Of a stretch of 64,000 nt of DNA, positions 1 to 64,000 are shown in pieces. Each line of letters starts with the position of its first letter. The first letter of the stretch is position 1. The notes below the pieces were generated by a model. It was not told where the DNA came from. It made no database searches and saw only the letters and a program-made list of their open reading frames with translations. The stretch lies in assembly GCF_014652235.1 (NCBI RefSeq), contig NZ_BMYK01000002.1:496708-560707 (forward strand). The letters run 5' to 3'. This DNA comes from Pseudorhodoferax aquiterrae. Lineage in GTDB: Bacteria; Pseudomonadota; Gammaproteobacteria; Burkholderiales; Burkholderiaceae_C. Made by a program: the position numbers and the translations under genes.

Positions 1-1325
1 CACATGGCCTCGAACTCGTGGCGGAAGTGCTTGATCATGGCGCGCACAGGCATCGCGGCGGCATCGCCCAATGCACAGATGGTGCGGCCCTGGATGTTGT
101 CGGCGATGGAGTTCAGCAGATCCATGTCGCTGGACTGCCCTGCCCCACGGTGCACCTTGTCCACCAGGCGCCAGAGCCAGCCCGTGCCTTCGCGGCAGGG
201 CGTGCACTGGCCGCAGGACTCGTGCATGTAGAAGTACGACAGGCGCTTGAGCGACTCCACCATGCAGCGCGTGTCGTCCATCACGATCAGTGCGCCCGAG
301 CCCAGCATGGAGCCGGCCTTGGCGATGGAGTCGTAGTCCATCGTGCACTCGTTCATGATCGCGGCCGGCAGCACCGGCGAGGACGAGCCGCCCGGGATCA
401 CGGCCTTGAGAGTGCGGCCCTTGTCCGCGCCGCGCACGCCGCCGGCCAGCTCGAGCAGCTTGGTGAACGGCGTGCCGAGCGGGATCTCGTAGTTGCCGGG
501 CAGTTCCACGTCGCCCGAAACCGAGAAGATCTTGGTGCCACCGTTGTTCGGCTTGCCGCACTCGAGGTAGGCCTGGCCGCCGTTGCGGATGATCCAGGGC
601 ACGGCCGCGAAGGTCTCGGTGTTGTTGATCGTGGTCGGCTTGCCGTACAGGCCGAAGCTGGCCGGGAACGGCGGCTTGAAGCGCGGCTGGCCCTTCTTGC
701 CTTCCAGCGATTCCAGCAGCGCAGTTTCTTCGCCGCAGATGTAGGCGCCGAAGCCGTGCGAGGCGTGCAGCTGGAAGCTGTGCTTGCTGCCCAGGATGTT
801 GTCGCCCAGGTAGCCGGCCGCGCGCGCTTCTTCCAGCGCCTCTTCGAAGCGCTCGTAGACCTGGAAGATCTCGCCGTGGATGTAGTTGTAGCCGACCGTG
901 ATGCCCATCGCGTAGGCCGCGATGATCATGCCCTCGATCACGATGTGCGGGTTGTACATCATGATGTCGCGGTCCTTGCAGGTACCGGGCTCGCCCTCGT
1001 CCGAGTTGCAGACCAGGTACTTCTGGCCCGGGAACTGGCGCGGCATGAAGCTCCACTTCAGGCCGCTCGGGAAACCCGCGCCGCCGCGGCCGCGCAGGGC
1101 CGATTCCTTGACGGTCGCGATGACCTGGTCCTGCGTGAGGCCCTCGCCGCCGTCCGCGGCCAGGATCTTCTTCAAGGCCTGGTAGCCGCCGCGCGACTCG
1201 TAGTCCTTCAGGCGCCAATTGCTGCCGTTCAGATCGGCATAGATCTGCGGGTTGATGTGGCGTCCATGGAAGCAGGTCTGCACGCCGGTGGCGGCGAACT
1301 GCGCCAGAACTTGATCCGCGTTCAT
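1..1325 (-). CDS. nuoF: NADH-quinone oxidoreductase subunit F (NuoF), 3' end cut by window edge
   Basis: NADH-oxidising flavoprotein of respiratory complex I: it takes electrons from NADH to FMN and passes them to its 4Fe-4S cluster, on the cytoplasmic arm. About 441 residues are present. Visible are the glycine-rich nucleotide-binding stretch [13 protein letters not shown] near residue 75, the NSDEGEPGT motif and, near the end, [15 protein letters not shown], which supplies cluster cysteines. The family is usually about 430-450 residues, so only a few C-terminal codons lie beyond the left edge. The ATG at 1325 overlaps the nuoE stop as ATGA, so translation is probably coupled. Last gene seen of the nuoABCDEF run. 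Confidence 0.97.
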
Positions 1326-1867
1326 GCCTTGCCCTCCTGTGCCGCGGCCGCACGCAACCCGTCGACGAGCTGGTCGAGCTTATCCGTGCTCATGAAGCTG
1401 CACATGGTGCGGTCGTTGACCAGCATCACCGGGGAGTCGGCGCAGGCGCCCAGACATTCGCTCTGCTGCAGCGTGAACAGGCCATCGGCCGTGGTCTCGC
1501 CCATCGCGATGCCGAGCTTTTGCTCCAGGTGGTGCAGCGCCTTGTAGCCGTCGCGCAGCTGGCACGGCAGGTTGGTGCAGACGTTCAGCTTGAACTTGCC
1601 GACCGGCTGCTGGTTGTACATGTTGTAGAAGGTCGTGACCTCGTGCACGGCGATGGTCGGCATGCCCAGCAGCTCGCCGATGATCTTCTCGTGCTCGGGG
1701 TAGACGTGGCCGTGCTGCTGCTGTGCGATCGACAGGCAGGCCATCACGGCCGAAGCGCGGCCTTCGTAGGGGTACTTCGCGATCTCGCGCGCGAAGCGGT
1801 CCAGCGTCTCCTGCGACAAGGCAGGCGCTGGCGTGGCGGATGCGGAATGGGGAGCTGCTGCGCTCAT
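1322..1867 (-). CDS. nuoE: NADH-quinone oxidoreductase subunit E (NuoE)
   Basis: A 181-residue thioredoxin-like 2Fe-2S subunit of the complex I NADH dehydrogenase module, partner of NuoF. The four cluster cysteines are visible as CTNLPC and, about 40 residues later, ECLGAC. An Ala/Pro/Ser-rich N-terminal tail of about 18 residues precedes the conserved domain. The frame stays open far upstream, but the ATG at 1867 fits because it overlaps the nuoD stop (ATGA) and gives the usual family length. The stop in turn overlaps the nuoF start by four bases. Confidence 0.97.
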
Positions 1868-3117
1868 CGGTCGATCTCTCCGAACACGATGTCCAAGGTG
1901 CCGATGATCGCGACGGCATCGGCCAGCATGTGGCCGCGCGACATCTCGTCGAGCGCAGCCAGGTGCACGAAGCCGGGCGGACGGATCTTCAGGCGGTAGG
2001 GCTTGTTGGCACCGTCGCTGACGAGGTAGATGCCGAATTCGCCCTTGGGATGCTCGACGGCGGCGTAGGCCTCGCCTTCGGGCACGTGGAAACCTTCGGT
2101 GAAGAGCTTGAAGTGGTGGATCAGCTCTTCCATGTTGGCCTTCATGCCCTCGCGCGAGGGCGCGGCCACCTTGTGGTTGTCGGTGATCACGGGGCCGGGG
2201 TTGGCGCGCAGCCAGTCCACGCACTGCTTGATGATGCGGTTGGACTGGGCCAGCTCTTCCATGCGAACGAGGTAGCGGTCGTAGCTGTCGCCGGTCTTGC
2301 CGACCGGGATGTCGAAGTCGACACGGTCGTAGACGTCGTAGGGCTGCTTCTTGCGCAGGTCCCAGGCGATGCCGGAACCGCGCAGCATCGGGCCCGTGAG
2401 GCCCAGGTTCAGCGCGCGGTCGGCATCCATGACGCCGATGCCCACGGTGCGCTGCTTCCAGATGCGGTTGTCGGTCAACAGCGTGTGGTACTCGCCCAGG
2501 TAGGTCGTGAAGCGCTTGGTGAAGTCGTCGATGAAGTCCAGCAAGGACCCCTGACGGTTCTCGTTCATGCGCGCCAGCGCCTTGGCGTTCTTGATCTTGC
2601 TGACCGTGTACTGCGGCATGGTGTCCGGCAGATCGCGGTAGACGCCGCCCGGACGGAAGTAGGCCGCGTGCATGCGCGCGCCGGAGACGGCCTCGTACAT
2701 GTCGAACAGGTCTTCGCGCTCGCGGAATGCGTAGATCAGGATGGTGGAGCTGCCGCAGTCGTTGCCGTGCGAGCCGAGCCACATGAGGTGGTTCAGCATG
2801 CGCGTGATCTCGGAGAACATCACGCGGATGTACTGCGCACGGATCGGCACGGCGATGCCCAGCAGCTTCTCGATGGCCAGGCAGTAGGCGTGCTCGTTGC
2901 ACATCATCGAGACGTAGTCCAGCCGGTCCATGTAGGGCAGCGACTGGATGAAGGTCTTGTGTTCGGCCAGCTTTTCGGTGGCACGGTGCAGCAGCCCGAT
3001 GTGCGGGTCGCAGCGCTGCACGACCTCGCCGTCGAGCTCCATCACCAGCCGCAGCACGCCGTGCGCGGCCGGGTGCTGCGGGCCGAAGTTCAGGGTGTAG
3101 TTCTTGATTTCTGCCAT
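1864..3117 (-). CDS. nuoD: NADH-quinone oxidoreductase subunit D (NuoD)
   Basis: A 417-residue subunit of the complex I quinone-reducing module, homologous to the large subunit of NiFe hydrogenases but without the metal ligands. It begins [20 protein letters not shown], the family signature, and contains the [11 protein letters not shown] segment near residue 60 that lines the quinone chamber. It ends in the conserved DIVFGEIDR. Length is standard. It lies 28 bases after nuoC and overlaps nuoE by four bases. Confidence 0.98.
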
Positions 3118-3145
3118 GGGGTGTCCGCGGGTCGGCCTCGCGACT

Positions 3146-3754
3146 TCAGTGCAGGCCGCCGTAGTTGTCTTCGCGGATCACGCGGGGCGTGATCTCGCGC
3201 GGCTCGATGGTCACCGGTTGGTAGACCACGCGGCGCAGCTCTTCGTCATAGCGCATTTCCACATGGCCCGACAACGGGAAGTCCTTGCGGAACGGATGGC
3301 CGATGAAACCGTAGTCGGTCAGGATGCGGCGCAGGTCGATGTGGCCTTCGAACAGGATGCCGTACAGGTCGAAGGCCTCGCGCTCGAACCAGTTGGCCGA
3401 GGCCCAGACGTGCATGAGGGACGGCAGCATGGGCAGGTCGTCATCTGCGCAGAAGACCTTCACGCGCAGGCGCTGGTTCAGGTTCACGGACAGCAGGTGC
3501 GAGACCACGCAGAAGCGCGGGCCTTCCCAGACGCTGTCACGGTACGCCGAGTAATCGACGCCGCACAGGTCGACGAGCTGCTCGAACTTGCAGCCGGGCG
3601 CGTCGCGCAGGGTCTGCATGGCCTCGAGGTAGTCGGCCACCTTGACGGTCACGGTGACCTCGCCGCGCTCGAGCTTGAGGCTTTGCGCCTTGTCGCCCAG
3701 CGTCGTGGCGACCGTGTCCTTCAGGACTTGGGGATCAACAGCAAAGACGGTCAT
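3146..3754 (-). CDS. nuoC: NADH-quinone oxidoreductase subunit C (NuoC)
   Basis: A 202-residue 30-kDa-type subunit of the complex I peripheral arm. The conserved core [20 protein letters not shown] lies near residues 125-145, followed by [20 protein letters not shown]. It is a separate gene, not fused to nuoD as in enterobacteria; separate genes are usual in betaproteobacteria. It starts three bases after the nuoB stop, which suggests translational coupling within the operon. Confidence 0.97.
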
Positions 3755-3757
3755 GGA

Positions 3758-4240
3758 TCAGACGCGGGCAATGGTTTGGGTGCGGCGGATCTTCTGCTGC
3801 AGCTGGATGATCCCGTAGATCAGCGCTTCGGCCGTGGGCGGGCAGCCCGGCACGTAGACGTCGACCGGCACGATGCGGTCGCAGCCGCGCACCACGGAAT
3901 AGCTGTAGTGGTAGTAGCCGCCGCCGTTGGCGCACGAGCCCATGGACAGCACCCAGCGCGGCTCGGCCATCTGGTCGTAGACCTTGCGCAGCGCCGGCGC
4001 CATCTTGTTGCACAGCGTGCCGGCCACGATCATGAGGTCGGACTGGCGCGGGCTGGCGCGGAACACCTCGGCGCCGAAGCGGCCGATGTCGTAGCGCGCA
4101 GCGGCCGCATGCATCATCTCGACCGCGCAGCAGGCCAGACCGAAGGTCATGGGCCACAGCGAGCCGGTCTTGGCCCAGTTCACCACCGCGTCGTACGAGG
4201 TCGTGACGAAGCCTTCCTTGAAAACGCCTTCAATGGCCAT
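3758..4240 (-). CDS. nuoB: NADH-quinone oxidoreductase subunit B (NuoB)
   Basis: A 160-residue subunit carrying cluster N2, the last Fe-S cluster before quinone in complex I. The four-cysteine pattern is visible: adjacent cysteines in [12 protein letters not shown], a third in GSCANGGG and a fourth in [15 protein letters not shown]. The domain [20 protein letters not shown] is also intact. Length is normal. It lies 27 bases after nuoA. Confidence 0.98.
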
Positions 4241-4267
4241 AGCAAATCTCCAGTGGGCCGGGCGGGA

Positions 4268-4627
4268 TCATTCCCAGTCCAGGGCACCCTTCTTCCATTC
4301 GTAGACGAACCCGACGACCAGGATGGCCAGGAACATGACGACGGCCCAGAAGCCCACCACGCCAACGTCCTTCAGCGCCACGGCCCAGGGGAACAGGAAC
4401 GCGATTTCCAGGTCGAAGAGGATGAACAGGATGGCGACGAGGTAGTAGCGCACATCGAACTTCATGCGCGCGTTCTCGAACGCTTCGAAGCCGCACTCGT
4501 AAGGGGAATTCTTGGCCGCGTCGGGCCGGTTGGGGCCGAGCAGGTAGCCCAGCAACTGCGGTGCGATGCCGACCGCTATACCCACCAGGATGAACAAAAG
4601 GACTGGGAGGTATTGGCCGAGGTTCAT
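4268..4627 (-). CDS. nuoA: NADH-quinone oxidoreductase subunit A (NuoA)
   Basis: A 119-residue membrane subunit of complex I with three predicted transmembrane helices (about residues 8-30, 64-84 and 90-110). The loop between helices 1 and 2 holds the conserved [11 protein letters not shown], whose cysteine lies near the quinone site. It is the first gene of the nuo run. The 62 bases upstream, up to the tRNA-Leu gene, contain a 12-bp perfect stem-loop. Confidence 0.97.
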
Positions 4628-4649
4628 CTGGGGACTTCTTCACCGCTGC

Positions 4650-4684
4650 GTCGGCATGCAAGCCCTGCTGGGTTGCATGCCGAC
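4650..4684 (-). other. Strong stem-loop between tRNA-Leu and nuoA
   Basis: Perfect 12-bp inverted repeat, GTCGGCATGCAA at 4650-4661 and TTGCATGCCGAC at 4673-4684, with an 11-base loop. It lies between the CCA end of tRNA-Leu and the nuoA start. Read on the minus strand it is not followed by a run of T, so it is not a typical rho-independent terminator. A processing site that frees the tRNA 3' end, a stabilising 5' end for the nuo mRNA, or an attenuator are possible. Confidence 0.6.
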
Positions 4685-4689
4685 TTTGT

Positions 4690-4774
4690 TGGTGCCGTCG
4701 GCGAGACTCGAACTCGCACAGCTTTCGCCACTACCCCCTCAAGATAGCGTGTCTACCAATTTCACCACGACGGC
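4690..4774 (-). tRNA. tRNA-Leu (anticodon GAG)
   Basis: An 85-nt class II tRNA with an encoded CCA end. The acceptor strands GCCGTCG (4768-4774) and CGACGGC (complement of 4694-4700) pair fully, followed by discriminator A and CCA. The anticodon loop reads CTTGAGG, giving GAG. The long variable arm and a T-loop GTTCGAGTC are visible. It lies between secG and nuoA on the same strand, an arrangement I know from related Burkholderiales. Confidence 0.96.
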
Positions 4775-4931
4775 GGTTTTGTCGTGCCTGGATGGCATGA
4801 GGAACTTGGCTCTTGTCGAGCTAGTTGTTTGGCTTTCCAGACAGCATTCGAGTTTACCCTGAAACTGGGGGGTTCCCGGGCCGGCGCCAGGGAAATTTCG
4901 CTGGTGCGCCGGACGACGCACCAGCGTGGGT

Positions 4932-5312
4932 TCATTGCGTCGGGATCTGGCCCGCGCCCGAGGCCGGAACGGCAGGCGCTGCGGGCGCCGAAACACCCGA
5001 ACCCGGAATCTGCGATGCCGGCGTCGGCGCCTCTTGCACCGCGCGTTCGAGAACGCTGCCCGAGCTGGTGGGCTGGCGGTTGCCGAAGTAGGCCAGCGCC
5101 AGCGTCGCCACGAAGAACACCACGGCCAGCACCGCCGTGGTGCGCGACAGGAAGTTGGCACTGCCGCTCGCGCCGAACAGGCTGCCGGCACTGCCGCTGC
5201 CGAAGGCGGCGCCCATGTCCGCCCCTTTGCCATGCTGGATCAGGATCAGCCCGATCATTCCGAGCGCAGACAGGATCTGCACGGCCAGGACCAGGTTCAA
5301 CAACACATTCAT
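4932..5312 (-). CDS. secG: Preprotein translocase subunit SecG
   Basis: A 126-residue inner-membrane accessory subunit of SecYEG. Two hydrophobic helices (about residues 1-22 and 54-75) flank the conserved cytoplasmic loop ILIQHGKGADMGAAFGSG. The C-terminal third is an Ala/Pro/Ser-rich low-complexity tail, common in betaproteobacterial SecG. It starts 25 bases after tpiA and is probably co-transcribed with it and the tRNA. Confidence 0.95.
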   Translation of the reverse strand: MNVLLNLVLAVQILSALGMIGLILIQHGKGADMGAAFGSGSAGSLFGASGSANFLSRTTAVLAVVFFVATLALAYFGNRQPTSSGSVLERAVQEAPTPASQIPGSGVSAPAAPAVPASGAGQIPTQ

Positions 5313-5337
5313 CTCTGCAACACCTCTTGTGGGCCCT

Positions 5338-6093
5338 TTAGCGGGCAGCGGCCACGATGGCCAGGAAATCCGGGACCTTGAGCGACGCGCCGCCGATCAG
5401 GCCGCCGTCGATGTCGGGTTGGGCCAGCAGGCTGGCCGCGTTCGACGCATTCATGCTGCCGCCGTACAGCAGCGGGATACGGTCGGCGTGGCTGCTGGCC
5501 GCGGCCAGTTGCGCGCGCAGCACGGCATGCACCTGCTGGGCCTGCTCGGGCGTGGCGGTCTTGCCGGTGCCGATGGCCCAGACGGGCTCGTACGCCACGA
5601 CGATCTCGGTGATGCAATGGCCGTTGACATGCACGACGGCAGCCAGCTGGCGGCGCACCACCTCTTCGGTGTGGCCGGCCTCGCGCTCGGCGAGCGTCTC
5701 GCCCACGCAGACGATGGGCGTGATGCCCGCGGCCAGCGCGCGCTGCGTCTTGGCCGCGACGACCTCGTCGGACTCGCCGTGGTACTGGCGGCGTTCGGAG
5801 TGGCCGACGATGGCATAGCGCACGCCGAACTCGCGCAGCATGTCGGCGCTGACCTCGCCCGTGTAGGCGCCGCTGGCGTGCTGCGACACGTCCTGCGCGC
5901 CGGCCTGCACGGCGCTTTGGCCCGCCAGCCAGCCCTGCACGGCCGCGAGGTAGGGCGCGGGCACGCACACGGCCACGTCGCACGCGGCGGGCGCCGCGGC
6001 CAGGCCTTCGAGCACACCGCGCACCAGCGCCTCGCTGCCCGCCAGGCTGGCGTTCATCTTCCAGTTGCCTGCAATCAGTTTCTTCTTGCTCAT
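5338..6093 (-). CDS. tpiA: Triose-phosphate isomerase
   Basis: A 251-residue TIM-barrel enzyme interconverting glyceraldehyde-3-phosphate and dihydroxyacetone phosphate. It begins [14 protein letters not shown] (catalytic Lys in NWKMN), has the catalytic His in GHSERRQ near residue 95, the catalytic Glu in [12 protein letters not shown] near residue 168, and the phosphate-binding YGGSMNASN. The frame is open far upstream, but this ATG gives the standard N-terminus. It starts five bases after the neighbouring quinone oxidoreductase gene. Confidence 0.97.
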
Positions 6094-6098
6094 TTCAC

Positions 6099-7085
6099 TC
6101 ACCAGGTCAGGACGATCTTGCCGATGTGCTGGTTGGACTCCATCAGCGCATGGGCCTTGGCGGCGTCCGCCGCCGCAAAGCGGCTGTGGATCACGGGCTT
6201 GACCTGGCCGGCCTCGATCAGCGGCCACACGTGGCGGCGCAGCGACTGCGCGATGGCCCCCTTGAACGCCACCGGCCGCGGCCGCAGCGTGGAGCCCGTC
6301 ACCGTCAGGCGGCGGCGCAGCACGAGCCCGGCGTTGACTTCGGCCTTGGTGCCGCCCTGCACCGCGATGATGACCAGCCGGCCGTCCTCGGCCAGGCAGT
6401 TGATCTCGCGGGCCACGTAGGCGCCGGCGACCATGTCCAGGATCACGTCCACGCCCTTGCCATCGGTCAGCTTGCGGGCTTCCTCGGCGAAGTCGGCGGT
6501 CTTGTAGTTGATCGCATGGTCCGCGCCGAGTGCCAGGCAGGCCGCGCACTTCTCGTCGCTGCCGGCCGTGGCGATCACGCGCGCGCCCAGCGCCTTGCCC
6601 AGCTGGATCGCCGTCACGCCGATGCCGCTGGTGCCGCCCTGCACGAGCAGGGTCTCGCCCGGCTGCAGCCGGCCGCGGTCGAACACATTGCTCCAGACCG
6701 TGAAGAAGGTCTCGGGCAGGCTGGCGCCCTCCTCGTCCGTGAGGCCGTTCGGCACGGGCAGGCATTGCGCGATCGGCGCCACGCACAGCTCGGCGTAGCC
6801 GCCACCGGCCACCAGCGCGCAGACGCGGTCGCCGATGTTGAGCCCTGCGGCACGCAGCGCCTCGGCATCGCCGGACTCGATGACGCCCGCCACTTCCAGG
6901 CCGGGGATGTCGGACGCACCCGGCGGCACCGGGTAGTTGCCGGTGCGCTGCAGCACGTCGGGCCGGTTCACGCCGCTCGCGCGCACGCGCAGCAGCACCT
7001 CCCCGGCGCCGGGCACCGGGTCCGGGCGCTCGGCACTCTGCAGCACCTCGGGGGCGCCATAGCTCGTGATCTCGATGGCTTTCAT
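6099..7085 (-). CDS. NAD(P)H quinone oxidoreductase, zeta-crystallin/PIG3 type
   Basis: A 328-residue zinc-free medium-chain reductase. The N-terminal GroES-like part includes [20 protein letters not shown]. The Rossmann part carries [20 protein letters not shown] near residue 150, the NADPH-binding motif of quinone reductases. Zinc-ligand cysteines of alcohol dehydrogenases are absent. [10 protein letters not shown] is the usual family N-terminus; an upstream in-frame extension of 30 codons looks like non-coding sequence. Substrate is unknown; members reduce quinones or enones. Confidence 0.9.
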
Positions 7086-7143
7086 TGCGGGTCCTCGAAA
7101 GTACAAGGCACCGGCCAGGCGTCGCTCCAGCCGGTGCGGTGCG

Positions 7144-7165
7144 CCGCATCCCGCGGGGGATGCGG
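7144..7165 (-). terminator. Hairpin downstream of pnp
   Basis: Perfect 9-bp stem CCGCATCCC/GGGATGCGG with a GCGG loop, located 18 bases after the pnp stop and before the quinone oxidoreductase gene. There is no T-run, so it is either a weak or factor-assisted terminator or an mRNA 3'-end stabiliser. Confidence 0.4.
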
Positions 7166-7182
7166 CCCGTCGCAACGCAGAA

Positions 7183-9345
7183 TTACTCGGGCAGGCCGGG
7201 AGCCGCCTCGACCGGCGCGGCAGCCGGCGCCGGGGCCGGGGCCGGCGGTGCGGAACGGTCCAGCAGCGCCTTCATGGACAGCTTGATGCGGCCCTTCTCG
7301 TCGGTCTCGAGCACCTTGACCTTCACGACCTGGCCTTCGCTCAGGTAGTCCGTGACCTTCTCGACGCGCTCGTGCGCGATCTGGCTGATGTGCAGCAGGC
7401 CGTCCTTGCCGGGCAGCAGGTTGATCAGCGCGCCGAAGTCCAGGATCTTGGTGACCGGGCCTTCGTAGACCTTGCCGATCTCCACTTCCGCGGTGATCTG
7501 CTCGATGCGGCGCTTGGCTTCCTCGGCCTTGGCCGGGTCGGCGGAAGCGATGGTGATGGTGCCGTCTTCGCCGATGTCGATCTGCGTGCCGGTCTCTTCG
7601 GTCAGCGCCCGGATGACGGAGCCGCCCTTGCCGATCACGTCGCGGATCTTCTCGGGGTTGATCTTCATCGTGAACAAGCGCGGCGCGAAGCTGGACACCT
7701 CGGTCTTGGCAGCGCCCATGGCTTCCTGCATCTTGGCCAGGATGTGCATGCGGGCTTCCTTGGCCTGCGCCAGAGCGACCTGCATGATTTCCTTGGTGAT
7801 GCCCTGGATCTTGATGTCCATCTGCAGCGCCGTCACACCGTTGGTCGTGCCGGCCACCTTGAAGTCCATGTCGCCCAGGTGGTCCTCGTCGCCCAGGATG
7901 TCGGTCAGCACCGCGAAGCGGTTGCCGTCCTTGATTAGGCCCATGGCGATGCCGGCCACGTGCGCCTTCAGCGGCACGCCGGCGTCCATCATGGACAGGC
8001 AGCCGCCGCAGACCGACGCCATGGAGGAGGAGCCGTTGGATTCCGTGATCTCGCTGACCACGCGCACGGTGTAGGGGAAGTCTTCCTTGCTCGGCAGCAC
8101 GGCCACGAGGGCGCGCTTGGCCAGGCGGCCGTGGCCGATCTCGCGGCGCTTGGGGCTGCCCACGCGACCGGTTTCGCCGGTGGCGAACGGAGGCATGTTG
8201 TAGTGCAGCATGAAGCGGTCTTCGTAGTCACCCGACAGTGCATCGATGCGCTGCGCGTCGCGCTCGGTGCCCAGCGTGGTCACCACCAGGGCCTGGGTCT
8301 CGCCGCGCGTGAACAGCGCCGATCCGTGGGTGCGCGGCAGCACGCTGTTGCGGATCTCGATGGGGCGCACGGTGCGCGTGTCGCGGCCGTCGATGCGCGG
8401 CTCGCCGGCCAGGATCTGGCCGCGCACGATGCGCGCTTCGATGTCGAACAGCAGGCCTTCGACCTTGACGCTGTCGAACTCGACGCCGTCGGCCTTCAGC
8501 GCGGCCAGCACGTCGGCGTAGGCGGCGCGCGTGGCTTCGGTGCGGGCCTGCTTGTTGCGCAGCTGGTAGGCGGCGCGCAGCTTGTCTTCGGCGGCGGCCG
8601 TGACCTTGGCGATCAGGTCCTCGTCGCGGGCGGGCGCCTGCCAGTTCCACACCGGCTTGCCGGCGTCGCGCACCAGCTCATGGATGGCTTCGATGGCGAT
8701 CTTGCCCTGCTCGTGGCCGAACACCACGGCGCCCAGCATGACCTCTTCGGACAGTTGCAGCGCCTCGGACTCGACCATCAGCACGGCGGCTTCGGTGCCG
8801 GCCACGACGAGGTCCAGGCTGGAATCCTTGCGGGCGGTCTGGCCCGGGTTCAGCACGTACTGGCCGTTGACGTAGCCCACGCGGGCCGCGCCGATCGGGC
8901 CGGCGAACGGGATGCCGCTGACCGACAGCGCGGCGCTGACGGCGATCATGGCGGCGATGTCGGCATCGACCTCGGGGTTCAGCGACAGCGTGTGGATGAC
9001 CACGTGCACTTCGTTGAAGAAGCCTTCGGGGAACAGCGGGCGGATCGGGCGGTCGATCAGGCGGCTGGTCAGCGTTTCGTATTCGCTCGGGCGGCCTTCG
9101 CGCTTGAAGAAGCTGCCCGGGATCTTGCCGGCGGCATAGCCCTTCTCGAGGTAGTCGACGGTCAGCGGGAAGAAGTCCTGGCCGGGCTTGCCGGTGGTCT
9201 TGCCGACCACCGTGGCCAGCACCACGGTGCCGTCCATGTCCAGCAGCACGGCGCCGGTGGACTGGCGCGCGACTTCGCCGGTTTCCATGCGGACCTGGTG
9301 CTGGCCCCACTGGAAGGTCTTGGTGACTTTATTGAACATCGTCAT
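7183..9345 (-). CDS. pnp: Polyribonucleotide nucleotidyltransferase (PNPase)
   Basis: A 720-residue 3'-5' phosphorolytic exoribonuclease of the RNA degradosome. Domain order: RNase PH-like 1 (about 5-140), helical linker, RNase PH-like 2 (about 320-550, with [18 protein letters not shown]), KH (about 555-615, with [12 protein letters not shown]) and S1 (about 625-690). An Ala/Pro-rich tail follows. The ATG at 9345 has a GGAG six bases upstream; a second ATG two codons later is less well placed. It lies downstream of rpsO, as in E. coli, with a hairpin leader between. Confidence 0.97.
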
Positions 9346-9392
9346 GTGGTTCTCCGGAAATGGTGGAGACAGGGCCAGCGAAGGAACGATGC

Positions 9393-9433
9393 CATTCCAC
9401 AAGAACCCCGCGGCACGGGCCGCTTGTGGAATG
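9393..9433 (-). promoter_or_regulatory. pnp leader hairpin, possible RNase III processing site
   Basis: Inverted repeat of 11 bp (CATTCCACAAG at 9393-9403, CTTGTGGAATG at 9423-9433) with a GC-rich loop, about 50 bases upstream of the pnp start. In E. coli a double-stranded leader at this position is cut by RNase III and used by PNPase to repress its own mRNA. Position and structure suggest the same control; this is inference. Confidence 0.55.
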
Positions 9434-9479
9434 ACACAGCGCGTACCTTGCGCGCGGCATCTGTCGGGTTTTGAAGTGC

Positions 9480-9516
9480 AAAGCGCCTGAGCCAGCGAAC
9501 CAACTCAGGCGCCTTT
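9480..9516 (-). terminator. rpsO terminator
   Basis: Stem GCGCCTGAG (9483-9491) with CTCAGGCGC (9504-9512) and a 12-base loop, starting about 25 bases after the rpsO stop. A-rich and T-rich flanks occur on both sides. It matches the place of the partial terminator between rpsO and pnp in E. coli, so some read-through into pnp is likely. Confidence 0.7.
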
Positions 9517-9539
9517 TCGAACCGAGGAGGCTCGGCGGA

Positions 9540-9806
9540 TTACTTGCGCAGACCCAGCTTGGCGATCAGGGCCGCGTAGCGGTCGTGGTCCTTGGCGTTC
9601 AGGTAGTCCAGCAGCTTGCGGCGGCGGCTCACCATGCGCAGCAGGCCACGGCGACCGTGGTGGTCCTTGGCGTGGGTCTTGAAGTGGGGGGTCAGTTCGT
9701 TGATGCGTGCGGTCAGCAGCGCAACTTGAACTTCGGGGCTGCCAGTGTCGTTGGCGGCGCGGGCGTTGGCCTTGACGACCTCGGCCTTGACGGATGCTGC
9801 AATCAT
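9540..9806 (-). CDS. rpsO: 30S ribosomal protein S15
   Basis: An 88-residue primary 16S rRNA-binding protein. The conserved [24 protein letters not shown] region and the [22 protein letters not shown] core are intact. [10 protein letters not shown] is chosen as start because it gives the family length; 20 further in-frame codons upstream lack family similarity. First gene of the rpsO-pnp pair. Confidence 0.97.
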
Positions 9807-9963
9807 GGAATTTCCAGGATGTGCCGGATGAGATACCCGAGATCCCTTGGGCCATGGACGGCACAAGGACAGGTTCCGGCGGTTTCACTTGCGTTGGCCG
9901 ACGGAACTGACGGCCAACGTGCGCTTCGCCGCAAGGCAAAGCCCGACGATTATAGCGCGGCGC

Positions 9964-10845
9964 TCAGAGTGCGCTGGCCGAGAAGGTGTCGCAGGCTTTC
10001 ACGCTGCCGGTCTTCAGGCCCGTGGCGAACCAGCGCTGGCGCTGGGCGCTGCTGCCGTGCGTGAAGCTCTCGGGCACCACGGCGCCGCCGCTGCCGCGCT
10101 GCAGCGCGTCGTCGCCGATCTTGGCGGCCGCGTTCATGGCCGACTCGATGTCGCCGTTCTCCAGGATCTGGCGCGCGTCCTGCGCCTTGTTCGCCCACAC
10201 GCCGGCGAAGCAGTCGGCCTGCAGCTCCAGCCGCACGCTCATGCCGTTGTACTGGACCTCGCTCATGCGCTGGCGCATCTGCTCCATCTTGGCCGTGATG
10301 CCCAACAGGTTCTGCACATGGTGGCCGACCTCGTGGGCGATCACATAGGCCTGGGCGAACTCGCCAGGCGCGCCGAGGCGGTTCTTCAGCGTCTCGTAGA
10401 AGCCCAGGTCGATGTAGACCTTCTGGTCGGCCGGGCAGTAGAACGGTCCCATGGCGGCCTGGCCCTGGCCGCAGGCCGTGCGCGTGGCGCCACGGAACAG
10501 CACCAGCGTGGGGTCGCGGTACTGGCCGCCGGCCTCGGCGAACTGCTTGCGCCAGACGTCCTCGGTGTCGGCCAGCACGGTGGAGACGAACTTGGCCATC
10601 TGGTCGTCCGCCGGCGGGCGCTGCGCCGGCCCTTGCGGCTGCTCGATCGCCACGGGCCCACCGCCGCTGAGCATGCCCAACAGCGTCAGCGGGTTCACCC
10701 CCAGAACCCAGCCCCCCACCAGCGCGATCACGATGGTGCCGATGCCGATGCTGCGGCCACCGAACACGGGGCCGCCGCCACCGCCGCCGCCCTGCCCGCG
10801 CCGGTCTTCGACGTTCTCGGATTCTCGATTTCCTTCCCAGCGCAT
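9964..10845 (-). CDS. ypfJ: Neutral zinc metallopeptidase, YpfJ family
   Basis: A 293-residue membrane-anchored protein. A charged and Gly-rich N-terminal stretch is followed by one transmembrane helix at about residues 32-55, then a catalytic domain with the zincin motif HEVGHH beginning at His171. The family feature DQKVYIDLGFYETLKNRLG is seen before it. The family (PF04228-type) is named a zinc metallopeptidase from its motif; a biological substrate is not established to my knowledge. Single gene, divergent from the adenylate cyclase gene. Confidence 0.92.
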   Translation of the reverse strand: MRWEGNRESENVEDRRGQGGGGGGGPVFGGRSIGIGTIVIALVGGWVLGVNPLTLLGMLSGGGPVAIEQPQGPAQRPPADDQMAKFVSTVLADTEDVWRKQFAEAGGQYRDPTLVLFRGATRTACGQGQAAMGPFYCPADQKVYIDLGFYETLKNRLGAPGEFAQAYVIAHEVGHHVQNLLGITAKMEQMRQRMSEVQYNGMSVRLELQADCFAGVWANKAQDARQILENGDIESAMNAAAKIGDDALQRGSGGAVVPESFTHGSSAQRQRWFATGLKTGSVKACDTFSASAL

Positions 10846-10998
10846 GGGGTCTCTCCTGCCTTGTGGTGGCGTGATGGTACCGCTCGTCCGCCAACCGGGC
10901 CGGCCCGCCCCGACACCAATGTTTCCGCATGTACGATGGCTCGCGGACCCGACTCCGCCCGGCGCGGGGCGCCGCTGCACACCGAAGGAAGCCTGCCG

Positions 10999-12213
10999 AT
11001 GGACCTCACCCCGGCCGACAAACCCACTGTCCTCGTGGTCGACGACACCGCGGACAACCTCACCCTGATGGCAGCGCTGCTGCGCGACAGCTGCCGCGTG
11101 AAGGTCGTGAACCACGGTGCCAAGGCCCTGGCCACGGCCGCCAACGCGCCGCCCGACCTGATCCTGCTGGACATCATGATGCCGGAGATCGATGGCTACG
11201 AAGTCTGCCGCCGGCTCAAGGCCGACCCGGCGCTCTCGCACATCCCGGTGATCTTCCTGACCGCCATGACGGACGAGCACTCGGAGGAAAAGGGCTTCGA
11301 GCTCGGGGCGGTCGACTACATCACCAAGCCGCTCAGCCCTCCCATCCTGCTGGCCCGTGTGCACAACCACATCGCGCTGTCGACACGCACGCGCATGCTG
11401 CGCTCCTTGTCGGAAAAGCTCTCGCGCTACCTGTCGCCGCAGATCTACAAGTCGATCTTCGAGGGCGCCAAGGACGTCTCGATTTCGGCCGTGCGCAAGA
11501 AGCTCACGATCTTCTTCTCCGACATCAAGGACTTCACGCGCAATGCCGAGCGCATGCAGCCCGAGGACCTGACCTACTTCCTCAACAACTACTTCTCGGA
11601 GATGTCCAAGATCGCGCTGGACCATGGCGCGACCATCGACAAGTTCATCGGCGACGCCATCGTGATCTTCTTCGGCGACCCGGAAACGCGCGGCGTGGAG
11701 GAAGACGCGCGCCAGTGCGTACGCATGGCCGTGGCCATGCAGCGCCGCATGCGCGAGCTGCAGGCCGTCTGGCGCGACAAGGGCTACCGCCAGCCCTTCC
11801 AGGTGCGCATCGGCATCAACACCGGTTTCTGCCACGTGGGCAACTTCGGCAGCGAGCAGCGCATGGACTACACGGTGATCGGCAGCGAGGTCAACATCGC
11901 CGCGCGGCTGGAGCAGAACGGCATCCCCGACGGCGTGGTCATGTCCTACGAGACCTATGCACTGGTCAAGGACGAGTTCCAGGCCGAAGAGCGCGAGCCG
12001 CTCGCGGCCAAGGGCGTCTCGCGCGACGTGCGCTGCTTCGCGCTGCAGGGCATCCATCCCGACGAGCCCGAGCAGCGCGCCGGCATCCACCAGAACTATG
12101 CCGGCCTGCAGCTGACGCTGGACCCGGGCCGGCTGACCGAGGAAACGCGCGCCCGTGCGCGCCAGGACCTGGCAGCGGCGCTGGCCGCGCTCGACGCAGC
12201 GCCGCCTGCCTGA
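10999..12213 (+). CDS. Response regulator fused to class III adenylate cyclase
   Basis: A 404-residue soluble protein. Receiver domain about residues 9-125: acidic pocket VVDDTADN, phospho-acceptor Asp58 in LLDIMMP, Lys110 in YITKP. Class III cyclase about residues 165-355: metal-binding Asp175 (FFSDIKDFT) and Asp219 (IDKFIGDAIVIFFG), adenine-selecting Lys215, and the transition-state Asn and Arg in GSEVNIAARLE, so the site looks active. The start chosen has GAAGGAAG upstream; 25 earlier in-frame residues lack domain similarity. No histidine kinase is adjacent. cAMP production controlled by phosphorylation is inferred. Confidence 0.92.
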   Translation: MDLTPADKPTVLVVDDTADNLTLMAALLRDSCRVKVVNHGAKALATAANAPPDLILLDIMMPEIDGYEVCRRLKADPALSHIPVIFLTAMTDEHSEEKGFELGAVDYITKPLSPPILLARVHNHIALSTRTRMLRSLSEKLSRYLSPQIYKSIFEGAKDVSISAVRKKLTIFFSDIKDFTRNAERMQPEDLTYFLNNYFSEMSKIALDHGATIDKFIGDAIVIFFGDPETRGVEEDARQCVRMAVAMQRRMRELQAVWRDKGYRQPFQVRIGINTGFCHVGNFGSEQRMDYTVIGSEVNIAARLEQNGIPDGVVMSYETYALVKDEFQAEEREPLAAKGVSRDVRCFALQGIHPDEPEQRAGIHQNYAGLQLTLDPGRLTEETRARARQDLAAALAALDAAPPA

Positions 12214-12217
12214 AGGA

Positions 12218-12784
12218 TCAGGTCTTGGGCAGGGTCACGCCGACCTGGCCCTGGTACTTGCCGCCGCGGTCCTTGTAGCTGGTCTCGCAGACCTCGTCGC
12301 TCTCGAAGAACAGCACCTGGGCGCAGCCCTCGCCCGCGTAGATCTTGGCCGGCAGCGGCGTGGTGTTGGAGAACTCCAGCGTCACATAGCCTTCCCACTC
12401 GGGCTCGAACGGCGTCACGTTGACGATGATGCCGCAGCGCGCGTAGGTGCTCTTTCCGAGGCAGATGGTCAGCACGTTGCGCGGGATGCGGAAGTACTCC
12501 ACCGTGCGCGCCAGCGCGAAGCTGTTGGGCGGGATGATGCAGCTGTCGCCGTGGAAGTCCACGAAGCTCTTCTCGTCGAAGTGCTTGGGGTCCACCACCG
12601 TGCTGTGGATGTTGGTGAAGACCTTGAATTCCGGCGCGCAGCGGATGTCGTAGCCGTAGCTGCTGGTGCCGTAGCTGATGATCTTGTGGCCTTCGCGCTC
12701 GCGGATCTGGCCGGGCTCGAACGGCTCGATCATGCCGTGCTGCTCGGCCATGCGGCGGATCCACTTGTCGCTCTTGATCGTCAT
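12218..12784 (-). CDS. dcd: dCTP deaminase
   Basis: A 188-residue enzyme converting dCTP to dUTP, supplying dTMP synthesis. Motifs: [13 protein letters not shown] near residue 40, the [10 protein letters not shown] active-site strand near residue 115, and the catalytic-Glu region [14 protein letters not shown]. Length and sequence fit the monofunctional enzyme. Its stop lies five bases from the convergent adenylate cyclase stop. Confidence 0.96.
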
Positions 12785-12842
12785 GGGTGAAGGCTCTTTC
12801 GAAAACGGGCGGCGATTGTAGGGGGCGGCCCCCCCACCGGGT

Positions 12843-14009
12843 TCAGCGCGGCAGGCCGCCCGCCACGCCCTCGGCCAACCAGTCCATCGCAAGGATCTGC
12901 GGGTCGGCCAGCGTGCGGCCGGCCTCCAGCACCACGCGCCCCGTGTTGTCGCGCAAGGCCTTGCCCGCATGGAAGGGATGCAGCCGCCCGGCCGCGATGT
13001 CCTGCTGGCGCGCCTGCACCTCGTCCTGCACGGCCTTGGGCACGCGCGGGCCGAAGTCGCCCACGCGAACCATGCCCTCGCGCACTCCGCCCCAGACGTT
13101 GCCGCTCTTCCAGCTGCCGTCCAGCACCGCGCGCGCACGCTGCGTGTAGTAGTCGCCCCACTCGTGGCGCACGGCCAGCAATTGGGCGTCGGGTGCGGTC
13201 TTGCGCATGTCGGAGTGGTAGGCGATGGCCAGCCGGCCGCGCTCCTGCGCGGCGGCCATCACGGCGGCCGAGCCGGTGTGAAAGACCATCACGTCGGCGT
13301 CCTGGTTCATGAGCGTCATGGCGGCGTCGCGCTCGCGCGGCGGATCGAACCAGGCCTGCAGCCAGACCAGTTTGACGGCCGCCTGCGGCGCCACCGAGCG
13401 CATGCCCAGCGTGAAGGCATTGATGCCCTGCAGCACCTCGGGGATCGGAAAGCCGGCTACATAGCCCGCCGTGCCGGTCTTGCTCATGCGCCCGGCCGCC
13501 ACGCCGGCGAGGTAGCGCCCCTCGTAGTGGCGCGCATTGGCCGTGGCCACGTTGGGCGCCGTCTTCAGGCCCGTGATGGACTCGAAGCGCACCTCGGGGA
13601 AGTCGCGCGCCACGCGCAGCGTGGGCTCCATGTAGCCGAAGCTGGGCGTGAAGATCAGGCCGCAGCCCTGTAGGGCCAGTTCGCGGATCACGCGCTCGGC
13701 GTCCGGCCCCTCGGCCACGTTCTCCACGTAGCGGGTCTGCACCTGATTGCCGAGTGCGGCCTGCACGGCCTTGCGGCCCTCCTCGTGCTGGCGCACCCAG
13801 CCGGCATCGGTGAGCGGAGCCACATAGACGAAGCCGATCTTGAGCGGATCACCGGCCATGGCCAGACCCGGCAGGCATGCAGTGGCCACGGTGGCCAGCA
13901 GGTGCCTGCGCGACAGCGCGGAGGGAGAGGGTTGTGCCGTGCAGCGGGCGGCAGAAATGAAAGCGCGGCCAAAGCCGCTGCTGCGTATTTTAGAAGTGAC
14001 GCTCTTCAT
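12843..14009 (-). CDS. BMP-family ABC transporter substrate-binding protein (first copy)
   Basis: A 388-residue periplasmic protein of the basic-membrane-protein (BmpA/PnrA) family, which binds nucleosides or purine-like ligands. A long N-terminal leader includes SRRHLL followed by a hydrophobic stretch and AMA, resembling a Tat-type signal. The core has [41 protein letters not shown] and the Trp-rich [18 protein letters not shown]. No lipobox, unlike the second copy at 18.6-19.8 kb. It stands apart from the permease genes, beyond the helicase and deaminase genes, and may share the permease or act as a sensor. Confidence 0.88.
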
Positions 14010-14077
14010 GGGATGTCCACCAGGGGACGAACTCGGGGGCGCCATTGTCCACCAAAGGCCCGGCCGGCGTGCTGCCG

Positions 14078-17000
14078 TCAACCGATCGGCCGCAGCAGCT
14101 CTGCCACGTCGTCCTCGCTGAACAGCGGCGCCTCGCGCGTCGCCGCGCCGTGCAGCAGGCCCTGCGCCAGCGCCGCCTTGCGCGCCTGCAGGTCCAGGAT
14201 GCGCTCCTCGATCGTGCCCTCGGCCACGAGCTTGTAGACCATCACCTGACGCTGCTGGCCGATGCGGTGCGCGCGCGCCGTGGCCTGCTCCTCCACGGCC
14301 GGGTTCCACCAGGGGTCGTAGTGGATGACGGTGTCGGCCTGGGGCAGGTTCAACCCCGTGCCGCCGGCCTTCAGGCTGATCAGGAACAGCGGCACGGCGC
14401 CGCTGGTGAAGCGCTCGATCACCGCGTCGCGCTGCTGGGTCTGGCCGGTCAGCGTGGCGAACGGGATCTTGCGCTCGCGCAGCGCGGCCTCGATCAAGGC
14501 CAGCATGCCCGTGAACTGCGAGAACAGCAGCACGCGCCGGCCCTCTTCCAGCAGCTCGGGCAGCATCTCCATGAGCAGCTCGAGCTTGGCCGAGCCCGCC
14601 GCTTTGGTGACGCCAGGCGCGGCCTTGACGAGCCGCGGATCGCAACAGACCTGGCGCAGCTTGAGCAGCGCGTCCAGCACCTGGATCTGCGAACGGGCCA
14701 GGCCTTTGTCCGCCAGCGCGGCACGCACCGATTTTTCCGTGGCCAGCCGGATCGTCTCGTACAGGTCGGCCTGCGCGCCATCCAGCGTCACGGGCGAGAT
14801 GCTCTCGACGCGCGCGGGCAGTTCGGTGGCCACCGCCGCCTTGGTCCGGTGCAGCATGAACGGCGTGATGCGCCGGCGCAGCAAGGCCAGCCGCTGCGTG
14901 TCCGCATGCTTCTCGATCGGCTGGCGGAACAGCTCGCGAAAGCGCGCCTGGCTGCCGAGGAAGCCCGGCATCAGGAAGTGGAACAGGCTCCAGAGTTCGC
15001 CCAGGTGGTTCTCCATGGGCGTGCCGGAGAGACACAGGCGCTGGCGCGCCTGCAGCGAAGCCGCCACCTGCGCCGCCTGGGTGCTGGCGTTCTTGATGTG
15101 TTGCGCCTCGTCCAGCACCACCAGATGCCAGCGCTGGCCCAGCCAGCGTTCGCGGTCGCGCTGCAGCAGAGAATACGGCGCCACCACGAGGTCGCAGCCG
15201 CTGAAGTCGGCCTTGTGGCGGTCGGCGCCGTGCCACACGCGCGTGCGTAGCGCGGGCGCGAAGCGCTCGGCCTCGCGGCGCCAGTTGCCCAGCACGCTCA
15301 CGGGCGCCAGCACCAGGCTGGGCCGGTCCGCCCGGCCGTCCTCATGCTCGCGCAGCAGATGGGCCAGGGTCTGCAGCGTCTTGCCCAGGCCCATGTCGTC
15401 GGCCAGGATGCCGGACAGGCCGGCGCGGCGCAGGAATTGCAACCAGTTCAGGCCTTGCTGCTGGTAGGGCCGCAGCTGCGCGCGCAGGCCCGCTGGCGGC
15501 TCAATGGCCGGCGGCGCGCCGCTGACGAGTTCGCGCAGCAGCTGGCGCAAGCCCTCGGCGCCGTCCCAGACCGCGCCTTCGCCCAGCAGCACGCCCATGC
15601 GCAGCGCCTCCAGCCGCGACAGACGCAGGGCCTCGGCCTCCAGGTCGCGCTCGGGGCGCTCGCCCACCAGGTCGATCAGGGCCTGCAGCCAGGGCTGCAG
15701 CGGCTCGGACGGCAGGCGCAACCAGCGGCCGTCGGCTTGCTCGCGCCACAGCCATGGCGGCAGCAGCGGTCCTTCGGGCGTGTGGCGCACCTGCCGCAGC
15801 AGGGCCGGCAGCCAGGGCAGCACGTTGTGGCGGGCGCCGTCGATGGCGATGCCCAGCGACAGCTCGAACCAGGCCACGTCGGTGCCGGCGCGCAGGGCGT
15901 CCTCCAACGCGGCGTCGTCGTGCTCGGCCGTCGGCGACGTGACCTGCACCAGCAGGGCATCGGCCTGCTGCACGAAACCGGCCAGATCGGCGTCGGACTG
16001 CACGTCGAAGCCGGCCGCGCGCAGCGGCGCCCAGTCGTCCATGGCCCAGTCCAGCCAGGTCATGCTGGCCGCGGGCAGGTGAAAGCGCGCCACGGCGTCG
16101 CCCACCAGGCCCAGCGCGCGCAGGCGCAGCTCGGCCGCGCGTTCGGCCGCCACATCGCGGGTCAGCAGCACGCGCCGGCCGTCGTACGCCACCAGCACCT
16201 GGGCCTGCGGCACGAACCACTGGCCGCGCAGGCCGGCGTAGTCGAAGTCCAGCGTGGCGCGCAGCAGGCCGCGCTGGGCCCGCTCGGCGGGCGGCACGCG
16301 CGACAGCCGCAGGCAGGGTACGGGCGGCACCTGGGGCCAGCGTTCGGGCGGCGCGACCACGGGCGGCAGCGGCAGGCCGGCCAGGCGTTCGAGCAGGCGG
16401 CTCTGGTCGTCGCCGAAGGCCGATTGCGGCAGCGGTGGTGCGGCCAGCAGCAGGCGCAGCTGGGCCGCGTCCAGCCCGGGGCATTCCACCGGGCCGCAGC
16501 AGCGGTGCTCCAGGTCCAGGTAGAGCGGCACCTGGGCGCCGTACACGCCGGTGCGCGGGGCGGGGCGGGCGCCGGGCGCATCCGGGTCGGCCCCCTGCTC
16601 CGCCACGCCGGCGCGCAGCTCCCACAGGCTCTCAGCCTCGCGCGGCTGCCGGCTCTCGTGCCACTGCCACAGCAGCCGGCGCGGCGGGCCCCAGCGCAGC
16701 GGCGTCTCGGCCATGGCGCCCGACTCCAGCACCGCAAACAGCCGGCCGGTGCGCGCCGCGGCCTGCACGGCCAGGCTGCCGACGGTGCCGTCGACGGTGC
16801 CGGTGTGCGTGACGCCATAGGTGTAGCGCTGCGTGCCCAGCGACTGGATCAGCCGCACGCATTCGCGGTCGTCGTTGGGCTCGGCGGTGGCCAGCACGGG
16901 GATGCGCAACAAGGCGTCGTAGCCGGGCACCTTGGGCTTGGACCAGCCGCCCCGCTTGAGCGCGCGCGACACCTGCCAGGCCAGTTGCAGCCGCGCCGGC

Positions 17001-17521
17001 CCGCGCGGGCCGCGCGCGGACGGCTCCGCGACCGACAGCAGGTACAGCGGCACGTCGGCGTTGACGGCCGGCGTGCGCGCTTGCGCATCGGCCGGCGCGT
17101 CGTCGAACAGGTCCAGCCAGGCGCGCATGTCCGCCTGCGCACGGGCGGCGGCAGCGACGGGCGCCGGCGCCGTGGCCGCCGGCCGGGCATCGGGCGTGGC
17201 CGGGCGCCGCACCGCGCCGGCGGCGTAGGCGGCCTTCAGCGCCAGCGCCACCGCGTGCTTGCAGTTGTGGCCAACCGGGCAGGAGCAACTGGCGGCGAAG
17301 CGCGCCACCCGGCCGCCATCGCCCAGCTCCATCACCAGGCTGGTGTCGTAGGGCTCACGCTCGCTGCCACGCACCGTGCCGTCCACCTGCCAGTGCTGCG
17401 CGCTCTCGGCGCGCAGCTGGTGTTCAAGTACGCCCTGGTTCAGGTAGACCTGCAGGCCACGGGCATAGGTGGCGGCAGGCAGGTGCGGGGCGATGGACTG
17501 GGGATCGATCAGCAGGTCCAC
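14078..17521 (-). CDS. SWIM zinc-finger SNF2-family helicase
   Basis: About 1147 residues. N-terminal SWIM zinc finger (CSCPVGHNCKH near residue 80), a long divergent middle region, then a SNF2 ATPase in the C-terminal third: Walker A as DDMGLGKTLQTLA, Walker B as VLDEAQHIKN, SGTPMENHLGELW, and the helicase C lobe with LLFSQFTGML, LISLKAGGTGLNL and ATARAHRIGQ. Such proteins act as DNA translocases; the role is unknown. The start is uncertain: GTG at 17521, eight bases after the deaminase stop, is preferred, but an ATG 24 codons upstream overlaps that gene. Confidence 0.9.
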   Translation of the reverse strand: MDLLIDPQSIAPHLPAATYARGLQVYLNQGVLEHQLRAESAQHWQVDGTVRGSEREPYDTSLVMELGDGGRVARFAASCSCPVGHNCKHAVALALKAAYAAGAVRRPATPDARPAATAPAPVAAAARAQADMRAWLDLFDDAPADAQARTPAVNADVPLYLLSVAEPSARGPRGPARLQLAWQVSRALKRGGWSKPKVPGYDALLRIPVLATAEPNDDRECVRLIQSLGTQRYTYGVTHTGTVDGTVGSLAVQAAARTGRLFAVLESGAMAETPLRWGPPRRLLWQWHESRQPREAESLWELRAGVAEQGADPDAPGARPAPRTGVYGAQVPLYLDLEHRCCGPVECPGLDAAQLRLLLAAPPLPQSAFGDDQSRLLERLAGLPLPPVVAPPERWPQVPPVPCLRLSRVPPAERAQRGLLRATLDFDYAGLRGQWFVPQAQVLVAYDGRRVLLTRDVAAERAAELRLRALGLVGDAVARFHLPAASMTWLDWAMDDWAPLRAAGFDVQSDADLAGFVQQADALLVQVTSPTAEHDDAALEDALRAGTDVAWFELSLGIAIDGARHNVLPWLPALLRQVRHTPEGPLLPPWLWREQADGRWLRLPSEPLQPWLQALIDLVGERPERDLEAEALRLSRLEALRMGVLLGEGAVWDGAEGLRQLLRELVSGAPPAIEPPAGLRAQLRPYQQQGLNWLQFLRRAGLSGILADDMGLGKTLQTLAHLLREHEDGRADRPSLVLAPVSVLGNWRREAERFAPALRTRVWHGADRHKADFSGCDLVVAPYSLLQRDRERWLGQRWHLVVLDEAQHIKNASTQAAQVAASLQARQRLCLSGTPMENHLGELWSLFHFLMPGFLGSQARFRELFRQPIEKHADTQRLALLRRRITPFMLHRTKAAVATELPARVESISPVTLDGAQADLYETIRLATEKSVRAALADKGLARSQIQVLDALLKLRQVCCDPRLVKAAPGVTKAAGSAKLELLMEMLPELLEEGRRVLLFSQFTGMLALIEAALRERKIPFATLTGQTQQRDAVIERFTSGAVPLFLISLKAGGTGLNLPQADTVIHYDPWWNPAVEEQATARAHRIGQQRQVMVYKLVAEGTIEERILDLQARKAALAQGLLHGAATREAPLFSEDDVAELLRPIG

Positions 17522-17528
17522 CGGGCGC

Positions 17529-18609
<1,081 letters not shown>

Positions 18610-18628
18610 CATACCACAGGCGCCAAGC

Positions 18629-19783
18629 TTACTTGTCGCCCGGCACCTTGCCTTCCACGCCCTTGACGTAGAACTTGATGCCCGACAGGAATTGGTCGTC
18701 GGCCACGGCGCCGGCGGCCACGACTTCCTTGCCCGTGTTGTCGGCGATCGGGCCCTTCCAGATCGAGAACGTGCCGTCCTTCAGGCCCTTCTTGATCTCG
18801 TCGATCTTGGCCTTGGTCTCGGCCGGCACGTCCGCGGCGATGGAGACCATGTCGATCGCGCCTTCCTTCACGCCCCACCACACGGAACCCGTGGACCAGG
18901 TGCCTTCCAGCGCGTCCTTGGTGGCCTTGATGTAGTACGGTGCCCAGTTGATGATGGCCGAGCCCAGGTGGGCCTGCGGGCCGTAGGCCGTCATGTCCGA
19001 ATCCCAGCCGAAGGCGCGCTTGCCCTTGTCCTGCGCGGTCTTGAGCACGGCGGCCGAGTCGGTGTTCTGCATCAGCACGTCGGCGCCGCCGTTGATCAGC
19101 GCGGTGGCGGCCTCGGTCTCCTTCGGCGGATTGAACCACTCGTTGACCCAGACCACCTTGGTCGTGATCTTGGGGTTCACCGACTGCGCGCCCAGCGTGA
19201 AGCTGTTGATGTTGCGGACCACTTCCGGGATCGGGATCGAGGCCACCACGCCCAGCGTGTTGCTCTTGGTCATGGCGCCTGCGATCACGCCGGCCATGTA
19301 CGCGCCCTCGTAGGTGCGGCTGTCGTAGGTGCGCAGGTTGGGCGCGGTCTTGTAGCCCGTGGCGTGCTCGAACTTCACGTCGGTGGCGTCGGGCGCGACC
19401 TTGAGCATGGGTTCCATGTAGCCGAAGGTGGTGCCGAAGATCAGCTTGTTGCCCTGGCCCACGAGGTCGCGGAACACGCGCTCGGCGTCGGCCGACTCGG
19501 GCACCTTCTCGACGAAGCTCGTGACGATCTTGTCGCCGTACTCCTTCTCCAGCGCCTTGCGCGCGTTGTCGTGCGCGAAGGTCCAGCCGCCGTCTCCCAC
19601 CGGGCCGACGTAGGCGAACGCGATCTTGAGCGGCTCGGCCTTGGGCGCGGGCGCCGGTGCGGCGGCGGCCGGTGCCGGGGCGGGCGCCGGCTCTTCCTTC
19701 TTGCCGCAGGCGGCCAGCGCGGCGGCGGCCATCGCGCTCAGCGCGGCCACGCGCAGCATCGAACGTTTCTTCTGGTCGGTCAT
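18629..19783 (-). CDS. BMP-family ABC transporter substrate-binding lipoprotein (second copy)
   Basis: A 384-residue lipoprotein: the lipobox LAAC is near residue 25, followed by a Lys/Glu and Ala/Pro linker, then a BMP domain starting LKIAFAYVGPVGDGGW. It shares with the first copy the FGYMEPML, IPIPEVVRNINSFTLG and VVWVNEWFNPPKE segments. Paralogous to the protein at 12.8-14.0 kb but more canonical. The ATG at 19783 has a GGAG five bases upstream. Last gene of the ATPase-permease-permease-binding-protein operon, whose likely cargo is a nucleoside, purine base or related compound. Confidence 0.93.
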   Translation of the reverse strand: MTDQKKRSMLRVAALSAMAAAALAACGKKEEPAPAPAPAAAAPAPAPKAEPLKIAFAYVGPVGDGGWTFAHDNARKALEKEYGDKIVTSFVEKVPESADAERVFRDLVGQGNKLIFGTTFGYMEPMLKVAPDATDVKFEHATGYKTAPNLRTYDSRTYEGAYMAGVIAGAMTKSNTLGVVASIPIPEVVRNINSFTLGAQSVNPKITTKVVWVNEWFNPPKETEAATALINGGADVLMQNTDSAAVLKTAQDKGKRAFGWDSDMTAYGPQAHLGSAIINWAPYYIKATKDALEGTWSTGSVWWGVKEGAIDMVSIAADVPAETKAKIDEIKKGLKDGTFSIWKGPIADNTGKEVVAAGAVADDQFLSGIKFYVKGVEGKVPGDK

Positions 19784-19820
19784 GGATTCTCCGGAGGTGT
19801 CAACGAAAAAAGCGGCCCGA

Positions 19821-20741
19821 TTATGAGCCGGGGTAGAAGGGCTTCCCGATGGAGTTGGGCATGTTGGCCCGGATCCATGCGGGGTTGCGCGAGATGATGG
19901 CCAGCACCACCACGGGCGCGAGGTACTGCAGCATCGACAGGAACTGGCTGGGCACCTGCACGCCCTGGCTCTGCAGGAAGAAGCCCAGCTGGCCCACGCC
20001 GCCGAACAGGTAGGCACCCAGCAGCACGCGCGCGGGCCGCCAGGTGGCAAACGTCGTCAGCGCCAGCGCGATCCAGCCGTTGCCGGCCACCATGCCCTCG
20101 ACCCACAGCGGCGTGTAGACCACCGACAAATAGCTGCCCGCCAGCCCGCACAGCGCGCCGCCCGCCAGCACGGCGAGGAAGCGGATGCGCCGCACCGGGT
20201 AGCCCAGTGCGTGGGAAGACTCGGGCGACTCGCCGACCGAGCGCAGCACCAGCCCCGCGCGCGTGCGCATCAGGAACCAGATCAGCGCGAACGTGAACAG
20301 CACGGCGATGTAGACCATGGGATGGTGGCGGAACAGCGCCGGCCCGAACCACGGGATGTCGGCCAGCACGGGAATCGCGTACTGCGGCGAGGGCGGCAGC
20401 TTCTCCTGCACGTAGCCCACGCCCACGAAGGCCGAGAAGCCGCTGCCGAACAGGCTCAGCGCCAGGCCCGTGGCGTACTGGTTGGTGTTGAACCAGATCA
20501 CGAGCACGCCGAAGGCTGCCGCCATGGCCGCGCCGGCCGCCATGCCGGCCGCAAAGCCCACCCAGGTGCTGCCGCTGTGCACGGCGGCCGCGAAGCCGGC
20601 GATGGCGGCGCAGAGCATCATGCCCTCGGCGCCCAGGTTGATGATCCCGGCCTTCTCGTTGATGAGCAGGCCCAGCGCCGCGAGCGCGAGCACGGTGCCC
20701 GCGTTGAGCGTGGCGGCCAGCAAGAGTGCGTACGCGTCCAT
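19821..20741 (-). CDS. ABC transporter permease, nucleoside/purine type (second permease)
   Basis: A 306-residue integral membrane protein with about eight to ten hydrophobic helices. The conserved LINEKAGIINLGAEGMMLCAA near residue 27 marks the BPD_transp_2 family that partners with BMP binding proteins. SVGESPESSHALGYPV is the coupling-helix region that contacts the ATPase. Its ATG shares one base with the upstream permease stop (TGATG). Confidence 0.93.
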   Translation of the reverse strand: MDAYALLLAATLNAGTVLALAALGLLINEKAGIINLGAEGMMLCAAIAGFAAAVHSGSTWVGFAAGMAAGAAMAAAFGVLVIWFNTNQYATGLALSLFGSGFSAFVGVGYVQEKLPPSPQYAIPVLADIPWFGPALFRHHPMVYIAVLFTFALIWFLMRTRAGLVLRSVGESPESSHALGYPVRRIRFLAVLAGGALCGLAGSYLSVVYTPLWVEGMVAGNGWIALALTTFATWRPARVLLGAYLFGGVGQLGFFLQSQGVQVPSQFLSMLQYLAPVVVLAIISRNPAWIRANMPNSIGKPFYPGS

Positions 20742-21811
20742 CACGCGGCCCTCCGCAGACCCGTGATGCGCACGCGGTAGGCGATCAGCGTGTCGCAGGC
20801 CAGCAGCGTGAACAGCAAGAGGCCCTGGAACACGCCCGTCAGCGACTTGGGCAGGCCCAGGCGCGATTGCGCGAGTTCGCCGCCGATGTAGAACATGCTC
20901 ATGAGGATGGCCGAGAACACCATGCCGACGGGATGCAGGCGGCCGACGAAGGCCACGATGATGGCGGCGAAGCCGTAGCCCGCCGGCACGTAGGGCGTGA
21001 GCTGGCCGATCGGGCCGGCCACCTCGAGCGCACCGGCCAGGCCCGCCGCGCCGCCGGAGGTCAAGAGCGCGATCCACAGCGCGCGCCGCGACGAGAAGCC
21101 CGCGTAGCGCGCCGCCGCCGGCGCGAGGCCACCGACCTGCTGCGCGAAGCCGGCCCGCGTGCGGAACAGGAAGATCCACAGCGCGCCCGCGCCGAGCAGC
21201 GCGATCACCAGGCCGATGCTCACGCGCGAGCCCTTCATGAGACGCGGGATCTGCGTGACGGCCTCGAAGGTCTTGCTCTGCGGGAAGTTGTAGCCCATCG
21301 GATCCTTGAGCGGCCCCTGCACGAGGTAGCCCAGGAACTGGATCGCCACGTAGACCAGCATCAGGCTCACGAGGATCTCGCTCGCGTTGAAGCGGTCGCG
21401 CAGCAGCGCCACGATGCCGGCCCAGAGCATGCCGCCCAGGATGCCGGCCAAGAGAATCGGCACGACGATCCACCCCGAGCTGCCCTTGCCGGCCGTCAAG
21501 GCGACACAACCTGCACAGATGGCGCCGATCACGAACTGCCCCTCGGCACCGATGTTCCAGACGTTGGAGCGAAAGCACACCGCCAGCCCCAGCGCGATGA
21601 TGAGCAGCGGCGTGGCCTTGACCATGAGTTCGCCCAGCGCGTAGGCGTTGCGCAGCGGCTCCCAGAAGAACACGCCGAGGCCGCGCAGCGGGTCCTTGCC
21701 CAGCGCGATGAACAGCAGCGTGCCGATCCCCACCGTGATCGCGAGCGCCAGCAATGGCGAACCGAAGCTCCAGAACTTCGAGGGTTCGGGGCGGGCTTCA
21801 AGCTTGAGCAT
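20741..21811 (-). CDS. ABC transporter permease, nucleoside/purine type (first permease)
   Basis: A 356-residue integral membrane protein, partner of the following permease. It carries CFRSNVWNIGAEGQFVIGA near residue 80, the signature of the larger permease in BMP-type systems, and RFNASEILVSLMLVY. Its start overlaps the end of the ATPase gene by 14 bases, so the operon is translationally coupled. Confidence 0.93.
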   Translation of the reverse strand: MLKLEARPEPSKFWSFGSPLLALAITVGIGTLLFIALGKDPLRGLGVFFWEPLRNAYALGELMVKATPLLIIALGLAVCFRSNVWNIGAEGQFVIGAICAGCVALTAGKGSSGWIVVPILLAGILGGMLWAGIVALLRDRFNASEILVSLMLVYVAIQFLGYLVQGPLKDPMGYNFPQSKTFEAVTQIPRLMKGSRVSIGLVIALLGAGALWIFLFRTRAGFAQQVGGLAPAAARYAGFSSRRALWIALLTSGGAAGLAGALEVAGPIGQLTPYVPAGYGFAAIIVAFVGRLHPVGMVFSAILMSMFYIGGELAQSRLGLPKSLTGVFQGLLLFTLLACDTLIAYRVRITGLRRAA

Positions 21812-23330
21812 GCTGCGCCTCCCCCACCGCGGAACCGGTCCACAGGCCGGACATCCACTCGCCGATCTGCGGCACGGTCGCCTGCGCGCGCGCCACGGAC
21901 GGGGAGAGACGGCCCTTGGCGATCACGTAGAGCCGGTCGCTGATCTCGAACAGCTCGTCCAGCTCCTCGCTGACCACGAGCACGGCGCAGCCCGCGTCGC
22001 GCAGCGCGAGGATGGCGCCGCGGATCTGCGCGGCCGCGCCCACATCCACGCCCCAGGTCGGCTGCGAGACGATCAGGAGCTTTGGATTGGCGTCGATCTC
22101 GCGCCCGACGATGAACTTCTGCAGATTGCCGCCCGACAGCGACTTGGCGGCAGACTGCGGCCCGCCCGCCTTGACCTTGTAGCGCGCGATCGTCTCGCGT
22201 GCCTGTTCGGTGAGCCGGCGCACGCGGATCCAGCCGCTCCTGGCCACGGCGTCGTTGCGTGTGAGCAGCAGGTTGTGCGCCAGGCTCAGCGTGGGCACCG
22301 CGCCGCGGCCCAGGCGTTCCTCCGGCACGAAATGCAGGCCCAGTGCGCGCCGGCGGCCCGGGCGCAGGCGGGCCGCGTCCTGGCCGAAGATGCGCACCAT
22401 GGCCGGCTCGGCGCGGCAGTCCTCGCCCGACAGCGCATAGAGCAGTTCCTTTTGCCCGTTGCCCGAGACGCCCGCGATGCCGACCACTTCGCCCGCGCGC
22501 ACGTCCAGGGCGATGCCTTCCAGGTCCACGCCGAACTGGTCTTCGCGCGCGAGCGTGAGGCCCTGCACCTGCAGCACGGTGGCGCCGGCCTGGCTCTCGC
22601 GGTGCTGCAGCGCCGGCGGCTCCGCGCCGATCATGAGCCGGCTCAGCGAGGCATTGCTCTCCTCGCGCGGGTTGCACACGCCCGTGACCTTGCCGCCGCG
22701 CAACACCGTGCAGGCCGTGCAGAGTTCGCGGATCTCGTGCAGCTTGTGGCTGATGTACAGGATGCTGCAGCCTTCGGCCGCAAGCTTCTTGAGCACCACG
22801 AACAGCTTCTCGACCGCCTGCGGCGTCAGCACCGAGGTGGGCTCGTCCAGGATCAAGAGCTTGGGGTCGGTCAGCAGCGCGCGGATGATCTCCACGCGCT
22901 GCATCTCGCCGACCGACAGCGTGTGCACGGGCCGGCTGGGATCGATGTCCAGGCCGTACTCGCCGGCCTTGGCCGTGATGCGCTGCGTGACCTCGGCCAG
23001 CTTCAGGTGCTTGTCCAGCCCCAGCCAGACGTTCTCGGCCACGGTCAGCGTGTCGAACAGGCTGAAGTGCTGGAACACCATGCTGATGCCCAGCGCGCGC
23101 GCCTCCTGCGGGTTGCGGATGTGCACCTCGCGGCCGTCGAAGGTCACCGTGCCCTGGTCGGGTTTGACCGAGCCGTAGATGATCTTCATGAGCGTGGACT
23201 TGCCGGCGCCGTTCTCGCCGAGCACGGCGTGGGTCTCGCCGGGCATCACGGTCAGCGAGACATCGCTGTTGGCCACAACGGCCGGGTAGGCCTTGGTGAT
23301 GTTGGCGAGCGCCAAGCGGGGAATGGTCAT
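21798..23330 (-). CDS. ABC transporter ATP-binding protein, nucleoside/purine type
   Basis: A 510-residue protein with two tandem ATPase domains. Domain 1: Walker A GENGAGKSTLMK, signature LSVGEMQRVEI, Walker B LLILDEPTSVLTP. Domain 2 has a degenerate Walker A (GVSGNGQKELL) and SLSGGNLQKFIVGREI, and a Walker B change (LLIVSQPTWGVDVG) in place of the usual acidic pair. One active and one degenerate site is usual for this ribose/nucleoside-type subclass. First gene of the operon; the start is taken at MTIPRLALANI. Confidence 0.94.
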   Translation of the reverse strand: MTIPRLALANITKAYPAVVANSDVSLTVMPGETHAVLGENGAGKSTLMKIIYGSVKPDQGTVTFDGREVHIRNPQEARALGISMVFQHFSLFDTLTVAENVWLGLDKHLKLAEVTQRITAKAGEYGLDIDPSRPVHTLSVGEMQRVEIIRALLTDPKLLILDEPTSVLTPQAVEKLFVVLKKLAAEGCSILYISHKLHEIRELCTACTVLRGGKVTGVCNPREESNASLSRLMIGAEPPALQHRESQAGATVLQVQGLTLAREDQFGVDLEGIALDVRAGEVVGIAGVSGNGQKELLYALSGEDCRAEPAMVRIFGQDAARLRPGRRRALGLHFVPEERLGRGAVPTLSLAHNLLLTRNDAVARSGWIRVRRLTEQARETIARYKVKAGGPQSAAKSLSGGNLQKFIVGREIDANPKLLIVSQPTWGVDVGAAAQIRGAILALRDAGCAVLVVSEELDELFEISDRLYVIAKGRLSPSVARAQATVPQIGEWMSGLWTGSAVGEAQHAQA

Positions 23331-23493
23331 GGGCAGCGGAAGCACCTCTGGGCGGGTCTTGGATGTGTTTCGGTCACACCAGCAAGGTCGATGCCACCTT
23401 GCAGCGGCCCTTCCCCGCCGGTCGTGCACCAAAACCGAGCGTGGGCGCGATGTTAAGGGCGCCCGCCATGGCCCGGACCGGCGGACGCCCCCC

Positions 23494-24432
23494 TCAACGG
23501 ACCGGGGAAACCCGATGGGTGGGTGCAGCCCGGGCGTAGCCGAAGAGCTGTACGACGAACTCCCGCAGCCATGCCCGCGCCGGTTCGTTCGCATGGCGCC
23601 GGCTCCAGTGCAGCGACACCGTGAACTCCGCCAGCGGCAGCGCCGGCTCCACGAGGGCGTAGCCGCCCTGCTCCGCGAAGCCCAGCGCGATGTTGCGCGG
23701 CATCACCACCGCCAGATCGGTTGCGCGCACGATGGCCGGCAGCACGAGGAAGTGGTGCGTGGTCAGGCGCAGCCGGTCCTGCAGCTGCAGCAGTTCGAGG
23801 ATGCGCAAGGTGTCCGAGTGCGTGCGCACGGCCACCAGCTCCAGCCCGCGCAGCCAGGCCAGTCCATCGCCAACCTTGCGGCGCGTGCGCAGCGACGGAT
23901 GGCCTTCGCGCAGCAGCACGACGTAGCGGTCGCGCAGCAAGGCCACCTGCTCCGTGCCCTGCACCTGGGGCAGGAAGCCGAAGGCCAGGTCGATGCGGCC
24001 GTCGTCCAGCGCGGGCGCGATCTCGGCCGCGGGCAGCGGCATGGTCTCCACGCGCACGCCCGGCGCGGCGCGCAGCAGCGCGGCCATGAGTTCGGGCAGG
24101 AAGCGCGCCTCGCCGATGTCGGACAGGTGCAGGCGGAACACCTGGCGCGCGCTGGCCGGATCGAAGCTGGCCTGCGCGTGCAGCGCCTGCTCCAGGATGG
24201 CCAGCGCCTCGCGCACCGCGCTGCCCAGCGCCTCGGCCTTGGGCGTGGGCCGCACGCCGGCGCCCGCGCGCACGAACAGCGGGTCGTGCAGCAGCGTGCG
24301 CAGCCGCGCCAGACCCTGGCTCGCCGCGGGCTGGGTGATGTCCAGCAGCTCGGCCGCGCGGCTCACGTTGCGCGTGCGGCCGATCGCGTCGAACAGGCGC
24401 AGCAGGTTGAGGTCAAGTGCGTTGATATGCAT
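23494..24432 (-). CDS. LysR-family transcriptional regulator
   Basis: A 312-residue regulator. Helix-turn-helix at about residues 7-65 (LDLNLLRLFDAIGRTRNVSRAA, LLDITQPAASQGLARLR), then a two-lobed effector domain. It is divergent from the benzoylformate decarboxylase gene, so it probably controls it in response to an aromatic acid; this is inference. Candidate starts are ATGs at 24432, 24441 and 24459. A TAAAAT box on the minus strand at 24458-24463 would exclude the last. The two nearer ATGs lie in a symmetric ATGCAT-CCG-ATGCAT element that could be an autoregulatory site. Confidence 0.9.
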   Translation of the reverse strand: MHINALDLNLLRLFDAIGRTRNVSRAAELLDITQPAASQGLARLRTLLHDPLFVRAGAGVRPTPKAEALGSAVREALAILEQALHAQASFDPASARQVFRLHLSDIGEARFLPELMAALLRAAPGVRVETMPLPAAEIAPALDDGRIDLAFGFLPQVQGTEQVALLRDRYVVLLREGHPSLRTRRKVGDGLAWLRGLELVAVRTHSDTLRILELLQLQDRLRLTTHHFLVLPAIVRATDLAVVMPRNIALGFAEQGGYALVEPALPLAEFTVSLHWSRRHANEPARAWLREFVVQLFGYARAAPTHRVSPVR

Positions 24433-24522
24433 CGGATGCATGGTTCTTATCCGAATCATTTTATTGATGGCATGAGCTGGCAGACCGAAGATCGCAGGCT
24501 TCGATCTCTTGCGGCTGCTTCC

Positions 24523-26115
24523 ATGTCCGACCAACCCACCGTCCGCGAAGCCGTGCTCGCGCTGCTGCGCAGCTTCGGCATCGACACCATCTTCGGCAAC
24601 CCCGGCTCGACCGAGCTACCGCTGTTCCTCGACTTCCCGGACGACTTCCGCTACGTCCTGGGCCTGCAGGAATCCGTGGTCGTGGGCATGGCCGACGGCT
24701 ACGCCCAGGCCACGGGCAATGCGGCCTTCGTCAACCTGCACTCGGCCGCCGGCGTCGGCCACGCCATGGGCAACATCTTCACGGCGCACAAGAACCGCAC
24801 GCCCATGGTCATCACGGCCGGCCAACAGGCGCGCTCCATCCTGCCGTTCGAGCCCTTCCTGTTCTCGGCCCAGGCGACCGAGCTGCCCAAGCCCTATGTC
24901 AAGTGGAGCGTGGAGCCCGCCCGGGCCGAGGACGTGCCGCTGGCCATCGCGCGCGCCTACTACATCGCCATGCAGGAGCCCAAGGGCCCGGTGCTGGTGT
25001 CGATTCCGGCCGACGACTGGGCGCGGCCGACCGAGCCGGTGCTGGCGCGCACGGTGAGCCAGGTGGCGCGGCCCGACCCGGCCCTGCTCGAACGGATCGG
25101 CCAGTTGCTGGAGGCCAGCCGCCGGCCGGCCCTGGTGGTCGGGGCCGCCACCGACCGCGCCGGCGCCTGGGACGCCACCGTGGCGCTGGCCGAGCGCCAC
25201 CAGGCGCGCGTGTGGATCGCGCCCATGTCGGGCCGCGCCGGCTTTCCGGAAGACCACCCGCTGTTCGCCGGCTTCCTGCCGGCCATGCGCGAGCAGATCG
25301 TCGCCAAGCTGGCCGGGCACGACTTCGTGCTCGCGCTCGGCGCGCCGGCCTTCACCTACCACGTGGAGGGGGCCGGCCCGCACCTGCCGGCGGGCGCCAG
25401 CCTGGCGCAGATCGTCGACGACCCGCAGGTCGCGGCCTGGGCACCCGTGGGCCTGGCGGTGGTCGGCAACATCCGGCTCGCGCTCGAGGACCTGCTGGCC
25501 CGGCCGGCAAGCGCCACGGCCCACCGCGAGCCGCCGCCCGCCCGCCAGCCGGCCCCGGTGCCGCCGGCCCCCGCGGCGGGCCAACGCCCGTCCACCGCCT
25601 GGGTGCTGCACCGGCTCGACCAGTTGCGGCCGGCGGACGCCGTGGTGGTCGAGGAAGCGCCCAGCGCGCGCCCGACCATGCAGCAGCAGCTGCCCATGCG
25701 CGCGGCCGCCAGCTTCTACACCATGTGCAGCGGCGGCCTGGGCTACAGCCTGCCGGCCGCCGTGGGCGTAGCGCTGGGCCGGCCCGGCCAGCGCGTGATC
25801 GCGCTGGTCGGCGACGGCTCGGCCATGTACGCGATCCAGGCGCTGTGGAGCGCGGCCCAGCTGCGGCTGCCGCTCACGGTGCTGATCCTCAAGAACCGCA
25901 GCTACGCGGCGCTCAACATGTTCGCGCCGGCCTTCGGCTTCGCGGCCGGCGCCGAGCTGCCCGGCACCGCCCTGCCCGACCTGGACTTCGTGGCGCTGGC
26001 CCACGGCCATGGCTGCCAGGGGCTGCGCGCGGCCGATGGCCAAGCGCTGGAACGCCTGCTGCCGCAGGCGCTGGCCGCGACCACGCCGACGCTGCTGGAA
26101 ATCGACGTGGACTGA
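24523..26115 (+). CDS. mdlC: Benzoylformate decarboxylase
   Basis: A 530-residue thiamine-diphosphate enzyme converting benzoylformate to benzaldehyde and CO2 in mandelate degradation. The Pseudomonas putida active-site set is present: Ser29 in GNPGSTE, Glu49 in LQES, His72 in NLHSAAG and the His of FTYHVEG (equivalents of Ser26, Glu47, His70, His281 in that enzyme, from memory). The ThDP-binding motif begins VGDGSAMYAIQ. Length matches the family. An Ala/Pro-rich linker lies between the middle and C-terminal domains. A related 2-keto acid could be the true substrate. Followed by a Bug protein 26 bases downstream. Confidence 0.88.
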   Translation: MSDQPTVREAVLALLRSFGIDTIFGNPGSTELPLFLDFPDDFRYVLGLQESVVVGMADGYAQATGNAAFVNLHSAAGVGHAMGNIFTAHKNRTPMVITAGQQARSILPFEPFLFSAQATELPKPYVKWSVEPARAEDVPLAIARAYYIAMQEPKGPVLVSIPADDWARPTEPVLARTVSQVARPDPALLERIGQLLEASRRPALVVGAATDRAGAWDATVALAERHQARVWIAPMSGRAGFPEDHPLFAGFLPAMREQIVAKLAGHDFVLALGAPAFTYHVEGAGPHLPAGASLAQIVDDPQVAAWAPVGLAVVGNIRLALEDLLARPASATAHREPPPARQPAPVPPAPAAGQRPSTAWVLHRLDQLRPADAVVVEEAPSARPTMQQQLPMRAAASFYTMCSGGLGYSLPAAVGVALGRPGQRVIALVGDGSAMYAIQALWSAAQLRLPLTVLILKNRSYAALNMFAPAFGFAAGAELPGTALPDLDFVALAHGHGCQGLRAADGQALERLLPQALAATTPTLLEIDVD

Positions 26116-26141
26116 ACCACACCACAAAAAAGGAGACAAGC

Positions 26142-27107
26142 ATGACCATTCCCCGCCGAACCGCCCTGGCCAGCCTGGCCGCGTTCTCTGTCATTCGCGC
26201 CCATGCCCAGGCCTGGCCCGCCAAGCCGATCCGCGTGGTCGTGAACTTCCCGCCCGGCGGTGCGGCCGACCAGATCGCGCGGGCGGTCGGCACCCCGCTG
26301 TCCGAAGCCCTGGGCCAGCCCGTGGTCGTGGAGAACCGCGGCGGCGCCAACGGCAACATCGGCGGCGAGGCCGTGGCCAAGGCCGCGCCGGACGGCTACA
26401 CCCTGCTCATGAGCTCGGGCGGCATGGTCTCGGTGAATCCGCACATCTATGCCCGCATGCCGTTCGACCCGGTGCGCGACATCGTGCCCGTGGCCTCGGC
26501 CGCGCGCGTGCTGGTCTACCTGCTCGTGCGGCCCGACCTGCCGCCCAGGAACATCGCCGAATTCATCGCCTACCTGAAGGCCAACCCAGGCAAGCTCTCC
26601 TACGGCTCGCCCGGCAACGGCAGCTCGCCGCACCTGGCCGGCGAGATGATGAAGGCGCAGGCCAACGTGTTCTCCGTGCACGTGCCCTACCGGGGCGCCG
26701 CGCCCGCACTGCAGGACCTGCTGGCCGGCCAGATCGACTACTTCTTCGATCCCGGCATCGGCCTGAACCAGGTGCGCGCCGGCAAGCTGCGCCTGCTGGC
26801 GGTGGGCAGCCCCAAGCGCTCGCCGGCCTTCCCCGAGGTGCCCACGCTGGACGAGGCCGGGCTCAAGGGCTTCGACGCAGACACGGTGTTCGGCTTCTAC
26901 GCGCCGGCCGGCACGCCGGCCGAGGTGATCGCGCGGCTGAACCGCGAGATCAACCGCATCCTGCAGACGGCGCCGCTGCGCGAACGCATGCTGGCGCTCG
27001 GTGGCGAGGCATTGCCGCTGACGCCCGAGCAGTTCCACCAGCGCGCGGAAGAGGACTCCAAACGCTTCGGGGCCATCATCAAGGCGCGCGGCATCCGCGG
27101 GGATTAG
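26142..27107 (+). CDS. Bug/TctC-family periplasmic binding protein
   Basis: A 321-residue tripartite-tricarboxylate-type solute receptor. Signal peptide through RAHA (about residues 1-22), then WPAKPIRVVVNFPPGGAADQIAR, the family hallmark, and VVENRGGANGNIGGEAVAKA. A strong AGGAG lies just upstream. No TctA/TctB membrane genes are nearby, which is common for these expanded receptors in Burkholderiales. Its position after mdlC suggests an aromatic or 2-hydroxy acid ligand; that is inference. Its stop overlaps the convergent GH94 gene stop. Confidence 0.93.
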   Translation: MTIPRRTALASLAAFSVIRAHAQAWPAKPIRVVVNFPPGGAADQIARAVGTPLSEALGQPVVVENRGGANGNIGGEAVAKAAPDGYTLLMSSGGMVSVNPHIYARMPFDPVRDIVPVASAARVLVYLLVRPDLPPRNIAEFIAYLKANPGKLSYGSPGNGSSPHLAGEMMKAQANVFSVHVPYRGAAPALQDLLAGQIDYFFDPGIGLNQVRAGKLRLLAVGSPKRSPAFPEVPTLDEAGLKGFDADTVFGFYAPAGTPAEVIARLNREINRILQTAPLRERMLALGGEALPLTPEQFHQRAEEDSKRFGAIIKARGIRGD

Positions 27108-30100
27108 CCCAGCACGATCTCCAGCGTGGCGCCGCCCCCAGCCTGCGCGAGTGCGTCCATCCAGTCGGTCAGCGCCACACTGGCCGGGCCCGGGCGGTAG
27201 CGGTTGGCGAGCCGCGTGAATGCCAGCGGCCGCCCGTTCAACGCCAGCTGCTGCACGCCGCAGCCGCGTGGTCCGACGCGGTAACGCACCTGCACAGCGG
27301 TGCCGCGCAGGCAAGCCTGGGCGACCAGGCCGTCCAGGCCCCGCGGCATCACCGGGTCGAAGTGGACGGCGTCGTGGCTGCCGCGCAGGCCCAGCAGCTG
27401 GCGCACGACCAGGCTCAGCGCGATGCCTGCGCCGCTGGAGTACACGCGCCAGCCGCCCTGCACGGCCACTTCGCCGGCAAGCAATCGGTCGTAACGCGCC
27501 GCGGCCTCGTAGCGGTCATTGAACGCTGCATCGGAACTCGAGTAGTAGCAGTTGGCCTGGCGCAGCCGCGCCTGCGGCAGCCAAGTCTGCATGCCGATCG
27601 GGTTGGCCTGGCACAGGGCCTCGAAGAAGGCCTCGGCGTCGCCATGCTGCGCGAGCGCCTCGGCGTAGCGCAGGTGGGCGTGGGTGTACATGAGGCCGAT
27701 CTCGCGGCCGAAGAAGCTGGCGCTCTCGGCCCGCTGGAACAGGGTCTGCGGGCCGCCGCGGTAGGCCAGCGGGCGGTCGAACAGGCGGGCGCCATCGGGG
27801 CCCAGCAGGTGCGTGCGGACCAAAGCCAGGTGCTGAGCCGCCTGGTCCGGGTCCAGCATCTCGTTGATGACGGCGTGGACCATGGGCAGCAGGCTGTAAT
27901 GGGCGCCCGTCAGCGCGTCGCATGGATGCAGCAGGTAGCGCGGCGCGCCGGCGGCCTCGAACAGGGCGTAGCCTGCCAGCACGCCATCGGGCATGAGCTG
28001 CTGCTGGAAGTCTTGCAGCACCGCCTGGGCCTGTACGGCCAGCGCATCGGCCTGGTCCGTGCGGCCCAGGGCCTGCAGCCCCTGCCCCAGCGTGCGCAGC
28101 ATCTGGTAGTGCAGCGTCACGGTCCAGGCACTGCACAGCCGCTCGCGCAGCGCCGGGTCGGCCGGCTGCAGCGCATCGTTCCAGTCGCCATGGCCGTAGG
28201 CGGCCAGCCGGGTGGCCGGGATGCGCCGCTGCGCGATGACGCCCAGCGCACGCTGCACGTGCTGCCAGACCGTGGCCTGCTCGGCTTGCGCGGGGCCCTC
28301 GGGGTGGAAGAACGGCAGCCGCTCGTCGAGCACGCCACCGTCGCCCGCGGCCTGCAGGTACTGCCCCAGCGCCACGAGCGGCCAGAACACGATGTCGCCG
28401 TGCGAGTCGCCGGCGCGCACGTGGCGGTCGCGCGCGAAGAACATGAACCACTGCGGCCAGTCGCCATCGGGCTGCTGCTCGGCGAACACGCGCAGCAGGA
28501 GGTCGCGCAGCGGCGGCAGGCAGCCGTGCGCCAGCAGCAGTTCCACCGGGCCCTGGCTCACGTCGCGCGTGCCCCAGCCGCCGCCGGTGTACTGCTCCAG
28601 TCCGCGCGGCGCGAGGTAGTGCACGAGCGCGTTGTCCTGCAGCCAGGGCAGCCACTCGGCCAGCGCCGACAGTCTGGGTCGGGCCGTGCCCGGCGGCAGT
28701 TCCAGCTCAGGCAGGCGCAGCGCAGGCAGGCGGGGCAAGGCGGCATCGGGCGCGGCCAGCGGGCCGAGCAGCTCGGAGCGCAGCGTCAGGCCGAAGACGG
28801 CGCACGGCAGCGTCCGCAGGCACAAAAAGGGCTGGTCGCGCGATCGCCCGTCCAGGTACAGCAGCTCGTCCGCACCCACATGCTCCAGCAGCGCCGCGCT
28901 GCCTGCGTCCGGCTGCAATGCGAAGCTGCCGCCCGGGTACTGCCGCTGCGCGGCGCTGCCGGGCGCGGGCGCCACGGTCACCGCGCCGTCCGCGCCGCGC
29001 CGCCACGCGGGCATGCCCGGCGCGAGCCCGTCGTCGCCCTGCAGCGCCAGGTGGTGCGTGACGAGGAAGCGCACCGCGGGCCCGGCGTCCACCTGCAGCG
29101 CGAGCGACAGCGCATGGTCCTCGGTCGCGGCGCTGGCGCGGACCGTCAGCACGCCCTGCGCATGGGCATAGATCCACGCGCACTGCCCGGCGGACATGGC
29201 GAAGGCCGAGGGCAGCCCCAGCAGCCGCCATTGCCCGCCGATCTCCACCAGCACCCGCTGCCCGCTGCCGCGGTGCAGACCCAGGTAGCTGCGCACGGTG
29301 GACAGCAGCCGGTTGCTGCTCACATGGCCCTGGGTCACCATGGAATGGAACACCCCGCCCATCCAGCAGGTGCTGGTCAGGCTGCGCTCGTCGGGCACCA
29401 GGTGCGCGCCCGTGCGCAAGATCTGGCCATGCGGGCGCAGTGTCTGGCTTTCCTTGCGCGGCAGCGCCACATGGGTGCCGAAGGCCGCGAAGAAGGACAG
29501 CAGCCGCCCTTCGGCGTCGCGCTCCACCTGGCGCCACGGCAGTGCAAACCGCTGGGCCAGCTCCGACTCGGACAGCGCGTGCGTCGCCAGGTCGGCGGCC
29601 CGCGTGAACAGGCTGGGCGCGGCCGCGCGCCAGGGCGGGCCCGGCTCGGCCGGTGCCGGCGCAGCCGCCGCCAGCGCCGCCCAGGCATCGGCCTGGGCCA
29701 GGTCGGCCGCGCCGGTGGCCTGGGGGTGGTCGGCCTGCACGCCGGCGAAGAAGCCCAGCCGCGCACCGGCCTGCGCGGGCAGCACGCAGGGCGCGTCCTG
29801 CAGCGCCAGCATGGCGTGCTCGTGCTGCAGACGCTGGTTGGGCAAATCGGCCGTGGCGACCACAGGGGAGGCGCCGCTGCGCCAGCCCAGGCCGATGGAC
29901 TGCAGGGCGTCCGTCGCGTAGCCGACCGCACGCCGCAGCGAACCCAGCAGCAGCCAGGGATGGCGCTGGCCCGCGCCCGCCAGGTTCTGCCGTGTCGCCA
30001 GCACCGTGCCACGCCAGGGATGGTCCAGCGGCACATGGTCCAGGTACTGGCTGACGTAGTACTCGTTGATGCGGACGGCGCCATAGGGCGCCAGCGCGAC

Positions 30101-30487
30101 GTCCTGCAGCAGCACGAGGTCCACCGTCTGCGCACTGTCGCCCGCGTTGTGCAGGTCGACCTGCCAGGACCAGACCGGCGCGCTGGCATGCAGTTGGAGC
30201 CGCACCGCGTAGCGCAGAGCACCCCAGTTCCCACGCGCCTGCCACGCCCCGGCATGCAGGCGCCACTGCGCACCGCTGTCCGGCGACAGCAGGTTCAGGC
30301 TGTCCAGCACCGCGCCGTCCTGGCGGCGGCGCAGCCACAGGGCCGTGGTTGCCGCTTCGAGCGCATGGCCGGCGAAGAGCTGGAGGGTGGTGTCGCCGAA
30401 GTCCAGGCGGTGCAGCGTGCCGTTGGCATGGAAGGTCGCCGACAGGCCGCCGGGGCTGTTCAGCACAAGCTCGGAGGAAGCGCTCAT
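27104..30487 (-). CDS. GH94 phosphorylase, probable 1,2-beta-oligoglucan phosphorylase
   Basis: A 1127-residue protein without a signal peptide. An N-terminal beta-sandwich part (about 1-560) is followed by an (alpha/alpha)6 barrel with QYTGGGWGTRDVSQGP and YGHGDWNDAL, the Asp-containing GH94 catalytic motif (Asp768 and Asp771), then a C-terminal beta domain. Cellobiose and chitobiose phosphorylases are about 800 residues; a single-module protein near 1100 residues fits the 1,2-beta-oligoglucan phosphorylase group. The expected reaction is sophoro-oligosaccharide plus phosphate to glucose-1-phosphate. The GH144 and GH1 neighbours support this. Start overlaps the previous stop by four bases. 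Last gene of the operon. Confidence 0.8.
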   Translation of the reverse strand: MSASSELVLNSPGGLSATFHANGTLHRLDFGDTTLQLFAGHALEAATTALWLRRRQDGAVLDSLNLLSPDSGAQWRLHAGAWQARGNWGALRYAVRLQLHASAPVWSWQVDLHNAGDSAQTVDLVLLQDVALAPYGAVRINEYYVSQYLDHVPLDHPWRGTVLATRQNLAGAGQRHPWLLLGSLRRAVGYATDALQSIGLGWRSGASPVVATADLPNQRLQHEHAMLALQDAPCVLPAQAGARLGFFAGVQADHPQATGAADLAQADAWAALAAAAPAPAEPGPPWRAAAPSLFTRAADLATHALSESELAQRFALPWRQVERDAEGRLLSFFAAFGTHVALPRKESQTLRPHGQILRTGAHLVPDERSLTSTCWMGGVFHSMVTQGHVSSNRLLSTVRSYLGLHRGSGQRVLVEIGGQWRLLGLPSAFAMSAGQCAWIYAHAQGVLTVRASAATEDHALSLALQVDAGPAVRFLVTHHLALQGDDGLAPGMPAWRRGADGAVTVAPAPGSAAQRQYPGGSFALQPDAGSAALLEHVGADELLYLDGRSRDQPFLCLRTLPCAVFGLTLRSELLGPLAAPDAALPRLPALRLPELELPPGTARPRLSALAEWLPWLQDNALVHYLAPRGLEQYTGGGWGTRDVSQGPVELLLAHGCLPPLRDLLLRVFAEQQPDGDWPQWFMFFARDRHVRAGDSHGDIVFWPLVALGQYLQAAGDGGVLDERLPFFHPEGPAQAEQATVWQHVQRALGVIAQRRIPATRLAAYGHGDWNDALQPADPALRERLCSAWTVTLHYQMLRTLGQGLQALGRTDQADALAVQAQAVLQDFQQQLMPDGVLAGYALFEAAGAPRYLLHPCDALTGAHYSLLPMVHAVINEMLDPDQAAQHLALVRTHLLGPDGARLFDRPLAYRGGPQTLFQRAESASFFGREIGLMYTHAHLRYAEALAQHGDAEAFFEALCQANPIGMQTWLPQARLRQANCYYSSSDAAFNDRYEAAARYDRLLAGEVAVQGGWRVYSSGAGIALSLVVRQLLGLRGSHDAVHFDPVMPRGLDGLVAQACLRGTAVQVRYRVGPRGCGVQQLALNGRPLAFTRLANRYRPGPASVALTDWMDALAQAGGGATLEIVLG

Positions 30488-33400
30488 GGGGACGAAAGGG
30501 GCAGACGGTGGAGGGATGGGCAGGGCGGCAGGCTGCGCCCGCCGGCAGCGGCCGTGTAGCGCACGCGGGCCGGCAAGCGGTGCACCACGAGGCCGGCGGC
30601 CGGCAGGCAGGCCAACGGCCGGCCGTCGATGCTGGCGCGCCCAGGTGCCGCGCCGTCGGGCAGCGCGATGACCAGCCCGCCGGCAGGCGGCTGCATGCCG
30701 CCTGCGATGTCCACGGTGGTGGTCGCGCCTGCGCGGCGGGCGCGGTAGCTCAGTGGCCCGAGCGGCGTGTGCAGCGCGCGCAGTGCGAGGCCCTGGCCCT
30801 GCAGCCAGGCCGGCGCCACGCCCGCGCCGAGCACCCAGGCCGCGCGCTCGGGCGCCTGGTAGGCGAACAGGTCCAGCGCGGCGCGCAGGAAGTCCGACGC
30901 CACCCAGCCATGCGGCATGTCGCCGACGAAGCGCGGCGCGCGCGGGTCGCGGCCGACGACCTCGGCCCACTGCCGCCAGCCCAGCGGACGGCGGTCGCGC
31001 AGGAAGTAGTCGGCTGCGGCCAGCGCACGCGCGCGCTCGCCCAGGCGCAGCAACGTGCCGACGGTGCGCCATTCATACGGGGTGTAGGCATCCCAGGTGG
31101 GGGGACCGTCGCGGCGCTCCGTGAAGTTGCGCCAGTACTGCGCGAAGGTGGCCTGCAGCGCAGCCGGCGGCAGCACACCCTGCAGGCCGGCCGGTGCCAG
31201 GGCCACGGTGGTGGAGGTCGCGTCGAAGTCGCCGCGGTCGGCCGCGCCCGGGATCGCGGCCATGCCGTACCGGTGCTGCGCCTGGGCGATGGACGCCAGC
31301 ACGTCGCGCTGGAAATCGGCCAGCTGCGCCTGCCAGTGCGCCGCGGCCGCCGTGTCGCCCAGCGCCTGCGCCATGGCCACGCCATCGGCATAGCCCAAGA
31401 GGCCCCAGAAGTTGTCCCAGTACGCATAGGCGGCCTGGTCGGAATAGCCTTCGTGGCTGATGGAGGGTGGCAGCAGGCCGAGGTAGAGGCTGCGCTCGGG
31501 CGTGCCGTTCTTCTGCGTGCCCTCCTCGGCCCGCAGGCCGTCCATGTAGCGGAGCACCTTGCTGGCGGCCGGCCACTGCCGGCGCAGCCAGTCCAGGTCG
31601 CCGGTGTGCCGCCAGGTGGTGGCCAGCAGGTGCAGGTAGGCGCCCATGCTGTCGTTCTCGGGCACCGGATCGGCGCCGCGCGCATCGATGCAGCAGGGCA
31701 CCTTGCCGTTGGCGAAGAGCTGCGGCGTGAACCAGTCGGCGTAGGCCCGCACCACCTCGGCATGGCCCAGGCTGGCCAGCGCGGCACCGGTCATCGCGCC
31801 GTCGCGGATCCAGGAGCGCGCATACGCGCGCGTGCCAGGCCGGATCGCCGCGCCCTGCAGGTTGATCAGGATGTGGGCCTGGGCCGCACGCACCGTGTCG
31901 GCCAGGCCCTGCGTGTCGCCTTCGATCCGCAGGCCGGTGCGGTTCAGCCGCGCGGTCCATTGGGCGGCGCTGCGCTGGCGCGCCGTCTCGAACCATGCGG
32001 CCGGCGCCACGCCCCGCGGCAACCGGGCCGGCCCGGCCTGCGGCAGCACGACCACGATGTCGCGGCTGGCGCCGGGCGGCAGCTGCAGCGCGTACTGCAG
32101 CGCCACCGCGGCGAACCCTTGCGGGTCCTCCCAATGCACGGCGCCATCGGCATCGGCCGGCTCGCGCAGTGCCCGTAGGCCGCCCGCGCCGCCCTGGCCG
32201 AACAGCAGCCGCGTGGGCCGGGTGGTGGTCATGAGCACCGGCTGGCCATCGCGCGCCAGCACGCCGTCGTGCCAGTCCAGGCGGTGCAGCGGCGCGACAC
32301 CGCCCGGCACGTTCAGGAACTGCGTCGGCGGATTGACCTGGAACGGGCGCAGCGCGAGCCACAGCGTCATGGTCTGCGCCCGCCGTGCGGGGTTGTGCAC
32401 CCGGTAGCGCACCTGCGTCTGCAGGCCACCGGCTTCGTCGGCGAGGGCTGTCGTTTGGAGGCCGAACCGCGGGTGCACCCACGTGACCTGCGGGATCGGC
32501 AGATGGCCGCGCGCGAGGCCCTGCGCCAGCTGCACATCGGCCCAGCCATGCAGCTGGCCGTCGACCTCGACGAAAGGTTCGAGCGAGGGACCGGCCTTCA
32601 TCGGTTCCACGGCGCCGTCTTCGGACATCAGCGCCTGCTGGCCCCCCCCAGGCACGCCCAGCACGGTCCAGTAGGCCTGCTCCCCGCTGAACCCGCGCGG
32701 AAACTGTCCGCGTGCAGAGAACGCGGCCTGCTTGTCGACCAGGGCGTTCGGCGAGTCCAAGGCGCCGGCCGCCAGCACCTCGACGCGTTGCAGCGCGAGG
32801 CGCTCGCCTGCCCCCTGCTCGAGCACCAGACGCAGCTGCCGCGCTTCCTGCTCCGGGGTGTGGAGCACCTCGGCGCCGCCCAGGCCGGCCGCCACCCGCT
32901 GCACCGGCCACCAGTCCCGCCCATCCAGCGAACCCTCGACGCGGTAGCGGCTGGCGTGCTGGCCGCTCGCCCAGTGCAGCACCAGGCCGCTGAACTCGCG
33001 CGGCCGGCCGAAGTCGGTCTGCAGCACCAGCGGCCGGCCGGCTGCAGGCGCACCGGCGTGCCAGGGCAAGGCCTGCGGCGCATCGGTGCCGGTCTGCCAG
33101 ACGGGCTCGGGCCACCGTGCGGGCGGCTCCGGCAGCGGGGTGATGGCCAGCGCGTCGAAGCACAGCGCACCGCGCGCACCCTGCGCGCCCACCAGCACCA
33201 GCTCGACGCGCTCGGTGTGGCGCAGCGTCTTGTCCGCCGCAGGGCCCCAGGCGAACGCGATGTGCCGGCGCCGAGTGGGAAGCGGCGTCCACTGCGCCGG
33301 TGCCACGAAGTCCGTGCGCCGGTGCCACCAGACGTTCAGGCCGCTCGCGTCGACGAGTTTGAGTTCGAGGGCAGAGAGGGCGCCCTGCCCGCGCACCGCG

Positions 33401-33651
33401 AGCGTGAGCGCGAAGTTGCCGTCGAAGGCCATCGGCAGTGCGCGACCCAAGGCCACATAGCCCGCGACGCGGCCGAAGTCGTAGCGCACGCAGGCCGCGC
33501 TGCCGCCGTCCGGTGCGGGCAGGAGTTCGGCCTGCACCTGGTCAGTGGCCGCCAGCTGCCAGGCCTGCAGGTCCGCGAAATCGGCGAGCACGCGCGCCTG
33601 CGACGGCCAGGGCAGCAGCCAGGCACAGAGCAGCAGCGCCAGCCACCGCAT
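30484..33651 (-). CDS. Secreted six-hairpin glycosidase-like protein with discoidin-type domain, family unknown
   Basis: A 1055-residue protein with a signal peptide (cleavage near residue 19, SQA-RV). After a jelly-roll-like region (about 20-170), residues about 190-315 look like an F5/8-type C (discoidin) carbohydrate-binding domain (QTDFGRPREFSGLVLHWASG, RYRVEGSLDGRDW). A beta-sandwich follows, then an (alpha/alpha)6 region from about residue 560 with ARSWIRDGAMTGAAL near 612, PENDSMGAYLHLL, EGYSDQAAYAYWDNFWGLLGY and PYEWRTVGTLLRLG. The family is not recognised; the barrel recalls GH15/GH63-like and GH94-like folds. It lies between permease and phosphorylase genes, coupled to both, so a role on the same glucan is likely. 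Confidence 0.75.
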   Translation of the reverse strand: MRWLALLLCAWLLPWPSQARVLADFADLQAWQLAATDQVQAELLPAPDGGSAACVRYDFGRVAGYVALGRALPMAFDGNFALTLAVRGQGALSALELKLVDASGLNVWWHRRTDFVAPAQWTPLPTRRRHIAFAWGPAADKTLRHTERVELVLVGAQGARGALCFDALAITPLPEPPARWPEPVWQTGTDAPQALPWHAGAPAAGRPLVLQTDFGRPREFSGLVLHWASGQHASRYRVEGSLDGRDWWPVQRVAAGLGGAEVLHTPEQEARQLRLVLEQGAGERLALQRVEVLAAGALDSPNALVDKQAAFSARGQFPRGFSGEQAYWTVLGVPGGGQQALMSEDGAVEPMKAGPSLEPFVEVDGQLHGWADVQLAQGLARGHLPIPQVTWVHPRFGLQTTALADEAGGLQTQVRYRVHNPARRAQTMTLWLALRPFQVNPPTQFLNVPGGVAPLHRLDWHDGVLARDGQPVLMTTTRPTRLLFGQGGAGGLRALREPADADGAVHWEDPQGFAAVALQYALQLPPGASRDIVVVLPQAGPARLPRGVAPAAWFETARQRSAAQWTARLNRTGLRIEGDTQGLADTVRAAQAHILINLQGAAIRPGTRAYARSWIRDGAMTGAALASLGHAEVVRAYADWFTPQLFANGKVPCCIDARGADPVPENDSMGAYLHLLATTWRHTGDLDWLRRQWPAASKVLRYMDGLRAEEGTQKNGTPERSLYLGLLPPSISHEGYSDQAAYAYWDNFWGLLGYADGVAMAQALGDTAAAAHWQAQLADFQRDVLASIAQAQHRYGMAAIPGAADRGDFDATSTTVALAPAGLQGVLPPAALQATFAQYWRNFTERRDGPPTWDAYTPYEWRTVGTLLRLGERARALAAADYFLRDRRPLGWRQWAEVVGRDPRAPRFVGDMPHGWVASDFLRAALDLFAYQAPERAAWVLGAGVAPAWLQGQGLALRALHTPLGPLSYRARRAGATTTVDIAGGMQPPAGGLVIALPDGAAPGRASIDGRPLACLPAAGLVVHRLPARVRYTAAAGGRSLPPCPSLHRLPLSSP

Positions 33652-34478
33652 CACTTGACCCCGCCCGACAGGATGCCGCTCACGTAGAAGCGCTGCGTGC
33701 ACAGGAACAGCAGCAGCACGGGCAGAACGGTCACGACGGCGCCGGCCATCATGAGTTCGCTGTCCTGCACGTGCTCGCGCGAGAGCGAGGCCAGCGCCAG
33801 CGGCAGCGTGTGCAGGCGGTCGCCGGTCAGCACGATCAGCGGCCACATGAAGTCGTTCCAGCTGCCGAGAAAGGTCAGCACGGCCAGCGTGGCGAGCGCG
33901 GGGCGCAGCAAGGGCAGCACGATGCGCCGGAAGATGTAGAACTCGCCCGCGCCGTCCACGCGCGCGGCATCCAGCAGCTCGTCGGGGATGGTCTCGGCCT
34001 GGCGGCGGATCAGGAAGATGCCGAAGATGCTGGCCATGCCGGGAACCAGCACGCCCAGGTAGGTGTTGACCAGGCCCATGTTCTTGAGCAGCAGGAACAG
34101 CGGCAGCATGGCGACCTGGCCCGGGATGACCAGCGCGCTCACGAGCAGCTGAAAGATGCGTTCCTTGCCCTTGAACGCGAGCTTGGCGAAGGCGTAGCCC
34201 GCGGCGCTGTTGAAGGCCAGCGAGAGCAGCGTGCTGGCACCGGCCAGCAGCACGCTGTTGGCGATGGTGCGCCACAGGCCCTGCAGCGCGAACAGCGCAC
34301 GGTAGTTCTGCAGCGTGGGCTCGGCCGGCAACAAGGGCGGCGGCACCGTGCTGGCCTCGCCGGGGGCCATGAACGAGACGCTGAGCATCCAGACCAGCGG
34401 GCTCAGCGCGAACAGCGCGATTAGCAGCAAGAGGCCGTGGACGGCGATGCCCTGCCCCAGGGTGGTCCGACCGTTCAC
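33651..34478 (-). CDS. Sugar ABC transporter permease, MalG/UgpE type
   Basis: A 275-residue inner-membrane permease with six helices. The cytoplasmic coupling loop is seen as PDELLDAARVDGAGEFYIFRR near residue 170, the EAA motif that contacts the ATPase. The GTG start at 34478 overlaps the preceding permease stop as GTGA; no nearer ATG fits. Its stop shares one base with the next start (TGATG). Confidence 0.93.
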   Translation of the reverse strand: MNGRTTLGQGIAVHGLLLLIALFALSPLVWMLSVSFMAPGEASTVPPPLLPAEPTLQNYRALFALQGLWRTIANSVLLAGASTLLSLAFNSAAGYAFAKLAFKGKERIFQLLVSALVIPGQVAMLPLFLLLKNMGLVNTYLGVLVPGMASIFGIFLIRRQAETIPDELLDAARVDGAGEFYIFRRIVLPLLRPALATLAVLTFLGSWNDFMWPLIVLTGDRLHTLPLALASLSREHVQDSELMMAGAVVTVLPVLLLFLCTQRFYVSGILSGGVK

Positions 34479-35350
34479 CAGCGCCTCCAGCGGCGCAGCG
34501 CCAGCAGGGTGCCCGTGCAGGCCATCATGAGCACGAACAGCAGGAAGGCCACGGCGCTGGCCGAGCCTAGGTTCCACCACTTGAAGCCTTCCTCGTACAT
34601 CAGGTAGAGCACGCTGACGGTGCTGCGCGCCGGCCCGCCCTGGGTCATCACATAGGGCTCGCCGAACAGCTGGAAATAGCCTGTGACGGTGAGGATGCCC
34701 ACCATGCCCAGCGCGGGCGCCAGCAGCGGCAGCGTCACGCGCCGAAAACGCTGCCAGGCGCCGGCGCCGTCCACCGCCGCCGCCTCGTAGAGCTCGCGCG
34801 GGATGGCCTGCAGCCCGGCCAGCAGGATCACGGCGTTGTAGCCGAAGTTCTTCCAGACCGCGAACAGCACGATGGCCGGCATGGACCAGCGCGGATCGCC
34901 GAGCCAGTCCACGGGCGCGATGCCGACCTGCGCCAGCAGATGGTTGACCCAGCCGTAGCGCGTGTGCAGCAGGTAGCGCCAGATCACGGCCACGGCCACC
35001 ATGGTCGCGACCACGGGCGCGAACACCGCCGTGCGGAAGAAGCCCTGCAGGCGCGCCGCGGCCGCGTGCAGCAGCAGCGCGCACGCCAGCGACAGCCCCA
35101 GCGACAGCGGCACGCCGAGCAGCACGAAGTACAGCGTGTTGGCGAGCGCGTTCCAGAACTCCGCCGAGCGCAGCAGGGCCAGGTAGTTCTGCAGGCCCAC
35201 GAAGCGCAGCTGGCGCGGGTCGGCCAGCGCGTAGAGATCGAAGTCCGTGAGGCTGAGCAGGAAAGCCATGAGCACGGGCAACAGGAAGAACACGGCGATC
35301 AGCGCGAGCGCGGGGCCAGCGAACACCCAGGCGACCCATCGCTGCGTCAT
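34475..35350 (-). CDS. Sugar ABC transporter permease, MalF/UgpA type
   Basis: A 291-residue inner-membrane permease. Six hydrophobic segments and the EAA coupling motif PRELYEAAAVDGAGAWQRFRR near residue 190 are visible. It pairs with the following MalG-type permease. The ATG overlaps the binding-protein stop by four bases. In Listeria a sophoro-oligosaccharide ABC importer accompanies the 1,2-beta-oligoglucan phosphorylase gene, so a similar cargo is expected. Confidence 0.93.
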   Translation of the reverse strand: MTQRWVAWVFAGPALALIAVFFLLPVLMAFLLSLTDFDLYALADPRQLRFVGLQNYLALLRSAEFWNALANTLYFVLLGVPLSLGLSLACALLLHAAAARLQGFFRTAVFAPVVATMVAVAVIWRYLLHTRYGWVNHLLAQVGIAPVDWLGDPRWSMPAIVLFAVWKNFGYNAVILLAGLQAIPRELYEAAAVDGAGAWQRFRRVTLPLLAPALGMVGILTVTGYFQLFGEPYVMTQGGPARSTVSVLYLMYEEGFKWWNLGSASAVAFLLFVLMMACTGTLLALRRWRRW

Positions 35351-36639
35351 GCACGCGCCTCGGGGCCTTGCAGCAGCCAGCGGCGCTTGGCCAGGATGCC
35401 ATCGACCTCTGCATCGAGCGCAGCCAGCAGCGGCGCCGGCGCGCCCTGGCCGCGCACCAGCTGCTCGGCCGCGCGCTGCATCGCCACGGCGATGCGCTCC
35501 CACTCCAGCACGGCCGGCGCCGGCTTGACGCGCTGCAGCTGGTCGGCGAACGCCAGGGCGCGTGCGTCGGTGTCGAGCCCGGCCAGCGGCCAGGCGCTGC
35601 GGCGCGCCGGCAGGTTGCCGGTCAACGCATGGAAGCGCGCCTGCACTGCAGGTTCGCCCATGTACTCGACCAGGCGCCAGGCCGCGTCCTGCCGCGGGCT
35701 GTGCTTGTGCACCACGAGGCTGGCACCGCCGGCGATCGAGGCGCCCGGCCCCTGCGGCCCGGGCAGGGGTGCACAGCCCCAGCTGGCCTGCTGCTGCGGC
35801 GGCAGCCGGCGCCCGAGCTCGCCCATGCTCCAGGGCCCGGAGACGAAGCATGCGAAGCGGCCTTGGCCGAATTCGGTCCACAGGTTGCCGATCTGCTCCT
35901 TGCCCTGCAGGTCGGCCCAGCCGCGGCGGAAGAAGGCGCTGTAGAAGTCCAGCGCACGGCCGAAGCCGGGGTTGGCGAAGTTGCCGCGCGTGTCCTGCGC
36001 GCGCAGCAGGCTTTCGTCCTGTTGCAGCGCCAGTGCCAACAGCGGCTCGAACTCGTTGACGGCCAGGAACACCGGCCGGCCGCGGCCCGCGAGCCTGGCC
36101 TTCAGCGCCTCGAGCAGTTGCGACCAGTCGCCCCAGTCCTGCGCCATCCGCGTGAAACCGGCCTGCGCCAGCAGGTCGCGGCGGTAGAACAGCAAGCGCG
36201 TGTCCACGTACCAGGGCAGCCCCAGCAGGGCCGGTGCGCTGGTGGTCCCACGCGAGGCGATGCGCGCGGCCCGGTTGGTGGCCAGGATGCCGGGAAAATA
36301 GTCCTCCGTGTCCACCCGCGCCTGGACCGGCGCCAGCACACCGAGCTGGGCCATCTCCGCGATCCAGGTGTTGCCGAGCTGGAACACGTCGGGCAGGCTG
36401 TTGCCCACGTAGGCCGTGAGCAGCTTCTCGTGCGCGGAGGACCAGGGGATCTGCTGGACCTGCACAGAGATGCCAGGATGGCGCTGCGCGAAGCCCGGCA
36501 GCAGCTCCTTGACGACCTCAGCCTCGCGGCCCATGGCCCAGAACTGCAGGGGCTGCCCGCTGGAGGAGCCCATACAACCACTTAACGCGATCGACGCGCC
36601 GACACCCTGCAACAGCGCACGCCGACGCATGCTGGTCAC
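35347..36639 (-). CDS. Sugar ABC transporter substrate-binding lipoprotein
   Basis: A 430-residue extracytoplasmic solute-binding protein, family 1 (MalE-like). An N-terminal RRR is followed by a hydrophobic stretch and the lipobox LSGC near residue 22. Family features include the LPDVFQLGNTWIAEMAQLGVL and AGGASLVVHKHS segments. The GTG at 36639 is chosen because an AAGGG sits about eight bases upstream, as at the parallel repeat junction near 58.16 kb; an ATG three codons later is the alternative. A palindromic repeat fills the gap to the GH144 gene. Confidence 0.92.
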   Translation of the reverse strand: MTSMRRRALLQGVGASIALSGCMGSSSGQPLQFWAMGREAEVVKELLPGFAQRHPGISVQVQQIPWSSAHEKLLTAYVGNSLPDVFQLGNTWIAEMAQLGVLAPVQARVDTEDYFPGILATNRAARIASRGTTSAPALLGLPWYVDTRLLFYRRDLLAQAGFTRMAQDWGDWSQLLEALKARLAGRGRPVFLAVNEFEPLLALALQQDESLLRAQDTRGNFANPGFGRALDFYSAFFRRGWADLQGKEQIGNLWTEFGQGRFACFVSGPWSMGELGRRLPPQQQASWGCAPLPGPQGPGASIAGGASLVVHKHSPRQDAAWRLVEYMGEPAVQARFHALTGNLPARRSAWPLAGLDTDARALAFADQLQRVKPAPAVLEWERIAVAMQRAAEQLVRGQGAPAPLLAALDAEVDGILAKRRWLLQGPEARA

Positions 36640-36712
36640 TGGTGCACCCTTCGGCCTGCGGCCTGTCCCGCCAAGCGGGAGCGAGCTTGCTTGGGGCGGC
36701 CCGGCGCTGCGC
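36640..36712 (-). repeat. Dispersed GC-rich repeat filling an operon junction (copy A)
   Basis: On the minus strand it runs from just after the GH144 stop (TGAGCGC) through GCGCCGGGCCGCCCCAAGCA and GGCGGGACAGGCCGCAGGCC to AAGGGTGC just before the GTG of the binding-protein gene. The same head and tail occur at 58009-58162, which has about 80 extra bases in the middle. The element appears to provide the Shine-Dalgarno of the downstream gene. Confidence 0.8.
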
Positions 36713-38242
36713 TCACGACACCTCGTCCGCGTCGCCCTCGCTGAGCCAGCCGCCCTCGAACCCGGCCCGCTCCAGCCCCAGCCGCACCGCGGGGTGACTG
36801 CGCATGCGTTCCCAGACCAGGCCGCTGCGGTGGTTCTCGAACATGGCCACGATCGGCCCCTGGTCGATGCCCAGGTAGTCGGTGTCCACCCAGCCGAACC
36901 CCGGCTTGATGCTGCCGTGCCTGAGCGTCACATCGGCCGGCACGCTCTGGTTGAAGGCGTCGAAGAAGCCGTACGAGCCCATGATGTACGGGCCGTGCTG
37001 GCGCACCATGCTGGCCAGCGTCGGCAACACGATCTCGGGCGCGAACGGCAGCGATGCGGCGACGGCCGTGGGCGTGATCGTGCCGTCGTCCACGATGCCG
37101 TCCAGCCCCACGCCGCGCGCCGCGTAGGTGCGAAAGCGCCGCGGTGCACCCTTGACGCTGCGCACCACGTCGGCCGGGCCGTTGCAGGCGGCCAGGCCCC
37201 ACATGCTGCTGCCGTAGCCCTTCCAGCCCAGCGGGTTGCGTTCGGCATAGGCCTGGTGCGCATAGGCGGCACGGCGCGAGTTCTCGAAGTAGTCCAGGCC
37301 CTTTCTGCGCATGAAGGCATCGCCGACGCCGCGCAGATCCAGCCAGACCTGGCTGTACTGGTGGCCGAACAGCGGGCCGAAGCTCAGGTGCGTCTGGCCT
37401 TCGACCGCACCCCAGTGGTCTGCGTAGCCGCGCGTCCAGGCCGCGTAGGCGTCGCCGCGCGCGGGATGGGTGGGCGAGCCCAGCGCGAGGATGTAGACCA
37501 GCATGGCCTCGTTGTAGCCGACCCAGTCCAGGCTCAGGAAACCGGCATGGCGCGCCTGCGCCGTGGCGCTGTGGTCGCGGCCCGAGACGCGCAGGTCCGC
37601 GGGCGCCTTGCGCACATCCGGCAGCCAGCCATGGGCGATGGCCGGCGCGCGCGGTTGCATCCAGCTCCAGTCCACCCGTTCGTACAGGGCCGCGCTGGTG
37701 CGACGGATGTCCTGCTCGACCGGGTCGTCGCCATCGAAGTACTGGCCTGCGAACAGCACGCCGGCCATCAGCAGTGCGGTGTCCACGCTGGACAGCTCGA
37801 TCTGCCCGTAGCGCCGCCCGCTGGACAGGTCGAGGAAACGGTAGAAGAAGCCGCGGTAGCCGGCCATGCCCCGCTCCGCCTCGCCCTGCGGCGCGTTGAG
37901 CAGGAAGCGCAGCGTCCTGCGCGTGCGCGCCGCGGCCTGCGCGCGCCGCACATAGCCGCGCTCGGCGCCGATGCCGTAGGCCGTGAGACCGAAGCCGACC
38001 GCGGCGATGCTGCAGAACGAGGGCGAGGGAAAGCGGTCGGGCACCAGCCCCGTCACCGGATGGGCCGTCTCCCAGAAGTAGTTGAAGGTCTGGCGCTGCA
38101 GCCTGTCGAACGCGAAGTCCGGCGCTGCCGCGGCGGCACCGGCGGGCGTGTGCGCCAGCACCGGGCCGCCGGCGGCGGCCAGTGCGGCCAGGCAGAACTG
38201 GCGCCGCGAGGCCGCGGCGGGGGAGTGCAGGCGGAAGGTCAT
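36713..38242 (-). CDS. GH144-type endo-beta-1,2-glucanase (glucoamylase-like domain)
   Basis: A 509-residue exported (alpha/alpha)6 protein. N-terminus with SRRQFC and a hydrophobic stretch resembles a Tat signal. Family features: RQTFNYFWETAHPVTGLVPDR near residue 50, FCSIAAVGFGLTAYGIG, GYNEAMLVYILALGSPTHP near 245, GSSMWGLAACNGP and DDGTITPTAVAASLPFAPE near 395. These belong to the PF10091 glycoamylase group, whose characterised bacterial members (GH144) cut beta-1,2-glucan internally. GH15 glucoamylase is excluded by these motifs. A GAGGAG in the end of the GH1 gene precedes the ATG. It would make sophoro-oligosaccharides for the adjacent importer. Confidence 0.85.
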   Translation of the reverse strand: MTFRLHSPAAASRRQFCLAALAAAGGPVLAHTPAGAAAAAPDFAFDRLQRQTFNYFWETAHPVTGLVPDRFPSPSFCSIAAVGFGLTAYGIGAERGYVRRAQAAARTRRTLRFLLNAPQGEAERGMAGYRGFFYRFLDLSSGRRYGQIELSSVDTALLMAGVLFAGQYFDGDDPVEQDIRRTSAALYERVDWSWMQPRAPAIAHGWLPDVRKAPADLRVSGRDHSATAQARHAGFLSLDWVGYNEAMLVYILALGSPTHPARGDAYAAWTRGYADHWGAVEGQTHLSFGPLFGHQYSQVWLDLRGVGDAFMRRKGLDYFENSRRAAYAHQAYAERNPLGWKGYGSSMWGLAACNGPADVVRSVKGAPRRFRTYAARGVGLDGIVDDGTITPTAVAASLPFAPEIVLPTLASMVRQHGPYIMGSYGFFDAFNQSVPADVTLRHGSIKPGFGWVDTDYLGIDQGPIVAMFENHRSGLVWERMRSHPAVRLGLERAGFEGGWLSEGDADEVS

Positions 38243-38246
38243 GGCA

Positions 38247-39593
38247 TCACTCCTCGTCGAACAGGCATTGGCCATTGCTGGCGATCACGCGCGCATACCA
38301 GGCACCGCTGTCCTTGAGCGTGCGCCGCTGGTTGCGGTAGTCCACGTGCACGAGGCCGAAGCGCTTGGAATAGCCGTGCGCCCACTCCAGGTTGTCCAGC
38401 AGCGACCAGGCGTAGTAGCCGCGCAGGTCGCAGCCCTCGGCGATGGCCCGGTGCAGCACGCGCAGGTGCTGGCGCAGGTAGTCCGTGCGCAGCGCGTCGT
38501 GCACCGCCCCACCCTGCGCCACCGGCGGGTCGTCGAAGGCCGCGCCGTTCTCGGTGATGTAGACGGGCGGGTTGCCGTAGCGCGTGCGCACCCAGTTCAG
38601 CGTGTCCAGCAGACCCTGGGGGAACACCTCCCAGCCGGTCTCCGTGTAGGTGGCGCCGCGCTGCACGGGCCGCTCCACCGGCAGCGGAAAGCGGCCCGCA
38701 TCGTCGCGCACCACGTTGCGCGTGTAGTAGTTGATGCCCAGGAAGTCGATCGGGGTCCGGATGAGGTCCAGGTCCGACGCCGGAAACGCCGGCCAGGCCG
38801 CGCCGAACATGCGGACCAGCACCGCGTCGTAGCGGCCGCGGAACACCGGGTCCATGAAGTGCCGGTTCATGTAGGCATGGGCGCGGCGCGTGGCGACCCG
38901 GTCCTGCGGCGCATCGGAGGCCGGGTATTTGGGTTCCAGGTTCACAACCAGGCCGATGCGGTGCGCGCCGCTGGCCCGGTAGGCCTGCACCGCCTTGCCG
39001 TGGGCGCGCAGCAGGTTGTGCGCCACGATGGGCGCTTCGAACAGGTTGCGGTGCCCGGGCGCGAGCGCGCCCGAGAGGTAGCCGCCATCCATCACGACCC
39101 AGGGCTCGTTGAGCGTGGTCCACATCTTCACGCGGCCGTCCAGGCGCCGGAACACCAGATCGGCGTATTCGGCGAACCAGTCGGCGCTGTCGCGGTTGAG
39201 CCAGCCGCCGCGGTCGTCCAGGGCCGCCGGCAGGTCCCAGTGGTACAGCGTGGCGTTGGGGGCGATGCCGGCCTCGAGCAACTGGTCGACCAGGCGTTCG
39301 TAGAAGTCCAGGCCGGCGCTGTTCGCGGTGCCCGTGCCCTGCGGCAGCACGCGGCCCCAGGCGATGCTGAAGCGGTAGCTCTGCAAGCCCAGCCGCCGCA
39401 TCAGCGCGATGTCCTCGGGCCAGCGGCGGTAGTGGTCGCAGGCCACATCGCCCGTGTCGCCGCCGTGCACGAGGCCCGGCGTGTGGCAGAAGCGGTGCCA
39501 GATCGAGGCCCCGGCTCCATCGGCCAGGGGGGAACCCTCGATCTGGTAGGCGGCCGTCGCCGCGCCCCACAGGAAACCGTCTGGGAATGCCAT
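38247..39593 (-). CDS. GH1 beta-glucosidase
   Basis: A 448-residue retaining glycosidase with no signal peptide. It begins MAFPDGFLWGAATAAYQIEG, has the acid/base Glu163 in TTLNEPW and the nucleophile Glu348 in YITENG, and the aglycone-site Trp pair in AWSLLDNLEWAHGY. Length is standard. First gene of the operon. It would split sophorose or short beta-glucosides left after phosphorolysis in the cytoplasm. In Listeria the equivalent locus uses a GH3 enzyme, so GH1 is a substitution if the reading is right. Confidence 0.93.
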   Translation of the reverse strand: MAFPDGFLWGAATAAYQIEGSPLADGAGASIWHRFCHTPGLVHGGDTGDVACDHYRRWPEDIALMRRLGLQSYRFSIAWGRVLPQGTGTANSAGLDFYERLVDQLLEAGIAPNATLYHWDLPAALDDRGGWLNRDSADWFAEYADLVFRRLDGRVKMWTTLNEPWVVMDGGYLSGALAPGHRNLFEAPIVAHNLLRAHGKAVQAYRASGAHRIGLVVNLEPKYPASDAPQDRVATRRAHAYMNRHFMDPVFRGRYDAVLVRMFGAAWPAFPASDLDLIRTPIDFLGINYYTRNVVRDDAGRFPLPVERPVQRGATYTETGWEVFPQGLLDTLNWVRTRYGNPPVYITENGAAFDDPPVAQGGAVHDALRTDYLRQHLRVLHRAIAEGCDLRGYYAWSLLDNLEWAHGYSKRFGLVHVDYRNQRRTLKDSGAWYARVIASNGQCLFDEE

Positions 39594-39845
39594 GCCATCC
39601 ACCCGTTCTACAGATGCCCATCCAGCCTGCACGCCCCAGGACATGCCGACCTTCCGCTTGCGTCGCCTTCGGGCCCGGCCCGCCGGCACCGGCAGCCCCA
39701 TGGTGGCGGTCGGGCCGTCGACCTGACAAGCCCTTCCGCCTGAACGGTTGGCAGTCGAACGACAAACGGTGCCCGCGAGTGTGCGCCGCCCTCCCGCGCT
39801 GCGCCATGGTCGTAAACACTGCCTCCGGCCGGCCTGGGACGGGCG

Positions 39846-39861
39846 ACAAGTTACAACTTGT
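39846..39861. promoter_or_regulatory. Inverted repeat, candidate operator of the beta-glucan operon
   Basis: ACAAGTTACAACTTGT: 7-bp arms ACAAGTT and AACTTGT around a 2-base centre. It lies in the AT-rich stretch about 255 bases upstream of the GH1 start. Dyads of this size are typical of LacI- or GntR-type sites. No regulator of those families is in the window. Confidence 0.4.
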
Positions 39862-39888
39862 TAGTACTGCAGGAATGCCATATAAAGC

Positions 39889-39903
39889 TCGAACTTCGTT
39901 CGA
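39889..39903. promoter_or_regulatory. Second inverted repeat upstream of the beta-glucan operon
   Basis: TCGAAC-TTC-GTTCGA, 6-bp arms with a 3-base centre, 27 bases from the other dyad. A TATATG/TTTATA-like box on the minus strand lies between the two dyads, so both could flank a promoter. Confidence 0.35.
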
Positions 39904-40009
39904 TTCCATGTGCTAATCCGCGCTTGAAGCGCTCCGGCCAAGCCGTCGACGGAGTCCGCACCGTCCAATGGCCCCACAGGCCGCATGCCCGCGACCGGGC
40001 TGGAGACAC

Positions 40010-43066
<3,057 letters not shown>

Positions 43067-43131
43067 CGACGGCAGAGCGGCCCGCCCGGCCACGTAACAT
43101 CCGGCCGCCTCACCGATTCCCAAGGAGCTCC

Positions 43132-44106
43132 ATGCCGTCCAAGCCTTTCACCCGCCGCCGGCTGGTCCAGTTCGCACTGGCCGCCTGCGCAGCCGCCCCC
43201 GCCTTCGCCCAGCCGCTGGACGGCGGCCCGCTGCGCATCGTCGTAGGCTACCCGCCCGGCGGCGCGACCGACCGCGTGGCCCGCATCGTCGGCGACAAGC
43301 TGGCCAGCAAGCTGGGCGTGCCCGTGCTCGTGGAGAACAAGCCCGGCGCGGGCGGCCGCCTGGCGGCCCAGCAGGCCAAGGCCACGCCCGCGAACCAGAA
43401 CCTGCTGATGCTGGCCAACCCCGCTGTGATGGTGGTCGCACCGCTCGTGTTCAAGGACAACGGCTACGACGCCGAGCGCGACTTCGTGCCCGTCGCGCAC
43501 GTCAACGCCTACGAGTTCGGCCTCGCGGTGTCCACCGCCGTGCCGGTCAAGGAACTCTCGCACCTCTTGGCCTGGATGCGGGCCAACCCCAACCAGGCCA
43601 ACGTGGGCGTGCCGGCCACCGGCAGCCTGCCGCACTTCTTCGCGCTGATGCTGGGCGACAAGGCCAAGGTGCGCACCGAGGTCATCGGCTACAAGGGCTC
43701 GGCCCCGGCCATCACCGACCTGATCGGCGGCCAGCTGCCCATGGCCGTGGACACCTTCGACGTGCTGGTGCCGCAGCACGAGGCGGGCAAGCTGCGCGTG
43801 CTGGCCGTCTCCGGCACCAAACGCTCGGCCTTCGCGCCCGACGTGCCGACCTTCAAGGAGGCCGGGCTGGACCTCGCCGCGCTGGGCTGGAACACCTTCT
43901 TCGCACCCGCCACCATGCCGCCGGAGAAGGCCGCGCGGCTGGCCGCGGCGATCCACGAGGTCATGCAGGACCCGGACACGCAACGCAAGTTCACCGACAC
44001 GCGCATGCAGCCCGTGGTCGCCACGCAGGCGCAGACGGCCGCCATGCTCAAGGCCTACCGCGCGCAATGGGCGCCCGTGGTGCAGAAGTCGGGCTACCAG
44101 CCATGA
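43132..44106 (+). CDS. Bug/TctC-family periplasmic binding protein
   Basis: A 324-residue tripartite-tricarboxylate-type receptor. N-terminal RRRLV plus a hydrophobic stretch ending AFA-QP is a signal peptide, possibly Tat-routed. The core starts LRIVVGYPPGGATDRVARIV and has VLVENKPGAGGRLAA. An AAGGAG lies upstream. Only about 25% of positions resemble the Bug protein at 26.1 kb by eye. Stop overlaps the thioesterase ATG as ATGA, so the two are coupled. No TctAB genes nearby. Confidence 0.93.
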   Translation: MPSKPFTRRRLVQFALAACAAAPAFAQPLDGGPLRIVVGYPPGGATDRVARIVGDKLASKLGVPVLVENKPGAGGRLAAQQAKATPANQNLLMLANPAVMVVAPLVFKDNGYDAERDFVPVAHVNAYEFGLAVSTAVPVKELSHLLAWMRANPNQANVGVPATGSLPHFFALMLGDKAKVRTEVIGYKGSAPAITDLIGGQLPMAVDTFDVLVPQHEAGKLRVLAVSGTKRSAFAPDVPTFKEAGLDLAALGWNTFFAPATMPPEKAARLAAAIHEVMQDPDTQRKFTDTRMQPVVATQAQTAAMLKAYRAQWAPVVQKSGYQP

Positions 44107-44534
44107 GCGCTGCCGCAGCGCGCAGCGTCGTGCACAGCGTGCGCGTGGAGTTCGGCGACTGCGATCCGGCGCGCATCGTCTGGTTTCCGAACTACTTTCG
44201 CTGGATCGACGCGGCCGGCCACCATTTCTTCGTCAGCTGCGGCATGCCGCCCTGGCACGAACTGGAGAAGGCGCGCGGCATCCTGGGCACGCCCATCGTC
44301 GACACGCACGCGCGCTTCGTCGCCACGGCCAGCTATGGCGACCGGTTGGACATCGCGGTGCAGGTGGCCGAGTGGCGGCGCAGCAGCTTCGTGATGCGCC
44401 ACCGCGTCACGCGCGGCGAGACGCTCATCATGGAATGCGACGAGGTGCGCATCTTCGCAGCGCACCGCGAAGACCATGCACCCGGCATCCGGGCCGTGCC
44501 GATCCCGGAGGATCTGCGCGCCCTGTGCAGCTGA
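44103..44534 (+). CDS. Acyl-CoA thioesterase, 4-hydroxybenzoyl-CoA thioesterase type
   Basis: A 143-residue hotdog-fold enzyme. The catalytic Asp21 sits in FGDCDPARIVWFPNYFRW, and CGMPPW, GTPIVDTHARFVATASYGD and EWRRSSFVMRH follow the same order as in the Pseudomonas 4-hydroxybenzoyl-CoA thioesterase (compared from memory). An aryl-CoA substrate is therefore likely. Coupled by ATGA to the Bug gene and followed by an SDR gene 82 bases downstream, suggesting a small aromatic-acid pathway. Confidence 0.88.
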   Translation: MSAAAARSVVHSVRVEFGDCDPARIVWFPNYFRWIDAAGHHFFVSCGMPPWHELEKARGILGTPIVDTHARFVATASYGDRLDIAVQVAEWRRSSFVMRHRVTRGETLIMECDEVRIFAAHREDHAPGIRAVPIPEDLRALCS

Positions 44535-44616
44535 AGCCGCCGCAGCGTCACCTGCGTTCCACCCCCCGCGCCCGCGCCGGTGCATGCTTCGCCGGTCCAA
44601 CCCAAGGAGACAAGGC

Positions 44617-45381
44617 ATGTCACTGTTTTCGCTGTCTGGCCAGGTGGCCATCGTCACGGGCTCCTCGCGCGGCATCGGCCGCGCCATCGCCGAGCGCATG
44701 GCCGAACATGGCGCCCGGGTGGTCATCTCCTCGCGCAAGGCCGAGGCCTGCGAGGAAGTGGCCGCCGCGATCTGCCGCGCCCACGGCGATGGCGCGGCCA
44801 TCGCCATCCCGGCCAACATCTCCTCCAAGGACGAATTGCGCCACCTGGTGGAGGAGACGGCGCGCCGGCTCGGCCCGGTGGATGCGCTGGTCTGCAACGC
44901 AGCCAGCAACCCTTACTACGGGCCCATGGCCGGCATCGAGGACGCGCAATTCCGCAAGATCCTCGAGAACAACGTGATCGCCAACCACTGGCTGATCGGC
45001 TTCGCCGCGCCGGCCATGCTGGAGCGCCGACGCGGCAGCATCACCATCGTCTCGTCGATCGGTGGGCTGCGCGGCTCGCCCATCATCGGCGCCTACTGCA
45101 TCTCCAAGGCCGCCGACATGCAGCTCGCGCGCAACCTCGCCGTCGAGTTCGGGCCGCACAACGTGCGCGTCAACTGCATCGCGCCCGGCCTCATCAAGAC
45201 CGACTTCGCGCGGGCGCTGTGGGAGGACGAGGAATTGCTCTCCAGGCGCACGGCCACCACGCCCCTGCGCCGCATCGGCGAGCCCGACGAGATCGCCGGC
45301 GCAGCGGTGTTCCTGGCTTCTCAGGCGGGTGCGTTCATGACGGGGCAAAACCTCGTCATCGATGGCGGCGTGACGATCTGA
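44617..45381 (+). CDS. Short-chain dehydrogenase/reductase
   Basis: A 254-residue Rossmann oxidoreductase. NAD(P)-binding TGSSRGIG near residue 16, NAA near 94, catalytic Ser in VSSIGG and the Tyr160-x3-Lys164 pair in AYCISKAA. C-terminus LVIDGGVTI is typical. An AAGGAG precedes the ATG. The substrate is unknown; related enzymes act on 3-hydroxyacyl-CoA or hydroxy-steroid-like ligands. Its stop abuts the convergent tetR stop with no gap. Confidence 0.92.
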   Translation: MSLFSLSGQVAIVTGSSRGIGRAIAERMAEHGARVVISSRKAEACEEVAAAICRAHGDGAAIAIPANISSKDELRHLVEETARRLGPVDALVCNAASNPYYGPMAGIEDAQFRKILENNVIANHWLIGFAAPAMLERRRGSITIVSSIGGLRGSPIIGAYCISKAADMQLARNLAVEFGPHNVRVNCIAPGLIKTDFARALWEDEELLSRRTATTPLRRIGEPDEIAGAAVFLASQAGAFMTGQNLVIDGGVTI

Positions 45382-45993
45382 TCAACGCACAGCCAGACCG
45401 CCCAAACTCTCCAGTACACCGCGCACCTGCGCCAGCACGGCGTCGGCCTCGGCACGGTCGGCCTTGGCCATGCCGCGCGAGATCGCCATCGCGCCGACCA
45501 GGGCGGCCACCACGGTGCTGGCCAGCGCCTCGCGCTCTGCGGGCGCGGTGTCCTCGGGCAGGGTCGCCGCGACGCCTGCGCGCAACGCCATGAACGCATC
45601 GGCGTAGCTGCGGCTCACGGCCTCGCCCTGGCGTGCGGTTTCGCAGGCCGTGGAGACCAAGGGGCAGCCCTTGGCCATGTCGTCGCGCACCTTGCGGCTC
45701 AGGTAGCGGTCCAGGTAGGTCGCGAAGCTGCGCTGCGGCGCCGCACCGGCCAGCCCGGGCCGCGTGCTCTGCGTGACCTGCGCATAGCCCTGCTGGAAGG
45801 CGTGCGCGAAGGCCTGGGCCGCGAGATCCTGCTTGTCCGTGAAATGCTTGTACAGCGCGCCGTGCGTGAGCCCGGCCTGGCGGCACACGTCGGCCACGCC
45901 CACGCCGTCGATGCCATGCTGCTTGAACAGCTGGCCCGCGGCTTCGAGCAGGGCCAGCCGGTTCTGCTGCGCCTGTTCCTTGGTCACCTTCAT
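45382..45993 (-). CDS. TetR-family transcriptional regulator
   Basis: A 203-residue repressor-type protein. Helix-turn-helix at about residues 8-52 (LLEAAGQLFKQHGIDGVGVADV, AGLTHGALYKHFTDKQDLAA), then an all-helical ligand domain (GCPLVSTACE near 95). The ATG at 45993 has AGAGGA upstream; an ATG seven codons earlier lacks one. It diverges from an MFS transporter gene, the usual place for a repressor of an exporter. Confidence 0.93.
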   Translation of the reverse strand: MKVTKEQAQQNRLALLEAAGQLFKQHGIDGVGVADVCRQAGLTHGALYKHFTDKQDLAAQAFAHAFQQGYAQVTQSTRPGLAGAAPQRSFATYLDRYLSRKVRDDMAKGCPLVSTACETARQGEAVSRSYADAFMALRAGVAATLPEDTAPAEREALASTVVAALVGAMAISRGMAKADRAEADAVLAQVRGVLESLGGLAVR

Positions 45994-46007
45994 CGCATTC
46001 CTCTGCG

Positions 46008-46037
46008 TTGACATTTTTTGATTGCAGTCATTATCAT
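46008..46037 (+). promoter_or_regulatory. Promoter of the MFS gene with an internal dyad, candidate TetR operator
   Basis: A perfect -35 TTGACA (46008-46013) and a TATCAT -10 (46032-46037) are 18 bases apart, about 35 bases upstream of the MFS start. Between them lies TGATTGCAGTCA (46019-46030), a dyad with one mismatch pair. A site between -35 and -10 is a common repressor position. The region is AT-rich in a GC-rich setting. Confidence 0.6.
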
Positions 46038-46072
46038 TGAAACCTTCGCCACCGCCAAAACCCACACACACC

Positions 46073-47365
46073 ATGCTGGCCCACCGTCTCGCCGCGCTGC
46101 TGCAGCGCCGTGGCATCCACTACGCCTGGGCCATTGCGGCCCTCACCTTCCTCGCCATGCTCACGACCTCGGCGGCGCTCGGCCTGCCCGGCGCGCTGAT
46201 GCAGCCGCTCTCCCGGGAGTTCGGCTGGAGCACGACCGAGCTCTCCTCCGTCTTCGCCACGCGCTTCGCGCTGTACGGGCTGCTGGGGCCGTTCGCGGCC
46301 GTGGTGCTGCTGCGCTACGGCGTCTCGCGCGTGGTGGCCTTCGCGGCCGCCGTGATCGCCAGCACGCTGGTGCTGGGCCTGTTCATGCACACGCTGGGCG
46401 AAGCCTTCGTGCTCTGGGGCCTGGTGCTGGGCATCGGCACCGGGCTCACGGCCATGGTGCTGGGCGCCATGGTGGCCAACCGCTGGTTCGTGCAGCGCAA
46501 GGGCCTGGTCATGGGCCTCCTGGCCGGCAGCAGCGCCACGGGCCAGCTGCTGTTCCTGCCGCTGGCGGCCTGGCTCATCGAGCAGCACGGCTGGCGCTGG
46601 GCGCTGCTGCCCGTGGTCGCGGCCGCGGCGCTGGTGTTCGTGGCGGTGCTGCTGTTCATGCGCGACAACCCGGCCCAGCTGGGCCTGGCCGCCTACGGGG
46701 CCGACCCGGCCGCCGCGCCGGCCCAAGCCGCGCCGCGGGCCGACTGGAAGCTGCCGTTCCGGACCCTGGCCAGCGCCGCACGCGTGCCGGCCTTCTGGGT
46801 GCTGGCCGGCACCTTCTTCATCTGCGGCCTCAGCACCAACGGCTTGGTGCAGACGCACTTCATTTCGCTGTGCGGCGACTACGGACTGGGTCCTGTGCCC
46901 GCCGCCTCGGTGCTGGCGATGATGGGCATCTTCGACCTGATCGGCACCACGCTGTCGGGCTGGCTGTCGGACCGCTACGACAGCCGCAAGCTGCTGTTCT
47001 GGTACTACGGGCTGCGCGGGCTGTCGCTGTTCTGGCTGCCGTATTCGGAGTTCACGATCGCCGGCCTGTCGCTGTTCGCCGTGTTCTACGGGCTGGACTG
47101 GATCGCCACCGTGCCGCCCACGGTCAAGCTCGCGGCGGCCGAGTTCGGCCCGGAACGTGCGGCGCTGGTGTTCGGCTGGGTGTTCGCCGCGCACCAGCTC
47201 GGCGCGGCCGTGGCGGCCTACGGCGCGGGGCTGTCGCGCTCGGTGCTGGCCTCGTACACGCCGGCCCTGTTCACGGCCGGCGCCGCCTGCCTGGTGGCCG
47301 CGGCGGCCGTGCTGCTGGTGCGCGCGCGCACGGTGGCGCCAGCGCTGGCGCCCAGCCGGCCCTGA
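46073..47365 (+). CDS. Major facilitator superfamily transporter
   Basis: A 430-residue protein with about 12 hydrophobic helices. The segment GWSTTELSSVFATRFALYGLLG and the loop-2/3 region LLRYGVSRV resemble monocarboxylate/oxalate-formate-type MFS members. A central cytoplasmic loop rich in Ala/Pro (residues about 210-230) splits two six-helix halves; LSDRYDSRKLL is the second-half equivalent of the loop motif. Cargo unknown; control by the divergent TetR protein is likely. Confidence 0.9.
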   Translation: MLAHRLAALLQRRGIHYAWAIAALTFLAMLTTSAALGLPGALMQPLSREFGWSTTELSSVFATRFALYGLLGPFAAVVLLRYGVSRVVAFAAAVIASTLVLGLFMHTLGEAFVLWGLVLGIGTGLTAMVLGAMVANRWFVQRKGLVMGLLAGSSATGQLLFLPLAAWLIEQHGWRWALLPVVAAAALVFVAVLLFMRDNPAQLGLAAYGADPAAAPAQAAPRADWKLPFRTLASAARVPAFWVLAGTFFICGLSTNGLVQTHFISLCGDYGLGPVPAASVLAMMGIFDLIGTTLSGWLSDRYDSRKLLFWYYGLRGLSLFWLPYSEFTIAGLSLFAVFYGLDWIATVPPTVKLAAAEFGPERAALVFGWVFAAHQLGAAVAAYGAGLSRSVLASYTPALFTAGAACLVAAAAVLLVRARTVAPALAPSRP

Positions 47366-47368
47366 ACC

Positions 47369-48487
47369 ATGGCGCGCACCTGGCTGGCCGCGGCAGGCCT
47401 GCTCGCGGCGCTGGCCGCGCAGGCCGTGCCACGCACGCCGGCCACCGACCCCGGCGTGCCCTGCGACCGCCAGGCCCAGCCCGCCGGCTGCCTGCTGCGC
47501 CTGGCGCTGCCGCAGGATGGCGGGCAGCTGCCCTACTACGTCTCGCAGCCACCCGGCGCCACGGCGCCGGACACGGCCCTGCTCGTCATGCACGGCTACC
47601 CGCGCGATGCGGCGCACAGCTTCAACGCCGGCCTCGCCGCCGTGCAGGCCGCCGGTCTGCAGGGCCGCGTGCTGGTCGTGGCGCCGCTGTTCCAGGTCGC
47701 ATCCGCCGAGGCGCAGCGCTGCCACACCCCGGGCGAGCCGCCGGCCCAGCCCGGTGATGCGCTGTGGCGCTGCGGCAGCTGGCTGGCGGGCGAGGCCTCC
47801 GACGGACCGCGACCCGTCACCTCCTTCTCCGCGCTGGACGCACTCGTGGCCGCTCTTGCACACCAATGGCCCGGCCTGCGTCAGATTACGCTCGCGGGCT
47901 TTTCGGCCGGCGCGCAGCTGCTGCAGCACCACGTGGCCTTCGCAGCCGAAGCGCCAGGCGGCGTGCGGCTGCGCCATGTGATCGCCGACCCCGGCACCTG
48001 GCTCTACTTCGACCCGGTGCGACCGCAGCCGCAGCAAGGCGGCCAACCGGTCGCCGATCCCTCGGCCTGCGGGCCGGCGGCCGCCTACCCGGGCCGTTGC
48101 GCGCTGGTGCTGCAGGCGCCCGACCCGTCGGCCTGCCCGCGCTACGACCGCTGGAAGTACGGCGTGGCCGACCTGCCGGCGCGGCTGGGCGACGCGGCGG
48201 CGGCCCGCGCACGCTACCGCGCGGCCGAGGTGGCCTACCTGGCCGGCGCACTGGACAGCGGCCCCGGCCCCGGCAATGCCGACAAGGTGCTGGACCATGG
48301 CTGCGCCGCCCAGCTGCAGGGCGCGTACCGTCTGCAGCGCGCGCAAGGCTATGCGGCCTACGAAGCCCAGCTGCTGCGGCCGCCGCAGCCCAGGCCGCTG
48401 CAGGTGGTGCCGGGGTGCCGGCACGACGTGGCCTGCGTGCTGCCTTCGGCCGCGGCACGGCCGCATCTGTTTCCCGGCGTGCGCTGA
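47369..48487 (+). CDS. Secreted alpha/beta hydrolase
   Basis: A 372-residue exported protein: signal peptide to about residue 19 (AQA). The nucleophile elbow is GFSAG with Ser179, preceded by the oxyanion-region HGYPRDAAHSF near residue 75. A candidate acid lies in the ADPGTW/DPV region, and His in CRHDVACVL near the C-terminus could complete a triad. Six or more cysteines suggest disulfides. It begins three bases after the MFS stop and is likely co-transcribed. Substrate not identifiable. Confidence 0.75.
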   Translation: MARTWLAAAGLLAALAAQAVPRTPATDPGVPCDRQAQPAGCLLRLALPQDGGQLPYYVSQPPGATAPDTALLVMHGYPRDAAHSFNAGLAAVQAAGLQGRVLVVAPLFQVASAEAQRCHTPGEPPAQPGDALWRCGSWLAGEASDGPRPVTSFSALDALVAALAHQWPGLRQITLAGFSAGAQLLQHHVAFAAEAPGGVRLRHVIADPGTWLYFDPVRPQPQQGGQPVADPSACGPAAAYPGRCALVLQAPDPSACPRYDRWKYGVADLPARLGDAAAARARYRAAEVAYLAGALDSGPGPGNADKVLDHGCAAQLQGAYRLQRAQGYAAYEAQLLRPPQPRPLQVVPGCRHDVACVLPSAAARPHLFPGVR

Positions 48488-48516
48488 GAAGCTGTGGGCG
48501 AATCCCTCACGGCCAC

Positions 48517-48571
48517 GCGAGGCCCCGTGAAAGCCGGCCTCCATGGTCAGCGTCGCGCCCTGGGGCCTCGC
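48517..48571. terminator. Inverted repeat between convergent genes
   Basis: Ten-base arms GCGAGGCCCC (48517-48526) and GGGGCCTCGC (48562-48571) with a 35-base loop, in the 150-base gap between the hydrolase (plus) and the flagellar-rod-like gene (minus). It may act as a two-way terminator. There is no T-run. Confidence 0.4.
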
Positions 48572-48637
48572 CCTTCGGGCCGGGGCACGCCAATCTGCAG
48601 GTGGATCTGCAGCAGGCGGCCGCGTAGACCCGCCCGT

Positions 48638-48940
48638 TCAGGCGTGGATGTCGAGCAGCGCGCCGGCCATGCGATCAGCGGTGCGGAACACGGTGGCATT
48701 GGCCACGAAGGCGTTCTTCGCCGCCAGCTGGTCGACCACCTCGGACTCCAGCGACACGCCGACCGCCCCGGCGCGCCGCGTCGCGGCGTCCACGCCCCCG
48801 GCCTCGCTGCGCGCCTGTTGCACCACCTCCAGGCGCGTGAAACCGGCGGTCTGCAGGTTGGCGACGTTGTGCGCGGACGCTTGCAGGCGCTGCCGGGCGG
48901 CCTGCATGCCACTGGAAGCGATGGAGGTGATCGGGGCCAT
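48638..48940 (-). CDS. Orphan flagellar basal-body rod-like small protein
   Basis: A 100-residue protein resembling only the N- and C-terminal segments of flagellar rod/hook proteins: SGMQAARQRLQASAHNVANL near residue 9, matching the SANNIAN-type motif, and a C-terminal helical heptad region with ALLDIHA. The middle domain of FlgB/FlgC/FlgF is missing. No flagellar genes are nearby. Start is uncertain: ATG at 48940 lacks a clear Shine-Dalgarno, and in-frame ATGs upstream add 6-11 residues. Confidence 0.7.
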   Translation of the reverse strand: MAPITSIASSGMQAARQRLQASAHNVANLQTAGFTRLEVVQQARSEAGGVDAATRRAGAVGVSLESEVVDQLAAKNAFVANATVFRTADRMAGALLDIHA

Positions 48941-49001
48941 GGGCCGGATTGGGCCATTCATTCGCCCGTTCATAAAGCGAATAGTCGACATGATTCGCGA
49001 G

Positions 49002-50213
49002 TTATCGTGCCATCCAGCCCAGCGCCTGCCCCGCCACCGCCGCCAGCGCAACGACCCAGACGGGCGAGCAGCGCCCGAACACGAGCAGCCCGAACGCCGC
49101 CAGGGCCAGCGCGAAGTCGCCGCGGCCGTGGACCGCGCTGGTCCAGACCGGGTCGTACAGAGCGGCCAGCAGCACGCCGACCACGGCCGCGTTGACACCG
49201 GCCAGCGCCGCCTGCACGCCGGGCCGCTCGCGCAGCGTCTGCCAGAACGGCAGCGCGGCCAGCAGCACGAGCGCGGCCGGCGCGAAGATGGCCAGCAGCA
49301 ACAGCAGACCGCCGGTCCAGCCCTGCCAGGGCCAGTGGGCCGCCGCGCCCAGGTAGGCCGCGAACGTGAACAGCGGGCCCGGCACGGCCTGCGCGGCGCC
49401 GTAGCCGGCCAGGAATTCGGCGTTGCCGAGCGCGCCCGCGGGCACCACGCTGGCCTGCAGCAGCGGCAGCACCACATGGCCGCCGCCGAACACCAGCGCA
49501 CCGGCACGGTAGACGCCGTCGACCAGTGCCGCCGTCGGCGTGCCGCTCGCCGCTGCCCACCACGGCAACAGGGCCAGCGGCAGCAGGAACAGCACCATCG
49601 CCAGCACGCCGGCGCGGTGCGACAGCGGCCAGCGCTGCGGCGCAGGCGCGGCCGCCACGGCCGGCAGCCGCAGCAGCCAGCGCCCCACCAGCGCCGCCGC
49701 GGCGATCACGAGCACCTGGGCCAGTGCCGCCGGCCAGGCCAGCAGCACCAGCGCGGCCACGATGGCCAGCGCGGCGCGCTGGCGGTCCGGGCACAGCGTG
49801 CGCGCCATGCCCCACACGGCCTGGGCCACGATGGCCACGGCCGCCACCTTGAGGCCGTGCACCCAGCCCGCGGCCGCCAGCGCCGGCTGGTGCACGACCA
49901 GCTCGGCCAGCGCGATCAGCGCCAGCGCCGAGGGCAGCGTGAAGCCGGCCCAGGCCGCCAGCATGCCCCAGCCACCGGCGCGGCCCAGGCCCAGCCCCAT
50001 GCCGACCTGGCTGCTGGCCGGCCCCGGCAGGAACTGGCACAGCGCCACGAGGTCGGCATAGGCGCGGTCGTCCAGCCAGCGCCGGCGCTCCACGAACTCG
50101 GTGCGGAAGTAGCCCAGGTGCGCAACCGGGCCGCCGAAGGAGGTCAGGCCCAGGCGCAGGAACACGAGGAAGACATGCCAGGGGCTGTCGGAGCGAACGG
50201 CGGGGTCGGGCAT
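49002..50213 (-). CDS. chrA: Chromate transporter ChrA
   Basis: A 403-residue inner-membrane protein with two homologous CHR halves. First half: FLRLGLTSFGGPVAHLGYFR, LCQFLPGPASSQVGMGLG. Second half: GALVFGGGHVVLPLLQASVV and AQAVPGPLFTFAAYLG. The FGGP/FGGGHVVLPLL and PGP pairs are the hallmarks. It expels chromate, conferring resistance. The ATG at 50213 is preferred to a TTG seven codons upstream. Single gene near the metal-export locus; no chrB is present. Confidence 0.95.
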   Translation of the reverse strand: MPDPAVRSDSPWHVFLVFLRLGLTSFGGPVAHLGYFRTEFVERRRWLDDRAYADLVALCQFLPGPASSQVGMGLGLGRAGGWGMLAAWAGFTLPSALALIALAELVVHQPALAAAGWVHGLKVAAVAIVAQAVWGMARTLCPDRQRAALAIVAALVLLAWPAALAQVLVIAAAALVGRWLLRLPAVAAAPAPQRWPLSHRAGVLAMVLFLLPLALLPWWAAASGTPTAALVDGVYRAGALVFGGGHVVLPLLQASVVPAGALGNAEFLAGYGAAQAVPGPLFTFAAYLGAAAHWPWQGWTGGLLLLLAIFAPAALVLLAALPFWQTLRERPGVQAALAGVNAAVVGVLLAALYDPVWTSAVHGRGDFALALAAFGLLVFGRCSPVWVVALAAVAGQALGWMAR

Positions 50214-50278
50214 CGGCGGAATCGGAGCAGGCAAAAGGAAGGCATGCTATGCGCTCCGCACGACACCCCGGTGTCGCC

Positions 50279-50665
50279 CTACTTCAGCGCGAAGCGCAGG
50301 TTCGCGGGCTTCCTGCCCGCCAGCTGCACGGTCGCCACCACCTTGGTGCCGGCCGCCGTCGGGAAGCTCCCCTTGGCCTCGAGCCGGTCGCCGGCCGGCA
50401 GCAGCGGCGCCTCGGTCTTCGCGCTGCCGGCCAGCAGCGTGAGCTTGCCCGTGGCGCCCTGGAGCTCCACGGCCTTGCCGTGGTCGCGCACGTACAGCGC
50501 GATCGTGTCGGGCTTGGCCACGAGCTCGAAGTCCATGTCGCTGGCCTCCACCACCACACCGCCGTGCAGCGCCTGGTGGTCATGGCCTGCGCCATGGCTG
50601 TGGGCGGGCTGGGCGTGGGCTGCGCCGGCCAGTGCCAGCGCGGCGAACAGGGTCAGGGTCTTCAT
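50279..50665 (-). CDS. Small secreted His-rich protein of the metal-export locus
   Basis: A 128-residue protein with a cleavable signal peptide (about 1-18, AHA-QP) followed by HSHGAGHDHQALHGG, a likely metal-binding segment. The rest is a predicted beta-rich domain (AVELQGATGKLTLLAGS, KGSFPTAAGTKVVATVQLAGR). The name is not known to me; similar small proteins sit at the ends of RND metal pump operons and may carry metal in the periplasm. It starts 38 bases after the pump gene stop. Confidence 0.75.
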   Translation of the reverse strand: MKTLTLFAALALAGAAHAQPAHSHGAGHDHQALHGGVVVEASDMDFELVAKPDTIALYVRDHGKAVELQGATGKLTLLAGSAKTEAPLLPAGDRLEAKGSFPTAAGTKVVATVQLAGRKPANLRFALK

Positions 50666-50703
50666 GGTGTGTCCTCGTGTCGAACGGGTTGGAGAAAAAA
50701 ACA

Positions 50704-53700
50704 TCACAGGGCCTCGGCCGTGTCGTCGCGCGCGAGCCGCTCGGCGTCCTGGCGGCCGAACAGCCAGAACATGGCCGGCGTCAGGAAGGTGTCCAGCAGC
50801 GTGGAGCTGACCAGGCCGGAGAAGATCACCACGGCCACCGGGTGCAGGATCTCGGTGCCGGGCCGCTCGGCCTCGAACAGCAGTGGCGCCAGCGCGAAGG
50901 CCGTGACCAGCGCCGTCATGAGCACCGGGCTCAACCGCTCGACCGAGCCGCGCAGGACCATGCGGTGGTCGAAGGCCTCGCCCTCGAAGCGCATCAGGTT
51001 GATGTAGTGGCTGACCTTGAGGATGCCGTTGCGCACCGAGATGCCGGCCAGCGTGATGAAGCCCACCAGCGCCGCCACCGACAGCGGCTGGCCCGACAGC
51101 CACAGCCCCAGCACCGCGCCGACCAGCGCGAGCGGGATGTTGGCCATGATGAGCAAGGCCAGCCGCGTGCTGCGGTAGCGGCTGTAGAGCACCACGAACA
51201 TGCCGACCAGCGAGACGATGGAGAGCAGGCCCACCAGGCGCGAGGCCTCCTCCTGCGCCTGGAACTGCCCGCCCAGCGTGACGAACAGGCCCTCGGGCAG
51301 CGGATGCGCGGCGACGGCCGTGCGGATGTCGGCCACCACCTCGGAGAGCGGGCGCCCCTGGGCATTGGCCGAGAGCACGATGCGGCGCTTGCCGTCGTCG
51401 CGGCTGATCTGGTTGGGGCCGTCGCTGTCCTCGATGCGCGCGAGCATGGACAGCGGCACACGGCCCGTGGGCGTCTCCACGAGGATCTGCGCCAGGCCCT
51501 CCACCGAGCGCGCCTCCTCGGGCAGCCGCACCACCAGCGCGAAGCGCCGGTTGCCCTCGACGATCTGCGTCACGCGCTCGCCCTCGACCAGGCTTTGCAG
51601 CGTGGCCAGCACCTGCGGCACGGGCACGCCGTAGCGCGCCGCGGCCGCGTAGTCGATGGCCACCTTGATCTGCGGCGCCAGCACCTGCTTCTCGACCTCC
51701 AGGTCCGCCAGGCCTTCGATGCCGGCCAGCCGCGCGCGCAGCGCCTCGGCCTGGCCGCGCAGCTGGTCCAGGTCCTCGCCGAAGATCTTGACCGCGATCT
51801 GCGAGCGCACGCCCGACAGCATGTGGTCGATGCGGTGCGAGATCGGCTGGCCGATGGCGATGGCCGCCGGCAGGTGCTGCAGCCGCGCGCGGATGTCGGC
51901 TTGCACGGCGTCCATGGGCCGCGTGATCTCGCCCGCGGGTTTCAAGCCCACGTCGATCTCGCTCACGTGCACGCCCTCCGCATGCTCGTCGAGTTCGGCG
52001 CGGCCGCTGCGCCGGCCCACGTGCGCGACCTCGGGCACCTGGGCGACGAGGCGCTCGGCCTCGGCGGCCAGCGCCGAACTCTGGTCCAGCGTCACGCCCG
52101 GGTTCAGTCGCAGGCCGATCAGCAACGTGCCCTCGTTGAAGGGCGGCAGAAAGGTCGTGGGGAACAGCGGCACGGCCGCCGCCGCCACCACCACGGCCAG
52201 CGCGCCGGCCGCAATCGCCTTGCGCGGGTGGCGCAGCACGGGCGAAAGGGCCGTGCGGTAGCGCGCCTTGAGCCAGGCCAGCAGCTTGGTGTCGCCATGG
52301 TCGAGCGACTTCATGCGCGGCAGCAGCAGCAGGTTGAGCACCGGCGTCAGCGTCACCGAGACCAGCAGGCTGGCCAGCGTGGAGACGATGAAGGCCACGC
52401 CCAGCGGCACGAACAGCCGGCCCTCCATGCCGGGCAGCGCGAACAGCGGCACCAGCACCAGCACGATGATCACAGTGGCGTAGAGGATGGCCGAGCGCAC
52501 TTCCAGCGTGGCCGCGCGCACCACCCGCAGCGCGTTGAAGGTGCCCGGATGCGCGGCACGCTGCTCCTTGAGCCGGCGCAGCACGTTCTCGATGTCGACC
52601 ACCGCATCGTCCACCAGGCCGCCGATGGCGATTGCCAGGCCGCCCAGCGTCATGGTGTTGATGGACATGCCGAACCAGCGGAACACCAGGGCCGTGACCA
52701 GGAAGGACACCGGGATCGCCACCAGCGCGATGAAGGTGGTGCGCAGGTTGCCGAGGAAGAGCAGCAGGATCAGCGCCACGCAGACCGAGGCGCCGATGAG
52801 CTTGCCCTGCAGCGTGGAAATGGACGCCTCGATGAAGCTGGCCTGGCGGAAGGTGACCTGCGGCGCCTGCATGCCGGCGGGCAGCGCGCTCTTCATCTCC
52901 ACCAATGCGCGCTCGATGGCTTTCGTGAGCGCGATGGTGTCGGCCGTGGGCTGCTTCTGGATGCCCAGGATCACGGCAGGCTGGCCTTGGAAGCCCGCGT
53001 CGCCGCGCTTGGTCGCGGCCGCGAACTCCACCTTGGCGATCTGCTGCAGCACGACAGGCTGGCCGCTGTTCGCGGTCAGCGCGAGCTGGCGCAGGTCGTC
53101 CAGGCGCGAGGTGCGGCCCAGGTGGCGGATCAGGTACTCGCGGCCGTTGAGTGCCAGGAAGCCGCCCGAGGTGTTGGCCGAGAAGCCGCGCAAGGCCTCC
53201 TCGAGTTGCGCGTGCGAGATGCCCAGCGCCGCCATGCGCGCGGTGTCGGGCTGCACCTGGAACTGGCGCACCTCGCCGCCGATGGGAATGACCTGGGCCA
53301 CGCCCGGGATCGCGAGCAGCCGGGGCCGCAGGACCCAGTCCGCATACTCGCGCACCGCCATGAGAGATGAAGCCCCCACGCTCGCTTCGCTCCCGGCCCC
53401 CCGAGGGGGAGCGGCCGTGCTTGGGGACGGCCCGGCGCCCGGCCCGACCTTGCTGCCGATGGGAATCGCGATCTGCATGATCTCGCCCATCACCGAGCTG
53501 ATCGGCCCCATGCGCGGCAGCACGCCCGCGGGCAGGCCCTCCTCCATGGCCGACAGCCGCTCCGACACCATCTGCCGCGCGCGGAAGATCTCGGTCGCCC
53601 AGTCGAAGGTCACGTACAGGAAGGACAGGCCTGCGCTCGAAGTGGAGCGCACCGATTCCACGCCGGGCAGGCCGTTCAGCGTGGTCTCCAGCGGGAAAGT

Positions 53701-53895
53701 GATGAGCTGCTCCACCTCCTCGGCCGCCATGCCGCCGGCCTCGGTCATGATGGTGATGGTGGGCTTGTTGAGGTCGGGGAACACGTCCATCGGCATGCGG
53801 GACAGCTGCAAGCCGCCGTAGGCGACCAGCACCAGGCCCAGCAGGATGACCAGCAGCCGGTTGGCCAGGCTGCTGTCGAGTAGCCACTTGAACAT
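50704..53895 (-). CDS. Heavy-metal RND efflux pump, CzcA/CusA family
   Basis: A 1063-residue inner-membrane proton/metal antiporter with 12 helices and two large periplasmic loops. Family features: MPMDVFPDLNKPTITIMTEA near residue 34, EEVEQLITFPLETTLNGLPG, and the helix-4 motif AIGGLVDDAVVDIEN near residue 435. That motif is neither the DFG-x3-DGA form of Zn/Co/Cd pumps nor the A-x-G-x3-DAA form of Cu/Ag pumps, so specificity is open. Residues about 150-178 (GAGPSPSTAAPPRGAG and following) come from an in-frame repeat. Follows the adaptor gene by eight bases. Confidence 0.94.
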   Translation of the reverse strand: MFKWLLDSSLANRLLVILLGLVLVAYGGLQLSRMPMDVFPDLNKPTITIMTEAGGMAAEEVEQLITFPLETTLNGLPGVESVRSTSSAGLSFLYVTFDWATEIFRARQMVSERLSAMEEGLPAGVLPRMGPISSVMGEIMQIAIPIGSKVGPGAGPSPSTAAPPRGAGSEASVGASSLMAVREYADWVLRPRLLAIPGVAQVIPIGGEVRQFQVQPDTARMAALGISHAQLEEALRGFSANTSGGFLALNGREYLIRHLGRTSRLDDLRQLALTANSGQPVVLQQIAKVEFAAATKRGDAGFQGQPAVILGIQKQPTADTIALTKAIERALVEMKSALPAGMQAPQVTFRQASFIEASISTLQGKLIGASVCVALILLLFLGNLRTTFIALVAIPVSFLVTALVFRWFGMSINTMTLGGLAIAIGGLVDDAVVDIENVLRRLKEQRAAHPGTFNALRVVRAATLEVRSAILYATVIIVLVLVPLFALPGMEGRLFVPLGVAFIVSTLASLLVSVTLTPVLNLLLLPRMKSLDHGDTKLLAWLKARYRTALSPVLRHPRKAIAAGALAVVVAAAAVPLFPTTFLPPFNEGTLLIGLRLNPGVTLDQSSALAAEAERLVAQVPEVAHVGRRSGRAELDEHAEGVHVSEIDVGLKPAGEITRPMDAVQADIRARLQHLPAAIAIGQPISHRIDHMLSGVRSQIAVKIFGEDLDQLRGQAEALRARLAGIEGLADLEVEKQVLAPQIKVAIDYAAAARYGVPVPQVLATLQSLVEGERVTQIVEGNRRFALVVRLPEEARSVEGLAQILVETPTGRVPLSMLARIEDSDGPNQISRDDGKRRIVLSANAQGRPLSEVVADIRTAVAAHPLPEGLFVTLGGQFQAQEEASRLVGLLSIVSLVGMFVVLYSRYRSTRLALLIMANIPLALVGAVLGLWLSGQPLSVAALVGFITLAGISVRNGILKVSHYINLMRFEGEAFDHRMVLRGSVERLSPVLMTALVTAFALAPLLFEAERPGTEILHPVAVVIFSGLVSSTLLDTFLTPAMFWLFGRQDAERLARDDTAEAL
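53362..53445 (-). repeat. Dispersed GC-rich repeat inside the RND pump gene (copy C)
   Basis: On the minus strand it starts GCGCCGGGCCGTCCCCAAGC, continues with a GCTCCCCC/GGGGGG palindrome and ends near GCGTGGGGGCTTCA. Its head matches the other two copies. It is read in frame as Gly/Pro/Ser/Ala-rich residues between SKVGP and MAVREYADW, adding roughly 28 residues to the first periplasmic loop without breaking the gene. Confidence 0.75.
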
Positions 53896-53903
53896 CGGCG
53901 CCC

Positions 53904-55001
53904 CTAGCGGATCTGGTTGACCAGGCTCGCGCCCTGGTGGACCACGCGCTCGCCGGGCTGCAGGCCCGCCGTCGCGACCACGTTGGCGCCGTCCAGCGGC
54001 TCGGTGGTCAGCACGCGCGGCGCGAAGCGCTCCGGCGCCACCTTGACCCAGACGATGGCCTGGTTCGACGCGTTGCGCACCAGCGCCGCCGAGGGCACGG
54101 GCACGCCGCTGCGCTGGCTCCTGGTCTGCACCACGACCTGCACGGGCTGGCCCAGGGCCAGCGCCTGGAGGGCAGCGCCTTCGGCCGCGAACTGCAGCGG
54201 CAGCGCCTGCTCGCGCAGCGCCCGCGCCGCACCCAGGAAGCGCAGCGGCACGCGCTCCTTGCCGACGGCCAGTGCGCCACTGGCGATGTCGGCCGCCAGG
54301 GCCGGGTCGTAGGCCAGGGCCTCGATGCGCAGGCGCGTGGGGTCGACGATCTCGAACACTTGTTCGCGCGCGTCGACCACGCTGCCGGCCACGGCGGTGG
54401 CGGAGGCGATCACGCCGGACACCGGCGCCACCAGCGCCTCGCGCAGCGACAGGCCGGCCGACATCACGCTGGCCCGCTCACCCAGGCTGGCCAGTTCGCT
54501 CTCGGCCGCCTCGATCTCCTTGCGCGGCACGGTGTCGGCCAGTTCGCGCAGGCGCGCCAGGCGCTTCTCGGCCAGCGCGCGCGCGGCGCGCAATTCGGCC
54601 ACCTGCGCGGCCTGGCCGGCGCGCTCCAGCGGCGCGGCGGCGGGGGCCACATAGGCCAGCACCTCGCCCTTGCGCACGGCCTGACCGGGCGTGGGGAAGC
54701 CGCGCGGGCCGGGCTCCAGGCGGCCTGGCTGCGTGGGCTGCACGCGGCCGCCGGCGTTGGGGTCCATCACGACCTTGCCGGCCAATGTGAAGGCGCGCGG
54801 CACTTGCTGCTGTTCGGCCACCAGCGTGCGCACGCCGATCTGGCGCTGCGTGGGCTTGGGCAGGAACACGCTGCCGTCTGGCAGGCGCTGCGGTGCGTTG
54901 GCATTGGCCGTTGCCGGCGCATCGCCATGGTCGTGGCCAGCGCCGGCCCAGACGGGGGCGGCCAGCAGGCTGGCCAGCAAAAGGGTGGCGAGGGTCTTCA
55001 A
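53904..55001 (-). CDS. Metal efflux membrane-fusion (adaptor) protein, CzcB/CusB type
   Basis: A 365-residue periplasmic adaptor linking pump and outer-membrane channel. Signal peptide to about residue 21 (VWA-GA), then GHDHGD, a barrel-sandwich/lipoyl half (PGQAVRKGEVLAYVAP), a coiled-coil hairpin (about 125-185), VAPVSGVIASATAVAG and a C-terminal beta-barrel. The start is a TTG at 55001: it overlaps the upstream stop as TTGA and has GGGAG about eight bases before it. No ATG fits the signal peptide. Confidence 0.9.
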   Translation of the reverse strand: MKTLATLLLASLLAAPVWAGAGHDHGDAPATANANAPQRLPDGSVFLPKPTQRQIGVRTLVAEQQQVPRAFTLAGKVVMDPNAGGRVQPTQPGRLEPGPRGFPTPGQAVRKGEVLAYVAPAAAPLERAGQAAQVAELRAARALAEKRLARLRELADTVPRKEIEAAESELASLGERASVMSAGLSLREALVAPVSGVIASATAVAGSVVDAREQVFEIVDPTRLRIEALAYDPALAADIASGALAVGKERVPLRFLGAARALREQALPLQFAAEGAALQALALGQPVQVVVQTRSQRSGVPVPSAALVRNASNQAIVWVKVAPERFAPRVLTTEPLDGANVVATAGLQPGERVVHQGASLVNQIR

Positions 55002-55519
55002 GCGGTGGCTCCCAGGGTCGGACGGCGGCGCTTGAACAGGGCGCCCAGCGCGACCAGCAGCAGCAGGCCGCCCGCGGCCCAGGGCCCCCAGGCGCGCCAG
55101 CCGTGTGCGTGCGCAGCCGCGGCAGCAGGCGCTTCGGCGTGGATGTCGAGCTCTCCGGCCAGCAGGTCGGCCTCGGCGCCGGCCGTGACGGTGGCCGTCA
55201 CCGGGTGGGTGCCGGGGCCGGGTTCGGTGGCCAATTCGGCCTCGAACGCGCCGGCCGCCACGCTCTTGAGCGCCACGGCCTGGCCGTTCAGTTCCAGCGC
55301 CAGCTGGGCGTTCTCCACGGGCGCGTTGCTGGCCGCGTGGTCCAGCCAGAGGCGCAGGTGGTGGCCGTCGAGCACGCCGACCAGTTCGAACAGGTCGGAG
55401 CTTGCGGCGAAGCGCGGGGATGCGGGGCCGGTGGGCGCGGGCGCCGCGTCGTCGTGGCCTTCGTGGGCGCGCGCGGGACCGGCCAGCAGCAGCGCCAGGG
55501 TCAGGAGAAGAAGTCGCAT
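54998..55519 (-). CDS. Membrane-anchored periplasmic protein of the metal-export locus
   Basis: A 173-residue protein. Signal peptide to about residue 18 (ARA), then HEGHDDAAP, an Ig-like beta domain (about 35-125, with LRLWLDHAASNAPVENAQL), an Ala/His linker and one C-terminal helix (about 145-165) before KRRRPTLG. The topology predicts a periplasmic domain anchored in the inner membrane. Family not recognised; His-rich ends suggest metal binding. Coupled to the adaptor gene by a four-base overlap. Confidence 0.75.
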   Translation of the reverse strand: MRLLLLTLALLLAGPARAHEGHDDAAPAPTGPASPRFAASSDLFELVGVLDGHHLRLWLDHAASNAPVENAQLALELNGQAVALKSVAAGAFEAELATEPGPGTHPVTATVTAGAEADLLAGELDIHAEAPAAAAAHAHGWRAWGPWAAGGLLLLVALGALFKRRRPTLGATA

Positions 55520-55542
55520 GGGGATGCTTTCGCGAAATGGGT

Positions 55543-56802
55543 TCACTGCGGCAGCAGGCCCAGGACCTGGCGCAGCGCGGAGATGGCCTGGTGCACGGCG
55601 ACGCGCGCACGCGCGCTCTGGCGCTCGGCCTCGTAGGCCTCCAGCTCCACGCGCAGGCGGTTGGGCAGGTCGGTCTCGCCCAGGCGGAACGAGGTCTCGA
55701 AGAAGCCGCGCGTCTGCTGGGCCAGCAGCGTGCGGCGGGCCGCGGCCTGTGCCACGGTTTCGGCCGTGGCCAGCCGCGCGCGCGCCACGGCGGCCTCGGC
55801 CGCGAGGCGCTGGGCCTGCAGCACGCGCTGCTGTTCGGCCTCGATGCGCTCGGCGCTGGCCGTGGCGACCTTGGCCCGGTGGCCGGAGGCCGAGCCCAGC
55901 GGCAGGCGCAGGCCGAATGTCAGCGCATGGGCGTTGGACTCGCCATAGGCGCCGCGCTCGCGCGTGACCAGCAAGGCCAGCTCGGGGTTGGCGCGCTTCT
56001 GCGCGGCCGCCAGGTCCTGGGCGCGGGCGGCCAGGCGGGCCCGGTCCTCGAGTTCGGCCAGGGCGGGATGGGTGGCGTCGGGCGCCATGGCATCCGGCGC
56101 CGGCAGCGGCTCCGCCGCAGCCGCGTCGGTGGCCGGCTGCACGCCGAGCGCGGCGAGCGCCTGGCGCGCCTGCACCACGGCCAGTCCGGCCTCGGCGCTG
56201 TCGGCCTGGGCCTGGGCGAGTGCGCCGTCTGCCTGGTTCCGGTCGGCAGGTGCGAGATCGCCGGACGCCACGCGGCGGGCCACGTCGCGTGCCAGACGGC
56301 CGGCACTGTCCTCGCGTGCGGACGCAGCCTGCTGCTCCAGCAGCGCGAGCTGCAAGGCCCACCAGGCCTCGCGCAGCTGGCCCGCAAGCCGCCACTGCGC
56401 CGCGCGCAGGGCGCTCTCCAGCGCCAGCCCCTGCGCCTGCGCCTGGGCCTGCGTGAGCCTCCGCTCTCCCGGCAGCCACAGCGGCACGGCCAGGCCGGCC
56501 TCGATCTCGCGCGCGCCCTCGTTGCCGCTCAGCCGGTCGGACTTGAGCGCGGCCTCCAGCGCGGGCGGCTCGGGCGTCCAGCGCTCGGCCGCGCTGCGCT
56601 GGGCCTGGCTGGCATCGCGCCGTGCGGCCTGGCCGGCCTGCTCCGGCTGCTGCGCCCAGGCCTGGGCAAAGGCCTCGGCCAGACTGTTGGCGGGCACGGG
56701 CGGCAGCTGGCCCCAGGCCGGAACAATGGCCAGCACCAGCGCGGCTGCGCCCGCCCGGCCCGACCGGCGGGCAGCCCGCCGGGGCGAAAACTTCCAAGAC
56801 AT
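55543..56802 (-). CDS. Outer-membrane efflux channel, CzcC/TolC family
   Basis: A 419-residue outer-membrane protein. Signal-like N-terminus (about 1-31, with RRAARRSGR and a hydrophobic stretch to AWG), then two repeats of long Ala/Gln/Arg-rich coiled helices (about 40-215 and 235-410) with the beta segments AGLAVPLWLPGERR and TFGLRLPLGSASGHRA, as in the OEP family. First structural gene after the czcI-like gene; exit duct for the RND pump. Confidence 0.92.
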   Translation of the reverse strand: MSWKFSPRRAARRSGRAGAAALVLAIVPAWGQLPPVPANSLAEAFAQAWAQQPEQAGQAARRDASQAQRSAAERWTPEPPALEAALKSDRLSGNEGAREIEAGLAVPLWLPGERRLTQAQAQAQGLALESALRAAQWRLAGQLREAWWALQLALLEQQAASAREDSAGRLARDVARRVASGDLAPADRNQADGALAQAQADSAEAGLAVVQARQALAALGVQPATDAAAAEPLPAPDAMAPDATHPALAELEDRARLAARAQDLAAAQKRANPELALLVTRERGAYGESNAHALTFGLRLPLGSASGHRAKVATASAERIEAEQQRVLQAQRLAAEAAVARARLATAETVAQAAARRTLLAQQTRGFFETSFRLGETDLPNRLRVELEAYEAERQSARARVAVHQAISALRQVLGLLPQ

Positions 56803-56863
56803 GCGAATCCTCGTTGCAGCGGACAGGCGTCCGCAAACCGGCCCAGCGCGGGGCCGACGTGGC

Positions 56864-57208
56864 TTAGGCGAGGAAGCGGTGCGGCGGCCGGATCAGCCGC
56901 TCGGGCAGCCCGTCGGTGATGCTGCGCTGATAAGGCGTGGCGTGGCGCACGTCCGGCAAGCCCGTGGCCAGCGCCGTGGGCCAGCCCAGCAGCACGGCGC
57001 ACAGGCCGCCATGGCAGCCGACGCAATCGAGGTGCGGCAGCTGCGGGCCGCTTTCGGTGTCGGCCGGCGCGTGCGCATTGAAGTGCACGTGGTGGCCGAA
57101 GTGCGCCTCCGCCGCCACCGGCTCGTGCTGGCACACGGCCGCCGCCGCCGACCAGGAGGCCTGCAGCAGCAGCACGAGCATCAGCACGACAGAGAGAAAG
57201 CGGCGCAT
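56864..57208 (-). CDS. czcI: CzcI-like small periplasmic protein
   Basis: A 114-residue protein with a signal peptide (MRRFLSVVLMLVLLLQASWS, then AAAA-VCQHE). After it come HFGHHVHFN, a Cys pair in CVGCHGG, and PERLIRPPHRFLA. This layout and position, directly upstream of the czcC-like gene, match CzcI of Cupriavidus czc systems (recalled from memory), a proposed regulator or metal chaperone. The ATG at 57208 is preferred to an upstream one at 57259, which lacks a signal peptide. Confidence 0.82.
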   Translation of the reverse strand: MRRFLSVVLMLVLLLQASWSAAAAVCQHEPVAAEAHFGHHVHFNAHAPADTESGPQLPHLDCVGCHGGLCAVLLGWPTALATGLPDVRHATPYQRSITDGLPERLIRPPHRFLA

Positions 57209-57279
57209 GGAATGGTGTTGCTGCGTTGCAGCAGCGGCGCGAGTGTAGCGGCCGTACATGCAGACCGGACGACGCCGTG

Positions 57280-57297
57280 GATGACAAATTTGTCATC
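57280..57297. promoter_or_regulatory. CusR/CopR-type response-regulator box
   Basis: GATGACAAATTTGTCATC is a perfect 18-bp palindrome in the 122-base gap between the divergent czcI-like and response regulator genes. It contains ATGACAA-NN-TTGTCAT, the recognised E. coli CusR and Pseudomonas CopR site. It lies 72 bases before the czcI-like start and 33 before the regulator start, so one site could control both directions. Confidence 0.85.
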
Positions 57298-57330
57298 GGG
57301 AAGCGCTCCTCCCGGGCCACACAATGCCGC

Positions 57331-58008
57331 ATGCAACTGCTCGTGATCGAAGACGAATCCAAGCTCGCGCAGTACCTGCACCAGGGCCTGCGCGAGGAAG
57401 GCTTCGCGGTGGATGTGGCGCACGACGGCGTGACCGGCCTTGCGGCCGCGCTGCAGCACGCCTACGACCTCGTGGTGCTCGACGGCATGCTGCCCGGCCT
57501 GGACGGCTTCGCCGTGCTGGCCGCGCTGCGCCAAAGCCGGCAGACGCCGGTGCTGATGCTGACCGCGCGCGGCGAGGTCGAGGACCGTGTGCGCGGCCTG
57601 CGCAGCGGTGCCGACGACTACCTGGTCAAGCCCTTCGCCTTCTCCGAACTGGTGGCCCGCATCCAGGTGCTGCTGCGCCGCGCCGCCGCCACGCCGGCCG
57701 AGGCCACGGTGCTGCGCCTGGCGGACCTGGAGGTGGACCTGATCCGCCGCCGTGTCATGCGGGCGGGCCAGCGCGTGGACCTGACCAACAAGGAGTTCAA
57801 CCTGCTCGCGCTGCTGCTGCGGCGCCAGGGCGCGGTGCTGTCGCGCACCGAACTCGCGGCCCAGGTCTGGGGCATGAACTTCGACAGCGAGACCAACATC
57901 GTCGAGGTGGCCGTGCGCCGGCTGCGCGACAAGCTGGACCGCCCGTTCGCGCGGCCGCTGCTGCACACGGTGCGCGGCATGGGCTACGTGCTCGAAGTGC
58001 GCGCATGA
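57331..58008 (+). CDS. Heavy-metal response regulator, CzcR/CusR type
   Basis: A 225-residue OmpR-family regulator. Receiver domain with the acidic pocket Glu7-Asp8, phospho-acceptor Asp51 in VVLDGMLPGLDG and Lys in YLVKPFAFSE; winged-helix DNA-binding domain from about residue 125 with LTNKEFNLLALLLRR, VWGMNFDSETNIVEVAVRRLR and GMGYVLEV, the heavy-metal subgroup pattern. A CusR/CopR box lies just upstream. Followed by its kinase across a 154-base repeat. Confidence 0.94.
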   Translation: MQLLVIEDESKLAQYLHQGLREEGFAVDVAHDGVTGLAAALQHAYDLVVLDGMLPGLDGFAVLAALRQSRQTPVLMLTARGEVEDRVRGLRSGADDYLVKPFAFSELVARIQVLLRRAAATPAEATVLRLADLEVDLIRRRVMRAGQRVDLTNKEFNLLALLLRRQGAVLSRTELAAQVWGMNFDSETNIVEVAVRRLRDKLDRPFARPLLHTVRGMGYVLEVRA

Positions 58009-58162
58009 GCGCCGCGCCGGGCCGCCCCAAGCAAGCTCGGCCTTGCAGGCCGCGCCGAGGCTTGCGCCTCGGCCCCTCGCCAGGCACGAAAGGTCCACTG
58101 GACCTTTCGTGTCCGGGCTCGGCCCGCCCGGCGGGACAGGCCGCAGGCCCAAGGGTGCCCCA
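58009..58162 (+). repeat. Dispersed GC-rich repeat filling an operon junction (copy B)
   Basis: Begins right after the response regulator stop with GCGCCGGGCCGCCCCAAGCA, has internal palindromes (GCCGAGGC/GCCTCGGC and CGAAAGGTCCA/TGGACCTTTCG) and ends GGCGGGACAGGCCGCAGGCC then AAGGGTGC, eight bases before the GTG of the kinase. Head and tail match copy A at 36.6 kb in sequence and in position relative to genes; the middle is specific to this copy. Confidence 0.85.
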
Positions 58163-59509
58163 GTGAGCGAACGCAGCCTCGGCGCACGGCTGTCGCTGTG
58201 GCTCGCGCTGCAATCGCTGGCCGGCCTCGGCCTGGTCTGCGGGGCGCTGTACCTGGCGCTGGACTGGACGCTCGCGCAGCGCCGCCACGAGACGCTGGCG
58301 CAGAAGGAAACCGCTGTGCGCGAGCTGCTGGCCGAGGGCCGCGCCGAGCACCGGCCCGAAGACCTGCCGCATCTGCTGGACGACATGCTGGCCGGCCATG
58401 GCGACCTGGCGCTGACGCTGACCGACGCTGCGGGCAACACCGTGTTCGCGCGCCCCCTGCCCGCCGGGGTGCAGGCCGCCGCGCACCGCTTCGCCATCGC
58501 GGTCGACGGTTGGCCCGCGCCCGTGCAGGCCAGCTTGCAGCTGGACCCGCGCGCCGACGCCGCCCTGCTGCGGCGCATGGCGGCCCTGCTGCTGCTGGCC
58601 GCGCTGGGCGGCACGGCGGTCATCTCGCTGGGCGGCTGGCTGCTGGTGCGCCTGGGCCTGGCGCCGCTGCGCCAGCTCGTGGCGCAGACCGGCCAGCTCG
58701 ACGCGGACACGCTGGCCCGTCGCCTCGATGGCGGCGCCCAGCCGGCCGAACTGCAACCCCTGATCGCGCAGTTCAACGCCCTGCTCGACCGCCTGGCCGC
58801 CGCCTACGCGCAGATGGAGGCCTTCAACGCCGACGTGGCGCACGAACTCAACACACCGCTGGCCACGCTGATCAGCGGCAGCGAACTGGCGCTGCGCCGC
58901 ACCCACAGCGCGGCCGAGCTGCAGGAGGTGCTGGGCTCGCACCTGGAGGAACTCGACCGGCTCGCCCACATCGTGGCCGACATGCTGTTCCTCTCGCGCG
59001 CGCAGCGCGGCAGCGGCGCGCGGCGTACGCAGGTGGCCAGCCTGGCGGCACTGGCGGCCGAGGTGGCCGAGTTCCACGAGGCGGCGCTGGAGCAGGCCGC
59101 GCTCGTGCTGCGCATCGAGGGCGATGCGGCGGCCGCGGTCGATGCGGGCCTGCTGCAGCGCGCGCTGTCCAACCTGCTCGGCAATGCCACGCGGCACGCC
59201 ACGCCGGGCAGTGCCGTGCTGCTGCGCATCGTGCGGCAGGACGGCCGCATCCAGATCACGGTGGAGAACGCGGGCCCGGCCATCGCGCCCGAGCATCTGC
59301 CGCGCCTGTTCGACCGCTTCTTCCGCGCCGACCCCGCGCGCAGCCAGGCCGGCCAGCACCACGGCCTGGGCCTGGCCATCGTGGCCGCGATCGCGCGCAT
59401 GCACGGTGGCGGCACGCTGGCCGAATCGGCCGACGGCCGCACCTGCATCGGCCTGTGGCTCGGCGACACGCAGATGACGCAAACGTCACCGAACGGTGCG
59501 GCTTCCTGA
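58163..59509 (+). CDS. Heavy-metal sensor histidine kinase, CzcS/CusS type
   Basis: A 448-residue membrane kinase. Helices at about residues 11-35 and 140-165 enclose a periplasmic sensor of about 105 residues; HAMP follows, then HisKA with His227 in DVAHELNTPLAT, and HATPase with LLGNATRHATPGS, the N-box and HHGLGLAIVAAIARMHGG. The GTG start is supported by AAGGG eight bases upstream, within the repeat; no ATG precedes helix 1. The periplasmic part has few Cys/Met/His, so the metal cannot be read from it. Confidence 0.92.
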   Translation: MSERSLGARLSLWLALQSLAGLGLVCGALYLALDWTLAQRRHETLAQKETAVRELLAEGRAEHRPEDLPHLLDDMLAGHGDLALTLTDAAGNTVFARPLPAGVQAAAHRFAIAVDGWPAPVQASLQLDPRADAALLRRMAALLLLAALGGTAVISLGGWLLVRLGLAPLRQLVAQTGQLDADTLARRLDGGAQPAELQPLIAQFNALLDRLAAAYAQMEAFNADVAHELNTPLATLISGSELALRRTHSAAELQEVLGSHLEELDRLAHIVADMLFLSRAQRGSGARRTQVASLAALAAEVAEFHEAALEQAALVLRIEGDAAAAVDAGLLQRALSNLLGNATRHATPGSAVLLRIVRQDGRIQITVENAGPAIAPEHLPRLFDRFFRADPARSQAGQHHGLGLAIVAAIARMHGGGTLAESADGRTCIGLWLGDTQMTQTSPNGAAS

Positions 59510-59575
59510 GGTTTGGATTTCCAGAATGCAAGGCACCGCGCAACCCCGCGCGGCGCATTCGACAAAGGAAACACC

Positions 59576-59938
59576 ATGCCTCGCACCTCTGCCCTCCTGC
59601 TCTCCCTGACCGCCATCGTCGGCATGGCCCAGCCCGCGCTCGCGGGCGACGCCCCGCGCACGCGCGAACAGGTGCGCGCCGAAGTGCTGCAGGCCCGCGC
59701 CATCGGCCAGTTGCCGGTCGGCGGCGAGGCCGGCGTCTGGACGGCGCCCGCCACCGGCCAGCCGCTGAGCCGCGCCCAGGTGCTGCGCGAACTGGCGGCG
59801 TCCGGCCCGGCGCCCGCAGGCGAGGTCGGCGACATCGGCGCACTGTCGGCGGACCACCGCGACACGACGCGCGCCGCGGTGCGCGCGCAGGCCGTGCAGG
59901 CGCTGCGCGCGGGCACGCTGCCGGGCGGCGAACTCTAG
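59576..59938 (+). CDS. Small exported DUF4148-like protein
   Basis: A 120-residue protein with a signal peptide (about 1-23, ALA-GD) followed by TREQVRAEVLQARAIGQLP near residue 29, the TRxQVRAEL-type repeat of DUF4148 proteins that are numerous in Burkholderiales. A second similar helix is SRAQVLRELAAS. AAAGGAA precedes the ATG. Function unknown; 66 bases after the sensor kinase on the same strand, so it may belong to the metal regulon. Confidence 0.75.
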   Translation: MPRTSALLLSLTAIVGMAQPALAGDAPRTREQVRAEVLQARAIGQLPVGGEAGVWTAPATGQPLSRAQVLRELAASGPAPAGEVGDIGALSADHRDTTRAAVRAQAVQALRAGTLPGGEL

Positions 59939-59959
59939 GAGCGCATGCGCCCCCTTGCG

Positions 59960-59994
59960 GGCAGCCCCTCCAAGGGCCGGAGGGGACGTCTGCC
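59960..59994. terminator. Nested hairpin between convergent genes
   Basis: Inner stem CCCCTCC (59965-59971) with GGAGGGG (59979-59985) and outer stem GGCAG (59960-59964) with CTGCC (59990-59994), between the DUF4148-like gene and bluB, which converge. A two-way terminator is likely, though without a T-run. Confidence 0.5.
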
Positions 59995-60004
59995 GGCCGC
60001 GCAG

Positions 60005-60691
60005 CTAGGCAGGCCAATGGTCGGTCGCGACCATGTCTTCCAGCGGGCGGCCATGGCGCCAGTCCTGCAGCTCCAGCATGGGCCGGTCATAGAAGTCCGG
60101 CACGGGTCCCAGGCACAGCACGGCGATGGCCTGCGCGCCCTCGGGCAGCTGCAGCAGCCGCCCCAGCGCGGCCGGCTCGAACAGCGAGACCCAGCCCAGC
60201 CCCAGGTTCTCGGCCCGGGCCGCAAGCCACAGGTTCTGGATCGCGCAGGCGGCCGAGCACAGCGCCATGTCGCGCGGCATGGTGCGCCGGCCGAACAGCG
60301 TGCCGTCGTCGGGCGCCAGCACGGCGACCAGCAACTCGGCGCAGTCGCGCACACCCTCCACCTTGAGTGCGAGGAACTCGGCGCTGCGCTCACCCATCTG
60401 CGCGGCCGTGGCCAGCCGCTCCTCGTCGACCAGCGCCGCGATGCCTTCGCGCAGCGCAGGGTCCTGGATGCGGATCAGCCGCCAGGGCTGCATGAGGCCG
60501 ACCGAGGGCGCGCTGTGCGCGGCCTGCAGCACGCGCGCGAGCACCTCCTGCGGCACCGACTGTCCGGGCACGAAGTGCCGCATGTCGCGGCGCGCCTGCA
60601 GCACGCGGTACAGGCTGGCGCGGTCGGGCGCGTCGAAGCGGATGTCGGACACGCCATCCGGCGCGGGCGTGGGACGTTCTGGCGAAAGCAT
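60005..60691 (-). CDS. bluB: 5,6-dimethylbenzimidazole synthase BluB
   Basis: A 228-residue flavin-destructase of the nitroreductase fold; it converts reduced FMN and O2 to dimethylbenzimidazole, the lower ligand of vitamin B12. Seen: ARRDMRHFVPG near residue 34, SAPSVGLMQPWRLI near 61, GRRTMPRDMALCSAACAIQN near 133, LGLGWVSLFEPA and DRPMLELQDWR near the end. These BluB-specific stretches separate it from general nitroreductases. No other cobalamin genes and no cobalamin riboswitch are nearby. Confidence 0.92.
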   Translation of the reverse strand: MLSPERPTPAPDGVSDIRFDAPDRASLYRVLQARRDMRHFVPGQSVPQEVLARVLQAAHSAPSVGLMQPWRLIRIQDPALREGIAALVDEERLATAAQMGERSAEFLALKVEGVRDCAELLVAVLAPDDGTLFGRRTMPRDMALCSAACAIQNLWLAARAENLGLGWVSLFEPAALGRLLQLPEGAQAIAVLCLGPVPDFYDRPMLELQDWRHGRPLEDMVATDHWPA

Positions 60692-60784
60692 GGGCGCGAT
60701 TCTCGGCGACCCGTTCTGTCACGACAGTTTCATGGTCCGCTGCGAATACTCCGCGCTTTTTCGTTCTCCGCGACCCGCTCCCGC

Positions 60785-62944
60785 ATGCCGATTTCCGCCC
60801 ACCGCCCCGCCCATCCCCCTGTATTCGCCCTGCGCGCTGTCACCCTGGCAGCCCTGCTGGCCTTGTCTGCCTGCGGCGGCGGAGACGATGCGCCCTATGC
60901 CGTTCCCGCGCCGCCGGCCGGACTGGGCACCGAAACCATCGACGTCACCGCGCGCGCGGCGACCAGCATGCCGGCCTCGCGCACGGACGTGCCCCGGTAC
61001 CGCGAAGACGCCACCGCCTACAACTCGGGCCGACACGACGCGACAGCCCGTGGCAACAACGCCTGCTACGCCGACCACACCACCAACAGCACGCTGCGCA
61101 TCCTGTCCGGCTTCCTGGACATCTGGGAGCCGTCCGAACGCAAGATGAACGGCTTCAAGGCCTCGGACTACGCCGGCATCTTCGCGGACGGCGCCACCAC
61201 GCCGGACACCGATGTCGCCGGCCGCGACGCCTGCGACACCTTCGCCCTGACCAGCTGGAACGGCGTGTGGCATGTGCTCAGCTCGGACAACACCAACGGC
61301 ACGCCGGGCCAGGCGCCCACGTCGGGCACCACGGGCACGGTCAAGAACCGTGCGCTGTTCCTGCAGAACATGGCGTACTCCTCCCAGCTGACCACGCAGA
61401 CCACCTACACCGACGCGCAGAAGGAAGCGATCCGGCTGGACGACACCGGCAACAAGGTCACGCGCATGGTCAAGGGCGGCGCGCTGGGCCCGCTGGGCCA
61501 GGCCTGGGACGACCTGGCCGGCAACCCCAGCGCCGGCTGGGGCGACACCAACGCCACGACCAACCCCGCGTTCGGCGCGGTGCTGCAATTCGTCGACAAC
61601 GCCACGGTGGGCAACATCGCGTCCGACAACGGCCCCAAGGGCTTCTACAAGTTCGCACGCCCCTACCGCTGGTCTGCCGCGGACCCCAGCCTGCCCGCAG
61701 TCCGCGTCTTGCCCGAGCTGCTGGTGCGCCGGGCCGCCGGTGCCACGGCGGCGGCCGCACAGACCAGCGCCCAGCAGGACTCCGACTTCCCCAGCGGCCA
61801 CACGGCCGAGTTCGTGCGCTACTCGATGGCCATCGCCTACGTGGCGCCACAGCGCTTCCACGAAGCCGTGGCGCGTGGCCTGGAGGCCGGCGAGAACCGC
61901 ATCCGCGCGGGCATGCATTCGGCCCTGGGCGTGATGGGCGGGCGCATGCTCGGCTCCTCGGTCTGGATGCCCTTCCTGAAGGGTGCAGGCGACCGCGCCC
62001 TGGCCTACACCGAAGCGCAGCGCCTGGCCATCTTCCAGCAGGCGCAGCAACAGCTGCGCGGCAAGCTGGGCGTGGCCACCGGCGTCGAACTCTGGGACGC
62101 CGCGCACGCGGCCAGCGTGGCCGACGACCGCTTCGCCGACTTCGCGGCTGCCAAGGCGGACTACCTGCGCCGCCTGACCTTCGGCTTCGCCAAGGACGCC
62201 AGCAAGGCCGGCCAGCCCGCCGTCGTGCCCAAGGGCATGGAGACGCTGCTGGAGACCCGTTTCCCCTACCTGAGCGCCGACCAGCGCCGCGCCGTGCTCA
62301 AGACCACGGCCATCGATTCGGGCTACCCCGTGCTCGACGACGAGGAAGGCTTCGGCCGCCTGAACCTGTTCGACGCGGCCAGCGGCTACGGCCGGCTGGA
62401 CGCCGACGTGACCGTCACCATGGACGACAGCACCGCGGGCTTCTGCGTCTCGGGCTTCTGCTCCTTCGACCGCTGGCGCAACGACATCGGCGGCGCGGGC
62501 AAGCTGACCAAGCAGGGAACCGGCACGCTGGCCCTGACCGGCGCCAACACGTACAGCGGCGGCACCATCGTGGCGGCAGGCACCTTGCGCGCGGACTCCG
62601 CGACGGCCACCGGCACGGGCGCGGTCTACGTCAACGGCGGCACCTTCGCCACCCACGGCACCCAGGTCAACGTGGCGGGCACCTACACGCAGAAGTCCGG
62701 CACGCTGCGCCTGGCGCTGTCCAGCCCCACGGCCGGCACGCTGGCCGTGGCCGACCACGCCGCGCTGGCGGGGACGCTGCAGGTCACGTTCGCGGGCGGC
62801 TACACGCCCAAGGCCGGCGACACCATCGTGGTGCTCACCGCCAAGGGCGTGCACGACCGCTTCGCCAGCGTGGCCGTGGACGGCTTCGCCAAATCCACGG
62901 TGCGCTACGGCGCAGGCAGCGTGACGATCACGCTTGCCAGCTGA
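60785..62944 (+). CDS. PAP2-type phosphatase lipoprotein with autotransporter-style repeats
   Basis: A 719-residue protein with lipobox LSAC near residue 29 (CGGG). The PAP2/acid-phosphatase-like domain spans about 75-430: FARPYRWSAAD, the SGHTAEFVRYSMA active-site stretch near 337 and NRIRAGMHSALGVMGGR near 371, which holds the second His. After a linker, residues about 570-719 have the beta-strand repeat TKQGTGTLALTGANTYSGGT, typical of passenger-associated strands in autotransporters, but no C-terminal barrel follows. Substrate unknown; surface exposure is inferred. ATG at 60785. Confidence 0.85.
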   Translation: MPISAHRPAHPPVFALRAVTLAALLALSACGGGDDAPYAVPAPPAGLGTETIDVTARAATSMPASRTDVPRYREDATAYNSGRHDATARGNNACYADHTTNSTLRILSGFLDIWEPSERKMNGFKASDYAGIFADGATTPDTDVAGRDACDTFALTSWNGVWHVLSSDNTNGTPGQAPTSGTTGTVKNRALFLQNMAYSSQLTTQTTYTDAQKEAIRLDDTGNKVTRMVKGGALGPLGQAWDDLAGNPSAGWGDTNATTNPAFGAVLQFVDNATVGNIASDNGPKGFYKFARPYRWSAADPSLPAVRVLPELLVRRAAGATAAAAQTSAQQDSDFPSGHTAEFVRYSMAIAYVAPQRFHEAVARGLEAGENRIRAGMHSALGVMGGRMLGSSVWMPFLKGAGDRALAYTEAQRLAIFQQAQQQLRGKLGVATGVELWDAAHAASVADDRFADFAAAKADYLRRLTFGFAKDASKAGQPAVVPKGMETLLETRFPYLSADQRRAVLKTTAIDSGYPVLDDEEGFGRLNLFDAASGYGRLDADVTVTMDDSTAGFCVSGFCSFDRWRNDIGGAGKLTKQGTGTLALTGANTYSGGTIVAAGTLRADSATATGTGAVYVNGGTFATHGTQVNVAGTYTQKSGTLRLALSSPTAGTLAVADHAALAGTLQVTFAGGYTPKAGDTIVVLTAKGVHDRFASVAVDGFAKSTVRYGAGSVTITLAS

Positions 62945-62953
62945 GGCGGCCCC

Positions 62954-63829
62954 TCAGTCCGCGTAGCCCGCGTGGGCGATGTCCTCCAGCAGCGTGCTGC
63001 CCTGCGCTTGCCAGCCCAGCAGCGCGCGCGTGTGCGCGCTCGATGCCGGCATGTCGGCCGCCGCGAAGTGGGCGAACCAGCCGAAGTGCGCCGGCTCACG
63101 TGAGGCCACGGGCAGGCCCAGCGCCGCGCCGATGGCCTCGGCGATCGCGCGGAAGGCGATGCCCTCCTCGGCCACCGCGTGGTAGGCCGGCGCGGTGGCA
63201 CCCTGCTCCAGCACCAGCCGGTACAGCGCGGCCGCATCGCAGCGGTGCACCGCGGGCCAGCGGTTGCTGCCGTCGCCGATGTAGGCCGACACACCGGTCT
63301 GGCGCGCGATGCCCACCAGGATGGGCACGAAGCCGTGGTCGCCCCGCCCGTGCACCGAGGGCGCGAGCCGGACCGCCGTGGTGCGCATACCGCGCGCGGC
63401 CAGTTCGCGGGCCGCGGCTTCCGAGCGGCGCGGATAGGCCGGGCCTTCCTGCGGCACATCGGCTTCGGTCGCCACGCGCCCGGGCGCCAGCATGGCCAGG
63501 CCCGAGGTCACGACCAGGGGCCGGCCCGTGGGGCCGATGGCCTCGCCCATGGCCTCGATGGCCAGGCGGTCCTGGGCTGCGCTCTCGGCGAACTTCGAGA
63601 AGTCGTGGTGGAAGGCCGTATGGACCACGGCATCGGCCTGCGCGGCCTCGCTGCGCAGCAGCGCAAGGTCGTCCAGCGTGCCATGCACCACGGCCGCGCC
63701 CATGGCCGCGAGCGCGCGGCCCTTGTCCTCGGACCGCGCGAGGCCGCGCACCCGGTGGCCTGCGCCCACCAGCTCCTGCACCACCGCCGAACCGACCCAG
63801 CCGGTGGCACCCGTCACGAACACCTGCAT
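62954..63829 (-). CDS. NAD-dependent epimerase/dehydratase family protein
   Basis: A 291-residue extended-SDR protein. It starts MQVFVTGATGWVGSAVVQEL with the Rossmann GATGWVG motif. The usual YxxxK appears changed: the region reads PAYPRRSEAAARELAARG, which keeps Tyr but has Ser-Glu in place of Lys, so catalysis may differ from true epimerases. APSVHGRGDHGFVP is typical of the NmrA/atypical subgroup. A GGGAG lies six bases before the ATG. Divergent from a helix-turn-helix regulator. Confidence 0.88.
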   Translation of the reverse strand: MQVFVTGATGWVGSAVVQELVGAGHRVRGLARSEDKGRALAAMGAAVVHGTLDDLALLRSEAAQADAVVHTAFHHDFSKFAESAAQDRLAIEAMGEAIGPTGRPLVVTSGLAMLAPGRVATEADVPQEGPAYPRRSEAAARELAARGMRTTAVRLAPSVHGRGDHGFVPILVGIARQTGVSAYIGDGSNRWPAVHRCDAAALYRLVLEQGATAPAYHAVAEEGIAFRAIAEAIGAALGLPVASREPAHFGWFAHFAAADMPASSAHTRALLGWQAQGSTLLEDIAHAGYAD

Positions 63830-63886
63830 GCTTTGCTCCCTTGATTGCACGGATAGAGTGTGGTGCGCGGGTGCGTTCCGGTGAAG

Positions 63887-63903
63887 CCGGGACCTGATCC
63901 CGG
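63887..63903. promoter_or_regulatory. Inverted repeat in the epimerase/regulator intergenic region
   Basis: CCGGGA-CCTGA-TCCCGG, 6-bp arms with a 5-base centre, midway in the 104-base divergent gap and next to a TATAGC box at 63904. A site for the adjacent regulator is possible. Confidence 0.4.
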
Positions 63904-63933
63904 TATAGCTCCTACCCCCTTCGATCGCGTCCC

Positions 63934-64000
63934 ATGGCCGAGCCCAACGCCCTTGCCGACTACCTCAAGTCCTGCCGCACCCGGCTCGATCCGCGCGCGC
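63934..64000 (+). CDS. N-terminus of a probable XRE-family regulator, cut by window edge
   Basis: Only 22 codons are present: MAEPNALADYLKSCRTRLDP then RA. The opening ALADYLKSCRTRLDP resembles regulators that have a helix-turn-helix followed by a MmyB-like domain and that often sit divergent from an SDR gene. The domain itself is beyond the right edge, so the call rests on this short match and on position. Confidence 0.5.
   Translation, partial: MAEPNALADYLKSCRTRLDPRA

What the first reader, a model, noticed from the sequence alone, without database searches (positions are those of the whole stretch)
27104..39593. Predicted beta-1,2-glucan (sophoro-oligosaccharide) utilisation operon in a betaproteobacterium
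Seven genes on one strand with starts that overlap or nearly touch the previous stop: GH1, GH144-type endo-beta-1,2-glucanase, binding lipoprotein, two permeases, an unassigned secreted six-hairpin protein and a GH94 phosphorylase of about 1127 residues. Known: GH144 enzymes cut beta-1,2-glucan internally, 1,2-beta-oligoglucan phosphorylases are large GH94 members, and Listeria pairs such a phosphorylase with an ABC importer. Inferred: export of the endo-enzyme, import of oligosaccharides, phosphorolysis to glucose-1-phosphate and final cleavage by GH1. I do not know a described locus of this gene order.
Basis: partly seen in the sequence, partly recalled or inferred. Interest (0 to 1): 0.75.

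Follow-up and report, generated by a model that had tools for sequence, protein, structure and literature searches.

The report
Beta-1,2-glucan utilisation operon, Burkholderiales variant
A bacterium carries seven clustered genes that very probably let it cut up, import and digest beta-1,2-glucan, and one of them belongs to an enzyme family I found no description of, which sits in the same kind of cluster in many proteobacteria and may deal with the unusual alpha link in these sugars.

Summary
Seven minus-strand genes (27104-39593) encode GH1, GH144, lipoprotein SBP, two permeases, a secreted 1,055-residue protein ("6H") and GH94. [quoted passage not shown] The PF10091 protein belongs with Xanthomonas GH144 XcSGL (525 bits; the three clan residues kept).

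GH144 occurs in 66 of 67 evaluable 6H loci, with a TonB receptor in 45 and LacI in 40 of 52. SOGP is the rare part (4 of 52); the window lacks LacI and TonB receptor.

The window 6H matches no catalytic Pfam family above cut-off. Its AlphaFold model (pLDDT 90) is a supersandwich plus (alpha/alpha)6 barrel. Its profile matches one GH15 set best (E about 4e-7, over 81-120 columns; five other sets 6e-4 or worse). Two candidate catalytic glutamates are invariant in 81 of 81. I propose that it removes the alpha-1,6 linkage of alpha-1,6-cyclised beta-1,2-glucans (confidence about 0.35). Ten library searches found no paper describing 6H.

The parts
38247..39593 (-). GH1 beta-glucosidase, no signal peptide evident by eye (cytoplasmic; an upstream in-frame ATG at 39644 is possible)
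   Evidence: Pfam Glyco_hydro_1 540 bits; NCBIfam TIGR03356 601.6 bits, cut-off 478.5; best PDB 6jfp 687 bits
36713..38242 (-). GH144 endo-beta-1,2-glucanase candidate with a Tat-like leader (SRRQFC, read by eye)
   Evidence: PF10091 268 bits; 8xul XcSGL 525 bits; E245, F292 and Y373 align with XcSGL E239, F286 and Y367
35347..36630 (-). sugar-binding lipoprotein of an ABC importer (lipobox LSGC, read by eye)
   Evidence: SBP_bac_1 119 bits; 3uor 421 bits, 5ysb Lin1841 182 bits, next 92 bits
34475..35350 (-). ABC importer permease 1 (UgpA/MalF type)
   Evidence: BPD_transp_1 54 bits; UgpA model is the best NCBIfam match, below its cut-off
33651..34478 (-). ABC importer permease 2 (UgpE/MalG type)
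   Evidence: BPD_transp_1 66 bits; UgpE model is the best NCBIfam match, below its cut-off
30484..33651 (-). 6H: secreted protein (leader by eye) with an N-terminal beta-sandwich, an F5/8 type C domain, a supersandwich and an (alpha/alpha)6 barrel; uncharacterised, GH15-like; candidate general acid E734, candidate general base E897
   Evidence: Pfam F5_F8_type_C only above cut-off; AlphaFold pLDDT 90.3, pTM 0.90; GH15 profile match; R616, D617, E734 and E897 in 81 of 81 sequences
27104..30487 (-). [quoted passage not shown]
   Evidence: SOGP_N, SOGP_2nd, SOGP_4th; 5h3z 560 bits; Q632, R641, D642, W769, D771, R919, E929, Y934, H936 and Y144 match LpSOGP residues named
39846..39861 (.). perfect 7-base inverted repeat with a 2-base centre in the divergent intergenic region; possible operator (untested)
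   Evidence: intact in L009, with one arm changed in L010 and L011 (read from the printed sequences)

Best explanation
This is a beta-1,2-glucan (sophoro-oligosaccharide) utilisation operon, a Burkholderiales variant of a conserved proteobacterial locus. Proposed flow (all steps inferred): the Tat-exported GH144 cuts beta-1,2-glucan in the periplasm. The secreted GH15-like 6H protein removes the linkage that GH144 cannot cut, most likely the single alpha-1,6 bond of alpha-1,6-cyclised beta-1,2-glucans. The lipoprotein and two permeases import the oligosaccharides, powered by an ATPase encoded elsewhere. In the cytoplasm SOGP phosphorolyses chains of three or more units to glucose 1-phosphate, and GH1 splits the remaining sophorose. 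Confidence is for the operon-level reading; the specific alpha-1,6 role of 6H I put at about 0.35.
For: Assignments: SOGP (residues from PMC5309861 passages); GH144 (clan residues from PMC12102758); SBP; GH1. Context: in 80 genome-contig loci found with 6H (best 80 of 438), 67 have 5.5 kb or more upstream; GH144 occurs in 66 of 67, and SBP, permease 1 and permease 2 in 67 of 67. In 64 of the 67 GH144 is upstream of 6H on the same strand within 4.5 kb; in L018 and L054 it is divergent. G030 has GH1, GH144 and 6H adjacent with no transporter between (L105), and Croceibacterium has TonB receptor, 'glucoamylase family protein' (a GH144 homologue) and 6H. ATPase: four UgpC-like matches above the curated cut-off elsewhere in the genome. 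6H: best profile match is a GH15 set; a forced alignment spans 342 columns. Among the 50 VIA-align rows, the only three with 500 or more residues aligned at under 4 A are glucodextranase 1ug9 (3.1 A over 536), bacterial glucoamylase 1lf6 and dextran dextrinase 9ju0, all GH15 as I recall. Alpha-1,6-cyclised beta-1,2-glucans are made by Ralstonia, Xanthomonas and Cereibacter (PMC11842490, passages).
Against: No activity was measured. GH1 sequence does not fix linkage preference. No TonB-receptor or LacI probe match lies anywhere in the window, unlike most relatives, so outer-membrane entry and regulation are unexplained here. For 6H, fold comparison does not single out GH15: the top VIA-align rows by Z are an alpha-L-fucosidase (25.5) and human PGGHG (23.7), and Foldseek ranks GH94 first, so the anomer of its substrate is not settled. 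The unforced GH15 profile match covers only 81 to 120 columns at the first helical hairpin, and a second GH15-like set (11 percent) and an amylo-1,6-glucosidase set (0.4 percent) did not match. In the program's alignment E734 lies eight columns from the GH15 acid-motif E. 6H lies outside this locus in L059 and L060 as far as 3 kb upstream shows, and L078 has SBP and permeases but no GH144 match.
Confidence: 0.8

Rival explanations
1. 6H is not alpha-specific but an exo-acting enzyme on beta-linkages (for example releasing glucose or sophorose from the chain end, or removing beta-1,6 side glucose of linear periplasmic glucans).
For: Foldseek ranks GH94 phosphorylases (beta-acting) first, E 1.6e-15; GH116 beta-glucosidases also align well. 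Linear beta-1,2-glucans with beta-1,6 side chains exist (PMC11842490 passages).
Against: Sequence profiles favour one GH15 set (E about 4e-7) over two GH94 sets (6e-4 at best). GH1 already supplies beta-glucosidase in 32 of 52 loci with both flanks.
Confidence: 0.3
2. 6H is a non-catalytic or weakly catalytic surface/periplasmic glucan-binding protein that hands glucan to GH144 or to the SBP.
For: It carries an F5/8 type C domain in 28 of 28 members scanned, whose best solved relatives are chains of a glucanase/chitosanase of 136 to 138 residues, and no catalytic Pfam family is matched above cut-off in the window protein.
Against: R616, D617, E734 and E897 are invariant in 81 of 81 sequences, including L007 at 29 percent identity, as expected of a catalyst.
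Confidence: 0.12
3. The operon mainly recycles the cell's own osmoregulated periplasmic glucan instead of scavenging foreign glucan.
For: The genome has an OpgG-family gene, the glucanase has a Tat-like leader placing it in the periplasm, and no TonB-receptor probe match lies in the window. The 94-contig assembly has one PF10091 match, the one in the window, so no cyclic glucan synthase of that type was found.
Against: Most relatives have a TonB receptor and LacI regulator in the locus (45 and 40 of 52), which fits uptake and induction by external sugar; loss in one branch does not show a changed role.
Confidence: 0.2
4. The GH94 and PF10091 proteins act on another glucan (cellodextrin, laminarin or starch), the Pfam label 'Glycoamylase' being taken at face value.
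For: The Pfam description of PF10091 is 'Putative glucoamylase'.
Against: SOGP-specific domains and residues; XcSGL relation and clan residues.
Confidence: 0.04

Closest known systems
Listeria innocua lin1838-lin1843 cluster (SOGP Lin1839, GH3 Lin1840, SBP Lin1841; PMC3960220 passages, PMC12369401 passages)
   Same: SOGP with an ABC importer whose SBP is homologous (182 bits to 5ysb) and a beta-glucosidase
   Different: GH3 instead of GH1; the passages read name no GH144 and no 6H; LacI present; Gram-positive
Streptomyces griseus SGR_2422-2427 (GH1 SGR_2426, GH193 SGR_2427, ABC importer; PMC12369401 passages)
   Same: GH1 beta-1,2-glucosidase plus importer plus an endo-beta-1,2-glucanase homologue
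   Different: GH193 instead of GH144; no SOGP and no 6H named in the passages read
Ignavibacterium album cluster around IALB_1185 (two GH144, GH3, GH94 SOGP homologue, GH35, SBP; PMC8861115 passages)
   Same: GH144, a SOGP-type GH94 protein and a sophoro-oligosaccharide SBP homologue together
   Different: GH35 transglucosidase; no GH1 and no 6H named in the passages read; distant phylum
Xanthomonas-type locus, seen here as X. sacchari L006; relatives of XcSGL (XCC2207) and of the X. citri 'MalE' protein 3uor. The X. campestris and X. citri loci themselves were not fetched
   Same: GH144, SBP, two permeases and 6H in the same order
   Different: LacI and TonB receptor upstream; no GH1 or SOGP probe match in the 26.5 kb of L006; edd, pgl, glk and zwf follow on the other strand; the 6H stretch of strain R1 carries no gene annotation and matches in three pieces
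GH15 (glucodextranase, bacterial glucoamylase, dextran dextrinase)
   Same: supersandwich plus (alpha/alpha)6 barrel, R-D motif, and an E at the GH15 base motif; a second invariant E near the acid motif
   Different: no GH15 Pfam match at 0.1 for the window protein; extra N-terminal domains; 13 percent identity to 1ug9 in the structural alignment

Membership tests
[quoted passage not shown]
   SOGP_N 195 bits, SOGP_2nd 135 bits, SOGP_4th 27.2 bits (cut-off 27); the general Glyco_hydro_94 catalytic model is just under its cut-off (25.9 of 27)
[quoted passage not shown]
   5h3z 560 bits against 40 bits for the best cellobiose phosphorylase; no tree was built
[quoted passage not shown]) | tested here: met
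   identical residues at aligned places; Y1004 and S1005 lie past the cut of the printed alignment and were not aligned, the window has YSSG at 1016
[quoted passage not shown]
   needs enzyme assay
GH144 endo-beta-1,2-glucanase | closest relatives are GH144 members | tested here: met
   8xul XcSGL 525 bits; six further sequences at 187 to 141 bits include the endo-beta-1,2-glucanase 5gzh
[quoted passage not shown]
   E245, F292, Y373 against numbering (offset set by taking chain Q225 as the E239Q mutant); D154 for E142 by my reading of the 4qt9 and XcSGL alignments
GH144 endo-beta-1,2-glucanase | hydrolysis of beta-1,2-glucan, endo mode | not testable with these tools
   needs enzyme assay
GH1 beta-1,2-glucosidase (SGR_2426 type) | subsite +1 residues W291 and Q229 of SGR_2426 | not tested
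   the SGR_2426 structure (8kap) was not among the 60 of 167 rows shown
Sophoro-oligosaccharide-binding SBP (Lin1841 type) | Lin1841 among closest solved relatives | tested here: met
   second of 48, 182 bits; third 92 bits
Sophoro-oligosaccharide-binding SBP (Lin1841 type) | ligand-contact residues and measured binding | not tested
   the Lin1841 structure paper was not among the five listed
CUT locus (carbohydrate utilisation locus with a TonB receptor) | TonB-dependent receptor in the locus | tested here: not met
   two TonB-receptor probes (from L005 and L006) find nothing in the window at 1e-5; met by 45 of 52 relatives with both flanks
GH15 | Pfam GH15 match above the curated cut-off | tested here: not met
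   window 6H has none at 0.1; 3 of 28 members match weakly, best E 0.0014
GH15 | remote homology over the catalytic barrel with R-D, acid E and base E at corresponding places | tested here: inconclusive
   hhalign prob 92.7, E 4.2e-7 over 81 columns, 342 columns when forced; R616-D617 and E897 align with GH15 motifs; E734 is eight columns from the acid-motif E unless shifted by hand

The most novel reading that the evidence does not exclude
6H founds a new glycoside hydrolase family, distantly related to GH15, whose job is to break the single alpha-1,6 bond of alpha-1,6-cyclised beta-1,2-glucans. With it, the conserved GH144-importer-6H module would be the dedicated proteobacterial scavenging pathway for these cyclic periplasmic glucans, and the X. 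citri sugar-binding protein filed as 'MalE' (3uor) would be a beta-1,2-gluco-oligosaccharide receptor.
Probability: 0.3. Interest if true: 0.75.

Novelty: new variant of a known kind. Interest (0 to 1): 0.55.

Why it matters
Beta-1,2-glucans of the periplasm matter in osmotic adaptation and in plant-microbe contacts, and an enzyme that closes the alpha-1,6 ring was reported only in 2024 (PMC11228985, passages). The review passages read name enzymes for beta-1,2 bonds but none for cutting the alpha-1,6 bond (PMC11842490). A conserved module with an unassigned GH15-like enzyme beside a proven type of beta-1,2-glucanase gives a direct candidate and a simple assay. It also predicts the ligand of a solved binding protein whose specificity is listed as unknown (PMC7676653, passages).

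Tried and rejected
GH193 or another SGL family for the PF10091 protein: rejected, since XcSGL (closest) is GH144 in PMC12102758. Cellobiose phosphorylase for the GH94 protein: rejected. Amylo-1,6-glucosidases (GDE_C), GH65 and GH94 as nearest kin of the 6H barrel: weaker than one GH15 set in profile comparison, though GH65- and GH94-type chains stand high in fold comparison. The sets differ in number and depth (template Neff 1.9 to 3.5) and each E-value is for a single comparison, so this is a lead. A GH78 set could not be built: of the five matches two (L183, L184) are themselves 6H relatives and the other three were not used.

Ligand reading of 3uor: the original paper is not held; I rely on passages of PMC7676653. 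Literature on the Xanthomonas locus; [quoted passage not shown]

Counts and rows dropped: only loci with enough flank were counted (67 and 52 of 80); the 80 are the best of 438 and lean to Brevundimonas and near kin. A gene was counted if its probe matched anywhere in the locus; matches of 80 bits or less were ignored. The TonB, LacI, GH3 and two of three GH144 probes came from L005 and L006, which are not among the 80. In the 6H frame list L004, L008 and L054 were left out for length and L030 and L063 because the frame is cut; L006 was left out later because its frame looks broken. L008 re-entered the alignments by its annotated frame. In one search the SOGP set had six sequences, three of them cut to their last 1,135 residues. 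In one search no SOGP frame was picked up for L007 or L099, so the residue check has the window and five others, one of them partial. Frame window:26135-27107 was a wrong frame and says nothing.
Full report
Observation. The window is 71 percent G+C and lies in a 7.1 Mb, 94-contig genome. Seven minus-strand frames fill 27104-39593 with spacings of +4, +82, -4, -4, -1 and -4 bases. The end of the last gene overlaps by four bases the end of a plus-strand frame with a TctC domain (frame 24903-27107). Upstream, a divergent plus-strand hybrid histidine kinase starts at about 39968. The closest relatives found, L009 (Pseudorhodoferax soli), L010 (Pseudorhodoferax sp. Leaf265) and L011 (recorded as Variovorax boronicumulans), carry all seven genes in the same order at 82 to 98 percent best-segment identity. 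The source is therefore a Burkholderiales bacterium near Pseudorhodoferax (inference).

GH94 protein. Pfam finds SOGP_N, SOGP_2nd and, barely, SOGP_4th above cut-off; the general GH94 catalytic model is just below. Against the PDB it scores 560 bits with LpSOGP and 40 bits with the next sequence, a cellobiose phosphorylase. The residues that PMC5309861 (passages) names for the glucose, phosphate and acceptor sites are kept: Q632, R641, D642, W769, D771, R919, E929, Y934, H936 and Y144 of the window correspond to Q621, R630, D631, W758, D760, R907, E917, Y922, H924 and Y141 (the chain of the printed alignment is offset by one from the paper's numbers, by my count). Y1004 and S1005 could not be aligned because the print-out is cut.

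GH144 protein. The best solved relative is 8xul, XCC2207 (525 bits); other chains follow at 187 bits and below. PMC12102758 (abstract, passages and two sections) reports that XcSGL is a GH144 enzyme active on beta-1,2-glucan and that E239, F286 and Y367 define the clan. They align with E245, F292 and Y373 here; the crystallised chain has Q at the first place, which I take as the E239Q mutant named in the paper. The start MTFRLHSPAAASRRQFC looks like a Tat leader (by eye).

Importer. The SBP has a lipobox (by eye). Of 48 PDB sequences at 1e-5, 3uor is first (421 bits), the Listeria sophoro-oligosaccharide-binding protein Lin1841 (5ysb) second (182 bits), and the third has 92 bits. [quoted passage not shown] Since a homologous SBP (49 percent to the window's) sits between GH144 and the permeases in X. 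sacchari (L006), I predict that the ligand of 3uor is a beta-1,2-gluco-oligosaccharide. The operon has no ATPase gene; the genome has 139 matches to a UgpC model, four of them above the curated cut-off, so a shared ATPase is likely (inference). In X. sacchari a ugpC gene lies nearby.

GH1. The protein fits the NCBIfam beta-glucosidase model (601.6 bits, cut-off 478.5). A GH1 enzyme preferring sophoro-oligosaccharides is known from S. griseus (PMC12369401, passages), but its specificity residues could not be compared here.

Context of 6H. A genome-contig scan with a five-sequence 6H alignment gave 438 relatives, the best 80 kept. With tblastn probes, of 67 loci with at least 5.5 kb upstream, 66 have GH144 and all 67 have SBP and both permeases. 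In 64 of the 67 GH144 lies upstream of 6H on the same strand within 4.5 kb; in L018 and L054 the GH144-importer block is divergent from 6H; L078 has no GH144 match. Of 52 loci with at least 9 kb on both sides, 45 have a TonB receptor, 40 LacI, 32 GH1, 4 SOGP and none the GH3 probe. The commonest order is LacI, TonB receptor, GH144, SBP, permease, permease, 6H (18 of 52; others add GH1 on either side). By my reading of the record titles they come mainly from Caulobacterales, Xanthomonadales and Burkholderiales, with a few others such as Steroidobacter and Myxococcota. The four with SOGP are L009, L010, L011 and L075 (Rubrivivax); L075 has LacI, TonB receptor and SOGP together. No TonB-receptor or LacI probe matches anywhere in the window. 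So the window branch kept the core, has SOGP and GH1 inside the operon, and lacks LacI and the receptor beside it.

Exceptions. L078 has SBP and permeases but no GH144 in 10 kb. In L059 and L060 6H has only 3 kb upstream on the contig and no other probe match; in L060 the neighbours are an OmpA-family and a GGDEF protein on one side and a proton pyrophosphatase on the other, so it seems to be outside the locus there. Nine other loci without GH144 are short at that side, being cut by contig ends. In L007 (Methylosinus plasmid) a distant 6H relative (29 percent) stands next to a SOGP homologue and near a GH15 gene; in L008 no probe other than 6H matched. In G030 GH1, GH144 and 6H are adjacent without transporter and SOGP is on another contig.

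How rare. Of 300 genomes of the order, the window's own included, 3 have a 6H match at 1e-10: G000, G030 and G010, the last weak (1.9e-12, 30 percent). Three have SOGP_N: G000, G030 and G165. Sixty-two have PF10091. Nine PF10091 matches score over 270 bits and lie in frames of 439 to 609 residues; most others lie in frames of about 2,700 to 3,100 residues, the size of cyclic glucan synthase. Only G000 and G030 are seen to have a full 6H, a short PF10091 protein and SOGP. The window assembly has one PF10091 match, that of the window, and one OpgG-family gene.

Profile comparison was more selective. Against ten GH15 proteins the 6H profile gave probability 92.6 to 92.7 and E about 4e-7, but the unforced match covers only 81 to 120 columns at the first helical hairpin. 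Against a second GH15-like set the best probability was 11, SOGP 14.5, amylo-1,6-glucosidases 0.4, GH65 0.7 and the phosphorylase part of cyclic glucan synthases 28 percent, with E 6e-4 or worse (template depth 3.4 for GH65 and 3.5 for GH15). Forced over the whole length the GH15 alignment covers 342 columns (probability 92.5 in local mode, 98.0 in global mode). R616-D617 aligns with the GH15 W-x-R-D motif. E897 aligns with an E that is invariant in 10 of 10 GH15 members and that I recall as the general base. E734 falls eight columns from the E of the GH15 WE motif (10 of 10; recalled general acid); an ungapped shift by hand aligns the two and puts YAYWD on FTYSK. R616, D617, E734 and E897 are invariant in 81 of 81 6H sequences.

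Proposed role. GH15 enzymes act on alpha-glucosidic bonds, and glucodextranase on alpha-1,6 bonds (recalled). The alpha bond named for natural beta-1,2-glucans in the passages read is the alpha-1,6 bond of the cyclised forms of Ralstonia, Xanthomonas and Cereibacter (PMC11842490, passages; PMC11228985, start of abstract and passages). A glucanase that cuts beta-1,2 bonds leaves a fragment with this bond, which neither SOGP nor a beta-glucosidase is expected to pass. A dedicated secreted alpha-enzyme at that point would explain why 6H accompanies GH144 so faithfully. Known GH15 enzymes work from chain ends (recalled), so 6H would need such a fragment, or would have to differ. This is inference; a beta-specific exo role is nearly as likely.

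Comparison with what is known. SOGP with an importer and GH3 (Listeria), GH1 with GH193 and an importer (Streptomyces), and two GH144 with GH94, GH3, GH35 and an SBP (Ignavibacterium) are described. The passages read do not name a 6H-type protein. Ten library searches listed no paper that I could recognise as describing 6H, a GH15-like protein in a GH144 locus, or the seven-gene order. Verdict: a new variant of a known kind, with one apparently undescribed enzyme family in it.

Noticed in passing
window 39846-39861: Perfect inverted repeat ACAAGTT-AC-AACTTGT between the operon and the divergent hybrid kinase; L009 has the same, L010 and L011 near-copies in a generally conserved region. Possible operator.
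   Followed up: partly
window 39968-43066: Divergent hybrid histidine kinase with PAS, receiver and Hpt domains; a frame with the same start region lies at the same place in L009. It may be a mere neighbour or a regulator.
   Followed up: partly
L006 14947-18144: In X. sacchari R1 the 6H stretch has no annotated gene and matches in three pieces, so the frame looks broken in that record. Left as it is.
   Followed up: no
L007 10960-17418: A Methylosinus plasmid has a distant 6H relative divergent from a SOGP homologue annotated as hypothetical protein, with a GH15 gene beyond.
   Followed up: partly
PDB 3uor (X. citri 'MalE'): Closest solved relative of the window SBP; its specificity is listed as unknown, and the locus context in X. 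sacchari suggests a beta-1,2-gluco-oligosaccharide ligand.
   Followed up: partly
   Followed up: no
window 18629-27107: A PnrA-like binding protein, a permease and an ABC ATPase on the minus strand beside a thiamine-pyrophosphate enzyme and a TctC-domain protein on the plus strand; looks like another uptake and catabolic locus.
   Followed up: no
window 59945-62944: Large frame with a passenger-associated transport repeat, possibly an autotransporter.
   Followed up: no
window 49002-53895: Chromate transporter next to a large AcrB-type efflux pump on the minus strand.
   Followed up: no
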